Assembly (NCBI GenBank): GCA_002841685.1
Contig: PHAM01000009.1
Location: 1-38,448, forward strand
From: Elusimicrobia bacterium HGW-Elusimicrobia-2
Lineage (GTDB): Bacteria; CG03
Reading direction: 5' to 3'
DNA: 38,448 nucleotides
The first letter of the stretch is position 1. Every line of letters begins with the position of its first letter. A program made the position numbers and the translations under genes. The notes under the pieces were generated by a model. The model was given only the letters and a program-made list of their open reading frames with translations, did not search any database and was not told the origin of the DNA. Shown here piece after piece: positions 1 to 38,448 of this stretch.

Positions 1-22
1 CGGGCCGGTTTAGGAGAATGAA

Positions 23-1090
23 TTGAAACAAAATACAGATTCAGATATCAGGGTGATGGTGCTCGCCGCCGGCGTTGGTACGCGTTTAAGGCCTTTAACC
101 TACAGAATACCGAAACCGCTCATACCCATAGTCAACAGGCCTGTGATGGAGCATTCCATCAGTAATCTTCAAAAACAGGGTTTCAGGAAATTTATATGCA
201 ATTTGCACACTCACGCGGGGAAGATCAGGAAACATTTCGGCACCGGTAAAAAACTGGGCGTGTCAATGGAATATTCTTTAGAGAAAACACTGCTCGGTAA
301 TGCGGGTGGGCTGAAAAAAGTGGAGGGTTTTTTTAAGGGCTCCGGCACATTGCTGGTTATATCCGGAGACGGTTTCACGGATATAGACATACGGAAGGCC
401 GTCGCTTTTCACCGGAGGAAAAGATCCGCGGCCACAATGGTGCTCAAAAAGGTTGAGAGCACTTTTCCTTTCGGTATAACGCTGACAAACCCTGCGGGGA
501 AAATAAAAAAGTTTATGGAAAAGCCCGGTATTACTGATTTTGTTGACGCCACTGTCAACACGGGGATATATATTTTTGAGCAGGATGTCTTTAAGTTCAT
601 ACCGAAAAATAAATTTTTTGATTTCGGCAGAGACCTCTGGCCGCTGCTTTTGAAAAACAAACTGCCCATCTACGGTTATGTCACAGACGCCTATTGGTGC
701 GATGTGGGAAATCTCCCTGATTACCGCAGGACAGTGGCGGATGTCTTAGACGGCAAGGTGAATATAAAGATCCCGGGCAGGGAGAGGTACAAATCTGTCT
801 GGTGCGAGAAGAATGTCAGTCTTGGAAAAAATGTTAAATTTTACCGTCCCTGTCTTATCGGGGAGAATTCCAAAATATGCGACGGCGCTAAAATAGGCCC
901 TTTTGTCACGATAGGGCGCAGGTCGACAATAGGCCCGTCAGCGGTTGTTAAAAATTCCATAATTTGGGATAATGCGCGGATTGAGGGGGGCGTGAAAATC
1001 AAGAATTGCATTATAGACAGCGGTGCCGCGATAAGGGAGAACCTGACTTTATACGAGGGCACGGTGATAAACACGGAGGACAGAAAATGA
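23..1090 (+). CDS. Sugar-phosphate nucleotidyltransferase with hexapeptide-repeat tail
   Basis: A 355-residue nucleotide-sugar pyrophosphorylase that should join a sugar 1-phosphate to an NTP, releasing pyrophosphate and giving an NDP-sugar for cell-surface glycans. The N-terminal nucleotidyltransferase fold is clear from [14 protein letters not shown] and PKPLIP near residues 13-34 and from GDGFTDID near 115-122. From about residue 265 the protein turns into left-handed beta-helix repeats ([20 protein letters not shown] and following), as in mannose-1-phosphate guanylyltransferase/GCD1-like enzymes. The start is TTG at 23, preceded by AGGAG at 12-16; the ATG at 18 runs straight into a stop. 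Its last codon overlaps the metK start as ATGA, so the two are probably co-translated. Sugar and base specificity (GDP-mannose, dTDP-glucose or other) cannot be read from the sequence. Confidence 0.9.
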
Positions 1091-2322
1091 AAGATTTTGA
1101 GTTTACTTCTGAGAGTGTCGGCGACGGCCATCCCGATAAGGTGTGTGACCGGATATCCGACGGCGTTCTGGACGCTATTCTGAAACACGACGAGAAAAAA
1201 GGCCTGAAGCCCTATAAGATGAAAGCGGGTGATGTGCGCGGGTCACGCTGCGCCTGCGAAACCTTTATTTCGCTGGGGCTTGTTATTGTCGGCGGAGAGA
1301 TCACGACGGATGCCTGGGTGGATGTGAGAGAGATCGTTAAACAGGCGCTCATAGAAATAGGATACACCGGCGCCGAATACGGCTTTGATTATAAGACCTG
1401 TTCCATTCTCAACGCGATAGGCGCGCAGTCGCCGGACATTGCCCAGGGCGTTGACTGCGGCGGTGCCGGGGATCAGGGAATAATGTTCGGTTACGCCTGC
1501 GATGAAACGGATAATCTGATGCCGGCTCCGCTCGAGTTTTCCCACGCGCTTGTCAGAAAATTCAAGGAAGTGCGCGCCAGCAGAGAGATACCCTATCTGG
1601 GCCCCGACTGCAAGAGCCAGGTGACGGTCAAGTATGTTGACGACAAGCCGGTGAAGATAACCAAGGTCGTGGTTTCGTCCCAGCACACAAGCGAGGTTGT
1701 GGAGCAGAAAGGCGACTGCCGCGTGATGAAGCAGTCAGCGAGGGATGAGATAATAGAAAAAGTGGTCAAGGCCGCGTTGCCTGCGGATCTGCTGAAAGGC
1801 CTGGATTTTAAGAAGGACTGTTTTGTCAATCCCACGGGTATTTTCCTCGTCGGCGGGCCTCAGTCGGATACGGGCGTGACGGGCCGGAAGATCATTGTGG
1901 ATACCTACGGCGGCATGATACCTCATGGCGGCGGAGCTTTTTCGGGCAAGGACCCGTCAAAGGTTGACCGCTCGGCTTCTTATGCCGCAAGGTATGTGGC
2001 CAAGAATATAGTGGCCGCGGGCCTCGCGAAAAAATGCATTATAGAATTCTCATATGCCATAGGAGTGGCCGAGCCCATGTCGGTGTGGATAGATACCAAG
2101 GGCACATCTGTCATACCCGAGGAAGAGATCATCAAACTCGTCAGGGACGAGGAAATCTTTCAGTTGACCCCGTCGGGAATAGTCGGGATGCTCGATTTGT
2201 GGCACCCGATTTACAGCGTCACCTCAGCATACGGCCATTTCGGCAGAAAGAGCGAAGGGAAAACATTCCCGTGGGAGAAAATGGATAAAGTGGCGCTTCT
2301 TAAAAAGAAAGCTGGGGTATAA
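1087..2322 (+). CDS. metK: S-adenosylmethionine synthetase
   Basis: Makes S-adenosylmethionine from methionine and ATP in the cytosol. The family signatures are present: GHPDK at residues 14-18, [12 protein letters not shown] at 126-137, and the glycine-rich phosphate loop [16 protein letters not shown] in the C-terminal half. At 411 residues it is somewhat longer than the usual 380-400; extra residues lie around 35-55 ([13 protein letters not shown]). The start is ATG at 1087, overlapping the previous stop by four bases and preceded by GGAGG at 1075-1079. A longer in-frame reading from 1006 would run inside the upstream gene and is unlikely. It is followed by ahcY, so synthesis of the methyl donor and removal of its by-product are encoded side by side. 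Confidence 0.97.
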
Positions 2323-3695
<1,373 letters not shown>

Positions 3696-3706
3696 AAATC
3701 GGCAAA

Positions 3707-5266
3707 CTGAGATATAATTGGGCGGGATGTTGTCGAAGCATTATAATTTTAACAGTTTCCGTTCTCTGTTTCGTTTCCTTTCTTCCTCATTTATTTGCCC
3801 GTTATGATGTCTTAGGTTCGTCTCTCAATCCTAATGCCCCGCATCTGAAAGTCACATTTATTGACGCCGGTCGCGGCAATTGTGTTTTCATACAAACACC
3901 TTCAGGAAAGAAGATTTTAATCAACGGGGCATATTGTACTAAACCGTCTTATCTTGTTTCCTTTCTTAATAAAAACATTAAACCTGAAAAGAAATTTCTC
4001 GGCATATTCGGAAGAACAATAAGGAAAATTGATATTGTGGTTCTGACGCATTCCGAACAGGCAAGAGATTTAAAACAGGTTTTTGAAAACTTTGAAGTCG
4101 GCGAACTTGTAGATTCGCACGGACAATATGATTTGCTCGGCTATAAAGAGCTGCTGGAAGAACTTGATAAAAAATTTATTCTTTATGACATCGCCAAACG
4201 CGGCAAAGTTTTCAGCTGGGATCCATTATTGGAAGTTGAAGTTTTAAACCCGCCGCGCCAGGCTTGCGAAAAAGATTCCGGTGACCTTAATAACAATGAA
4301 ATAGCGCTCAAGATAACCTACAACAAAGTGAGTTTTTTATTTCCGGGGAACATTAAAGAATCAACTGAAATTAAACTGGCTGAGTTATATAAGGATAAGC
4401 TCAAAAGCGCAATAATCAAAATTCCGAATTATGGGTTGGTGGAAAGTAATTCAGAGGAATTTATTGATTATGTCCGGCCGGAATTCGCTGTTGCCTTTAA
4501 TGAAAAATGCGGAATAGAAAAGCAGATTTCAAAAGAAATAATAAAAAGATATGAGGATAAGGGCTGTTATGTGTTTCGAAACGATGATTATAACACTTTA
4601 AAAATGGTTAAGGGTAAAATCCGAACAACTCACAACGGAACAATTTTAGTTATTACGGACGGAATTCACTATAAAGTGGAATCTGAAAAACATCTTGATG
4701 AAATACAAAAACAAATAAAAAGCATAAATCCCCCTCCTCCGGAATATAACTTTCCGGAGATAAAAGCAAACGAATTAACAAAAGAAATCAAAGAAGATAA
4801 ACCCGAGGTGGAACCGCTGTGTAATGAAAAATATTTTTCCGCCGCGGGCGATGCCATAGATCATGCCGTTGATTCGATTTATATGGTTATGTTTTTTGTG
4901 AATATGGGCGATTCTGATCAAAATCCGGTCAATATTCTGGTGCGTAAACTGATTGAAGCAAGGCAAAGGGGAGTGAGAGTCAAAATTATTCTTGAAATGC
5001 CGAGAGACGAAAATGATTTTATAATGTGGAATAACGAAAAGGTGTACAGATGGCTCGCCAATGCGGGAGTTGATATTAGATTAAGCAGCCCTCAGTTAAA
5101 AACGCATAACAAGTTTTTTGTGGTTGACCAGAACATTACCGTTGTTGGAAGTCATAATTGGTCGGATACCGCGCTGGACGGCACGCAGAACGAAGTTACC
5201 GTCTTAATTAAATCAAAAAATGTCGCGAGAAAGTTTTTGAGGTATTTTTATGAAAACAGCTGGTAA
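3707..5266 (+). CDS. Exported ComEC-like MBL domain fused to PLD/HKD nuclease domain
   Basis: The reading frame is open across this whole stretch and encodes a hydrophobic export or anchor segment (IIILTVSVLCFVSFLP), a metallo-beta-lactamase fold and a phospholipase D-like domain. The MBL part resembles the ComEC/Rec2 C-terminal domain: VTFIDAGRGNCVFIQTPSGK, then DIVVLTHSEQARD, then NNNEIALKITYNKVSFLFPG. The usual metal ligands are altered: THxHxDH reads THSEQAR, the GD of the second motif is GN, and HHGS reads PNYG. The PLD part carries one complete HKD motif (HNKFFVVD then GSHNWS), typical of Nuc-type enzymes that dimerise to build the active site. There is no ATG at the N-terminus in this frame. 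CTG at 3707 is a guess that gives a good signal peptide, and GTG at 4037 is the first standard start. Substrate unknown; nucleic acid or phospholipid are both possible. Confidence 0.7.
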   Translation: MRYNWAGCCRSIIILTVSVLCFVSFLPHLFARYDVLGSSLNPNAPHLKVTFIDAGRGNCVFIQTPSGKKILINGAYCTKPSYLVSFLNKNIKPEKKFLGIFGRTIRKIDIVVLTHSEQARDLKQVFENFEVGELVDSHGQYDLLGYKELLEELDKKFILYDIAKRGKVFSWDPLLEVEVLNPPRQACEKDSGDLNNNEIALKITYNKVSFLFPGNIKESTEIKLAELYKDKLKSAIIKIPNYGLVESNSEEFIDYVRPEFAVAFNEKCGIEKQISKEIIKRYEDKGCYVFRNDDYNTLKMVKGKIRTTHNGTILVITDGIHYKVESEKHLDEIQKQIKSINPPPPEYNFPEIKANELTKEIKEDKPEVEPLCNEKYFSAAGDAIDHAVDSIYMVMFFVNMGDSDQNPVNILVRKLIEARQRGVRVKIILEMPRDENDFIMWNNEKVYRWLANAGVDIRLSSPQLKTHNKFFVVDQNITVVGSHNWSDTALDGTQNEVTVLIKSKNVARKFLRYFYENSW

Positions 5267-5783
5267 AATATTTTTAGCTTTAGCGGCGCTTATTTTTTTG
5301 AATACAGGAATATTCTCGTATTCAGCAGATTCGGTGAGGCCGCTGTTTAATCAGGAATACGAGATTGAGATCGCTTCGCTTATTCAGGAAGCGAAAGAAT
5401 CCATTTTCATTGTAATGTATTGCATCCAACCGGGTGAAAATAAATATCATCCGGTCCATAAAATGTTGTAGGAGCTTATTGAAGCTCACCGGCGAGGCGT
5501 TGAAATAGAGGTTATTCTTGAGATAGATGATAAGGGAGGTTATCTAAACGAGCAAAATGTGAAAGCCAAAGAAACACTTGAGGCTGCGGGAATAAAAGTT
5601 CGTTTTGATTCGGGCGGCACGGTTACGCATGTGAAACTTATAATAATTGACGGTTATATTACTCTTGTCGGCTCGCATAATTGGACATATACGGCATTTG
5701 CGCTGAACAATGAAGCTTCGGTTGTAATAGAAGACACTGAGCTTGCTGCTGAATTTTTCAAATACTATAAAGGCATCAGGTGA
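5250..5783 (+). pseudogene. Secreted PLD/HKD-domain protein interrupted by one TAG codon
   Basis: The gene starts at ATG 5250, inside the end of the previous gene, with a signal peptide (MKTAGKIFLALAALIFLNTG). It then has a PLD-like domain similar to the C-terminal half of the upstream protein. Codon 5469-5471 is TAG, but the same frame continues without further stops to 5783 and encodes the rest of the domain, including HVKLIIIDG and GSHNWTYTA with the H, K and D of the HKD motif. The stop aligns with an arginine/lysine position of the paralogue (VRKLIEARQRG against ML-stop-ELIEAHRRG), so a single base change explains it. It is most simply a recent pseudogene. Amber readthrough or a sequence error are the alternatives. 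Confidence 0.85.
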
Positions 5784-5787
5784 AAAC

Positions 5788-5822
5788 TTGCAGTGGTTTT
5801 TTGATTGTGGTACAATCAAAAA
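5788..5822 (+). promoter_or_regulatory. Promoter with overlapping inverted repeat ahead of PKD-protein gene
   Basis: TTGCAG at 5788-5793, a 17-base spacer and TACAAT at 5811-5816, with TG one base upstream (extended -10). A perfect inverted repeat, TTTTTGATTGT / ACAATCAAAAA (5798-5808 and 5812-5822, three-base loop), covers the -10 box. It could be an operator or an mRNA hairpin. It lacks the T-run expected after a terminator stem. The same -35/17/-10 geometry and the word TGATTGTG recur upstream of the duplicated gene at 7684, which supports it. Confidence 0.6.
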
Positions 5823-5844
5823 CGATGAAGAGAGAAGACTATAA

Positions 5845-6444
5845 ATGAAACGGAAATGCGGATTCATTGCAGTAATTATTTTTGTCATATTTTTCTTTAG
5901 CGCTAGAGATAGTTTTACAGCGGATTATATTCCAGAACCTAAACTTGTAGCTACAGAGCCTGTAGATCCTCCTGAACCGGTTGCTGTTGATGTTGAACTT
6001 ACCGCTTCGCCCGACAACGGCCCAGCGCCTCTCCCGGTTACTTTTACCTGTACGGCAACCGCTGAAATTCATTATGCCGATGAACGGTGGGCACTGCCAC
6101 CGCAAGGGTCAGTTGAACAAGTAATACCCCTGTATAAAAAAGTCCCTGCTAATATTACATCTCAACCTGCCGACCAAACTTTAAAGAAAGTTAAGACTTA
6201 TACTTTTAAAGCCGAGGCCGAATACCAAGGTTTAAAAGGTCAGGATACCACTAAGGTTGTGGTAAATAATTATCAGTGTACTTGTCCAGCTTTTTCTAAT
6301 CGTAGAGTTTACACAACCATTTTTCATAATATTAGCAACGAGGATAACTATTACTCGGAAATGGATAGTAAATATTATAACAGTGTGACCGTGGAGTCTT
6401 GGCTATGGAAAATAGAAGATTTTTTTACTGGTTTGCAGTTATGA
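5845..6444 (+). CDS. Exported PKD-like domain protein, copy 1 (C-terminus frameshifted)
   Basis: Residues 1-26 form a signal peptide (KRKCGFIAVIIFVIFFFSA). Residues about 45-145 form a beta-rich module similar to PKD/Ig-like repeats, with SPDNGPAPLPVTFTCTATA and YTFKAEAEYQGLKGQDTTKV resembling the usual S-x-G-x-A-P-L-x-V-x-F signature. A cysteine-rich tail follows (YQCTCPAF). Copy 2 at 7684 shares the signal peptide type and the whole module, with nearly identical DNA over the stretch encoding EIHYADERWALPPQG. The ORF stops at 6444 shortly after a run of six T (6421-6426). Removing one T gives an open frame to 6601, so the natural C-terminus is probably longer. Function unknown; probably an extracytoplasmic binding or structural protein. 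Confidence 0.75.
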   Translation: MKRKCGFIAVIIFVIFFFSARDSFTADYIPEPKLVATEPVDPPEPVAVDVELTASPDNGPAPLPVTFTCTATAEIHYADERWALPPQGSVEQVIPLYKKVPANITSQPADQTLKKVKTYTFKAEAEYQGLKGQDTTKVVVNNYQCTCPAFSNRRVYTTIFHNISNEDNYYSEMDSKYYNSVTVESWLWKIEDFFTGLQL

Positions 6445-6601
6445 TGTGTCATATTGTTATGAACGGTGTCAAGCAACAGAAGTTAATGCTACTTTCCTTG
6501 GTGAATTAGTTGGACATAGTTATGATGAAGGACAAGCTTTAGAAACAAAAGACATGACAAAATGTCCATGTTTACAATGTCATCCGGAAAATAGGGAATA
6601 G
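6427..6601 (+). pseudogene. Out-of-frame C-terminal tail of the PKD-protein gene
   Basis: In the +1 frame the DNA reads on from the T-run to a stop at 6599-6601, encoding VCSYDVSYCYERCQATE and ending KCPCLQCHPENRE. The cysteine spacing matches the CTC and similar pairs upstream of the shift, and the frame ends just before the ribosome site of the next gene. This is what an intact gene would look like if one T were lost from 6421-6426. A sequencing slip in the homopolymer is equally possible. Confidence 0.55.
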
Positions 6602-6609
6602 GAGAATGT

Positions 6610-7389
6610 ATGTACTTAGCTAAAAGGAAGAGTATATTTAAACTTGTAACGGTCAGTTCTTTAATATTATTTTCTAATTTTTGCTATGCGAAAATTAGTG
6701 TTGAAGAAATTATCAGAAACCTAACAGTTACTAGTGGCTTGATTAAAAGTGCGAAATTTGACGAAAAAGTTGGAGTTTCCGAATGGAAAGCTGTAACATA
6801 TAAAGCCCCCCATATGCTCCGAACTGATTATTCAGATGGACTTATAGATATTAAAACAGGAGATATTAGATATACGTTTAGCCCGTCTTTTAAAATTCTT
6901 AGTATTTCGGATTGGAGTGCGAGTGTTGATTTCCTTTTTGAAGACGTAGTTAGCATTCTCTTAGGGAGTAATTTGCGATTAGTAGGGACGGAAAATTATT
7001 TTAATACCAACGCTTATATTCTTGAAGGAGATATTCAACCTGAAAATAAGTACTACCATTCTGGAAAGCATAGAATAAAAGTCTGGGTTGATTCAGTCAA
7101 GTGGATAATTCTTAAAGCGGAGTTGGCAGAAAAAGAAGGACGATGTATTCAAATTTATGAAGTCAAAAAATTGATATTTTACAATGATAAGATATATTTC
7201 CCATCTCAAGTAGAAGAAAGGACGGAGTTTCATGTTAAAAATCTTGATTTTGGTAAAAATATAATAAAAAAGACAAGAGAATTTAAAAGCATTCAATTGA
7301 ATATTGAAATAAATGATGAAAGTTTCAATATAAAGTTACCTAAAAAAACAACAGTCAAAATCAACTCAACTCAAAATCAACTCAACTAG
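6610..7389 (+). CDS. LolA-like periplasmic protein
   Basis: A 259-residue exported protein with a signal peptide at residues 1-27 (ends NFCYA). The rest resembles the LolA/outer-membrane lipoprotein-sorting fold, an incomplete beta-barrel that binds acyl chains or peptides. Supporting stretches are YKAPHMLRTDYSDG, ILEGDIQPENKYY, HRIKVWVDSVKWIILKAE and KIYFPSQVEER, which match the pattern of alternating strands with a K-x-W-V-D segment seen in that family. The start ATG at 6610 has GGAG at 6601-6604; the ATG at 6606 hits a stop after five codons. It lies between the two copies of the PKD-protein gene, so it may serve exported proteins of the same cassette. Family assignment is from fold pattern only. 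Confidence 0.55.
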   Translation: MYLAKRKSIFKLVTVSSLILFSNFCYAKISVEEIIRNLTVTSGLIKSAKFDEKVGVSEWKAVTYKAPHMLRTDYSDGLIDIKTGDIRYTFSPSFKILSISDWSASVDFLFEDVVSILLGSNLRLVGTENYFNTNAYILEGDIQPENKYYHSGKHRIKVWVDSVKWIILKAELAEKEGRCIQIYEVKKLIFYNDKIYFPSQVEERTEFHVKNLDFGKNIIKKTREFKSIQLNIEINDESFNIKLPKKTTVKINSTQNQLN

Positions 7390-7627
7390 GAGAAAATATA
7401 CATCTAAAAATTCCAAAGGCGAAGAGACGCGCTGATTTTTTTTAGTGGTGTGCTTGATAAGGATGATCAGTAATCCCCTTTCTATAGAGGCGCTTCATCG
7501 GCTCGCATAATTGGACATATACGGCATTCGCGCTGAACAATGAAGCGTCGGTGGTCATTGAAAGTCCAGGAGTCGCGGCGGAGTTTTTAAAATATTTCAG
7601 AAGCATCAGGTGAACAGAAAAAGCACG
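7390..7627 (+). other. Gene-free stretch with a duplicated remnant
   Basis: Between the LolA-like gene and the promoter of PKD copy 2 there is no intact gene. The first 100 bases look like noncoding or decayed sequence, including a run of eight T near 7434. The second half holds the PLD remnant listed separately. Confidence 0.6.
7500..7613 (+). pseudogene. Remnant of PLD C-terminus (partial duplicate)
   Basis: These 114 bases encode GSHNWTYTAFALNNEAS followed by VVIESPGVAAEFLKYFRSIR and a stop. This is nearly the same as the end of the PLD gene at 5673-5783. The DNA is almost identical for the first 50 bases and then diverges in the manner of an older copy. There is no start or upstream domain. 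With the following promoter and PKD gene it shows that a unit of PLD end, promoter and PKD gene was duplicated in tandem. Confidence 0.85.
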
Positions 7628-7656
7628 TTGACGGGATTATGTGATTGTGATAGGAT
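7628..7656 (+). promoter_or_regulatory. Promoter ahead of PKD/coiled-coil gene
   Basis: TTGACG at 7628-7633, a 17-base spacer, and TAGGAT at 7651-7656 with TG one base upstream (extended -10). It aligns position for position with the promoter at 5788, including TGATTGTG just before the -10 box. The inverted repeat found in that copy is not preserved here. Confidence 0.55.
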
Positions 7657-7683
7657 TCGAAAGATGAAAAAGGGAAAATATCA

Positions 7684-8559
7684 ATGAAGCCCAATATGCG
7701 CAGTTGTAGGCGAAAATTCTTAATTGGCGCGGTAACTGTAGCGAGCATATTTATTTGTTTATTTATAGAAAGCGGCTTTGCCGAATACCTTTCTGCGCCC
7801 GAACTGATAGCTATCGAGCCCGTAGTTCCGGAAGAAGTCGTTGGGGTTGATGTCAAGCTTACTGTTTCTCCGACAACAGGGTTCACCCCTCTTCCAGTAG
7901 TTTTTGATTGCACCGCTACCGCTGAAATTCACTATGCCAATGAACGGTGGGCACTGCCACCGCAGGGGTCAAGTGAAAGATTAGAACCTCTTTATAAAAC
8001 TGTTGCCGCGAATATTACAGAACAGCCTGAGGATCAAACTATAGAAAAAATAGGGATTCATTCTTTCACAGCCAAAGCAGAGTATGAAGGTGCGACAGGG
8101 CAGGACTCAGTTACGGTGATTGTCAAGAAACCAAACTGCGCGGATTTATTCGCAAAGAAAACGGAACTTGAAGGAGAATTAGCGAAATTAAATGCTGAAA
8201 ATCAGGGGCTTATAGAAACTTCCAATAAGCTTACTAAAGAAATGAGGATATACGAAGAGTTAAAGAAAAAAATTGAAGAAGAGGCTTTCGAGCTTCTAGT
8301 ACAACTTGAAAGCATATCCGCTGAGATAAACGAGCTTAGAGAAAAAATAATGGGGGCAATTAAAGATGGAACGATAAATGATCAACTAGAGGGTATAAAA
8401 GAGCAATGGAAAGTTCTTAAGGCAAAAAGTAGAGTAGTATTACACCGGTTTGTTGAAAAGGAAAATGCAGGCTCAAGGATAGATAATAAGCTTGATAAAT
8501 TAGAAGATGAGTTGGATATTATAGAAGCAATGTTGAAAGAAAAAGGTTGTTTGGAGTAA
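7684..8559 (+). CDS. Exported PKD-like plus coiled-coil protein, copy 2
   Basis: A 291-residue exported protein. The N-terminus has RRKFLIGAVTVASIF, a signal peptide with a twin-arginine-like start, though ordinary Sec export is also possible. Residues about 50-155 repeat the PKD-like module of the 5845 gene (SPTTGFTPLPVVFDCTATA, EIHYANERWALPPQG). After a cysteine at about 158 the protein becomes a long charged helix to the end (KKTELEGELAKLNAENQGL and similar), a coiled coil absent from copy 1. The two copies therefore share the front and differ completely at the back, either by domain replacement after duplication or by loss. The following TPR gene starts two bases after the stop, so the two are probably one operon. 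Function unknown. Confidence 0.75.
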   Translation: MKPNMRSCRRKFLIGAVTVASIFICLFIESGFAEYLSAPELIAIEPVVPEEVVGVDVKLTVSPTTGFTPLPVVFDCTATAEIHYANERWALPPQGSSERLEPLYKTVAANITEQPEDQTIEKIGIHSFTAKAEYEGATGQDSVTVIVKKPNCADLFAKKTELEGELAKLNAENQGLIETSNKLTKEMRIYEELKKKIEEEAFELLVQLESISAEINELREKIMGAIKDGTINDQLEGIKEQWKVLKAKSRVVLHRFVEKENAGSRIDNKLDKLEDELDIIEAMLKEKGCLE

Positions 8560-8561
8560 TT

Positions 8562-9608
8562 ATGAAAAAATGTTTTAGCCAAAGATTGAAATTTTTAGTG
8601 GTTGTTATCTTTCTGACAGCAAAATACAGCGCGAGCAATTTAATTGCGGAGATTGACCCCGCTACCGAGCAGAAAATAACGATGCTCTCGGCAGAACTTA
8701 CGTTGAGTGTAATGGAAAAAGGGATAGAAAATTCCCAAGGAGAAATAAACGCCGCAATTGTGGAATATAAAAAAATTTTAAACGAAAAGCCGAAGTTTTG
8801 GCCTGTATATTGTAATCTTGCAGAGGCATATGAATATAAGCGGGAATATAAAAAAGCTATGGAAATGTTAAATAGGGTAATAATATCAGATTCTCCTCTT
8901 GATATGAAACGGAAAGCATATATGCAGATAATAAGCTTGTATGTCGGCCGGGCAATAGGCTATTATGAGAGAAATAATATTAAGCAAATGTTTCAAGAAT
9001 ATGAAAAAGCCGGGCAAATGTGCGATGAAGGTTATAAATTTTTTGAGAGAGAAGCAAAAAGAAAATCATATAATAATACTGATACTATAGAAAAAGCAAT
9101 GGTTGCTTTCAGAGAGAAGAAAACTGAACTACGCAAGGAGGTGGAAGACCAACGAGGTTACCTTAGAAATATGAATAATGAGAATTCGCAAATTCAAATA
9201 TTGGATTACTGCGCAGATGCGCGAAAATATAAAGAAACAGGTGATTATAAGAAAGCATTGAAAAGTCTTGAACAAATAATTAAAATAGACTCAAATTTTT
9301 CTGTACATTATCCCGTATATTATGAAATGGGAATATGTTATAAAAAACTTAATAAATTCCAGCAAGCTGAAAAAATGTTTAAAAAAGAAATTTCAGTAAA
9401 ACCTGATTCAATTCAGGCGTATAGCGAGCTTTTAGAATTACTTTACAAGCAGGGGAGATATGAAGAAGCAAGAAATTGCGCCAAAGTTTTACTCGGGCAT
9501 GAACCTTCGGATAAAATGGAAGAACGTATATATTATAGAAAAGCACGGCATATATTAGATGCCATGAACAATGCAGAAAGTGAAAGAAAAAGTAATCATG
9601 TAAAATAG
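8562..9608 (+). CDS. Exported TPR-repeat protein
   Basis: A 348-residue protein with a signal peptide (residues 1-26, RLKFLVVVIFLTAKYSAS) followed by tetratricopeptide repeats. The first group is near residues 60-100 (FWPVYCNLAEAYEYKREYKK, AMEMLNRVI). The second is near 225-300 (ARKYKETGDYKKALKSLEQI, YYEMGICYKKLNKFQQAEKM, AYSELLELLYKQGRYEEAR). A charged helical linker lies between them. TPRs mediate protein-protein contacts, so this could scaffold the coiled-coil partner encoded just upstream. I chose ATG 8562 with GGAG at 8553-8556 over a TTG at 8547 that lies inside the previous gene. Specific role unknown. Confidence 0.8.
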   Translation: MKKCFSQRLKFLVVVIFLTAKYSASNLIAEIDPATEQKITMLSAELTLSVMEKGIENSQGEINAAIVEYKKILNEKPKFWPVYCNLAEAYEYKREYKKAMEMLNRVIISDSPLDMKRKAYMQIISLYVGRAIGYYERNNIKQMFQEYEKAGQMCDEGYKFFEREAKRKSYNNTDTIEKAMVAFREKKTELRKEVEDQRGYLRNMNNENSQIQILDYCADARKYKETGDYKKALKSLEQIIKIDSNFSVHYPVYYEMGICYKKLNKFQQAEKMFKKEISVKPDSIQAYSELLELLYKQGRYEEARNCAKVLLGHEPSDKMEERIYYRKARHILDAMNNAESERKSNHVK

Positions 9609-9613
9609 TTTCA

Positions 9614-10156
9614 ATGAATATGACGGAACTGAAAAGTGACGCGGCCGCTAAAGCGAAAAAGATAAAAGTTTTCGCCATGGATGTTGACGGCGTTCTCACC
9701 GACGGGCGCCTTGTTTTTCTTGAGTCGGGGGAAGAACTGAAATCCTGGAATGTGAAAGACAGGATAGCTTTTTATATTCTCAGAAGGCTCGGTTACCCCA
9801 TTTGCTGGATATCCGGCAGGAAATCTCCGACTGTCGAGCGGCTGGCCGAGGATATGGGGATAGAGGGTATCTATCTGGGGATCAAAGATAAGCTGGCGGT
9901 CTGGGAAAAAGTCAAAAAACAGTTCGGCGTCACGGATGATGAAATACTCTATATAGGAGACGATCTCGTTGATATCTCTCTTCTTAAAAGAGCGGGCTTT
10001 GCCGTTTGCCCGAGGGATGGCGCCGCGGAAGTAAAAAAGTTGTGCGGCGCGGTGTCTTCTTTTGACGGCGGTGATGGTGTTTTGAGAGAAGCGGCGGAGA
10101 TGATATTGAAAGCGCAGGGCAGATGGCGGGAAGCATTAGAGCATTACGACTTATAG
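9614..10156 (+). CDS. kdsC: 3-deoxy-D-manno-octulosonate 8-phosphate phosphatase (KdsC type)
   Basis: A HAD-superfamily phosphatase of the C0 class that removes phosphate from KDO 8-phosphate to give KDO for the lipopolysaccharide core. The catalytic loop is AMDVDGVLTDG at residues 21-31, with D23 as nucleophile and D25 as acid/base. The other HAD motifs follow: WISGRKS in the middle and YIGDDLVDISLL late. The length of 180 residues and lack of a cap domain are typical. The ATG at 9614 has no strong ribosome site; ATG 9620 is an alternative. It overlaps lptC by 34 bases and opens the LPS-export block, in the same order as in enterobacteria. Confidence 0.88.
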   Translation: MNMTELKSDAAAKAKKIKVFAMDVDGVLTDGRLVFLESGEELKSWNVKDRIAFYILRRLGYPICWISGRKSPTVERLAEDMGIEGIYLGIKDKLAVWEKVKKQFGVTDDEILYIGDDLVDISLLKRAGFAVCPRDGAAEVKKLCGAVSSFDGGDGVLREAAEMILKAQGRWREALEHYDL

Positions 10157-10626
10157 CGGCCTGCGCTTTTCTTTTCGCCTGCGGAAAGAGGGAGAGCCTT
10201 TTCTCGTCATCCGAAAGCATGGAAGGCTTCACGGCCCGCAGGACCCGAGGGGGGCAGCCGGTGTGGGAAATAACAGGCAGTAAACTGGTCAGAGAAGACA
10301 AAATAAGCGTCACGGGGGCGTCAGGATTTTTTTACGGCGACGATGGTAAAATGTTCCTGAGATCAGACAGGGCTTCCTTCGGCGAAGACGGCTCCGCTCT
10401 GGAGCTTGAGGGAAATGTCTGTTTTAAGGACAGCGTCGGCAAAACAGAACTTTATATGGATGACCTTAAATGGGATGAGAAGCGGCAGCTGTATGTAACG
10501 GATAATAAGGTGCGTCAGGTTTCGGAAGATGCCGTTATACTGGGCACAGGCCTGCGTGCGGATAAGGACCTGAACAGAGTGGAGATACTGAATCCGGAAG
10601 TTGTTTCTTCCGCGCGTGCTGAATGA
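10123..10626 (+). CDS. lptC: LPS export protein LptC (lipoprotein form)
   Basis: An inner-membrane-linked part of the Lpt bridge that takes LPS from LptBFG and hands it to LptA. The first 20 residues form a signal sequence ending LFACGK, a good lipobox, so it may be lipid-anchored rather than held by a transmembrane helix. The rest is a beta-jellyroll with the recurring strands of the family (GQPVWEITGSKLVREDKISV, LELEGNVCFKD). Similarity is weak, as usual for LptC; assignment rests on size (167 residues), fold pattern and its place between kdsC and lptA. It overlaps lptA by four bases (ATGA). Confidence 0.75.
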   Translation: MAGSIRALRLIAACAFLFACGKRESLFSSSESMEGFTARRTRGGQPVWEITGSKLVREDKISVTGASGFFYGDDGKMFLRSDRASFGEDGSALELEGNVCFKDSVGKTELYMDDLKWDEKRQLYVTDNKVRQVSEDAVILGTGLRADKDLNRVEILNPEVVSSARAE

Positions 10627-11333
10627 AGCGCCGGGCTCTTCTGGTTTTAAGCGTCTCCGTGTTGTCCTTGAGCGCCCTGTCTCGCGCGGCTGCCCCTTTG
10701 GGCGAACTCCATATACGCGCGGATAAACTGGTTTATCTGGAGAGAGGCGAGGTGGCGGAATTCAGAAAAAATGTAGTTTTTGAAAGAGACGATTTTAAGG
10801 GACGGTCTCGTTATCTGAAACTGGATAAGAAAAAAAACAAGATTTTCGCTTCCGGTGCCGTGTCCGGAGACATATTCAATTCCGGTAGAGGCGATATGAG
10901 TTTTGCCACGGAAAAACTTTTTTACGAGGAAGCTTCGGGCGCGGTTTTTTCGCCGGATAAATCCGAATTCGTGGTGAATGTATCAACAACCGCGACAAGG
11001 GACATTTACACGATAAATTGTTCTTCTTTCAGCGGTAATATTCCGGATAAGCAGTTTCATTTAACAGGGAAACCTGTTACAATAAAGGGCGAAAGGCTTT
11101 CGGGTTTTTCGGATACGCTCGATTGTTCCCCCGCTTTTACGGAAATGGAGGGAAACGCGCACATTGATTATTTTGAGCCCCCGGCGGGTGACGCTCAAAA
11201 TGCCCACGCATCCGGACAGTCCCCATGGAAAGCTGACGCGAATTATATTAAAATGAGTTTTGAAAGTGATGAATACGAATTTAAAGGAGATGTGACCGGC
11301 GTCTTTTATCCTAAAAATGCTGAAAACCCTTAA
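10623..11333 (+). CDS. lptA: LptA/OstA-like periplasmic LPS transport protein
   Basis: A 236-residue periplasmic protein with a signal peptide (residues 1-23, ending SRAAA) and repeated OstA-type strands. Examples are LHIRADKLVYLERGEVAEF, NVVFERDDFKGRSRYLKLD and DKKKNKIFASGAVSGD. Such proteins stack into the filament that carries LPS across the periplasm. A word nearly identical to the repeat near ahcY is embedded at 11213-11231 and adds a short linker (ASGQSPWKA) before the last strands without breaking the frame. The end overlaps lptB by 17 bases. Neighbours lptC and lptB support the call. Confidence 0.75.
   Translation: MKRRALLVLSVSVLSLSALSRAAAPLGELHIRADKLVYLERGEVAEFRKNVVFERDDFKGRSRYLKLDKKKNKIFASGAVSGDIFNSGRGDMSFATEKLFYEEASGAVFSPDKSEFVVNVSTTATRDIYTINCSSFSGNIPDKQFHLTGKPVTIKGERLSGFSDTLDCSPAFTEMEGNAHIDYFEPPAGDAQNAHASGQSPWKADANYIKMSFESDEYEFKGDVTGVFYPKNAENP
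11213..11231 (+). repeat. Dispersed repeat word inside lptA
   Basis: CGGACAGTCCCCATGGAAA here differs at one base from 2401-2419 between metK and ahcY. It lies in the reading frame of lptA, apparently as a short insertion in a variable loop. Confidence 0.55.
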
Positions 11334-12033
11334 TCTTGTAAAAAATTACGGTAAGAAAAAGGCTGTTCGCGGTGTTGATATCTCCGTGAAGCGCGGAGAA
11401 GTTGTCGGTCTCCTCGGCCCTAACGGCGCCGGCAAGACGACGATATTTTATTCCGTCACCGGTATTATAAGCCCCACATCCGGTCAGATCATCTTATCCG
11501 GCGAAGATGTCTCCGCGCTCCCTCTCTTTAAGAGAGCGAGGTTAGGCCTGGGTTATCTCGCTCAGGAGCCGTCCATATTCAGGGGTCTCAGCGCCCGGGA
11601 GAATCTGCGTGCGGTGGCGGAGTTTATTTACCGTGACCGCCGGCTTCGGGAAGAAAAGATAGACGCCATTATGGAAGAGATGGGCATTGTTTCCTGCGCG
11701 GGCACGCTCGCCGCGAGCCTTTCCGGCGGTGAAAAAAGAAGGGTAGAGATAGCGAGGGTGCTTCTTACAAATCCTTCTTTTCTTTTGCTGGATGAGCCTT
11801 TTGTGGGCATAGATCCTATCGCTGTGGACGACCTTAAAAAACTTGTGATAAAACTGAAAGAAAAAAACATAGGGATACTGATAACTGATCACAATGTCAG
11901 GGATACCCTGAAGATTATAGACCGCGCATATATAATTTTCGAAGGCAATATCCTGATGCATGGTACAAGCCGTGAACTCATAAACTCGGAAAAAGCGAAA
12001 GAAATATATTTAGGGAGAAATTTTGAGGAATGA
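11317..12033 (+). CDS. lptB: LPS export ABC transporter ATPase
   Basis: The cytosolic ATPase that powers extraction of LPS from the inner membrane by LptFG. It has every ABC motif: Walker A GPNGAGKTT at residues 34-42, Q-loop LAQEPSIF, signature LSGGEKRR, Walker B FLLLDEPF and the switch histidine in TDHNVRDT. The Q-loop and signature sequences match the LptB subgroup well, and the length of 238 residues is standard. It starts at ATG 11317 within the end of lptA. The membrane subunits lptF and lptG are not in this window. It is followed by a 69-base gap and hpf. The rpoN gene that lies here in many bacteria is absent. Confidence 0.95.
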   Translation: MLKTLNLVKNYGKKKAVRGVDISVKRGEVVGLLGPNGAGKTTIFYSVTGIISPTSGQIILSGEDVSALPLFKRARLGLGYLAQEPSIFRGLSARENLRAVAEFIYRDRRLREEKIDAIMEEMGIVSCAGTLAASLSGGEKRRVEIARVLLTNPSFLLLDEPFVGIDPIAVDDLKKLVIKLKEKNIGILITDHNVRDTLKIIDRAYIIFEGNILMHGTSRELINSEKAKEIYLGRNFEE

Positions 12034-12055
12034 CCGTCCCTTTTTTTGTAGGCAA

Positions 12056-12085
12056 TTGAAAAAATGGCAGGAAATTGTTAAGAAT
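12056..12085 (+). promoter_or_regulatory. Possible weak promoter upstream of hpf
   Basis: TTGAAA at 12056-12061 and AAGAAT at 12080-12085 with an 18-base gap. This is the only gap in the kdsC-ptsH block large enough for a promoter, which makes it plausible, but the -10 match is poor. Confidence 0.3.
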
Positions 12086-12102
12086 ACGCACAGGAGGGCA
12101 AT

Positions 12103-12594
12103 GTGAAAGTAGTTGTGAAAAATTTTAAACTGACATCGGCGTTCGAAAAACATGTCCATTCAAAAATGGACGGCATTGAAAAGAAATTTTCTCTGGACGA
12201 TGTGACAATCACGGTGTCACAGGAGAAAACTTCATCCTCCGTCCAGTTCCTCGGCAGGGATGTCCATGGCGCGACGGTGAAAATCAAATGCTCCGCCCTC
12301 GACGCCTATGCGGCGGTTGATAAGATGAGAGATGTGTGCAAGGAAAAGCTCGCCCGCCTGAAAGAAAAGAAATCAGGCCAGCGTCGCATCGCCGAGCCCG
12401 CAGCGCCAGCGCCTGCAGAAAGAATAAGGAAAGTCAGGATATCCCCCATGTCCCGTCAGGAAGCCACCGATAAAATGACCAGCCGTAATTATAATTTCTG
12501 GCTTTTTGTCGACAGGGAAACAGGTGTTTTTACTGCCCTTTACCGTAAGGATGACGGGGATATGTGCGTGGCGCACCCCGTTTTTGAAGAGTAA
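12103..12594 (+). CDS. hpf: Ribosome hibernation promoting factor, long form
   Basis: Binds the 30S subunit in the channel normally occupied by tRNA and mRNA, and in its long form pairs ribosomes into inactive 100S dimers. The N-terminal beta-alpha-beta domain covers residues 1-95 (VKNFKLTSAFEKHVHSKMDG). A proline/alanine linker follows, then the C-terminal dimerisation domain at about 108-160 (KVRISPMSRQEATDKM, NFWLFVDRETGVFTALYRK, DDGD). The start is GTG at 12103 with AGGAGG five bases upstream; the ATG two bases earlier hits a stop at once. Only three bases separate it from the next PTS gene, so it is co-transcribed with ptsN and rapZ as in Proteobacteria. Confidence 0.93.
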   Translation: MKVVVKNFKLTSAFEKHVHSKMDGIEKKFSLDDVTITVSQEKTSSSVQFLGRDVHGATVKIKCSALDAYAAVDKMRDVCKEKLARLKEKKSGQRRIAEPAAPAPAERIRKVRISPMSRQEATDKMTSRNYNFWLFVDRETGVFTALYRKDDGDMCVAHPVFEE

Positions 12595-12597
12595 AAC

Positions 12598-13059
12598 ATG
12601 AAATTCAGCGATTATACAAAAGTTTCTCTTCTAAAACCCCGCACGGGTGCTGTTTCCAAGAAAAAAGTGATAGAGGAGCTCGTTCAGATCCTCGCTGAAA
12701 ATAAGATTATCCCGAAAAAATCCGTCTCTCCGGTTTGTAAAGCCGTGCTTAAAAGGGAAGCGCTCGGTTCCACGGGCATAGGCCAGGGCGTTGCCCTGCC
12801 GCATGTTAAAATCAAGGGCGTCAAAAACATAAGCTTCGTTTTCACCAATTCCGAGACAGGGGTCGAATTTAATTCTCTTGACGGCGGGCCGGTCAACATA
12901 ATATTCCTTTTGATAGGCCCGGAAAAAGCCGGGGAGGAATACATAAAGGCCCTTTCCTTACTCGCCCGGAATCTGAACGATCCTTATTTCCGCAGGGCCC
13001 TCGCGGCGGCTAAAAACGGAAAAGAGGTTATGTGTATTCTTAAAAAAACAGAACAATGA
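12598..13059 (+). CDS. ptsN: PTS EIIA, fructose/nitrogen type (PtsN-like)
   Basis: A 153-residue phosphocarrier domain of the fructose/nitrogen EIIA family. The active-site motif is GSTGIGQGVALPHVKIKGVK, with phospho-histidine H69. A stand-alone IIA next to hpf and rapZ is typically the regulatory PtsN, which relays phosphorylation state rather than transporting sugar. Here a complete PTS lies directly downstream, so it could also take part in fructose uptake with parts encoded elsewhere. It overlaps rapZ by four bases. Confidence 0.88.
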   Translation: MKFSDYTKVSLLKPRTGAVSKKKVIEELVQILAENKIIPKKSVSPVCKAVLKREALGSTGIGQGVALPHVKIKGVKNISFVFTNSETGVEFNSLDGGPVNIIFLLIGPEKAGEEYIKALSLLARNLNDPYFRRALAAAKNGKEVMCILKKTEQ

Positions 13060-13931
13060 AAAAAAGGCGCGCAGCCCGTTTCCCGAGTGTCCGTGAAAAC
13101 ACAGTGATCATCACTGGCGTTTCCGGAGCCGGCAAGACGCTGGCGCTTAAATTCCTGCAGGACGCGGGTTATTTCTGCATAGACAATCTGCCTGTCGGGA
13201 TGATGGATCAATGTTTCAGCGATCAGGCTCTTGCGTCAAAGCGCATTGCAGTGGGTGTGGATATAAGAGAGAAAGAGCATTTTGATCTGTTTATCAAACT
13301 GCTTGAAAAAAACAAGTCACTTAAAGTGATATTCCTTGAAAGCAGAATGGACGTGCTTGTCAGAAGATTCATGGAAAACCGGCGCAAGCCGCCGTTTGCC
13401 AGCGCCGGACAGAGCATATTATCCGCGCTTGAAGATGAGCTGAAATGCCTTGCACCGCTTCGCGCGGAGGCGGATCTCATTATTGATACCTCGGATCTGA
13501 ATCCATGGCAGCTCAAAAACGCGATTAAAGGCAAACTCGGTTTTTCGGCCGGGGCTTTTACCCTTATATTGATGAGTTTCGGTTACAAATATGGACTGCC
13601 GCCCGAAGCGGATATGATTTATGACCTGCGGTATCTGCCCAATCCCAATTATGACCCGCGCTTGCGTTCCCTGACGGGGCGTTCCGCCCGGGTGGCGTCA
13701 TTCGTCAGGAAAGATCCGCTGTACAGCCAATCGCTTAATTCCGCGGCGCGTTTTTTGAAACTCATAATTCCAGCGTATAAGAAAACGGGAAAAGCTTTCC
13801 TGACGATAGGGACGGGTTGTACGGGCGGCCGGCACAGGTCGGTTGTTTTCGCAGGGGATCTGAAAAAAAAGCTTGATGGAAAATATGAAGTCAAAATTTT
13901 TCACCGCGACACGGGGCAGCGTATATGGTGA
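13056..13931 (+). CDS. rapZ: RapZ/YvcJ-family nucleotide-binding protein
   Basis: A P-loop protein known in E. coli as the adaptor that directs RNase E to the small RNA GlmZ and senses glucosamine 6-phosphate. In other phyla the role is less clear. Family markers are all visible: Walker A GVSGAGKT at residues 21-28, DNLPV just after, SFGYKYGLPPEAD, DLRYLPNPNYDPRLRSLTG, and the C-terminal IGTGCTGGRHRSV loop. Length 291 is normal. It overlaps the PTS IIA gene by seven bases. The pairing with hpf and ptsN is the conserved arrangement of the rpoN locus. Confidence 0.93.
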   Translation: MKKRRAARFPSVRENTVIITGVSGAGKTLALKFLQDAGYFCIDNLPVGMMDQCFSDQALASKRIAVGVDIREKEHFDLFIKLLEKNKSLKVIFLESRMDVLVRRFMENRRKPPFASAGQSILSALEDELKCLAPLRAEADLIIDTSDLNPWQLKNAIKGKLGFSAGAFTLILMSFGYKYGLPPEADMIYDLRYLPNPNYDPRLRSLTGRSARVASFVRKDPLYSQSLNSAARFLKLIIPAYKKTGKAFLTIGTGCTGGRHRSVVFAGDLKKKLDGKYEVKIFHRDTGQRIW

Positions 13932-14359
13932 GAGTGATTATAGCCGCGCACGGTGACATGGCCTCGTATTTTTTAAAAAGCGCCGAGGATTTGCTGGGAC
14001 CCGTGGAGGGCATGTATGCCCTGGATTTTAAGCGCCAGCAATCTACGGGCGAACTTGTGGTGGGCTTAGGCAAAATTCTGAACAGGCACAAGGGAGACAA
14101 TGTTTTCATCCTCACGGATTTTCTCGGCGGCTCGCCCTGCAACTGCGCCTGTCATTTTATCGCGGAAAACAACGTGTGGATAATATCCGGCGTGAACCTT
14201 CCGATGCTGATAGAGATCATGATCAAAAAAGAAAAAATGCCGCCGGATGTATTATGCGCCGATGTTATTAAGGCGGCCAGGGATTCCATAGAAAATGTCT
14301 GCGCGAAGTTCTCGGAAGTTTCCACTTCTGCCCGCAATGAACGCAAGGCGGGGAATTGA
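13925..14359 (+). CDS. PTS EIIA, mannose family
   Basis: Accepts phosphate from HPr and passes it to EIIB of the mannose-type permease. The phosphorylated histidine is H9 in IIAAHGDMAS, followed by the conserved TDFLGGSPCN segment of the family. The protein is 144 residues, a stand-alone IIA rather than the IIAB fusion of E. coli ManX. Its stop overlaps the TTG start of the IIB gene (TTGA). In deltaproteobacteria an IIA-Man in this place is often all that remains of the system; here IIB, IIC and IID all follow. Confidence 0.9.
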   Translation: MVRVIIAAHGDMASYFLKSAEDLLGPVEGMYALDFKRQQSTGELVVGLGKILNRHKGDNVFILTDFLGGSPCNCACHFIAENNVWIISGVNLPMLIEIMIKKEKMPPDVLCADVIKAARDSIENVCAKFSEVSTSARNERKAGN

Positions 14360-14886
14360 TCAAGTCGCTGAGGATTGATTCAAGGCTCATCCACGGCCAG
14401 ATAGTGGAGGGCTGGCTGAAATTCATAATGGCTGACGAGGTGCTGATCATAGATGATTTTATACGAGAAAGCCCTTTTGAAAAGAAAATACTGAGATTCG
14501 CGCTGCCGCCAGAGATCGATCTGGAGGTTTTGTCCATTACAGAGGCTGCCGCGCGCTGGACGGAGATAAGCGCGTCTTCCAAGAGATTTTTTATTCTTTT
14601 GCAGTCAGTGGATATGCTCAGCCGTTTCTACGGATGTCTTCTCGGCTCACGGCCGCCGTTGCCTCCGCTGCCCCCGGTGAATCTGGGTCTTATAAATTTT
14701 ATGGACTCAAAAACGCTGCTGACTAAGGCGGTTTATCTGGATGAGCGTGAAAGAGAACAGATCAAGGTTTTGATTGAAAGCGATGTGGAGATATACGCTC
14801 AGGCACTGCCTTCCAATGAAAAAATTTCCATAGCGGCGCTGTTGGAAGGCGGCAATGTGAAAGCGCCCGGGAACACCGATGAATAA
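14356..14886 (+). CDS. PTS EIIB, mannose/fructose/sorbose family
   Basis: The sugar-phosphorylating cytosolic subunit. The active histidine is H13 in RIDSRLIHGQIVEGW, a near-exact match to the family. The remaining 160 residues fit a IIB-Man domain, although a proline-rich loop (RPPLPPLPPV near residue 97) is unusual. It starts at TTG 14356, overlapping the IIA stop, and its end overlaps the GH57 gene by eight bases. The chain of overlaps suggests the whole set is translated as a unit. Confidence 0.9.
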   Translation: MIKSLRIDSRLIHGQIVEGWLKFIMADEVLIIDDFIRESPFEKKILRFALPPEIDLEVLSITEAAARWTEISASSKRFFILLQSVDMLSRFYGCLLGSRPPLPPLPPVNLGLINFMDSKTLLTKAVYLDEREREQIKVLIESDVEIYAQALPSNEKISIAALLEGGNVKAPGNTDE

Positions 14887-16966
14887 TTCTCTGTTTGCCT
14901 TCGGTGTGCACTGTCATCAGCCGGTGGGGAATCACCATAGCGTCATGGAGGATTGCTACAAAAAATCCTACGAGCCCTTTTTTAAGGAGCTTCAGCAGTT
15001 CCCTAAAATAATAATGAATGTGCACATCAGCGGCTCTCTTCTTGAGTGGATCAGCGAAAATCATCCGGAATTCATAGAATTGCTGTCCGGCATGATAAAA
15101 ACGGGCCAGGTGGAATTGCTGGGCGGGCCTTTTTACGAGGCCATACTGCCTCTTATAACGGAAAGCGATATCAGGGAGCAGATAATGCTGTTTTCACTCT
15201 ATCTGAAGAAACTTTTCGGCACCTCGCCCAGAGGTATGTGGCTGCCCGAAAGAGTGTGGGAGTCTTATCTGGCCAAGCCCCTGGCTATGACCGGGATGGA
15301 GTACACTCTTCTGGATGACACTCATTTTCGCGCCGCCGGATGGATGGACGACAAGCTGCATGGTTATTACACGACTGAGCACGAAGGGTTTAAGCTCAAT
15401 GTTTTTCCGATCCTTGAGAGCCTGCGTTATAGAATGCCCTATGCGCCGCCAGATGAAGTGGTGAAGCTTATCAAAAAAATGGGAGAAGAGGCCGGCGGCG
15501 GCCTGAAGGTCATGATGGATGATGTTGAGAAATTCGGCGTCTGGCACGGTTCCTATGAACATGTGTATGTTAATAAATGGCTGCGGAAATTCTTTACGGC
15601 CCTTGAGAAGGCCCAGAACGACGGTGATTTCGCTATGACAGGGTTCTCGCGCTATATGGATTCTTATCCCTCCGACGGCCTTATATATCTTCCCTGCTCT
15701 TCATATTCAGAAATGGGCCGCTGGTCCATGCCCTATGAGGCCGGACTCAAATACAGCCCCGTCTTAGACGCGGTTAAGGCCGCGAACCGCGCTGAGGACT
15801 GGATGCAGTTTATCCGCGGCGGTTTTTTCAGGAATATGCTCGTGAAATATCCCGAAAGCGATATGATGCACAAGAAAATGCTGTGTTTGTCCAGAAAAAT
15901 AGATTTTCACCGCGATGCTCCGGAGTTTGAAGAAATGCAGAAGTGCCTTTTTCGCGCTCAGTGCAACTGCGCGTACTGGCACGGCATTTTCGGCGGCATT
16001 TATATGAGGCATCTCCGGGCGGCTATTTTTCACGAACTCCTTAAATGCCAGAAAATACTTATCAGGCTCTCGGGCGGAGCGATTGCCACCAATGACGGGG
16101 CGGGTTATTCGGGCTATCGTGAGATACAGCTCTGCAACGGCGAATACTGCCTTCGCGTGCTTCCGGAGCTTGGCGCCTCGGTGTCGGAATTTTCTCAATA
16201 CAAGAGTTGCCGCAACATGGGTTTTGTGATCCGCCGGCGCAGAGAGGTCTATCATGAAGAGCTGAAGCCCGCGGGGCTTTCCGCGTCCTCCGGAGCGCCC
16301 GAGATCGTTCCTTCTACAGCTGGCACCGACGGGGTCAGTACAAAAGATATTTTTTATGACTGGTATGACAGAAATTCTTTTATCACTCATTTTTTCCAGA
16401 ACACCACGCGGCTTTCTGCTTTTTCTAAAAGCGCTTATGGCGAGCAGGGGGATTTTGTTAATCAGGTGTTTTCGCACTCGGGCGAAACGGGCCCGGGTGA
16501 ACTGGCTTTTCTCAGGTCCGGACATGTGTGGTGCGGGGATTATTTCGCGCTCGTGTCAGTGGAGAAAAAATTCTCACTGCGGGAAAATTTCACGATTGTC
16601 TATAATTATAGGATCAAAAACAATTCGGACAGAGCGCTGCACTTTTATCCGGGCACGGAGATGAATTTATCGCCGTCCTCTCCGAGAACGGCGATTTTTA
16701 TCGTATCAGGCAAGGAAGAAAAGTGCGATGCTTTCCTGGACACGCCCTCGGATAAAGTGTCGCTGAGGGATGATAAATACGGCGTGACAATGGAATTCTC
16801 TTATTCCTCCCCAGCCCGGGTGTGGATGTTTCCTGTCTATACCGTCTGCAGGCTTGAAGACGGACTGAAAAAAATATATCAGGGAACCTCTCTCACATTC
16901 CGCGAAGAGATCTTTTTGCGGCCGGGAGAAAGCGCCGAGAGGAACATTGTGGTGAAAACACTGTGA
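14879..16966 (+). CDS. GH57 glycoside hydrolase, 4-alpha-glucanotransferase type
   Basis: A 695-residue family GH57 enzyme expected to cut and rejoin alpha-1,4 glucan chains in the cytosol. The five-motif pattern is present. HCHQP lies at 11-15 and GGPFYE near 82-87. The nucleophile loop GMWLPERVWE starts at 119 with E124, and the acid loop MMDDVEKFG starts at 212 with D214. These match E123 and D214 of the Thermococcus litoralis glucanotransferase, and the overall length is also close to it. The C-terminal half (after about 390) matches the beta-sandwich DUF1925/1926 region. There is no signal peptide, so it acts on internal glucan such as glycogen or imported oligosaccharide. It is unusual in lying between the IIB and IIC genes and overlapping both. 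Confidence 0.88.
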   Translation: MNNSLFAFGVHCHQPVGNHHSVMEDCYKKSYEPFFKELQQFPKIIMNVHISGSLLEWISENHPEFIELLSGMIKTGQVELLGGPFYEAILPLITESDIREQIMLFSLYLKKLFGTSPRGMWLPERVWESYLAKPLAMTGMEYTLLDDTHFRAAGWMDDKLHGYYTTEHEGFKLNVFPILESLRYRMPYAPPDEVVKLIKKMGEEAGGGLKVMMDDVEKFGVWHGSYEHVYVNKWLRKFFTALEKAQNDGDFAMTGFSRYMDSYPSDGLIYLPCSSYSEMGRWSMPYEAGLKYSPVLDAVKAANRAEDWMQFIRGGFFRNMLVKYPESDMMHKKMLCLSRKIDFHRDAPEFEEMQKCLFRAQCNCAYWHGIFGGIYMRHLRAAIFHELLKCQKILIRLSGGAIATNDGAGYSGYREIQLCNGEYCLRVLPELGASVSEFSQYKSCRNMGFVIRRRREVYHEELKPAGLSASSGAPEIVPSTAGTDGVSTKDIFYDWYDRNSFITHFFQNTTRLSAFSKSAYGEQGDFVNQVFSHSGETGPGELAFLRSGHVWCGDYFALVSVEKKFSLRENFTIVYNYRIKNNSDRALHFYPGTEMNLSPSSPRTAIFIVSGKEEKCDAFLDTPSDKVSLRDDKYGVTMEFSYSSPARVWMFPVYTVCRLEDGLKKIYQGTSLTFREEIFLRPGESAERNIVVKTL

Positions 16967-17586
16967 CAGAAATCCTTTGTTTGGCCGTGATCTTCGGTGT
17001 CTTATCATGTGATACTGTTCTCGTCGGCCAATTTATGTATTCGCGGCCTTTGATCGCCGGGCCGATAGCGGGCTTGTGCCTTGGTAACCCTTATGTCGGT
17101 TTTATCGCGGGCTTGTGTGTCGAGCTTATATGGGTCAGGGTTATTCCCATAGGCGATTCCGTGCCGCCGGACAGCACGCTGACGGCTGTTCTTGCCAGCG
17201 CCGCCGCCGCGACGGCCGCGCGGAATCTCGGCATTGATAATATTTCAGCCGTTATCCCGGCTCTTGCGGTGAGCGTCCCCTGCGGCATACTGTATAAAAT
17301 GGCCGAGATCAGATTGCGCGCGTCCAATGCGGGCATTGTTGACGCGGTCAGGGTAAAAATAATCAGGGGTGATTTCGCCTCCGTCGACCGAGAAACATTT
17401 TATGCCGTGATACGGAAATTTTTTATAGGCGCCGCTTTTTTTCTTGCCGCTTATGCGCTTGTCACGGCGTTGCCGGAAGGATACTGGCGCGTCATGGATA
17501 TCACGCGCGGCAGTGAAATCGTCATGAGGTTTATTTATATTTTGTGTTTCGCGCAGCTTTTTGAGATGTTTCTGAAATGGAAGTAG
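16963..17586 (+). CDS. PTS EIIC, mannose family
   Basis: One of the two membrane subunits that form the sugar channel. It is a 207-residue, strongly hydrophobic protein whose N-terminal half carries the family pattern: PLIAGPIAGLCLGNPYVGF, then ELIWVRVIPIGDSVPPDST, then a run of alanines. It is shorter than the usual 250-270, mostly at the C-terminus, but the conserved core is intact. It starts at GTG 16963 overlapping the GH57 stop by four bases and overlaps the IID gene by ten. Substrate could be mannose, glucose, fructose, an amino sugar or others; nothing here decides it. Confidence 0.87.
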   Translation: MTEILCLAVIFGVLSCDTVLVGQFMYSRPLIAGPIAGLCLGNPYVGFIAGLCVELIWVRVIPIGDSVPPDSTLTAVLASAAAATAARNLGIDNISAVIPALAVSVPCGILYKMAEIRLRASNAGIVDAVRVKIIRGDFASVDRETFYAVIRKFFIGAAFFLAAYALVTALPEGYWRVMDITRGSEIVMRFIYILCFAQLFEMFLKWK

Positions 17587-18350
17587 AAAAAATATTGATT
17601 TCTAAAGGTGTGCTGAAAAGAGTGTTTTTCAGGTCATTTTTGCTGCAGGCCCTGTGGAATTTCAAGGGTATGCAGAACGCGGGTTTTCTCTATACTATAA
17701 AGCCCGCCCTGGATTTTCTGTATCCTGTTCCGAATGAGAGAAAAAACGCTTATACCAGACATCTGGATTTCTTTAACACGCACCCCTATTACGCCTCCTA
17801 TATCATAGGCGCTGTCTGCGCGGCCGAGGAAAGATATGCCGCTACGGATTCGGAGGATGATCTTGCCCGCATAGTCGGCATTAAAAAGATCCTTGGAGGG
17901 CCCATAGCCGCTTTCGGCGAGTCGCAAATATGGGGGACGCTCCGTCCCTTTGCCGCCGTGATAGGCGTGTTTTTTATAATCCTTTTTTCAAAAAATATAG
18001 CTCTTATGTGGATAGGCCCCGCGGCGGCTTTTATTTTTTACAGCTCTGTCCACTTATATCTGAGATATTGCGGCCTTGAAGACGGCTATAAACTTGAGGA
18101 TCAGGTTTTTGAGGGCCTCTTCACCGGAAAGCTGCAGAAAAGTTTTGTGTATATGAGGATAACGGCTATTGTCATGGCCGTGTTCCTTCTGGTGCGGGGT
18201 TTCCTGGGCGCGGGGCCGTCCGTTATGCTGAAAACAGCGTATCCGGTGGTTTTCATCATAGTGGCGCTTTTCATAAAAAAGGTGCCCGCGACCGTTCTTT
18301 TTTACGCCGTTATTATCGCGGGGGGGATATTTGCAAGATTCTGTTACTAG
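17577..18350 (+). CDS. PTS EIID, mannose family
   Basis: The second membrane subunit of the mannose-type permease. Family motifs are SFLLQALWNFKGMQNAGFLY near residues 20-39, FFNTHPYYASYIIGA near 65-79, and GPIAAFGESQIWGTLRP near 112-128. The last corresponds to the usual GPLAGIGDS...GTLRP, with the aspartate replaced by glutamate. Several transmembrane segments follow in the C-terminal half. At 257 residues it is slightly short. The HPr gene begins inside its last 20 bases. Confidence 0.9.
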   Translation: MEVEKILISKGVLKRVFFRSFLLQALWNFKGMQNAGFLYTIKPALDFLYPVPNERKNAYTRHLDFFNTHPYYASYIIGAVCAAEERYAATDSEDDLARIVGIKKILGGPIAAFGESQIWGTLRPFAAVIGVFFIILFSKNIALMWIGPAAAFIFYSSVHLYLRYCGLEDGYKLEDQVFEGLFTGKLQKSFVYMRITAIVMAVFLLVRGFLGAGPSVMLKTAYPVVFIIVALFIKKVPATVLFYAVIIAGGIFARFCY

Positions 18351-18603
18351 AAAATATGTCATCCTGCTGGATGCGGGGGTGCATGTGAGGACGGCGCTCA
18401 CAATATCAAAGTTGTCTGAAAAATTTGAGAGCAAACTGTTCATAGGCAAGGACGGCGAGGAGATCTCTTTTGATTCGCCTCTGGGGCTCCTCACTCTCGG
18501 CATCAGCAAGGGTGACGAGATCTCTGTGCGGATACAGGGGGTCGATTCCTTGGAACTTGCGCGCGCATTTGATAAATTAGTGGAGGAGAATTTTGGGGAA
18601 TGA
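18331..18603 (+). CDS. ptsH: Phosphocarrier protein HPr
   Basis: Carries phosphate from enzyme I to the EIIA proteins. The active-site histidine is H18 in DAGVHVRTAL, where most HPr proteins have GLHARPA; the arginine after it is kept but the usual proline is threonine. S49 in FDSPLGLLTLG falls at the place of the regulatory Ser46 of Firmicutes and may be a target of an HPr kinase, which is not in this window. The start is TTG at 18331 after a run of G. The last five codons (ENFGE) and stop form the beginning of the tandem repeat that follows. Confidence 0.88.
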   Translation: MQDSVTRKYVILLDAGVHVRTALTISKLSEKFESKLFIGKDGEEISFDSPLGLLTLGISKGDEISVRIQGVDSLELARAFDKLVEENFGE

Positions 18604-18780
18604 CAATGTTCATCAAAATCTGCCGAACCAAGGGATTGATTTGTGGCAGAATTTTGGGGAATGACAATGTTCATCAAAATCTGCCGAACCAAGGGATTGA
18701 TTTGTGGCAGAATTTTGGGGAATGACGGGACCGGCAAAATCCGCCGGACAGAAGGATTAATCTTGAGGCGGCATTTTGGG
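18588..18780 (+). repeat. Three 61-base tandem hairpin repeats between ptsH and ptsI
   Basis: Units begin at 18588, 18649 and 18710, with a partial fourth at 18771 that merges into the ptsI ribosome site. Units 1 and 2 are practically identical and unit 3 has diverged. Each contains an inverted repeat, CAAAATCTGCC ... GGCAGAATTTTG, forming an 11-pair stem with a one-base bulge. In unit 3 one T-A pair has become C-G (TCCGCC with GGCGG), a compensating change that argues for selection on the structure. The first unit overlaps the 3' end of ptsH. It could act as an mRNA stabiliser, an attenuator between HPr and enzyme I, or a REP-like mobile repeat. Confidence 0.85.
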
Positions 18781-18791
18781 GAGTAAAAAAT

Positions 18792-20477
18792 ATGGTTTAT
18801 AAAGGTATGGCTCTTTCACCGGGGATAGCGATAGGCAGGGTATATCCGCTCAAGAGAGCGGCCCACAAGGTGCATCGCAGGAGCGTCCTGCCGAATGAAG
18901 TGAAGCGCGAGATTTCGCGTTTCAGAAAGGCGGTGGATGATACCCGCAAAGAGATGATCTCGGTCGAGGACAAAGTCAAAAAAGCGCTCAGCAGCAAGAA
19001 AAGCAGCATATTCGAGGGCTATCGTCTATTCCTTGAGGACAAAATGCTGATAAATGAAACAGAAACGCTTATAAAAGACCAGAGAGTGAACGCGGAGTTC
19101 GCGTTCTCAATGCAGCTCAACAAAATAATCATGGAATTTAAAAAAATAAAAAACGATTATTTAAAGGAACGCGCGCGCGATGTTTCAGAGCTGGGGAGAA
19201 GGGTCATGTCCCACCTTATGGATATGGACGACAAGGTCCTCTGGGGAGACATCCCCCCTGATTCGGTGCTTGTCGCTTATAACATAACGCCATCGGACAC
19301 GGCGCACATGAAAAGTAACAATATCAGGGCTTTTGTAACGGATACCGGCGGAAAAACCTCGCACACCGCCATTGTGGCGAGGGCACTGGAAATACCCGCG
19401 GTGACGGGCCTGAGGGATTTTTCGGTTATTGCCGAAGCCGGGCAGGATATTATCGTGGACGGAGAAAACGGTATAGTCATCACGGATCCCGACGAGGAAA
19501 CCGTGATAAATTATAAAAGGGAAAGAAAGCGCTATCAGGACGAACAGCATTCTTTGCAGAAACTCATGGATCTGCCGGCTGTCAGCACGGACGGGGTGAC
19601 TTTCGGCATTGAGGCGAATATAGAGATAGCTGAGGAAATAGCCACGGCGCTCGCTTACGGCGCAGAGGGGATAGGCCTTTACAGGAGCGAATACATGTTT
19701 ATAAACTCCGAGACACTTCCCGGAGAAGAGGAACAGTACGCGCAGTATAAAACCGTTTGCGAGAAAATGCTTCCGTATCCGGTGACAATCAGAACCATTG
19801 ATCTGGGGGCAGATAAGCTCTCGGATGCCGTCAAGCTGCCCCCTGAGCAGAATCCTATGATGGGCCTCAGGTCCATACGCCTGTGTTTTAAGATACCGGA
19901 GATATTCAAAACCCAGATAAGAGCGCTGCTTCGCGCATCCGCTGCCGGTAATCTGAAGATAATGATCCCCATGATAACGAATGTTTCCGAGATTAAAAAA
20001 GTGAAGATGATAATCAGCGAGGCCAAGAGAGAGCTGGAAAAGGAAGGCGCTCCTTTTAATGCCCGCGTCGAGGTCGGCGCCATGATAGAGGTGCCGGCGG
20101 CGGCCGTGGCGGCCGATCTGATAGCGGAGGAAGCCGATTTTCTCAGCATCGGGACAAATGATCTCATCCAGTACACTTTCGCGGCCGACAGGATGAATGA
20201 GAATGTGGATTATGTGTATGAACAGGGAAATCCTTCGCTCATGAGGCTGATAAAATTCGTGATAGACTCCGCGCACCAAAAGCAAAAATCCGTCGCACTG
20301 TGCGGCGAGATGGCCTCCGATCCCGCCTTTACAAAAATACTCATGGGGCTCGGGCTCGACACGTTCAGCATGTCGGCTATAGCCATACCGAAAATCAAGA
20401 AAATCATAAGAACGACTTCCGCGAGGGAAGCGAAGGACTTCGCCGACAAATTCATCGCGGGCTCCTGTTCGCAATAG
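18792..20477 (+). CDS. ptsI: PTS enzyme I
   Basis: Phosphoenolpyruvate-protein phosphotransferase, which starts the phosphorelay by taking phosphate from PEP and giving it to HPr. The phospho-histidine is H191 in TDTGGKTSHTAIVARALEIP. The PEP-binding barrel shows GIGLYRSEYMF, RTIDLGADK, GTNDLIQYTFAADR and the catalytic cysteine in ALCGEMASDP. Length 561 is close to the usual 570-575. It starts at ATG 18792 with GGGGAG at about 18777-18782, itself part of the final repeat unit. Separation from ptsH by hairpin repeats suggests the two are not expressed in equal amounts. Confidence 0.96.
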   Translation: MVYKGMALSPGIAIGRVYPLKRAAHKVHRRSVLPNEVKREISRFRKAVDDTRKEMISVEDKVKKALSSKKSSIFEGYRLFLEDKMLINETETLIKDQRVNAEFAFSMQLNKIIMEFKKIKNDYLKERARDVSELGRRVMSHLMDMDDKVLWGDIPPDSVLVAYNITPSDTAHMKSNNIRAFVTDTGGKTSHTAIVARALEIPAVTGLRDFSVIAEAGQDIIVDGENGIVITDPDEETVINYKRERKRYQDEQHSLQKLMDLPAVSTDGVTFGIEANIEIAEEIATALAYGAEGIGLYRSEYMFINSETLPGEEEQYAQYKTVCEKMLPYPVTIRTIDLGADKLSDAVKLPPEQNPMMGLRSIRLCFKIPEIFKTQIRALLRASAAGNLKIMIPMITNVSEIKKVKMIISEAKRELEKEGAPFNARVEVGAMIEVPAAAVAADLIAEEADFLSIGTNDLIQYTFAADRMNENVDYVYEQGNPSLMRLIKFVIDSAHQKQKSVALCGEMASDPAFTKILMGLGLDTFSMSAIAIPKIKKIIRTTSAREAKDFADKFIAGSCSQ

Positions 20478-20482
20478 TTTTT

Positions 20483-21463
20483 ATGAGGGATACCGAAAAA
20501 GTAAAATTAATAGCGGACAAATTCGCGCTCATCCGCGGAGAACTCTCTAAGGTCATTGTCGGCCAGGAAAGTGTTATAAAACAGCTCCTGACGGCTCTTT
20601 TCGCCCGCGGGCATTCCCTGATTGTAGGCGTGCCGGGGCTGGCCAAGACCATGATGGTGTCCTCTCTGGCCCAGGCGCTGGACCTCAAATTTTCCAGGAT
20701 ACAGTTTACGCCCGACCTGATGCCTTCCGATATAGCGGGCACCGACGTGATAGAGGAGAACGTGAGTTCAGGGAGAAAGAATTTCAGGTTTATAAAAGGC
20801 CCGGTTTTCGCCAACATCATTCTTGCCGACGAGATCAACCGCACGCCGCCGAAAACGCAGGCGGCTCTTCTTGAGGCGATGCAGGAGCATCAGATAACGG
20901 CCGCGGGTAAAACCTATAAGCTGGACGAGCCGTTTTTTGTCATAGGCACACAGAATCCCATTGAACAGGAGGGCACATATCCTCTTCCCGAGGCGCAGCT
21001 CGACAGATTTTTTACGCAGATAAACATATATTACCCGACGGAAATTGAAGAGAGGGAAATAGTCCTGCGCACGACATCTCCGGAAAACGCAAAACTGAAG
21101 ACAGTTATATCGGGAGATGAGATCAGGGATATCCAGGAATTCGTCAGAAAAATACCCGTTCCTTCAAGCGCGCTCGAATACGCGGTCAATCTGGTGAAAA
21201 TGAGCCGGCATCCGGACGGAGACCCTGAAATCATCAAATGGCTTTCCTGGGGAGCGGGGCCCAGGGCATCCCAGTCCCTTGTGCTTGCGGGAAAGATCAA
21301 CGCCGCGCTGGACGGGCGTTTTTCTGTGGAAGCGGGCGATGTAAAGGCCGTGGCGTATCCTGTTTTGCGGCACCGCCTCATCGTCAATTTCAGCGCCGAG
21401 GCCGAAGGCATCAGCACGGATGATATAATTAAAAATATGCTTGAGAGGGCGCCGGAGAAATGA
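20483..21463 (+). CDS. MoxR-family AAA+ ATPase
   Basis: A 326-residue AAA+ protein of the MoxR class, chaperone-like ATPases that help mature other protein complexes, often with von Willebrand A-domain partners. Motifs are Walker A GVPGLAKT at residues 49-56, Walker B IILADEINR at 112-120 and sensor 1 with TQNPIEQEGTYPLPEAQLDR. I chose ATG 20483, five bases after the ptsI stop; longer readings in frame lie inside ptsI. The usual partners (DUF58 and VWA proteins) do not follow. Instead there is a small membrane protein that overlaps by four bases. Confidence 0.92.
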   Translation: MRDTEKVKLIADKFALIRGELSKVIVGQESVIKQLLTALFARGHSLIVGVPGLAKTMMVSSLAQALDLKFSRIQFTPDLMPSDIAGTDVIEENVSSGRKNFRFIKGPVFANIILADEINRTPPKTQAALLEAMQEHQITAAGKTYKLDEPFFVIGTQNPIEQEGTYPLPEAQLDRFFTQINIYYPTEIEEREIVLRTTSPENAKLKTVISGDEIRDIQEFVRKIPVPSSALEYAVNLVKMSRHPDGDPEIIKWLSWGAGPRASQSLVLAGKINAALDGRFSVEAGDVKAVAYPVLRHRLIVNFSAEAEGISTDDIIKNMLERAPEK

Positions 21464-21885
21464 CCGGCCCTGCCAGGCGGTCTTTGTCGGCCCGGAAGGC
21501 CGCCGGAGTTATCATGGCGGCCGCCGGCGTATGGCTTTTTCTCAATATCGCGGCCTTTGTTGATGTGACGCTGCGCGCGCGAAGCGCTTATCTTGAGGGG
21601 ATGAAGTATTTGAAATGGCATGAGCGCCCGGCCGTTAAAAAAGAGGCCCTTGATCTGTGGCTTGAAAAGTCAAAATCAAAAATCAGTTCATCCGAAGACA
21701 GAGAGCTCCTGGAAGAATCCCTGCGGATGCAGTACAAAATCAAAATGGAAGATAACGACGCGAAGAATGCATATTACTGGTTTCAGACCGTCATAGAATC
21801 TTTTCAGCCGCCGCGCTCGGTTTATGTTAAAAAGGCGGAAGATAAAATAAAAGAAGCCGAAAAACTCTGGAAAAAAACCGGATGA
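21460..21885 (+). CDS. Small membrane-anchored protein of unknown function
   Basis: A 141-residue protein with one transmembrane helix at about residues 14-34 (AGVIMAAAGVWLFLNIAAF). A mostly helical, charged domain follows that resembles a TPR pair (RELLEESLRMQYKIKMEDND, AYYWFQTVIESFQPP). I do not recognise a family. It overlaps moxR and the antiporter gene by four bases each, so all three are probably co-translated. It could link MoxR to the membrane, but this is only inferred from position. Confidence 0.7.
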   Translation: MTGPARRSLSARKAAGVIMAAAGVWLFLNIAAFVDVTLRARSAYLEGMKYLKWHERPAVKKEALDLWLEKSKSKISSSEDRELLEESLRMQYKIKMEDNDAKNAYYWFQTVIESFQPPRSVYVKKAEDKIKEAEKLWKKTG

Positions 21886-22832
21886 TATTCGCGTATCTGG
21901 CTTTAACAGTTATCTGTTTCTTCTTTGTTCTCAAAGCGGCTGATATTCTTGTCGTGAGCTCGAGCGTCATAGCCCGGCATTACGGCATCCCCCCTGTTTT
22001 TATAGGCGTGGTGCTTGTGGGTATAGGGACATCGGCTCCGGAGATCTTTGTCACCCTCATGGCGTCCCTGTCTTCTCATCCGGAGATCGTGCTCGGCAAC
22101 GCTTCCGGTTCCATCGCCGCCAATACCGGAATCGCCATGGCGGTTATATTCTGGTTGTATGACAGAGGCATAAAAAAAGCTTCCGGCGGGGATAAGGTGG
22201 CGGTCAATAATATTTTTATAGCGCTCAATTTTCTGTTTCTCGGCGCCGGAGCTTTCGGCATGATATTTCTCCTTAAAAACGGCATCGGCCGTACGGCGGG
22301 GATAATAATGCTTCTTCTCATGGCCGCTTATTTTTATCTGACGGCTATGATCAACAGGAAAATTTTTTCAGTCGCCGTGCCGGATCGCGCCGCCGGAAAA
22401 ACTTTCAAGGATTTTGCGCTTTCGCTGGCAGTCCTTATTGTCTGCTGTAAAGTGGCGGTGGCTTCTTCATCCCAGGTCGCCCGCCTGGCGGGTATTTCGG
22501 AATTCATAATAGGACTTACCATCATAGCCGTGGGCACCTCGCTGCCTGAAATCATCACATCTCTGACGGCCACGAAGAAAGGCGAATGGGGCCTTGCTGT
22601 GGGTGATCTCGTAGGCTCGCAGGCTCTGAATCTTTATTTTCTCATAGGTTTGTCGGCCATTGTCAGGCCTGTCAAGATGGGCAGTTCTGTGTTTTTTTTC
22701 GGCTGGCTCTCCATTTTCCTGGGCGAAATATGTTTTTTTCTATGGGATAAGAAAATCCCGTCACGCGTAAAATCTCTTGTTCTTTTCGCGACATACTGCG
22801 CTTACCTGTTTGCTAATGTCCGCTGTGGCTGA
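21882..22832 (+). CDS. Sodium/calcium exchanger-family antiporter
   Basis: A 316-residue multi-pass membrane protein of the CaCA family that would expel Ca2+ or another cation in exchange for Na+ or H+. The two alpha repeats that form the ion site are clear: GIGTSAPEIFVTLMASLSS near residues 47-65, followed by GNASGS, and VGTSLPEIITSLTATKKG in the second half, followed by GDLVGSQALNL. About ten hydrophobic segments fit the family. It overlaps the gene before it by four bases and converges with the minus-strand gene at 22836, with three bases between the two stops. Confidence 0.9.
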   Translation: MIFAYLALTVICFFFVLKAADILVVSSSVIARHYGIPPVFIGVVLVGIGTSAPEIFVTLMASLSSHPEIVLGNASGSIAANTGIAMAVIFWLYDRGIKKASGGDKVAVNNIFIALNFLFLGAGAFGMIFLLKNGIGRTAGIIMLLLMAAYFYLTAMINRKIFSVAVPDRAAGKTFKDFALSLAVLIVCCKVAVASSSQVARLAGISEFIIGLTIIAVGTSLPEIITSLTATKKGEWGLAVGDLVGSQALNLYFLIGLSAIVRPVKMGSSVFFFGWLSIFLGEICFFLWDKKIPSRVKSLVLFATYCAYLFANVRCG

Positions 22833-22835
22833 GCG

Positions 22836-23702
22836 CTAAAGTTTCTTTATATCAAGGGCCGGTATGACGAGAGGCTCCTTGATGATGTTGCCCGATTTCA
22901 GTTTTGTTATGTTGCTTTTGAACAGAGCCAGAGAATTGGAGATATTCCGCGTGTAAATGGCGTGAATATGGCTGTTGGCGTAATCCGGCAGCCGCGAGTT
23001 GACTTTCTCCCAGTCGTCAAAAAGATTCTCCGCCTCTATCAGCAGGAGCTCCAGCCGCCGCATCAGCTGGGGGATCTGAGCGTCCCCAACATAAAAATAA
23101 TTCTCAAAAAGGACATTTGCCCCGTTGAAGTAGAAAGCATAAGAATCCATGAACATGCCGTCCACCACTCCGCCCGGCACGCTCTCGGGAAGCTTTGAGA
23201 ATTTCTCAAGAAATCCGCTTATTATTTTATCCGCCGTCAGGACAAGCTGTATCGAGTATTTGTTTTTTCCCGAATATTTTGTGAAACCGCTCTGTTCCTG
23301 CATGGCAAAATCCAGGAAGCGTTTTTGTGCATCTTCATCGACAAAAAGCTCGACGGCCGGTTTTTTCTCCGGTTTATGGATAAGATTAAGGCGCAGCGCC
23401 GCGCCTATCAGAACAGCCGCGAAGACGGCGAGTATTATGAAAATACCGGCATATGGCGTTTTGAAAAACGAGTAGAATATTTTTAAAAGGGAAAACCTGA
23501 AAAGGCCGGGGCAGAGAGGGTGCCTTCTTCTGCGGTGGTCTTTTCCTGTGCGGAGGTCTCTTTCCTCGGAATTGGCGCCCGAGCGCCTTTCTTCCATGCG
23601 CCTGTCGTAGCGTTCCGCCGGCGGCACTTTGCAGACCGCGCATTCCACTTCGCGGATAAGTTCGCCTTTCGTAAGACAGAAACGGACTTTGTTAAACAGC
23701 AT
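22836..23702 (-). CDS. Single-pass membrane protein of unknown function
   Basis: A 288-residue protein I do not recognise. The first 65 residues are charged and arginine-rich and contain a CAVC pair, possibly a small cytosolic metal or nucleic-acid binding head. A transmembrane helix spans about 84-105 (YAGIFIILAVFAAVLIGAAL). The remaining 180 residues should lie outside the cytosol and are mixed helix and strand. The start ATG (23702) has AGGGAGG seven bases upstream and a good promoter beyond it, so the gene is probably expressed on its own. Its end meets the antiporter gene tail to tail. Confidence 0.65.
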   Translation of the reverse strand: MLFNKVRFCLTKGELIREVECAVCKVPPAERYDRRMEERRSGANSEERDLRTGKDHRRRRHPLCPGLFRFSLLKIFYSFFKTPYAGIFIILAVFAAVLIGAALRLNLIHKPEKKPAVELFVDEDAQKRFLDFAMQEQSGFTKYSGKNKYSIQLVLTADKIISGFLEKFSKLPESVPGGVVDGMFMDSYAFYFNGANVLFENYFYVGDAQIPQLMRRLELLLIEAENLFDDWEKVNSRLPDYANSHIHAIYTRNISNSLALFKSNITKLKSGNIIKEPLVIPALDIKKL

Positions 23703-23723
23703 CCATCAACCTCCCTCGCTGAA

Positions 23724-23753
23724 AGAATACCAAGATAAGAAGGGAATTGTCAA
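23724..23753 (-). promoter_or_regulatory. Sigma-70-type promoter for the minus-strand membrane protein gene
   Basis: On the minus strand TTGACA (23753-23748), an 18-base spacer and TATTCT (23729-23724), with TGG immediately before the -10 box. The ribosome site AGGGAGG and ATG follow within 25 bases, leaving a very short leader. Confidence 0.65.
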
Positions 23754-23777
23754 TTTATAAGGTTGCTTGGCTACAAG

Positions 23778-24506
23778 TTACTTCCTTTTGTTGAAGGCGT
23801 AGCAACTTTTACTGCCGGGGTTATTCATTTTGGCGAATTTTTTCATCTGTGTGGCGGTATCCACTATATTGCCGTAGTGTACGGGATTTGTGTAATCATC
23901 CTGGATCACAGCGCCTATAGACAGTGTCATCACCGGAAACTTCTGTTCCGTTCCCAGCCTGTCTTTGGATAGGATATAACCTCTTTCCAGATCTTCTTCA
24001 TTGTAAAGTTCGGTAATCCGGCTGTCAAAATCTCTGATAATGGCCATGCAGGATTTCTCGGCGTTTTCAAGGCCGAGCTTCAGCAGTTCAACAATATTAG
24101 GATCGTCATCTACAATGATAATCTTTTTTTTCTTGATCGGTTTATTCAGTATGCTGTTTGTCAATCCCATCAGTTCAACCGGGTCAAAAGGCTTCGGCAG
24201 AAAGTGGTCGCATCCCGCCCTTTTGGCATTTTCATAATCCTCTTTCTGCGTTGCCGCTGTCAGGAATACAACCGGAATTTCCGCTGTTCCGGGATTATTT
24301 TTGATGTTTTTGCAGGCCGCGAAGCCATCCATACCGGGCATCCGGGCATCCATGAATATGAGATCCGGCGTTTCCTTCGCGGCTTTTTCCATGCCTTCTT
24401 TTCCGTCAGAAGCGGTGATTACATAATAACCGCAGGCTTCAAGATTTAACCTTATGAGTTCAACTATATTTTCATCATCGTCAACAACCAGGATTTTTTT
24501 GCTCAT
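23778..24506 (-). CDS. Response regulator: REC domain plus remnants of a second REC and a GGDEF-like domain
   Basis: Residues 1-120 are a complete receiver domain: acidic pocket DDDE at 10-13, phospho-acceptor D53 in LIFMDARMPGMDG, T83 and K105 in FLPKPFDP. At about 125 a second receiver begins (KKIIIVDDDPNIVELLKLGL) but stops near residue 150. It runs straight into what looks like the C-terminal half of a GGDEF-type domain (FPVMTLSIGAVIQDD, ATQMKKFAKMNNPGSK). The body of the second receiver and the GGDEF motif itself are absent. I infer an in-frame deletion around 24040-24060. It cannot make cyclic-di-GMP. Its ATG overlaps the kinase stop as ATGA; the usual longer reading from 24572 lies within the kinase gene. 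Confidence 0.8.
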   Translation of the reverse strand: MSKKILVVDDDENIVELIRLNLEACGYYVITASDGKEGMEKAAKETPDLIFMDARMPGMDGFAACKNIKNNPGTAEIPVVFLTAATQKEDYENAKRAGCDHFLPKPFDPVELMGLTNSILNKPIKKKKIIIVDDDPNIVELLKLGLENAEKSCMAIIRDFDSRITELYNEEDLERGYILSKDRLGTEQKFPVMTLSIGAVIQDDYTNPVHYGNIVDTATQMKKFAKMNNPGSKSCYAFNKRK

Positions 24507-25324
24507 AGCGCAGTCCTCACCGGTATGGTAAAACTGAATATGCTCCCGCTCGCCTGTTCCGATTCGGCCCATAGTTCGCCTTTATGCATCTGGACGATTC
24601 CGCTTGCTATCGCTAATCCAAGCCCGCTTCCCCTGCTTTTTTTTGAAATGTCGTCGTCACAGCGGTAAAATTTATCAAATATTTTTTTTATATCCTCTTT
24701 TTTTACGCCCGGGCCGTAGTCCCGGACGCTGATTTTAATTTTGTCATTTTCTTTTTCGGCGGTCAAAGATATTTTTTCCCCGGGAGGGGTATACCTCGCG
24801 GCATTCGCCAGCAGGTTTAGAAAGACCTGTTCTATTCTATCTCTGTCGCCCAGCACCGTGAGAGGTGTTGATGGAATTTTTGTTTCAATACTGATATTCC
24901 GCGAAATAGCGAAATTCTCGGTTATCTCTCTGATAATATCGCGCATATCAAATTCTACCGGCTGAAATATCATCGTTCCCGACTCGATCTTCGTTATATC
25001 AAGAAAATCATTTACAAGCTTTGCCAGCCGCTTGCCTTCCGATTCAATGACCTTCAGATATTTTTCCTTCTGCTCGTCGCTGAGTTTCAGCGTCATGAGG
25101 ATTTTGGCAAACCCGATTATGCTTGTCAGCGGCGTCCTTAATTCATGAGAGACAATGGAGACAAATTCTGATTTCAATTTATCCATTTCTGTCAGTCTTC
25201 TGTTGGCATCTTCCAGTTTTCCGGATTTCTCCTGCAGTGCTCTGTTAGACGCTTCATATTTTGAAACGGCTACTCTAATCATGGATTCCAGGTTTTTATT
25301 GATATCGTCAAGCTGCCCGGCCAT
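24503..25324 (-). CDS. Sensor histidine kinase, N-terminally truncated
   Basis: Contains the full transmitter core. The H-box is FVSIVSHELRTPLTSIIGFA near residues 54-73, then N-box NLLANAARYTPPGEK, G1 RDYGPGVK, F-box IFDKFYR and G2 GSGLGLAIASGIV. It would autophosphorylate and pass phosphate to the overlapping response regulator. The first visible Met is at 25324, but the same frame continues upstream to about 25372 with VGLNDIIGELENSLNIMAG, the end of a HAMP domain. Beyond that, homology stops where the MacB fragment begins on the other strand. The sensor and transmembrane parts are therefore missing, and any product would be soluble and unregulated by its original signal. Confidence 0.85.
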   Translation of the reverse strand: MAGQLDDINKNLESMIRVAVSKYEASNRALQEKSGKLEDANRRLTEMDKLKSEFVSIVSHELRTPLTSIIGFAKILMTLKLSDEQKEKYLKVIESEGKRLAKLVNDFLDITKIESGTMIFQPVEFDMRDIIREITENFAISRNISIETKIPSTPLTVLGDRDRIEQVFLNLLANAARYTPPGEKISLTAEKENDKIKISVRDYGPGVKKEDIKKIFDKFYRCDDDISKKSRGSGLGLAIASGIVQMHKGELWAESEQASGSIFSFTIPVRTAL

Positions 25325-25372
25325 GATGTTGAGAGAATTCTCAAGTTCACCTATTATGTCGTTTAGTCCTAC

Positions 25373-25382
25373 ACTCCTTCCG
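25373..25382. other. Breakpoint joining two truncated genes head to head
   Basis: The HAMP-like coding frame of the kinase is recognisable on the minus strand up to about 25372. The MacB-like coding frame is recognisable on the plus strand from about 25382 (GRFFTEKEM). In the plus frame a stop lies at 25364-25366. Ten bases separate the two fragments, and neither has a promoter or ribosome site there. This is a deletion or inversion scar, or an assembly misjoin. Confidence 0.75.
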
Positions 25383-26182
25383 TGGGCAGGTTTTTTACAG
25401 AGAAAGAGATGATAGCTAGGGAAAAAGTCGCGCTTCTGGGAAAATCCGTGGTTGACACGTTATTTGAAAAGGAATATCCGATAGGGAAGACGATTAAAAT
25501 AAACAGAATAAGTTTTAAGGTGATCGGTGTTTTGCCCACAAAGGGTTCCGGGGGCTGGAGGGATCTTGATGATCAGATAATCATCCCGCTGAATACGGCC
25601 ATGTACAGGGTCTTCGGTAATAAATATGTCGAGGGAATCGAAGTCAAAGTAAAAGATGAGAATGATATGGGCCTCGTACAGTCTGAAATACAGCGGCTTG
25701 TAGCGAAACGCCAGGACCTGCCCGATGATAAGAAGGAGCTGATAGAGGTGAGGAATTCCGCCGAGATACAGGAGGCTGTCTCGTCAACCGCCGACACTTT
25801 CGCCTGGCTGCTGGGTTCAATAGCTTTCATCAGCCTTCTTGTGGGCGGTATAGGCATAATGAATATAATGCTTGTTTCCGTGACCGAAAGAACAAGGGAA
25901 ATCGGCATACGCAAAGCCATAGGGGCAAATAACAGGGACATCCTTTCCCAATTCATAATAGAAACCGTTGTCATATGTATTCTGGGCGGTGTGCTCGGCG
26001 TGTTATTGGGAGCGGCTATAACGGTGGCTCTTTCCAGATTCGCCGGCTGGAGCACAAAGATCTCGGCCTTTTCAGTGGCGCTGTCTTTGATATTTTCCGG
26101 ACTCATCGGGCTTTTCTTCGGCTTGTGGCCGGCCCGGAAAGCGGCCCGGCTCAATCCCATAGACGCGCTGAGATACGAGTAA
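25382..26182 (+). pseudogene. C-terminal part of a MacB/FtsX-type ABC transporter permease
   Basis: Encodes the rear part of a MacB-like periplasmic domain (EKVALLGKSVVDTLFEKEYP, FKVIGVLPTKGSGGW) and three transmembrane segments of the FtsX domain. The conserved loop SVTERTREIGIRKAIGANNR and the end RKAARLNPIDALRYE are intact. A full permease of this type is about 400 residues; the first 130 or so, with the first transmembrane helix, are missing. The nominal start GTG 25382 has no ribosome site. No ABC ATPase lies upstream. It is most likely inactive, since an FtsX permease needs its first helix to hold the periplasmic domain. Confidence 0.8.
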
Positions 26183-26242
26183 AGACGCCAGACTTTTAAA
26201 CGGCAAAATCCTGGATATCATTAGCATTTACGGAATAACCCA

Positions 26243-26290
26243 TTGACAACCTTAATCCGATTATGCTATAAATGCTATAGCGTTTATAGC
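26243..26290 (+). promoter_or_regulatory. Promoter and palindromic operator for the hsd operon
   Basis: TTGACA at 26243-26248, an 18-base spacer, and TATAAA at 26267-26272 with TG one base upstream. A 26-base near-perfect palindrome at 26265-26290 covers the -10 box and start-point. It has arms GCTATAAA and TTTATAGC and the self-complementary centre GCTATAGC, with only one mismatched pair (positions 9 and 18). The first gene downstream begins with an XRE-type DNA-binding domain, so autorepression at this site is likely. Only the leader of a few bases lies between the palindrome and the ribosome site. Confidence 0.75.
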
Positions 26291-26303
26291 TATGGAGGCA
26301 ATT

Positions 26304-28124
26304 ATGGATTTTAAAGATATTTCAAAAATTATTGGCCAATTGCGAGAAGAAAGTGGTTTAACCCAAGAAAATCTCGCCCAGAAATTAAATGTTTCCTTCT
26401 CTACAGTAAACCGATGGGAAACCGGAAAAAGCGAACCGCATGGCAAAGCAAAAACAAAAATTCTTGAACTTATTGAAAAAGCGGACTTAGATATCAACGA
26501 GCCATCTTCAGTTATATCACCACAACGAAAAAAAATTAAATCTAAAAATGATGTTTTGAGCACAAAATCCATGGAGCAGATGCTCTGGAGCGCCGCTTGT
26601 TCTATCCGGGGAGAAAAAGACGCCCCCAAATTCAAAGATTATATTCTTCCGCTTCTATTTATTAAAAGGCTGTCTGATGTATTTGAAGATGAGATACTAA
26701 GGCTTACAGAAAAATACGGGGATCAAAAACTTGCGGAATCTTTGGTAGAGGGAGATCGCACACTCGTCAGATTTTATATACCCCCGGCAGCGCGTTGGCA
26801 GGTACTTAGCGGACGGAACCAATTTAATTGGCCGAAAGATAAAAAACCCAAAACACTCGGCGAGCAGCTTACTCTCACAATGCGGGCTATTGTAAAAACA
26901 AATTCCAGATTGAGTGGTGTTATTGATATAGTGGATTATAACGAGACCAGAAACAACGAACGCGAAATAAGTGATTCCGCGCTTTCCGGCATCATAGAAA
27001 TTTTCTCTGACCCAAAATACCGATTAGGCTTAAATGATGTTGAACCTGATTTTCTCGGGCGGGCATATGAATATTTGCTTCGTAAATTTGCCGAAGGACA
27101 GGGGCAAAGCGCTGGTGAATTTTTTACGCCAACTGAAGTCGGCTGGCTGATGGCAAATATTATCAGACCTGAACAGGGAGAAGAAGCCTATGATTATTGT
27201 TGCGGGTCAGCGGGGCTTCTCATAAAATGTCAGCTTGCCTTGAAAGAACGGGATACAAAAATTAACCGCCCGCTTCAGCTTTATGGACAGGAATTTACCG
27301 GATCCACTTATGCCATAGCGCAAATGAATATGGTAATACACGATATGGAGGGAGAAATAGTCCGAGGCAACACAATGACGAATCCTAAATTCAGGGATTC
27401 AAATTCCAGCCTGAAAAAATTTGACATAGTTGTTGCTAATCCGATGTGGAACCAGCCCTTTGACCAGTCTGTTTATGAAAATGACCCGTTCGACCGCTTT
27501 GAATCACAAGGCGGGATAACTGCCGGTAAAGCCGATTGGGCCTGGCTTCAACACACTTCCGCTTCTTTAAATATGCATGGCAGAGCCGCCATCGTTTTAG
27601 ATACCGGCGCAGTAACCAGAGGCAGCGGTAGTAAAAATGAAGATAAAGAAAAGACTATAAGAAAATGGTTTGTTGATAGGGATTTTGTCGAAGGAGTAAT
27701 TCTTCTTCCGGATAATCTTTTTTATAATACTTCGGCCGCTGGAATTATTGTATTTTTAAACAAGAATAAACCCGCAATCCGGAAAAATAAAATCATTTTG
27801 ATAAACGCCAGTAATGAATGTAAAAAAGGCCGGCCCAAAAACTACATTCCAGACGAAAGTATAAAAAAAATATCACAGGCATTTATCAAAGGCGCAGATA
27901 TTGACAAGTTTGTTCGTGTTATCACAACAATGGAGGCTAAAAAAAATGATTATAATTTATCTCCTTCAAGATACATTGATGTTTCCGATAAAGTCGCCTA
28001 TCGCCCTATTCCTGAATTATTAAATGAGTTGAAGGGTTTGGAAAAAGACTCAAAAAAGATAGATGCCGAGCTGGATACTATCTTTAAAAAACTATCCAAA
28101 CAGATAGCGGGAGGAACAACATAA
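26304..28124 (+). CDS. hsdM: Type I DNA methyltransferase HsdM fused to an XRE helix-turn-helix domain
   Basis: A 606-residue fusion. Residues about 6-55 are an XRE/Cro-type domain (IIGQLREESGLTQENLAQKL, STVNRWETGKSEPHG), as found in restriction controller proteins. After a basic linker, HsdM begins at about 88 with the helical N-terminal domain (MEQMLWSAACSIRG). AdoMet motif I is DYCCGSAGLL at about 297-306, and the catalytic motif IV is ANPMWNQPF, where NPPF/Y is usual. FFTPTEVGWLMA is the characteristic stretch before motif I. It methylates adenine in the sequence chosen by HsdS, protecting self DNA. ATG 26304 has GGAGG five bases upstream; ATG 26292 overlaps that site. The HTH and the operator together suggest the protein controls its own operon. 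Confidence 0.92.
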   Translation: MDFKDISKIIGQLREESGLTQENLAQKLNVSFSTVNRWETGKSEPHGKAKTKILELIEKADLDINEPSSVISPQRKKIKSKNDVLSTKSMEQMLWSAACSIRGEKDAPKFKDYILPLLFIKRLSDVFEDEILRLTEKYGDQKLAESLVEGDRTLVRFYIPPAARWQVLSGRNQFNWPKDKKPKTLGEQLTLTMRAIVKTNSRLSGVIDIVDYNETRNNEREISDSALSGIIEIFSDPKYRLGLNDVEPDFLGRAYEYLLRKFAEGQGQSAGEFFTPTEVGWLMANIIRPEQGEEAYDYCCGSAGLLIKCQLALKERDTKINRPLQLYGQEFTGSTYAIAQMNMVIHDMEGEIVRGNTMTNPKFRDSNSSLKKFDIVVANPMWNQPFDQSVYENDPFDRFESQGGITAGKADWAWLQHTSASLNMHGRAAIVLDTGAVTRGSGSKNEDKEKTIRKWFVDRDFVEGVILLPDNLFYNTSAAGIIVFLNKNKPAIRKNKIILINASNECKKGRPKNYIPDESIKKISQAFIKGADIDKFVRVITTMEAKKNDYNLSPSRYIDVSDKVAYRPIPELLNELKGLEKDSKKIDAELDTIFKKLSKQIAGGTT

Positions 28125-28125
28125 G

Positions 28126-29172
28126 ATGAAAGAAAATTCAGAAATTGTGTTGTATACCAGTCCCGATGGACAAATAAAAGTTGAGGTGCGTTTACAGGAT
28201 GAAACCGTATGGCTGACACAATCAGCATTGGCGGAATTATATCAAACAACTCCTCAAAATATTACATTACATTTGAAAGCCATATACGCTGAAGGAGAAC
28301 TTGATAAAATAGCAACTTGTAAGGAATACTTACAAGTTCAAAAAGAGGGAGCGCGGCAAATATCACGGAAGCGAAAGTTTTATAATCTCCCGGCTATCCT
28401 AGCTGTGGGTTATCGTGTTCATTCTCCTCGCGGAACCCAATTCCGAAAATGGGCTACGGCATGCCTGAATGAATTTCTTGTTAAGGGATTCTTAATGGAT
28501 GATGAACGTTTAAAAGCGGGAGTAAATATAGGTTCTGATTATTTTGATGAAATACTGGAACGTATCAGGGATATCCGTTCCAGCGAAAAACGGTTTTATC
28601 AAAAAATCCGGGATATCTATAAACTGGCTGTTGATTATGATCCTACTGCCGAGAAAACTTTGGAGTTTTTCAGTATTGTGCAAAATAAACTGCATTTTGC
28701 TATTTCAGGAAAAACCGCTGCCGAACTTATTGCCGAACGGTCGGACTCTAAAAAAAACAATATGGGCCTTACGGCCTGGAAGGGGGTAAAAGTCCGCAAA
28801 GGAGATGTGATAATTGCAAAAAACTATTTAAACGAAAGTGAAATGGACGGACTCAACCGGATTGTGACGATGTATTTGGATTATGCGGAGGATCAGGCAA
28901 AACGCCATCGGCAAATATTTATGCGTGACTGGCAAAAAAAGTTAAATGCTTTTTTAAAGTTAAATGAACGGATGATTTTACGTAACTCCGGAAAAGTAAG
29001 TAAAAAAATTGCTGATGAATTGGCAATTAAAAGATATGGAATCTATCATCAGCAGCGATTGACTGCGGAAGCGCAACGGGAAGCAATTGAGGATGATAAT
29101 GAATTGAAACGTATTCAAAAGAAAATAGAAAAAAAGAGGAGGAAAAACAATGGCAAGCAAGAAAACGATTGA
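28126..29172 (+). CDS. RhuM-family protein
   Basis: A 348-residue protein of the RhuM family, first named from a Salmonella pathogenicity island and often found inside type I RM loci. Its biochemical role is not established. The N-terminal region has the typical DGQIKVEVRLQDETVWLTQS and ALAELYQTTPQNITLHL, a Bro-N/KilA-like DNA-binding helix-turn-helix. Then comes ILAVGYRVHSPRGTQFRKWA and a long helical C-terminus ending in a lysine-rich tail (KRIQKKIEKKRRKNN). It starts one base after the hsdM stop, with GGGAGG eleven bases upstream, and overlaps the HNH gene by 23 bases. The placement suggests it modulates or accompanies the RM enzyme. Confidence 0.88.
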   Translation: MKENSEIVLYTSPDGQIKVEVRLQDETVWLTQSALAELYQTTPQNITLHLKAIYAEGELDKIATCKEYLQVQKEGARQISRKRKFYNLPAILAVGYRVHSPRGTQFRKWATACLNEFLVKGFLMDDERLKAGVNIGSDYFDEILERIRDIRSSEKRFYQKIRDIYKLAVDYDPTAEKTLEFFSIVQNKLHFAISGKTAAELIAERSDSKKNNMGLTAWKGVKVRKGDVIIAKNYLNESEMDGLNRIVTMYLDYAEDQAKRHRQIFMRDWQKKLNAFLKLNERMILRNSGKVSKKIADELAIKRYGIYHQQRLTAEAQREAIEDDNELKRIQKKIEKKRRKNNGKQEND

Positions 29173-29407
29173 ACAGGTGTGGGAAAAAGCTCAACCTTTT
29201 AAAAGACAAAATCCAGACGTATTCAGAAGAGATCCGAAAGGAAATAAGATCCGCTGGGGTTCTTACGGAATACAGGGGGAGTATGGTTGGGAAATAGACC
29301 ATAAAAACCCGAAGGCAAAAGGCGGAAGCGATAAACCGCAAAACCTTCAGCCGCTTCATTGGGAGGAAAATAGAGAAAAATCGGATAAATATCCGTCAAA
29401 GAAATGA
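29150..29407 (+). CDS. Small HNH endonuclease domain protein
   Basis: An 85-residue protein consisting of little more than an HNH fold: YGWEIDHKNPKAKGG at about 45-59, then SDKPQNLQPLHWEENREKS at 60-78. The DH pair, the central asparagine and the final histidine are all in place for a metal-dependent nuclease. The start ATG 29150 has GAGGAGG seven bases upstream and lies in the end of rhuM. Such stand-alone HNH proteins occur as nicking enzymes or as subunits of larger nucleases. Inside an hsd operon it could add a second cutting activity, but this is inferred. Confidence 0.8.
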   Translation: MASKKTIEQVWEKAQPFKRQNPDVFRRDPKGNKIRWGSYGIQGEYGWEIDHKNPKAKGGSDKPQNLQPLHWEENREKSDKYPSKK

Positions 29408-29423
29408 TATTAAGGGGGTAGAA

Positions 29424-29759
29424 ATGGCTCAATTAGGAAAAATTACTTTTACTGGAAAATCTGGCAATAAATATGATTTCATTGCTTATTCTTGGGATAC
29501 TAATTTCAAAGAAGGTTATGGCGCAGTATATTTTATTACCAAAAGAACACAAAAAGCTACTGGCGGGTATAACCACGTAGAAATTTATGTTGGAGAAACC
29601 GAAGATTTATCTACAAGATTTGATAATCATCACAAAGAGGATTGTTTTAAAAAATATAACGCCAACTGTAAGTGTATTCACGGGGAACAAAACAAAGAGA
29701 CAAGATTGGCTATCGAAAAAGATTTGATTGACAACTACAATCTGCCTTGTAATGACTAA
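29424..29759 (+). CDS. GIY-YIG-like small protein
   Basis: A 111-residue protein with features of a GIY-YIG nuclease: GAVYFITKR at about 33-41 and VEIYVGETEDLSTRF at about 51-65 stand for the GIY and YIG strands and the conserved arginine. The glutamate in QNKETRLAIEKDLIDNYNLP fits the later helix of the fold. GIY reads AVY and YIG reads YVG, acceptable variants. The ribosome site is a run of G at about 29414-29419. It overlaps hsdS by eight bases, so it is part of the hsd operon. Whether it cuts DNA is unproven; the catalytic residues appear kept. Confidence 0.7.
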   Translation: MAQLGKITFTGKSGNKYDFIAYSWDTNFKEGYGAVYFITKRTQKATGGYNHVEIYVGETEDLSTRFDNHHKEDCFKKYNANCKCIHGEQNKETRLAIEKDLIDNYNLPCND

Positions 29760-30888
29760 TAATATTATGGTTAAATGGAATAAAGAGCCTTTTGTAGAAT
29801 CTATTGAACATATGCGAACAGAACGCACAAAACAAATTCAAAAAAATGCCTATTTGCAAAATGGTGCTTATCCAATAATCGATCAAGGTCAAGACAAAAT
29901 TGCTGGCTGGACAAATGACGAACAGTCCGTAATTAATGAAAACCTACCATTAATAATTTTTGGAGATCATACCCGGATTTTTAAATACATAGATTTTCCA
30001 TTTGCAGTTGGAGCAGATGGAACCAAACTTATTAAACCCAAAAACAAATTCAATCCGAGATATTTCTATTATTATTTATTAACATTAGACATCCCCAGTA
30101 AAGGATATAGTCGCCATTATAGAACACTTAAAGAAAAGTCAATCAATTATCTCCCTCTTCCCGAACAGAGAAAAATTGCGGCGATTCTTTTTAAGATACA
30201 GCAGGCCATCGAAACACAGGAAAAAATATTGGCCAATTTGCAGGAACTAAAAAAATCCACAATGGAATATCTTTTCACACACGGCACCAAAGGCGAAAAA
30301 ACTAAACAGACAGAAATCGGACAGATTCCTGAGAGTTGGGAGGTAGAAACATTCTTAGATACCATTGATGATTTCAAAATAGACCGCGAAAAACAAATAC
30401 AAGCAAATGTTTATTTATCTGAAGGAAAGTATCCAATAATTGATCAAGGTCAAAAACTTGTTTCAGGATGGACAAATAATGAAGCAGATATATTACGAAA
30501 CGACTTGCCATTAATAATATTTGGTGATCATACCCGGGTCTTTAAATATGTAGATTCCCCTTTTGCTATAGGAGCTGATGGTACAAAAATAATTAAACCT
30601 CAAAGCAGATTTTACGCAAAATATTTTTACTATTATCTATTGAGGTTGGATATTCCAAGTAAAGGATATAGTCGTCATTATAAGACATTGAAGGAAAAAG
30701 AAATATTTTATCCCATTTTCTCAGAGCAAAAAGAAATCGCAAATATATTAGAAACAATCGACCGCAAAACAGCTTATCATAGTTTTAAAAAGATAATGTT
30801 GAACAATCTTTTTAATTCTATGCTTAATAAATTGATGACCGGAGAAATACGAGTTAATAATTTGGATATTAAATTAACTGATGTCTAA
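29752..30888 (+). CDS. hsdS: Type I specificity subunit HsdS with two near-duplicate recognition domains
   Basis: Chooses the DNA sequence for the M and R subunits. It has two target recognition domains separated by the usual helical spacer (EQRKIAAILFKIQQAIETQE, near residues 140-160). The two TRDs are very similar: YPIIDQGQDKIAGWTN against YPIIDQGQKLVSGWTN, LPLIIFGDHTRIFKYIDFPF against LPLIIFGDHTRVFKYVDSPF, and IPSKGYSRHYRTLKEKS against IPSKGYSRHYKTLKEKE. Each TRD reads half of the bipartite site, and the two bind in opposite orientation, so a symmetrical site is predicted. I use ATG 29752, overlapping the previous stop; ATG 29767 is also possible and neither has a clear ribosome site. Confidence 0.93.
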   Translation: MTNNIMVKWNKEPFVESIEHMRTERTKQIQKNAYLQNGAYPIIDQGQDKIAGWTNDEQSVINENLPLIIFGDHTRIFKYIDFPFAVGADGTKLIKPKNKFNPRYFYYYLLTLDIPSKGYSRHYRTLKEKSINYLPLPEQRKIAAILFKIQQAIETQEKILANLQELKKSTMEYLFTHGTKGEKTKQTEIGQIPESWEVETFLDTIDDFKIDREKQIQANVYLSEGKYPIIDQGQKLVSGWTNNEADILRNDLPLIIFGDHTRVFKYVDSPFAIGADGTKIIKPQSRFYAKYFYYYLLRLDIPSKGYSRHYKTLKEKEIFYPIFSEQKEIANILETIDRKTAYHSFKKIMLNNLFNSMLNKLMTGEIRVNNLDIKLTDV

Positions 30889-30901
30889 AAAGGAGTTACA
30901 T

Positions 30902-33900
30902 ATGAAAGAAACCCCTGATTTTAAACTTTTGGATGATATACCTTGTGGAATAGCAGACACCGACATAGATAAATTCCATCATACAATGTATGCAGAAATA
31001 TTGAGAGATATATTTCTTCCAAAATCTATCCGTCCAGGAATCAGCGTTGGGCTTTTTGGAAAATGGGGACAAGGTAAAAGCACAGTTGTTTATCTCTTAA
31101 AAAAACTGTTACCCGAAAATATAAAAGTAGTTGTTTTTAATGCTTGGAAGTCTCGCGGCAAAGATAGTGTTCGACGACAACTACTGCTTAAAATTATTAA
31201 AGAGATTAATCCTGATAAATATAAAAAGATTTCAAGATTCTCAACCCCTGAATTACCAATGGAATTAAGAAGCTATGAGGAACAGGATAAATATTCTGAT
31301 AATAAATTGTGGTGGTTGCTAACAACAAAAGAAAAAATAGACCCTTGGATTACCGTTGCGCTAATTACGGCATTATTACTCTTGGCAATATCAATTTATC
31401 TATTTATTAAAGGTATATCATCCAATAATCTAAATGTTCAAACTTATATACTTTGGTGTGTCGCTACTCTCTTTGGACTTATTATAAGCTGTATTACTGT
31501 TGTGTTCAGGTGGTTTAAAAACCGCAAAAAACAAATGTTATTGGCTGCTTCGCCAATATCAGATAGCCAACGATTAAAATACCCTGAACAATTTCAGTTA
31601 GTATTTGAAAATGAAGTAAAAGAATACTGTAAGCAAGGAAAAAAAATAATCATAGTTGTGGACGATATAGACAGATGCGATCCCAATACAGTAATTGAGG
31701 CATTAGCTGCTATCCGTCAGTTTTCTCCTTGCTCACAAGAGGAATCATCCGAAAATATTAATTGTCAATTCCTTATTCCTTGTGATGAAAATCAAGTTGT
31801 AACGGCATTAGAAGCAGATGGATTTAAGGAAAATAATGATAGCTCACAATACCATGACTACCATAGTGATGAACGGCTTAGGAAATTCTTTGACATAATA
31901 ATACACATGGATTCGCATCAGGTAGACGAACTTGTTTTATATGCTGCTGACCTAGCAAAAACCATAAATATTGACCCAGATATTGCACGTGATATTGTTG
32001 AATTAAGCAACCCCCAAGATCCAAGAGCAGTAAAAAAGCTTTTGAATGCGTATAAAATCGCAAAAGCTAAGATCAAAAATATGCAAAAAAACAATAAATT
32101 GCCCGCAACAGAAGAAATGCCTTGTTTTGAAAGAACCTTGATTACATTGATAGCTTTACGCGAAATTACACCCAAGGACTACGAAATAATAAAAATGAAT
32201 CCTATTTTAATATTGAATAGAACAATCGATAAAACTAGCGATTCAGAGATAAGCCCCCGGGGAAAATCAATCTTAAATATAGCTGGGGAAGTTAACCATT
32301 TAACTGCCGCATATTTAATTAGAGGAAGATATGAGCGTGAATTACATGGGAACAAAGAGTCATGGAAATTCTTACAAAAATTTGAAGAGAAAAATGCAAC
32401 GGATTTGAAAAACGTCATATCAATAGCATCTCCTGATGAGCAAAGAAAATACCTATCATTTATGAAAAGCCAAGTAAAAAAACAGTATGGCGATATCAAA
32501 CTAAGAGAACTCCTTTCTTTATTTGTCAATTATGCGGTATTAGATAGTTCAAGCGCCGATTTCATAAAGCCCTGCATTGAAAAAATTATTGAATTAGATA
32601 CGGTATTGGAAAAAATCATGAAGAGATTCCAAAAATATGAAGAACTGCTAAAAGCAATATCTCCTTTACCAATTAATTTGAAAAATCGATTATTCTGGGC
32701 AGTATTCAATAACTTCAAATCAACAAATGATAGCAATGAAGAATTACGTTTTCTATTTTTTAACGCTAACGAATTTGAACCTAAATTGTTACAGACATTC
32801 AAAAGTTGGATGTTGAAATATATTGAAGATGGCCGCGCTAAAAATGAACGCGATATGTTAGGTGTTTTAATGAAAACTCTTCCAAAAGATTCTAAGAAGT
32901 TTTATGGTTTTCTTCCTGATGCTGGGCTTCTTTTTTGTAAAACGGATAAGTCGCCAAATCAGCAGTGGAATGATGATAGTGTCGATGCAGATGAATCTAC
33001 CTGGCCACATTTACAAATCATTCCGACTTTTGTCGGAAATAATATAGTTGTGGCTAATAAGGCTATTCAGATTCTTTTAAGCAAAGATGGCCCATTAGCT
33101 TCCCTCACCGATTTGTCAAAACCTCCTTTGGGTTATTTACCGGCTTGGAAAACTATAGGGGCTTTATGTAAAGTGCTTAATTCAGAAGAATCCGTAACAG
33201 GATTATTTTCTTTACTTTGGGGATGGCTAAATGCGCAAAGTACTTTCAAAGGAAGATTAATTATTTTAGAAGAGATAGCGCCTATACTGTTATTGTTTCA
33301 ACAAAGAGAAATAATCCAATTAGCTTCTTATATTGGGAACTCTGTTATAAACCAGGCGGAAGGAATTGATGTATTGGACTGGATTGGTGCAAAACCTAAA
33401 GATAAAAATAAACAAGAAAAGTGGATTCTGCTAACTGAGAAAATATTTAACTCTATTGTGGCACAGTTACAAACTTTGTCTTCCCTAAACGTGCACCAGC
33501 AAGAACTGCTCAAAAAGATAGCTCTACTTAAATGGCCTATAGAAATTGTGGCCGATCAAATCCTATCAACTAAAATAAAAAATATTCCAGTTACAACGCT
33601 TGAAGTCTGGATAGAATTTTTGCTGCCATTAATGAGGACAAAACGAGAAAATTCAGGTTCTATCATTAGAAAATTACTAACTGCCAGACAGAGAATTAAA
33701 GAATCACTAAAAGCAGGTAAATCTATACTCTGGGAAAATAAAATCTCTGCTGATGACGCTACAATTATAGTAGCTGTCATAGGAGATAAGATAGGAGAAT
33801 TTCATACACTATCAGATGAACTCAGTAAATTAACTAATGTGCCTGGCGCAACAAAAATATTTGAAAATTTAGTGGATTTACATAGAGGTTTCACTCCTGA

Positions 33901-34174
33901 TGAATTACATCAAAGATTTCTTATATTAAAATATGTAGCTGCAGGAATTAATAAATGTTCGCAAGATTATAAAATTAAATTTCAAGAAATTATGCGAAAG
34001 ATGTTTATCACTGATAAAACACCAATAGTTTTAGAAGCAATAGATATTTTATCTGATTTAGATTCATTGGATAAAAAATTTATTCGGGAGCTTAAGCAAA
34101 AAACCGCTGAAACAAAAGATGATTCTATTAGAAAAAAGTTAGAAGAGCTTTTGAGAAAGCAAGATGCGAAATAG
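30902..34174 (+). CDS. KAP-family P-loop ATPase with long helical C-terminal region
   Basis: A 1090-residue protein. Walker A is GKWGQGKST at 53-61 and Walker B IIIVVDDIDRC at 249-259. Two transmembrane helices lie between them, at about 151-171 (ITVALITALLLLAISIYLFI) and 181-203 (YILWCVATLFGLIISCITVV). That insertion inside the P-loop domain is the mark of the KAP family (Kidins220/ARMS and PifA), placing the ATPase on the cytosolic face of the inner membrane. From about 400 on there are some 690 residues of alpha-helical sequence, probably a HEAT/ARM-like solenoid. PifA excludes phage T7, and KAP proteins recur in defence islands. ATG 30902 is preceded by AGGAG at 30891-30895; the ATG at 30881 overlaps hsdS. 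Its place between hsdS and hsdR makes it a likely functional partner. Confidence 0.88.
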   Translation: MKETPDFKLLDDIPCGIADTDIDKFHHTMYAEILRDIFLPKSIRPGISVGLFGKWGQGKSTVVYLLKKLLPENIKVVVFNAWKSRGKDSVRRQLLLKIIKEINPDKYKKISRFSTPELPMELRSYEEQDKYSDNKLWWLLTTKEKIDPWITVALITALLLLAISIYLFIKGISSNNLNVQTYILWCVATLFGLIISCITVVFRWFKNRKKQMLLAASPISDSQRLKYPEQFQLVFENEVKEYCKQGKKIIIVVDDIDRCDPNTVIEALAAIRQFSPCSQEESSENINCQFLIPCDENQVVTALEADGFKENNDSSQYHDYHSDERLRKFFDIIIHMDSHQVDELVLYAADLAKTINIDPDIARDIVELSNPQDPRAVKKLLNAYKIAKAKIKNMQKNNKLPATEEMPCFERTLITLIALREITPKDYEIIKMNPILILNRTIDKTSDSEISPRGKSILNIAGEVNHLTAAYLIRGRYERELHGNKESWKFLQKFEEKNATDLKNVISIASPDEQRKYLSFMKSQVKKQYGDIKLRELLSLFVNYAVLDSSSADFIKPCIEKIIELDTVLEKIMKRFQKYEELLKAISPLPINLKNRLFWAVFNNFKSTNDSNEELRFLFFNANEFEPKLLQTFKSWMLKYIEDGRAKNERDMLGVLMKTLPKDSKKFYGFLPDAGLLFCKTDKSPNQQWNDDSVDADESTWPHLQIIPTFVGNNIVVANKAIQILLSKDGPLASLTDLSKPPLGYLPAWKTIGALCKVLNSEESVTGLFSLLWGWLNAQSTFKGRLIILEEIAPILLLFQQREIIQLASYIGNSVINQAEGIDVLDWIGAKPKDKNKQEKWILLTEKIFNSIVAQLQTLSSLNVHQQELLKKIALLKWPIEIVADQILSTKIKNIPVTTLEVWIEFLLPLMRTKRENSGSIIRKLLTARQRIKESLKAGKSILWENKISADDATIIVAVIGDKIGEFHTLSDELSKLTNVPGATKIFENLVDLHRGFTPDELHQRFLILKYVAAGINKCSQDYKIKFQEIMRKMFITDKTPIVLEAIDILSDLDSLDKKFIRELKQKTAETKDDSIRKKLEELLRKQDAK

Positions 34175-34233
34175 TTTATCAATAGAAAACACACTGTTCG
34201 AGTGTTGTTGCAGGAGTAGAGGATTAAATAGTT
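34175..34233 (+). other. Short gap with a small hairpin before hsdR
   Basis: This 59-base gap is the largest inside the hsd operon. It contains ACACT-GTTCG-AGTGT, a five-pair stem extended by three more pairs past a bulge. No T-run follows, so it is not a standard terminator. It may adjust HsdR translation, a common way to delay restriction relative to methylation, but the evidence is thin. Confidence 0.3.
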
Positions 34234-37158
34234 ATGTCTGAAAATAAGGGATTAGAATACAGTTCGGTTCAAAAGCCGATGATTAAATATGCGTCGGCGA
34301 TTGGCTGGGATCCTGTCAGTCAAGCAGATGCCTTATCGCTGAGAAAAGGCGAAGGCGGTCTGCTTTTTTACAGGATACTTGAAGAAAAACTTATTGAGTT
34401 AAATCCCGGTTTAATAAATAAAGACAATGTCTATGAAGTAATCGGAAAGATTGAATCTGTCAGCAATAATATTGAGGGTAATGCTGAAATTCTTTCCTGG
34501 ATGAGGGGAGAAAAAAGCATATATGATTCCAAAGAAAAAAGGGAAAGAAATGTGACTGTTATTGATTTTTCAACACAGGCGCTGAAAAACAATTTGTTTC
34601 AAGTTACTGAAGAATGGCAATACGGCAATGCCAAAGAGAAAAACCGCGCGGATATAATTTTCCTGATAAACGGAATACCGGTAGCAATAGTAGAAAATAA
34701 AAGCGCTAAAAAAGAAAAAGGAATTGAAGAAGCTCTGATTCAAATCCGGGAATATCATCATGAAACTCCTGAGATGCTTACAATGCCCCAGGTGTTTGAT
34801 ATAACCCATCTGATAGACTTTTTCTATGGGGCTACATGGAGTCTCGGAAGAAAAAATATATTTAACTGGAAGGATGAAGAAAAAGGTAACTTCGAAGTCA
34901 AAATAAAGAAATTTTTTAACAGAGAACGTTTTCTTAAAATGCTCAAAGAATGGATTTTGTTTTACCTGAAGGATGACGAACTTCAAAAATCCATATTGAG
35001 ACAACACCAGTCCAGAGCTGTAGAAAAGATTGTGGCCCGATGCGCTGATTCCGGCAAGAAAACGGGGTTGATATGGCACACCCAGGGATCGGGTAAAACC
35101 TTTACAATGATTATTGCGGCTAAACACATATTAGAGCAAAAAGATATTTTCAGCAAAGGTACTGTAATATTGATGATTGACCGGAACGAGCTTGAAGGAC
35201 AATTATCCGGATGGATTGCGAGAATTCTCGGGGAATTAAAAACCTTTGACATAAAAATAGAGCCTGCGACCAGCAAAAAGAGACTCCAGGAACTTTTGAA
35301 AGCAGATTTTCGCGGTCTGATAATTTCAATGATCCATAAGTTTGATAAGATTCCGAAAGCCATTAATTCGCGTGATAATATTTTTGTATTAATGGATGAA
35401 GCCCACCGATCGGTGGGTGGTGATTTTGGTAATTATCTTCTCGGAGCTCTTCCTAATGCAACCTTAATCGGTTTTACAGGAACTCCCATAGATAAAACCG
35501 CCTACGGCAAAGGTACTTTTAAAATTTTCGGGAAGGAAGATGATAAGGGGTATCTTGATAAATATTCAATAACGGAATCAATTGAAGATGGAACAACACT
35601 TCCGCTTAAATATACATTGGCGCCCAATGAAATAAGAGTTGATTCGGAACTTCTTGAAAAAGAATTCTTAAATCTGGTTGAAGCCGAAGGCGTTAGTGAT
35701 TTTGACGAACTCACGAAAATTCTTGATAATGCTGTAAATATAAAAGCATTTCTTAAATCTCCTGACAGAATTGAAAAAGTATCCAAGTTTGTCGCAAACC
35801 ATTTTAAAGAAAATGTTGAACCATTAGGATATAAAGCTTTTCTTGTAGCTGTGGATAGGGAAGCTTGCGCTTTGTATAAAGAAGCCCTTGATAAAATAGT
35901 GCCTGCCGATTACTCTGTTCCCGTATATACATCCGCCCAGCATGACAGCGAACGCTATCCGCTTGTATATAAACATCAGATTTCTGATGAAAAAGAAAAA
36001 CAGACGAGAAAGCTTTTTCTAAAAAACGATTTAAAGCCAAAAATATTGATTGTGACGGATAAACTGCTTACCGGATTTGATGCGCCTATTCTTTACAGCA
36101 TGTATCTTGATAAACCTATGCGTGACCATGTGCTTTTACAGGCAATTGCAAGAGTGAACCGCCCTTATGAAATTAACGATACAGTCAAGAAGCCCTGCGG
36201 CCTTGTTGTTGATTTTGTCGGCATATTTGAAAAACTTGAAAAAGCGCTGGCTTTTGATTCAGATGTTGTAAGCGGCGTAATTGAAAATCTGGACATATTA
36301 TTTAACCGCTTCAAGAAACTTATTAGTGAAGATGCGAAACCGCATATTGAATTATTGAAAGGGGAAATTGACGATAAAACTATTGAAAAAGCTATTGATG
36401 CCTTTTCTGATAAAAATAAACGTGAAGCTCTCTATAAATTGTACAAAGAAATTGAAACCCTTTATGAAATACTTTCCCCCTCGTCCAAACTCAGAGAATA
36501 TATTGCGCCTTTCAAACGGCTGGCTATATTATACAGGATTATAAAAAACGCCTATCGGAATAAACCTGTATTCTATGATGATATTGCCAGAAAAACATCA
36601 TTGCTTGTCCGGGACAATGTTTCTGTATCCGGCTTGGATAACACAATGAATATTGTTAAAATCGACCAGAATACACTAAAAGCTATAAAAGAAAATCAGT
36701 CATCGGACAACAATAAAATTATAAATCTTATCAATACCATACGAAAGACTGTAGAAGAAGAATCCGGCGATTCTCCCTATTTAATTCCTATCGGAGAACG
36801 GGCTGAAAATATAAGAGAACAATATGATGGTCGACAATGTTCTACAAAAGAAGCTCTTAAATCAATTGAGCAACTCATACAGGATATAATTATATCAAAG
36901 AAAGAACAGGCCGAAAAAGGTATGGATTCAAATACATTTACAATATTTTGGATACTTAAACATGAAAAGATAAATAATCCGGAAAGTGTCGCCTACGCCG
37001 TTAATTCTATTTTTATGCGATTTCCCAATTATAATTTTAATATTGAAGAAATGCGTCAGCTGAAAGCGGAATTATATCGCATTTTATTATCTGCCGTGGG
37101 AAAAGGCAAAATGTTTTCTATAGTTGGAAAACTTTTGAAAATCAATGAGAAAAAATAA
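34234..37158 (+). CDS. hsdR: Type I restriction enzyme HsdR
   Basis: The motor and nuclease subunit that moves DNA past the bound complex and cuts when blocked. Its nuclease motif is RADIIFLINGIPVAIVENKS, with D140, E154 and K156 in the PD-ExK arrangement. The helicase core shows Walker A TQGSGKT at 283-289, DEAH at 388-391, GFTGTP, ILIVTDKLLTGFDAP and motif VI QAIARVNRPY. The C-terminal 300 residues are helical, as needed for docking on HsdM. All key residues are present over 974 residues, so restriction should be active. It overlaps the small metalloprotease gene by 14 bases. Confidence 0.95.
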   Translation: MSENKGLEYSSVQKPMIKYASAIGWDPVSQADALSLRKGEGGLLFYRILEEKLIELNPGLINKDNVYEVIGKIESVSNNIEGNAEILSWMRGEKSIYDSKEKRERNVTVIDFSTQALKNNLFQVTEEWQYGNAKEKNRADIIFLINGIPVAIVENKSAKKEKGIEEALIQIREYHHETPEMLTMPQVFDITHLIDFFYGATWSLGRKNIFNWKDEEKGNFEVKIKKFFNRERFLKMLKEWILFYLKDDELQKSILRQHQSRAVEKIVARCADSGKKTGLIWHTQGSGKTFTMIIAAKHILEQKDIFSKGTVILMIDRNELEGQLSGWIARILGELKTFDIKIEPATSKKRLQELLKADFRGLIISMIHKFDKIPKAINSRDNIFVLMDEAHRSVGGDFGNYLLGALPNATLIGFTGTPIDKTAYGKGTFKIFGKEDDKGYLDKYSITESIEDGTTLPLKYTLAPNEIRVDSELLEKEFLNLVEAEGVSDFDELTKILDNAVNIKAFLKSPDRIEKVSKFVANHFKENVEPLGYKAFLVAVDREACALYKEALDKIVPADYSVPVYTSAQHDSERYPLVYKHQISDEKEKQTRKLFLKNDLKPKILIVTDKLLTGFDAPILYSMYLDKPMRDHVLLQAIARVNRPYEINDTVKKPCGLVVDFVGIFEKLEKALAFDSDVVSGVIENLDILFNRFKKLISEDAKPHIELLKGEIDDKTIEKAIDAFSDKNKREALYKLYKEIETLYEILSPSSKLREYIAPFKRLAILYRIIKNAYRNKPVFYDDIARKTSLLVRDNVSVSGLDNTMNIVKIDQNTLKAIKENQSSDNNKIINLINTIRKTVEEESGDSPYLIPIGERAENIREQYDGRQCSTKEALKSIEQLIQDIIISKKEQAEKGMDSNTFTIFWILKHEKINNPESVAYAVNSIFMRFPNYNFNIEEMRQLKAELYRILLSAVGKGKMFSIVGKLLKINEKK

Positions 37159-37447
37159 GGCTAAAACAAAAACAGAGCTTAAAAAATTAATAAATGACTG
37201 GGCGCAGGAAATAAAAGTTACTCCGAAACAAATACGAGTTCAGCAGATGAAACATAAGTGGGCTTCCTGCTCAACTTCAGGATGGATAAGTTTTAATTTT
37301 GACTTACTCAGCAAATCAAAAAAATTTCAGGATTATGTTATCATACATGAATTACTTCATCTTCAAATTCCTAATCACGGGAAATTATTTAAAAGCATGA
37401 TGAACATATTTTTTCCCGATTGGGAAAAATATGAAAGCTCTTTTTGA
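37145..37447 (+). CDS. YgjP/DUF45-type metalloprotease-like protein
   Basis: A 100-residue protein with the zinc-binding motif HELLHLQIPNH (HExxH plus a third histidine after five residues) near residues 74-84. It is preceded by KHKWASCSTSGWISFN, the W-x-S-C-x-x-x-G-x-I-x-x-N pattern of the YgjP family. Family members are commonly 170-230 residues; this is a short version lacking the N-terminal part. Such genes often end type I RM operons, with unknown purpose. The gene starts in the end of hsdR. Its stop lies in a small hairpin (AGCTCTTT-TTG-AAAGAGCT, 37436-37454) that lacks a T-run. Confidence 0.82.
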   Translation: MRKNKAKTKTELKKLINDWAQEIKVTPKQIRVQQMKHKWASCSTSGWISFNFDLLSKSKKFQDYVIIHELLHLQIPNHGKLFKSMMNIFFPDWEKYESSF

Positions 37448-37469
37448 AAGAGCTCGCCATTAAATAGTA

Positions 37470-38363
37470 CTACTCCGTTAAGTAACATTGCGCTAACCCG
37501 GGGCAAAAAATATCCAGTGCTGCATTGTAATCCAGCGATGGCAAACCGGGCATTGTGCTGCGGTAAGAACTTCCTGAATCCATTGCCTGATTTGAGGAAG
37601 CGTGTAATTTTTTGCCTCTTTTTTTCCCCTTCCGATTTTTTATCAATTGTAGAAAACAATATGCCATAAAAGTTAATGTCATATGATGATGTAACCCCCT
37701 CCATGAGCGCCCTTCAAAATGATCCAGCCCAAGTTCTTCCTTTAATTGCTGATATCCCTGTTCAATGGTCCATCTCCGATGGATTGTGTGAATCATCTTT
37801 TTCAACGATATGTTTTTGGGAAAGCTTGAAACATAATACTTCTGTTCTTCTCCGTCATTCTCAATGATAAGCCACCTTTCAATTCCCGGTCGCCAATAAG
37901 CTTTGCTGTTTGCTTCAAAAACTCGTATTCGAGTTGCTCTAACCGTTTTCCTTTTCTGCAACGGCAATTCAATTACTTGCCACTTCTTTGGCGTTTTTTC
38001 CAGTTTCTTTGCCCAGTCTTTTGCCTTTATTGGTCTCACACTTTTTTGATAAACTTCCGGATAAATCCGCGGTCGTCCCTTGCTCTTTTTCTTTCTGTTT
38101 AATCTTACATCTATTGGCCAGAAAGTGTGTGTGCAGGGAATCCTGCCAATAAATTTTTCTCTCATCCTGTCTAATTCCTTTAAGAAAGGTCTCAGTTCTC
38201 CGTATCCTGCATCAAAAATTGTACACTCATGCGGAACTTTATCTTTAATTTTCTTCAATGACTCAATTGCCATTTCCCACTTCTTTTTGTGTCCCGATCT
38301 CCTTTTCGGCACTCCTGCTTTCTTCATCCGCTTAATATCATTTGTCCACTGAGTCTGTTGCAT
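37470..38363 (-). pseudogene. IS701-type transposase, truncated and frameshifted
   Basis: The central part matches IS701 transposases: MKKAGVPKRRSG, then TIFDAGYGELRPFLKEL with the second catalytic aspartate, and WTIEQGYQQLKEELGLDHFE followed by GRSWRGLHHH with the catalytic glutamate. The N-terminal 100 or more residues, with the first catalytic aspartate, are missing; the frame is closed by a stop 27 bases above the ATG. Near the C-terminus, poly-T runs at 37608-37613 and 37619-37625 mark a frameshift. The other frame reads IRQWIQEVLTAAQCPVCHRW and ends APG-stop at 37493, the normal end of the family. The visible frame instead ends in unrelated residues at 37470. It is an inactive relic at the edge of the defence island. 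Confidence 0.85.
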
Positions 38364-38387
38364 AAACCCCCACCGACAGGGAAAATA

Positions 38388-38396
38388 TGATATAAT
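38388..38396 (+). promoter_or_regulatory. Extended -10 promoter for the gene at the right edge
   Basis: TGATATAAT, a perfect -10 box with the TG extension, 32 bases before a well-placed start codon. No convincing -35 box is present (CCGACA at 38373 is only 12 bases away), as is usual for extended -10 promoters. Confidence 0.5.
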
Positions 38397-38427
38397 TCAG
38401 CAATAACGATTAAAGATGGAGGGAAAA

Positions 38428-38448
38428 ATGGGATACAATTTCAAAGAA
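38428..38448 (+). CDS. Start of a gene cut by the window end
   Basis: ATG at 38428 follows GGAGGG at 38418-38423 with good spacing and an extended -10 promoter. Only seven codons are visible (MGYNFKE). The opening resembles the start of IS1182-type transposases, which often begin with a similar Y-x-F-K stretch. If so, its insertion could have removed the N-terminus of the IS701 gene. That reading is weak with so few residues. Confidence 0.4.

Follow-up and report, generated by a model that had tools for sequence, protein, structure and literature searches.

A modular type I restriction-modification operon with two cargo slots, one holding a KAP NTPase, in an Elusimicrobia bacterium

We analysed a 38,448-nucleotide stretch of DNA from Elusimicrobia bacterium HGW-Elusimicrobia-2 (contig PHAM01000009.1), referred to here as the window. 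At a probability of about 0.7, its eight-gene defence locus is a horizontally acquired, modular type I restriction-modification (R-M) operon in which a conserved chassis offers two slots, and the KAP and RhuM proteins are separate cargo rather than parts of one machine.

A conserved chassis with two slots

Eight co-directional and mostly overlapping genes, identified from the ORF list and Pfam, occupy 26304-37447 of the forward strand (Table 1). An earlier sequence-only reading had listed them as XRE-HsdM, RhuM, HNH, GIY-YIG, HsdS, KAP, HsdR and DUF45/YgjP peptidase, and Pfam backs that order, placing each gene above its curated cut-off. The intergenic distances from hsdM to ygjP are 1, -23, 16, -8, -8, 59 and -14 nt, and given this tight spacing the genes very probably constitute a single operon. 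Its G+C content is 31-42%, compared with 46% upstream. The DDE transposase at its end is present in one copy in the genome.

Table 1. Positions of the operon features and the bordering transposase in the window
Feature	Position	Strand	Basis and remarks
hsdM promoter and palindromic operator	26243-26290	+	comparison of relatives' promoters
hsdM, with N-terminal XRE/HTH domain	26304-28124	+	HTH_3, HsdM_N and N6_Mtase
rhuM, 348 aa	28126-29172	+	Virulence_RhuM, 8e-112
small HNH nuclease-like gene, 85 aa	29150-29407	+	HNH, 9.5e-7; overlaps rhuM by 23 nt
small GIY-YIG nuclease-like gene, 111 aa	29424-29759	+	GIY-YIG, 5.8e-5, just above cut-off
hsdS	29752-30888	+	Methylase_S
KAP P-loop NTPase, 1097 aa	30881-34174	+	KAP_NTPase, 3.6e-24
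hsdR, 974 aa	34234-37158	+	HSDR_N and SWI2/SNF2; NCBIfam hsdR, 1e-135
ygjP/DUF45 metallopeptidase	37145-37447	+	YgjP-like/DUF45, 1.3e-30; overlaps hsdR by 14 nt
DDE transposase	37470-38363	-	Pfam; borders the operon end, mobility context, outside the system

Forty loci picked by HsdM similarity alone revealed a conserved chassis with the order hsdM, slot A, hsdS, slot B, hsdR, ygjP. In the window, slot A contains RhuM, HNH and GIY-YIG, and slot B contains KAP. Of the 31 loci in which hsdM, hsdS and hsdR are all present, 19 have slot A filled, 27 have slot B filled and 29 have at least one of the two filled; other loci fill the two slots independently of each other. PADLOC and Pfam assigned slot B cargo as GajAB (L151), LmuA/LmuB (L153), SIR2-HerA (L159), KwaB (L147), a TIR-pAgo partner (L128) and QatABCD (L055); slot B elsewhere spans Gabija, Lamassu, SIR2-HerA, Kiwa, TIR-pAgo and Qat. 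Judged by its own gene order and by the 31 relatives, the window operon has the layout of a chassis with embedded defence cargo: extra genes fill the hsdS-hsdR gap, and a metallopeptidase gene follows hsdR. Close HsdM relatives in Desulfobacterota are 71-72% identical to the window protein, and HsdR is 67-69% identical to those of L123-L127, yet these close relatives carry other cargo. Across phyla, HsdM and HsdR stay 66-72% conserved and the cargo is replaced wholesale.

The R-M gene set is complete, with intact methylase, specificity, PD-(D/E)xK and motor motifs. HsdM retains DYCCGSAG and NPMW, and HsdR retains a PD-(D/E)xK-type motif ending in ENK, together with GSGKT and DEAH. For hsdS we preferred the ATG at 29752, which overlaps the GIY-YIG stop, over the TTG chosen by the ORF tool. 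The two HsdS recognition domains are near-duplicates (67% identical to each other over 112 aa), whereas half-to-half identity is only 24-31% in four other clade members; the operon's target is therefore predicted to be palindromic, which we regard as probable. The last gene encodes a short, 100-aa form of DUF45 protein with an intact HELLH motif. It had been taken for part of an expansion of the operon, but nearly all loci examined, about 30 of the HsdM-selected set, have ygjP beside hsdR, and it belongs to the conserved chassis.

The four extra genes had been proposed to form a second layer of defence. Such a layer is plausible and has described counterparts: extra genes are usual at these sites, many of them belong to known defence systems, and both RhuM and KAP recur at the same positions in other phyla. 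The idea of four genes as one layer is not supported, given the independent filling of the slots and a step in G+C inside the operon, from 0.38-0.42 in hsdM, rhuM and hnh to 0.32-0.33 in giy, hsdS and kap.

The boundary given earlier, 26243, also required correction. It coincides with the -35 box of the hsdM promoter (TTGACA, 26243-26248); we placed the hsdM start at 26304 from a ribosome site, GGAGG, and from relatives, the longest ORF beginning at 26292. An automated scan did not report this promoter because its -10 element is not canonical, and we found it by comparing the promoters of relatives. An operator at 26265-26290 forms a perfect inverted repeat, GCTATAAA-10 nt-TTTATAGC, that includes the 12-mer ATGCTATAGCGT (26272-26283), and close XRE-HsdM relatives keep its core as ATGCTATAGCAT in front of their own genes. 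Allowing at most one mismatch, the operator occurs in 6 of 10 promoters of HTH-HsdM genes versus 0 of 31 promoters of HsdM genes without the HTH. Because it was seen with XRE-HsdM fusions only, it may serve as a simple switch by which type I operons limit themselves on entry into a new host. The HTH on HsdM would repress the operon through the promoter palindrome until the modification enzyme suffices; HsdM2S would methylate one target, probably palindromic, and, joined by HsdR, cut the same target.

Slot A: RhuM and two small nucleases

Both small nuclease-like proteins keep their catalytic motifs: the HNH gene has its own ribosome site and an intact DH...N...H motif, and the GIY-YIG protein keeps GAVY and IYVG. 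They may be slot A accessory nucleases or hitchhikers. The sequence-only reading had cast them as effectors and suggested asking whether they co-occur with such KAP genes more than chance, but neither the 40 loci chosen by HsdM nor the 80 chosen by KAP contained a relative of either one, and the nearest relatives in 198 Desulfobacterota genomes sit away from hsd genes. RhuM and KAP thus recur by position in other genomes, whereas no HNH or GIY-YIG relatives were found near hsd genes elsewhere. We give slightly less than an even chance to the possibility that the two contribute nothing to defence, being nucleases of a selfish or recombination type for which a permissive slot offers a ride. They are small, single-domain proteins missing from other chassis, and HNH relatives are scattered on plasmids and one viral contig without R-M context, which fits this view, whereas their catalytic residues, good ribosome sites and tight operon spacing argue against it, as does a Roseovarius plasmid on which one HNH relative is flanked by SbcCD and by a pair of Gabija-like genes. 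Searches of plasmids and viruses found no GIY-YIG relatives.

The placement of rhuM right behind hsdM recurs widely, in other phyla too (L159, L195, L217, L223, L233, L238, L239 and L253). Family membership is clear, at 373 bits against a Virulence_RhuM cut-off of 33.7, and PADLOC also matched the protein to PDC-S05. Its predicted fold (pLDDT 78.5) has as best PDB match the DNA-binding protein DdrC, at E 1.5e-3 and a low TM-score. We surmise that RhuM, whose N-terminus is of a DNA-binding-like type, is a further R-M-linked factor that acts independently. A competing view, proposed in 2013, is that RhuM is a toxin acting by protein modification; we hold this to be possible for the window RhuM but lean against it. 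Cargo proteins of L123 and L160, in which alignment revealed RhuM-type N-termini fused to a Fic-like motif, HSFIDGNKRIGAF, agree with that proposal (PMC3710099), whereas the window RhuM is without the Fic motif and has DdrC as its best, if low-scoring, fold match.

Slot B: the KAP NTPase and its relation to the type I enzyme

The protein described earlier as a giant KAP is indeed a KAP. Its domain scores above cut-off with intact Walker A and B motifs (GKWGQGKS and DDIDR), and two hydrophobic segments (152-182 and 184-212) are inserted within the NTPase domain of the 1097-aa protein, the classical KAP arrangement. The C-terminus is long and predicted to be all-helical. In an AlphaFold model, pLDDT is mostly 75-90 in the NTPase and low in the C-terminus, with 505 of 1097 residues below 50. 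PADLOC placed the protein near QatA, PDC-S20 and PifA, the PifA model aligning to residues 25-133 only. The C-terminus alone yielded no significant sequence relatives, L029 and L074 included, and because of this a sensor role for it is a guess.

KAP genes near hsdS, for which the earlier reading suggested a search, do exist elsewhere but are rare. In L029 and L074, from two Gammaproteobacteria genera, a long KAP directly follows hsdS; these two are 35% identical over their full length, and the window KAP aligns with them over the NTPase domain only, short of full-length orthology. A very high score from comparing profile A3 with profile A2 was set aside as circular, since A3 includes both A2 sequences. 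Together with the Qat of L055 they are the 3 of 80 KAP loci that lie inside type I operons, and we rejected KAP and hsd as a fixed pair on that count. The KAP locus L019 adjoins a methylase-nuclease gene. Across 395 Desulfobacterota genomes, 1 of 32 KAP matches, a Qat, sits beside a type I hsdM; 16 genomes of the window's own phylum returned the window KAP itself only, and a single-sequence query of viral contigs returned no KAP relatives. A full-text search of published, mainly open-access papers retrieved none that deals with KAP genes inside type I operons.

We propose that the slot B KAP would be a separate membrane-anchored NTPase that oligomerises on a phage cue, sensed by its helical C-terminus or through a membrane change, and then damages or arrests the cell, like the defence KAPs Tmn and PifA. 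Placement in one operon would give it shared control and shared transfer with the type I genes, not a shared biochemical machine.

An unlikely alternative, close to the earlier reading, follows the example of PrrC and EcoprrI: the intact restriction enzyme would keep KAP, and perhaps RhuM as well, silent as a latent toxin, to be freed when a phage inhibitor acts or restriction fails. It draws on position: KAP sits within the hsd operon, like PrrC, in the hsdS-hsdR gap that DarTG2 also uses (PMC3710099, PMC12707154, PMC12255303), KAP is equally placed in L029 and L074, and the 8-nt start/stop overlap between hsdS and KAP suggests coupled translation. Yet slot B also hosts Gabija, Kiwa, Lamassu and Qat, each known to act by itself, TgvAB embedded in the type I operon of Vibrio cholerae VPI-2 protects without HsdR activity (PMC11411939), and most KAPs found sit outside hsd operons. 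More doubtful still is a specific form, in which a membrane-anchored KAP, its translation coupled to that of HsdS, watches over the type I enzyme itself and causes cell death or arrest if restriction is blocked; it would be a membrane-acting PrrC counterpart with two or more origins, the C-terminal sensors of the window KAP and of L029/L074 being unrelated. Finally, one integrated new system in which the KAP ATPase uses the HNH and GIY-YIG nucleases as its effectors is highly improbable: single-operon organization, tight spacing and intact nuclease motifs would suit it, but hsdS and G+C separate the extra genes, the combination occurs in no other locus among those chosen by HsdM or KAP, and the HNH and GIY-YIG relatives are located away from KAP genes as well as hsd genes.

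The reading of a chassis with independent cargo has wider consequences. Almost all type I operons of this HsdM clade (29/31) double as carriers of other genes, and the hsdS-hsdR gap holds whole, separately described defence systems; an earlier suggestion, based mainly on DarTG2, is now a pattern across several systems. Inspecting the content between hsdM, hsdS and hsdR is also a practical route to new defence genes, with candidates including the KAP with the long helical C-terminus, a kinase pair in L126/L127 and a 1148-aa protein in L129 with no Pfam match.

Comparison with described systems

By fold, the closest match to the KAP model is RdrA of RADAR (PDB 8hra, 8hr8 and 8hr7), which Foldseek ranked first at E 4.6e-5 and a low TM-score, the NTPase region alone being modelled well; unlike RADAR, the operon is without an RdrB deaminase gene. 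The KAP P-loop domain with Walker A/B is shared with QatA, PifA and Tmn, and the pair of hydrophobic segments within the NTPase domain with Tmn, by its description (PMC11846954), whereas the C-terminus of the window KAP is different and longer. The operon is not a Qat system: the QatA profile scores 61.5 bits against a cut-off of 600, and qatBCD are absent from the operon.

Embedding of extra genes in R-M operons has precedents, and PrrC, RhuM and Abi2 have been described there (PMC3710099). PrrC of EcoprrI, like the window KAP, is encoded within a type I hsd operon and serves there as a second layer (PMC3710099, PMC12707154). It is an ABC-ATPase with a HEPN RNase; the window protein, in the hsdS-hsdR gap, is a KAP NTPase with a membrane insert in which Pfam found KAP only and no RNase domain. 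PrrC is also a precedent against independence of cargo, its product being physically coupled to the restriction enzyme. TgvAB likewise consists of defence genes inside a type I operon but is a GmrSD-like type IV enzyme.

A close parallel is the RptR-RMS-DarTG-M48 (RRDM) island of enteropathogenic E. coli, which has the same order: hsdM, hsdS, defence genes, hsdR and an M48-type metallopeptidase, with DarTG2 between hsdS and hsdR, a gap that its authors called a potential hotspot (PMC12255303). By description, the M48 peptidase is probably the same kind of gene as the window ygjP. Both also pair a repressor with palindromes in the promoter of the operon (PMC12255303), in the window as predicted from sequence. 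The window differs in cargo, with KAP in place of DarTG, and with RhuM, HNH and GIY-YIG in a further gap that separates hsdM from hsdS; in its repressor, a domain fused to HsdM where RRDM has a separate RptR gene; and in its operator, ATGCTATAGCAT instead of TAGCTA repeats. The earlier statement that no described system has this exact set agrees with the papers we searched, but the kind has already been described, and the window operon is an unusual filling of a known structure, not a new system.

Conserved chassis of the operon

Gene calls and Pfam bore out eight genes on a single strand in the order XRE-hsdM, rhuM, HNH, GIY-YIG, hsdS, KAP, hsdR and DUF45 (ygjP), with distances of 1, -23, 16, -8, -8, 59 and -14 nt between successive genes. 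All eight match a curated Pfam model above cut-off, HsdR is additionally supported by an NCBIfam model, and the catalytic motifs of the operon proteins are intact. The left limit proposed by the sequence-only reading falls on the -35 box rather than on a gene start.

We selected comparison loci (L-numbers) by HsdM similarity to the window alone, ignoring accessory genes. We took the best HsdM matches from 395 Desulfobacterota and 396 Bacteroidota genomes and retrieved a surrounding region of at most 20 kb for each. This gave 40 chassis loci, and hsdM, hsdS and hsdR were all present and ordered in 31. The hsdM-hsdS gap (slot A, counted as filled above 250 nt) is occupied in 19 of these and the hsdS-hsdR gap (slot B) in 27; since 29 have one or both filled, occupied slots are normal. 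DUF45 had been read as part of an expansion, yet this gene adjoins hsdR in about 30 loci, mostly overlapping it, and therefore belongs to the chassis. Given this constant linkage, we infer that the most likely target of its product is the restriction enzyme itself, by way of turnover or alleviation.

Relatives L123, L124, L126 and L127 share 71–72% HsdM and 67–69% HsdR identity with the window, compared with 34–45% for HsdS, and carry different cargo. The chassis is stable and the cargo is not. Taken alone, a modular chassis with exchangeable cargo is our main reading (probability about 0.85). The two recognition domains of the window HsdS share 67% identity across 112 residues (24–31% between halves in four clade members), which suggests recent domain duplication and a predicted bipartite palindromic methylation target.

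The operon was likely acquired horizontally, because HsdM relatives with 71–72% identity lie in Desulfobacterota and the window's own small phylum returned just two weak matches. G+C is 0.31–0.42 in the operon versus 0.46 upstream, and a DDE transposase gene stands at its end.

Cargo in the two slots

Features of the window and of comparison loci
Locus	Position	Coordinates	Content
Window	upstream	25382-26182	MacB-like permease gene, family profile matched only from position 108 onward, looks 5'-truncated; neighbours histidine kinase and response regulator, other strand
Window	promoter	26243	-35 box
Window	promoter	26265-26290	perfect inverted repeat, 26 nt, containing ATGCTATAGCAT
Window	hsdM	26304	most likely start, behind GGAGG
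Window	hsdS	29752-30888
L123	slot B	4986-5999	RhuM-Fic: RhuM-type N-terminus, C-terminus with Fic-like motif (HSFIDGNKRIGAF)
L160	slot B	5364-6374	RhuM-Fic, as L123
L126	slot B	5078-7182	kinase gene, adjoining partner (405–420 aa in L126/L127; no Pfam match)
L127	slot B	5028-7111	kinase gene, adjoining partner
L129	slot B	6730-10173	1148-aa protein, no Pfam match, beside DUF3800 gene, type I operon
L055	slot B	6300-14601	Desulfobacterales; complete QatABCD directly 3' of hsdS, type I operon; then 1402-aa Sacsin/NO VEIN-type protein; hsdR-resembling fragment begins at locus edge
L029	slot B		KAP + Abi_2
L074	slot B		KAP
L151	slot B		GajA + GajB (Gabija)
L154	slot B		Gabija-like pair
L138	slot B		GajA-like gene
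L153	slot B		LmuA and LmuB (Lamassu)
L159	slot B		SIR2-HerA
L147	slot B		KwaB + small gene upstream (Kiwa)
L128	slot B		TIR-pAgo partner
L132	slot B		MNT-HepT
L041		8157-13366	Omnitrophota, contig shared with L173; 1127-aa KAP, relative of L074 KAP, preceded by AAA-type ATPase gene and small gene (resembling an RloA/RloB pair)

Elsewhere, slot A holds Schlafen/AlbA-type proteins, Fic, Xre-M78 pairs, a nucleotidyltransferase pair, ORF6N proteins and, in L159, RhuM. The kinase gene and partner of L126 and L127, close chassis relatives of the window, are possibly an undescribed kinase defence pair.

A Roseomonas plasmid carries hsdM-rhuM-hsdS-hsdR, placing rhuM exactly as in the window; an Aeromonas plasmid has it in slot B, and in Thiodictyon and Aliarcobacter two genes resembling type III mod and res flank RhuM. 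For RhuM genes on viral contigs, the hsd or neighbour queries found matches in 20 of 80 loci, and many of these have the arrangement hsdM-rhuM-hsdS. The window RhuM may be either a DNA-binding factor or a toxin: its predicted model best matches the DNA-binding protein DdrC in the PDB, with weak global agreement, and it does not have the Fic motif of the L123 and L160 proteins, which speaks against a toxin.

KAP, HNH and GIY-YIG genes

KAP genes are frequent, and most of them occur on their own. The expected recurrence near hsdS was found but is rare: a sample of 80 KAP loci, drawn from 85,000 species genomes, contains three that are part of a type I operon, and one of 32 KAP hits in the 395 Desulfobacterota genomes is next to a type I hsdM. 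L029 and L074 encode long KAPs directly after hsdS (35% mutually identical over their length); the third, in L055, is QatA. The window KAP aligns with the former two over the NTPase domain alone (25% and 20%), and sequence searches, these two included, detected no relatives of its C-terminal 680 residues. In its predicted model the NTPase domain is of reasonable quality, and the part beyond is weak and all-helical; the best PDB matches, RdrA of RADAR and then origin-recognition and ClpX-type ATPases, agree with an AAA-type machine that oligomerises. Two hydrophobic segments lie within the NTPase domain, as in the KAP family and in Tmn, a KAP with two transmembrane segments and anti-phage activity (PMC11846954). 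We lean slightly towards a stand-alone defence protein under shared control with the restriction enzyme; that KAP guards this enzyme is unlikely.

The four extra genes had been proposed as a joint second layer with HNH and GIY-YIG effectors. Both proteins retain their motifs, yet their co-occurrence beyond chance found no support, because relatives are absent from the 40 chassis and 80 KAP loci, and queries detected no hsd genes in regions fetched around those in 198 Desulfobacterota genomes (GIY in 3, HNH in 4). An effector role for them is no more likely than hitchhiking or some unrelated accessory function, and a single machine of all four genes is highly improbable.

Operon control and known systems

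In XRE-HsdM relatives the 12-mer ATGCTATAGCAT stands a short way behind a TTGAC box. With up to one mismatch it occurs in 6 of 10 HTH-HsdM loci (window included) and in none of the 31 loci with an HTH-less HsdM, the control for a motif derived from the sequences counted. The fused HTH would thereby repress its own operon.

Defence genes inside type I operons are already established: PrrC, RhuM and Abi2 (PMC3710099), TgvAB (PMC11411939), and DarTG2 in the hsdS-hsdR gap, followed by an M48 metallopeptidase, where the authors suggested a recombination hotspot (PMC12255303). Our literature search, of incomplete coverage, found no paper on KAP genes in such operons. The window operon shares the layout of the DarTG2 system, the RptR-RMS-DarTG-M48 island, but differs in its KAP cargo, its second filled slot and a repressor domain fused to HsdM, whose putative self-repression is comparable to that by the island's separate RptR repressor.

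Follow-up and report, generated by a model that had tools for sequence, protein, structure and literature searches.

The XRE-HsdM fusion and its operon

The window, by which we mean the whole stretch of 38,448 bp that was analysed, carries a type I restriction (hsd) operon on its forward strand. The first gene of this operon (26304–28124) is a single ORF of 606 aa, in which an XRE-type helix-turn-helix domain stands before HsdM. The ORF as listed begins at 26292. A Shine-Dalgarno sequence, GGAGG, sits at 26294–26298, an arrangement also seen in the nearest relatives, and therefore the ATG at 26304 is the likely start, not 26292. An earlier reading of the sequence had placed an XRE-type domain at the N-terminus of HsdM, and Pfam bears this out, with HTH_3 at residues 12–47 (E 2e-10), the HsdM N-terminal domain HsdM_N (PF12161) at residues 90–234 (26571–27005), and the N6-adenine methyltransferase domain N6_Mtase (PF02384, 2e-89) at residues 248–562 (27045–27989), all in one ORF.

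The XRE domain comprises residues 6–60 (26319–26483), as judged from Pfam, the invariant residues and the AlphaFold helices. Its recognition helix is VSFSTVNRWE, in which N36, R37, W38 and E39 are invariant. The AlphaFold model (mean pLDDT 81) has a four-helix domain at residues 6–60, a linker predicted to be disordered at residues 65–87 (26496–26564, pLDDT below 50), and the HsdM body. The solved structures nearest to this body are type I-like M subunits, the best being PacII (7vru/7vs4). The catalytic motif is of the NPxW type (NPMW, residues 379–382) and is invariant. With HsdM_N, N6_Mtase and this motif in one protein, and with hsdS and hsdR in the same operon, the enzyme has the features of a type I HsdM.

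What kind of XRE domain is this? Among PDB sequences at E 0.01, the nearest to it are XREs of the MBF1 and PbsX types, and the solved C proteins (AhdI, BclI, Esp1396I, Csp231I) gave no match to it in the same search. By sequence, then, it is a general XRE and not recognisably a classical C protein. It is single-copy in the 1.78-Mb genome.

The gene order of the operon is hsdM-rhuM-HNH-GIY-hsdS-KAP-hsdR. A rhuM-family gene (28126–29172, PF13310), a small HNH gene (29150–29407) and a small GIY-YIG gene (29424–29759), the last two assigned by Pfam, thus occupy 28126–29759 between hsdM and hsdS (29767–30888, Pfam Methylase_S). Between hsdS and hsdR (34234–37158, TIGR00348, 1e-135) lies a Pfam-assigned KAP P-loop NTPase gene (30881–34174), with weak matches to QatA/PifA. 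Of the seven intergenic gaps, one measures 59 bp and none of the others exceeds 16 bp; hsd genes so nearly contiguous are consistent with a single transcript. HsdS is made of two similar halves, 58% identical over 156 aa with the target-recognition parts included, which suggests a symmetric bipartite target. A fragment of a YgjP-like metallopeptidase gene (37145–37447), whose match is confined to the C-terminal half of the profile, overlaps hsdR at its end, and it is followed on the reverse strand by a partial IS701-type transposase gene (37470–38363).

The hsd promoter and its palindrome

The promoter of the operon has the −35 element TTGACA (26243–26248) and the −10 element TATAAA (26267–26272), with an 18-bp spacer. 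The sequence-only reading had described a 26-base near-perfect palindrome over the −10 box, upstream of the fusion, and there is indeed one at 26265–26290, GCTATAAATGCTATAGCGTTTATAGC, with 12 of its 13 pairs matched. Given the two promoter elements and their spacing, this putative operator would span about −13 to +11, and so cover both the −10 element and the predicted start site. No other 26-bp palindrome in the window has one mismatched pair or fewer, with centre spacers of 0–10 allowed; when the intergenic stretch was resampled 3000 times, a comparable palindrome arose in 2 copies. We also considered an RNA hairpin and rejected it: with the predicted start inside the palindrome, the transcript would contain no more than half of it.

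The palindrome can be resolved into two 17-bp sub-sites of the form GCTATA-N5-TATAGC, the left at 26265–26281 and the right at 26274–26290, which overlap by 8 bp. Exact matches to this form occur at two places in the genome, which spans 1.78 Mb and is 96% complete, and both are these sub-sites at the hsd promoter. The two nearest places examined with one mismatch fall within ORFs.

The location of the sub-sites bears on whether the XRE domain activates the promoter at low concentration and represses it at high concentration, like the classical C proteins. Type II C proteins do behave as activator-repressor switches (PMC12707154), and clade A promoters can carry two or more half-site pairs (L011, L024, L026). 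Here, however, both overlapping sub-sites lie on the −10 element and the start, with none upstream of −35, and a full TTGACA is already present, unlike in activator-dependent promoters. We therefore regard such a switch as unlikely.

The half-site among relatives and controls

The fusion was used as the query against viral contigs and genomes. The genome scan gave 510 relatives among 84,980 species, of which the best 80 were kept, and nearly all of these match both the XRE part and the HsdM part. In all, 86 usable XRE-HsdM fusions form one family, with more than 15 phylum labels among them. The fusion of the window belongs to a 28-member clade, adjoining Elusimicrobiota sequences, and L130 and L131 represent a second XRE-HsdM lineage. 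Among the 30 best plasmid matches listed there is no XRE-HsdM fusion, and stand-alone kin are found there only as weak matches.

The box TATAGCA/TGCTATA is present within 90 bp upstream of the start in 50 of the 86 fusions, whereas shuffled sequences gave about 2 on average and never more than 7, and it is kept in 22 of 36 after thinning to less than 80% protein identity. With ten box variants, picked after inspection of the data, the last 60 bp contain a box in 78/86 fusions versus 2/30 unfused hsdM genes (shuffles, mean 10.5). TTGAC is likewise found in the 90 bp upstream of 62/86 fusions versus 1/30 unfused hsdM genes. By contrast, a significantly palindromic stretch (p ≤ 0.05) is found in only 20 of the 86 fusion promoters, and in the relatives the spacing of the half-sites varies and both inverted and direct repeats of them occur. 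The conserved unit is therefore the half-site, TATAGCA/TGCTATA, and the full 26-bp palindrome is the arrangement it has at this locus. The expectation that other XRE-HsdM fusions would have the palindrome upstream thus held for its half-site and not for the 26-bp palindrome itself; the 86 fusions do not consistently lack a palindrome, which would have counted against the proposal.

In the clade of the window, the upstream sequences share cTTGAC...gTtaTAATGCTATAGCATaA as their consensus, with a Shine-Dalgarno sequence after it. The other large clade, when its sequences are aligned on the ATG, has tTgac......atgc.ATATagCAaAtATagCAAAc-ATG, so near the start codon that the messages of this clade are predicted to be leaderless. 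At L004, L046, L051–L057 and L062–L071, the −10 element is very near the ATG of hsdM, with AAACATGACA around the start, and leaderless messages are predicted. Of these loci, L051 is from Sphingobium sp. Leaf26 and L052 from Chromobacterium aquaticum.

As controls, we took 30 hsdM genes that lack the fusion from the genomes of fusion carriers, the genomes of 50 loci having been searched. The strict box is in none of these 30, versus 50/86 for the fusions (Fisher 2e-9). One unfused relative, L095, is 52% identical and comes from the genome of the fusion carrier L048; it lacks the box. These genes are an imperfect control, because only 3/30 show a promoter within the 90 bp upstream, compared with 66/86 fusions. 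This weakness is met by a second control, that of XRE genes on viral contigs. The box is present in 23/32 of those with the FxTxNRWE helix and in 1/27 of those with other helices, and 13 of these 27 have promoter-like sequences.

These controls bear on the possibility that the box is merely a strong sigma-70 promoter, with the XRE domain otherwise employed, for example in steering the methyltransferase. The far better promoters of the fusions are in keeping with this, and TGCTATAAT resembles an extended −10 element, so part of the signal is promoter. However, forward-strand TATAGCA (42/86 fusions; shuffles, 1.1) and the symmetric GCTATAGC (23/86; shuffles, 0.3) are also strongly enriched, and neither improves a −10 element. 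Together with the other-helix XRE genes, of which 13/27 have promoters and only one has the box, this makes a promoter-only role for the box very improbable.

Could the palindrome instead be the site of another regulator, either RptR-like or housekeeping, whose gene lies elsewhere? The RptR site TAGCTA (PMC12255303) is in fact found at 26287–26292, where it arises by overlap. Against this, the box tracks the fused XRE across more than 15 phylum labels, and unfused hsdM genes in the genomes of fusion carriers do not have it; furthermore, the site is unique in the genome, and stand-alone kin of the XRE also carry the box. We give a separate regulator very little credence.

Methylation control would require that the operator hold the target of the system itself, as in CfrBI, and promoter methylation is known to control methyltransferase genes (PMC3978073, PMC12707154). 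Among the relatives, HsdS is about 35–45% identical at best, while HsdM is 70–75% identical, so that a box common to these systems, whose targets have presumably diverged with HsdS, is unlikely to be an HsdS or methylation target. In addition, type I targets are usually bipartite, with halves of 3–4 bp. Since HsdS diverges while the box stays, we rejected promoter methylation, which is scarcely credible here.

The search was also run in the opposite direction, from box to gene. When viral DNA was searched for the TGCTATAATNNTGCTATAA direct repeat, an NRWE XRE lay beside 1/15 matches, and the promoter pattern of clade A had no match in viral DNA. The box is thus not predictive on its own and needs its protein context. 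The XRE domain and the promoter box go together throughout the fusion family; unfused hsdM genes lack this link, which goes with the recognition helix to stand-alone XREs as well.

Proposed control by HsdM and its wider setting

We propose that HsdM is, very probably, an autorepressor of its whole operon, acting through its XRE heads. The first gene of the operon would give a dual-function protein, with the XRE domain on a flexible linker before a complete HsdM. Two XRE heads would cover the −10 element and the start by binding the inverted GCTATA/TATAGC half-sites there, and so block RNA polymerase. As HsdM accumulates, the promoter of the whole hsdM-rhuM-HNH-GIY-hsdS-KAP-hsdR operon would shut, and it would open in a fresh host or once dilution or consumption has lowered HsdM. 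The assembled M2S complex, which would carry two XRE heads, could be the best-binding species, though this is speculative. The enzyme thus probably limits its own production. Binding, repression and level-sensing by XRE-HsdM are inferred here from the position of the site and from the precedents of the SsoII and Ecl18kI methyltransferases, HsdC and RptR.

The closest of these precedents are M.SsoII, M.Ecl18kI and M.EcoRII, each of which represses its own gene through an N-terminal helix-turn-helix domain on a flexible linker and an inverted repeat in the promoter (PMC3978073, PMC12707154). The fusion has the same three elements: a helix-turn-helix domain joined to the N-terminus of the methyltransferase, a flexible linker, and an inverted repeat within its own promoter. 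Those enzymes, however, are single-subunit C5-cytosine methyltransferases of type II systems, whereas the protein here methylates adenine as the M subunit of a type I complex, and it would govern the entire M-S-R operon.

Repressors of type I operons are known as separate proteins. HsdC of Mollicutes (PMC5282649) is an XRE-like controller of a type I hsd operon that binds over the −10 element. Boxes listed for it in several species, such as TGTTATAAT and GTGCTATAAT (Table 2 of that source), resemble the half-site found here. According to the same source, HsdC is a separate protein with direct repeats, and the fusions named there involve type II methylases. RptR is the autorepressor of an Escherichia coli type I defence-island operon with inserted defence genes, and its sites also lie over the −10 element (PMC12255303). 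It differs in being an unfused four-helix protein of 79 aa with another DNA-binding mode and 6-bp TAGCTA sites (PMC12255303); the protein here has an XRE domain instead, and its promoter has a single, overlapping TAGCTA.

The classical C proteins are likewise XRE-type autoregulators of restriction systems, and fusion to an enzyme has a precedent in the C-REase fusions (PMC3850674). Their C-boxes are GACT/AGTC or CTAAG-N5-CTTAG (PMC4321490), unlike the GCTATA/TATAGC half-site here, and their target is the endonuclease gene. In the open-access papers searched, no type I HsdM is described as its own repressor, and a search by Pfam architecture names brought up nothing on an XRE-HsdM fusion. Thus, while dual-function methyltransferase repressors are established for type II systems and separate operon repressors are known for type I, a self-repressing type I HsdM appears to be new, none having been found described.

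A 2025 review finds surprisingly little information on the transcriptional control of type I systems (PMC12707154). An XRE-HsdM family so widespread, and with an operator that can be predicted, would offer a direct and testable answer for many of them, namely that expression is tied to the amount of the M subunit. It suggests a route by which a type I operon could be switched on strongly when it enters a new host and damped down afterwards, and a reason why selection could favour both functions in one protein.

On balance, we favour the broader view that the XRE domain belongs to a modular family of controllers, defined by the FxTxNRWE helix and the TGCTATA/TATAGCA box, which leads many defence operons either as a stand-alone protein of about 70 aa or fused to the first enzyme, with the operator carried along; HsdC of Mollicutes is possibly one branch. 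If so, one small DNA-binding module and its box would be a control part common to several defence systems. Stand-alone XREs of the same type precede genes for 5mC and type III methyltransferases, HsdM, HsdR, and MzaB-like and IetA-like proteins, with the box in most cases. Fused XREs of this type are found on HsdM, in two lineages, and on an HmaA-like SNF2 helicase.

Several individual loci may be recorded. Stand-alone XREs some 70 aa long that share this recognition helix lie directly before defence genes at L124, L126, L128, L133, L136, L139, L146, L150 and L162, most with a TGCTATA-type box. At L128, L136, L146 and L152, this box takes the form of 11-bp direct repeats, or nearly so. The fusions to the HmaA-like SNF2 helicase are at L134 (2465–5155) and L142 (2450–5131), each with the box upstream.
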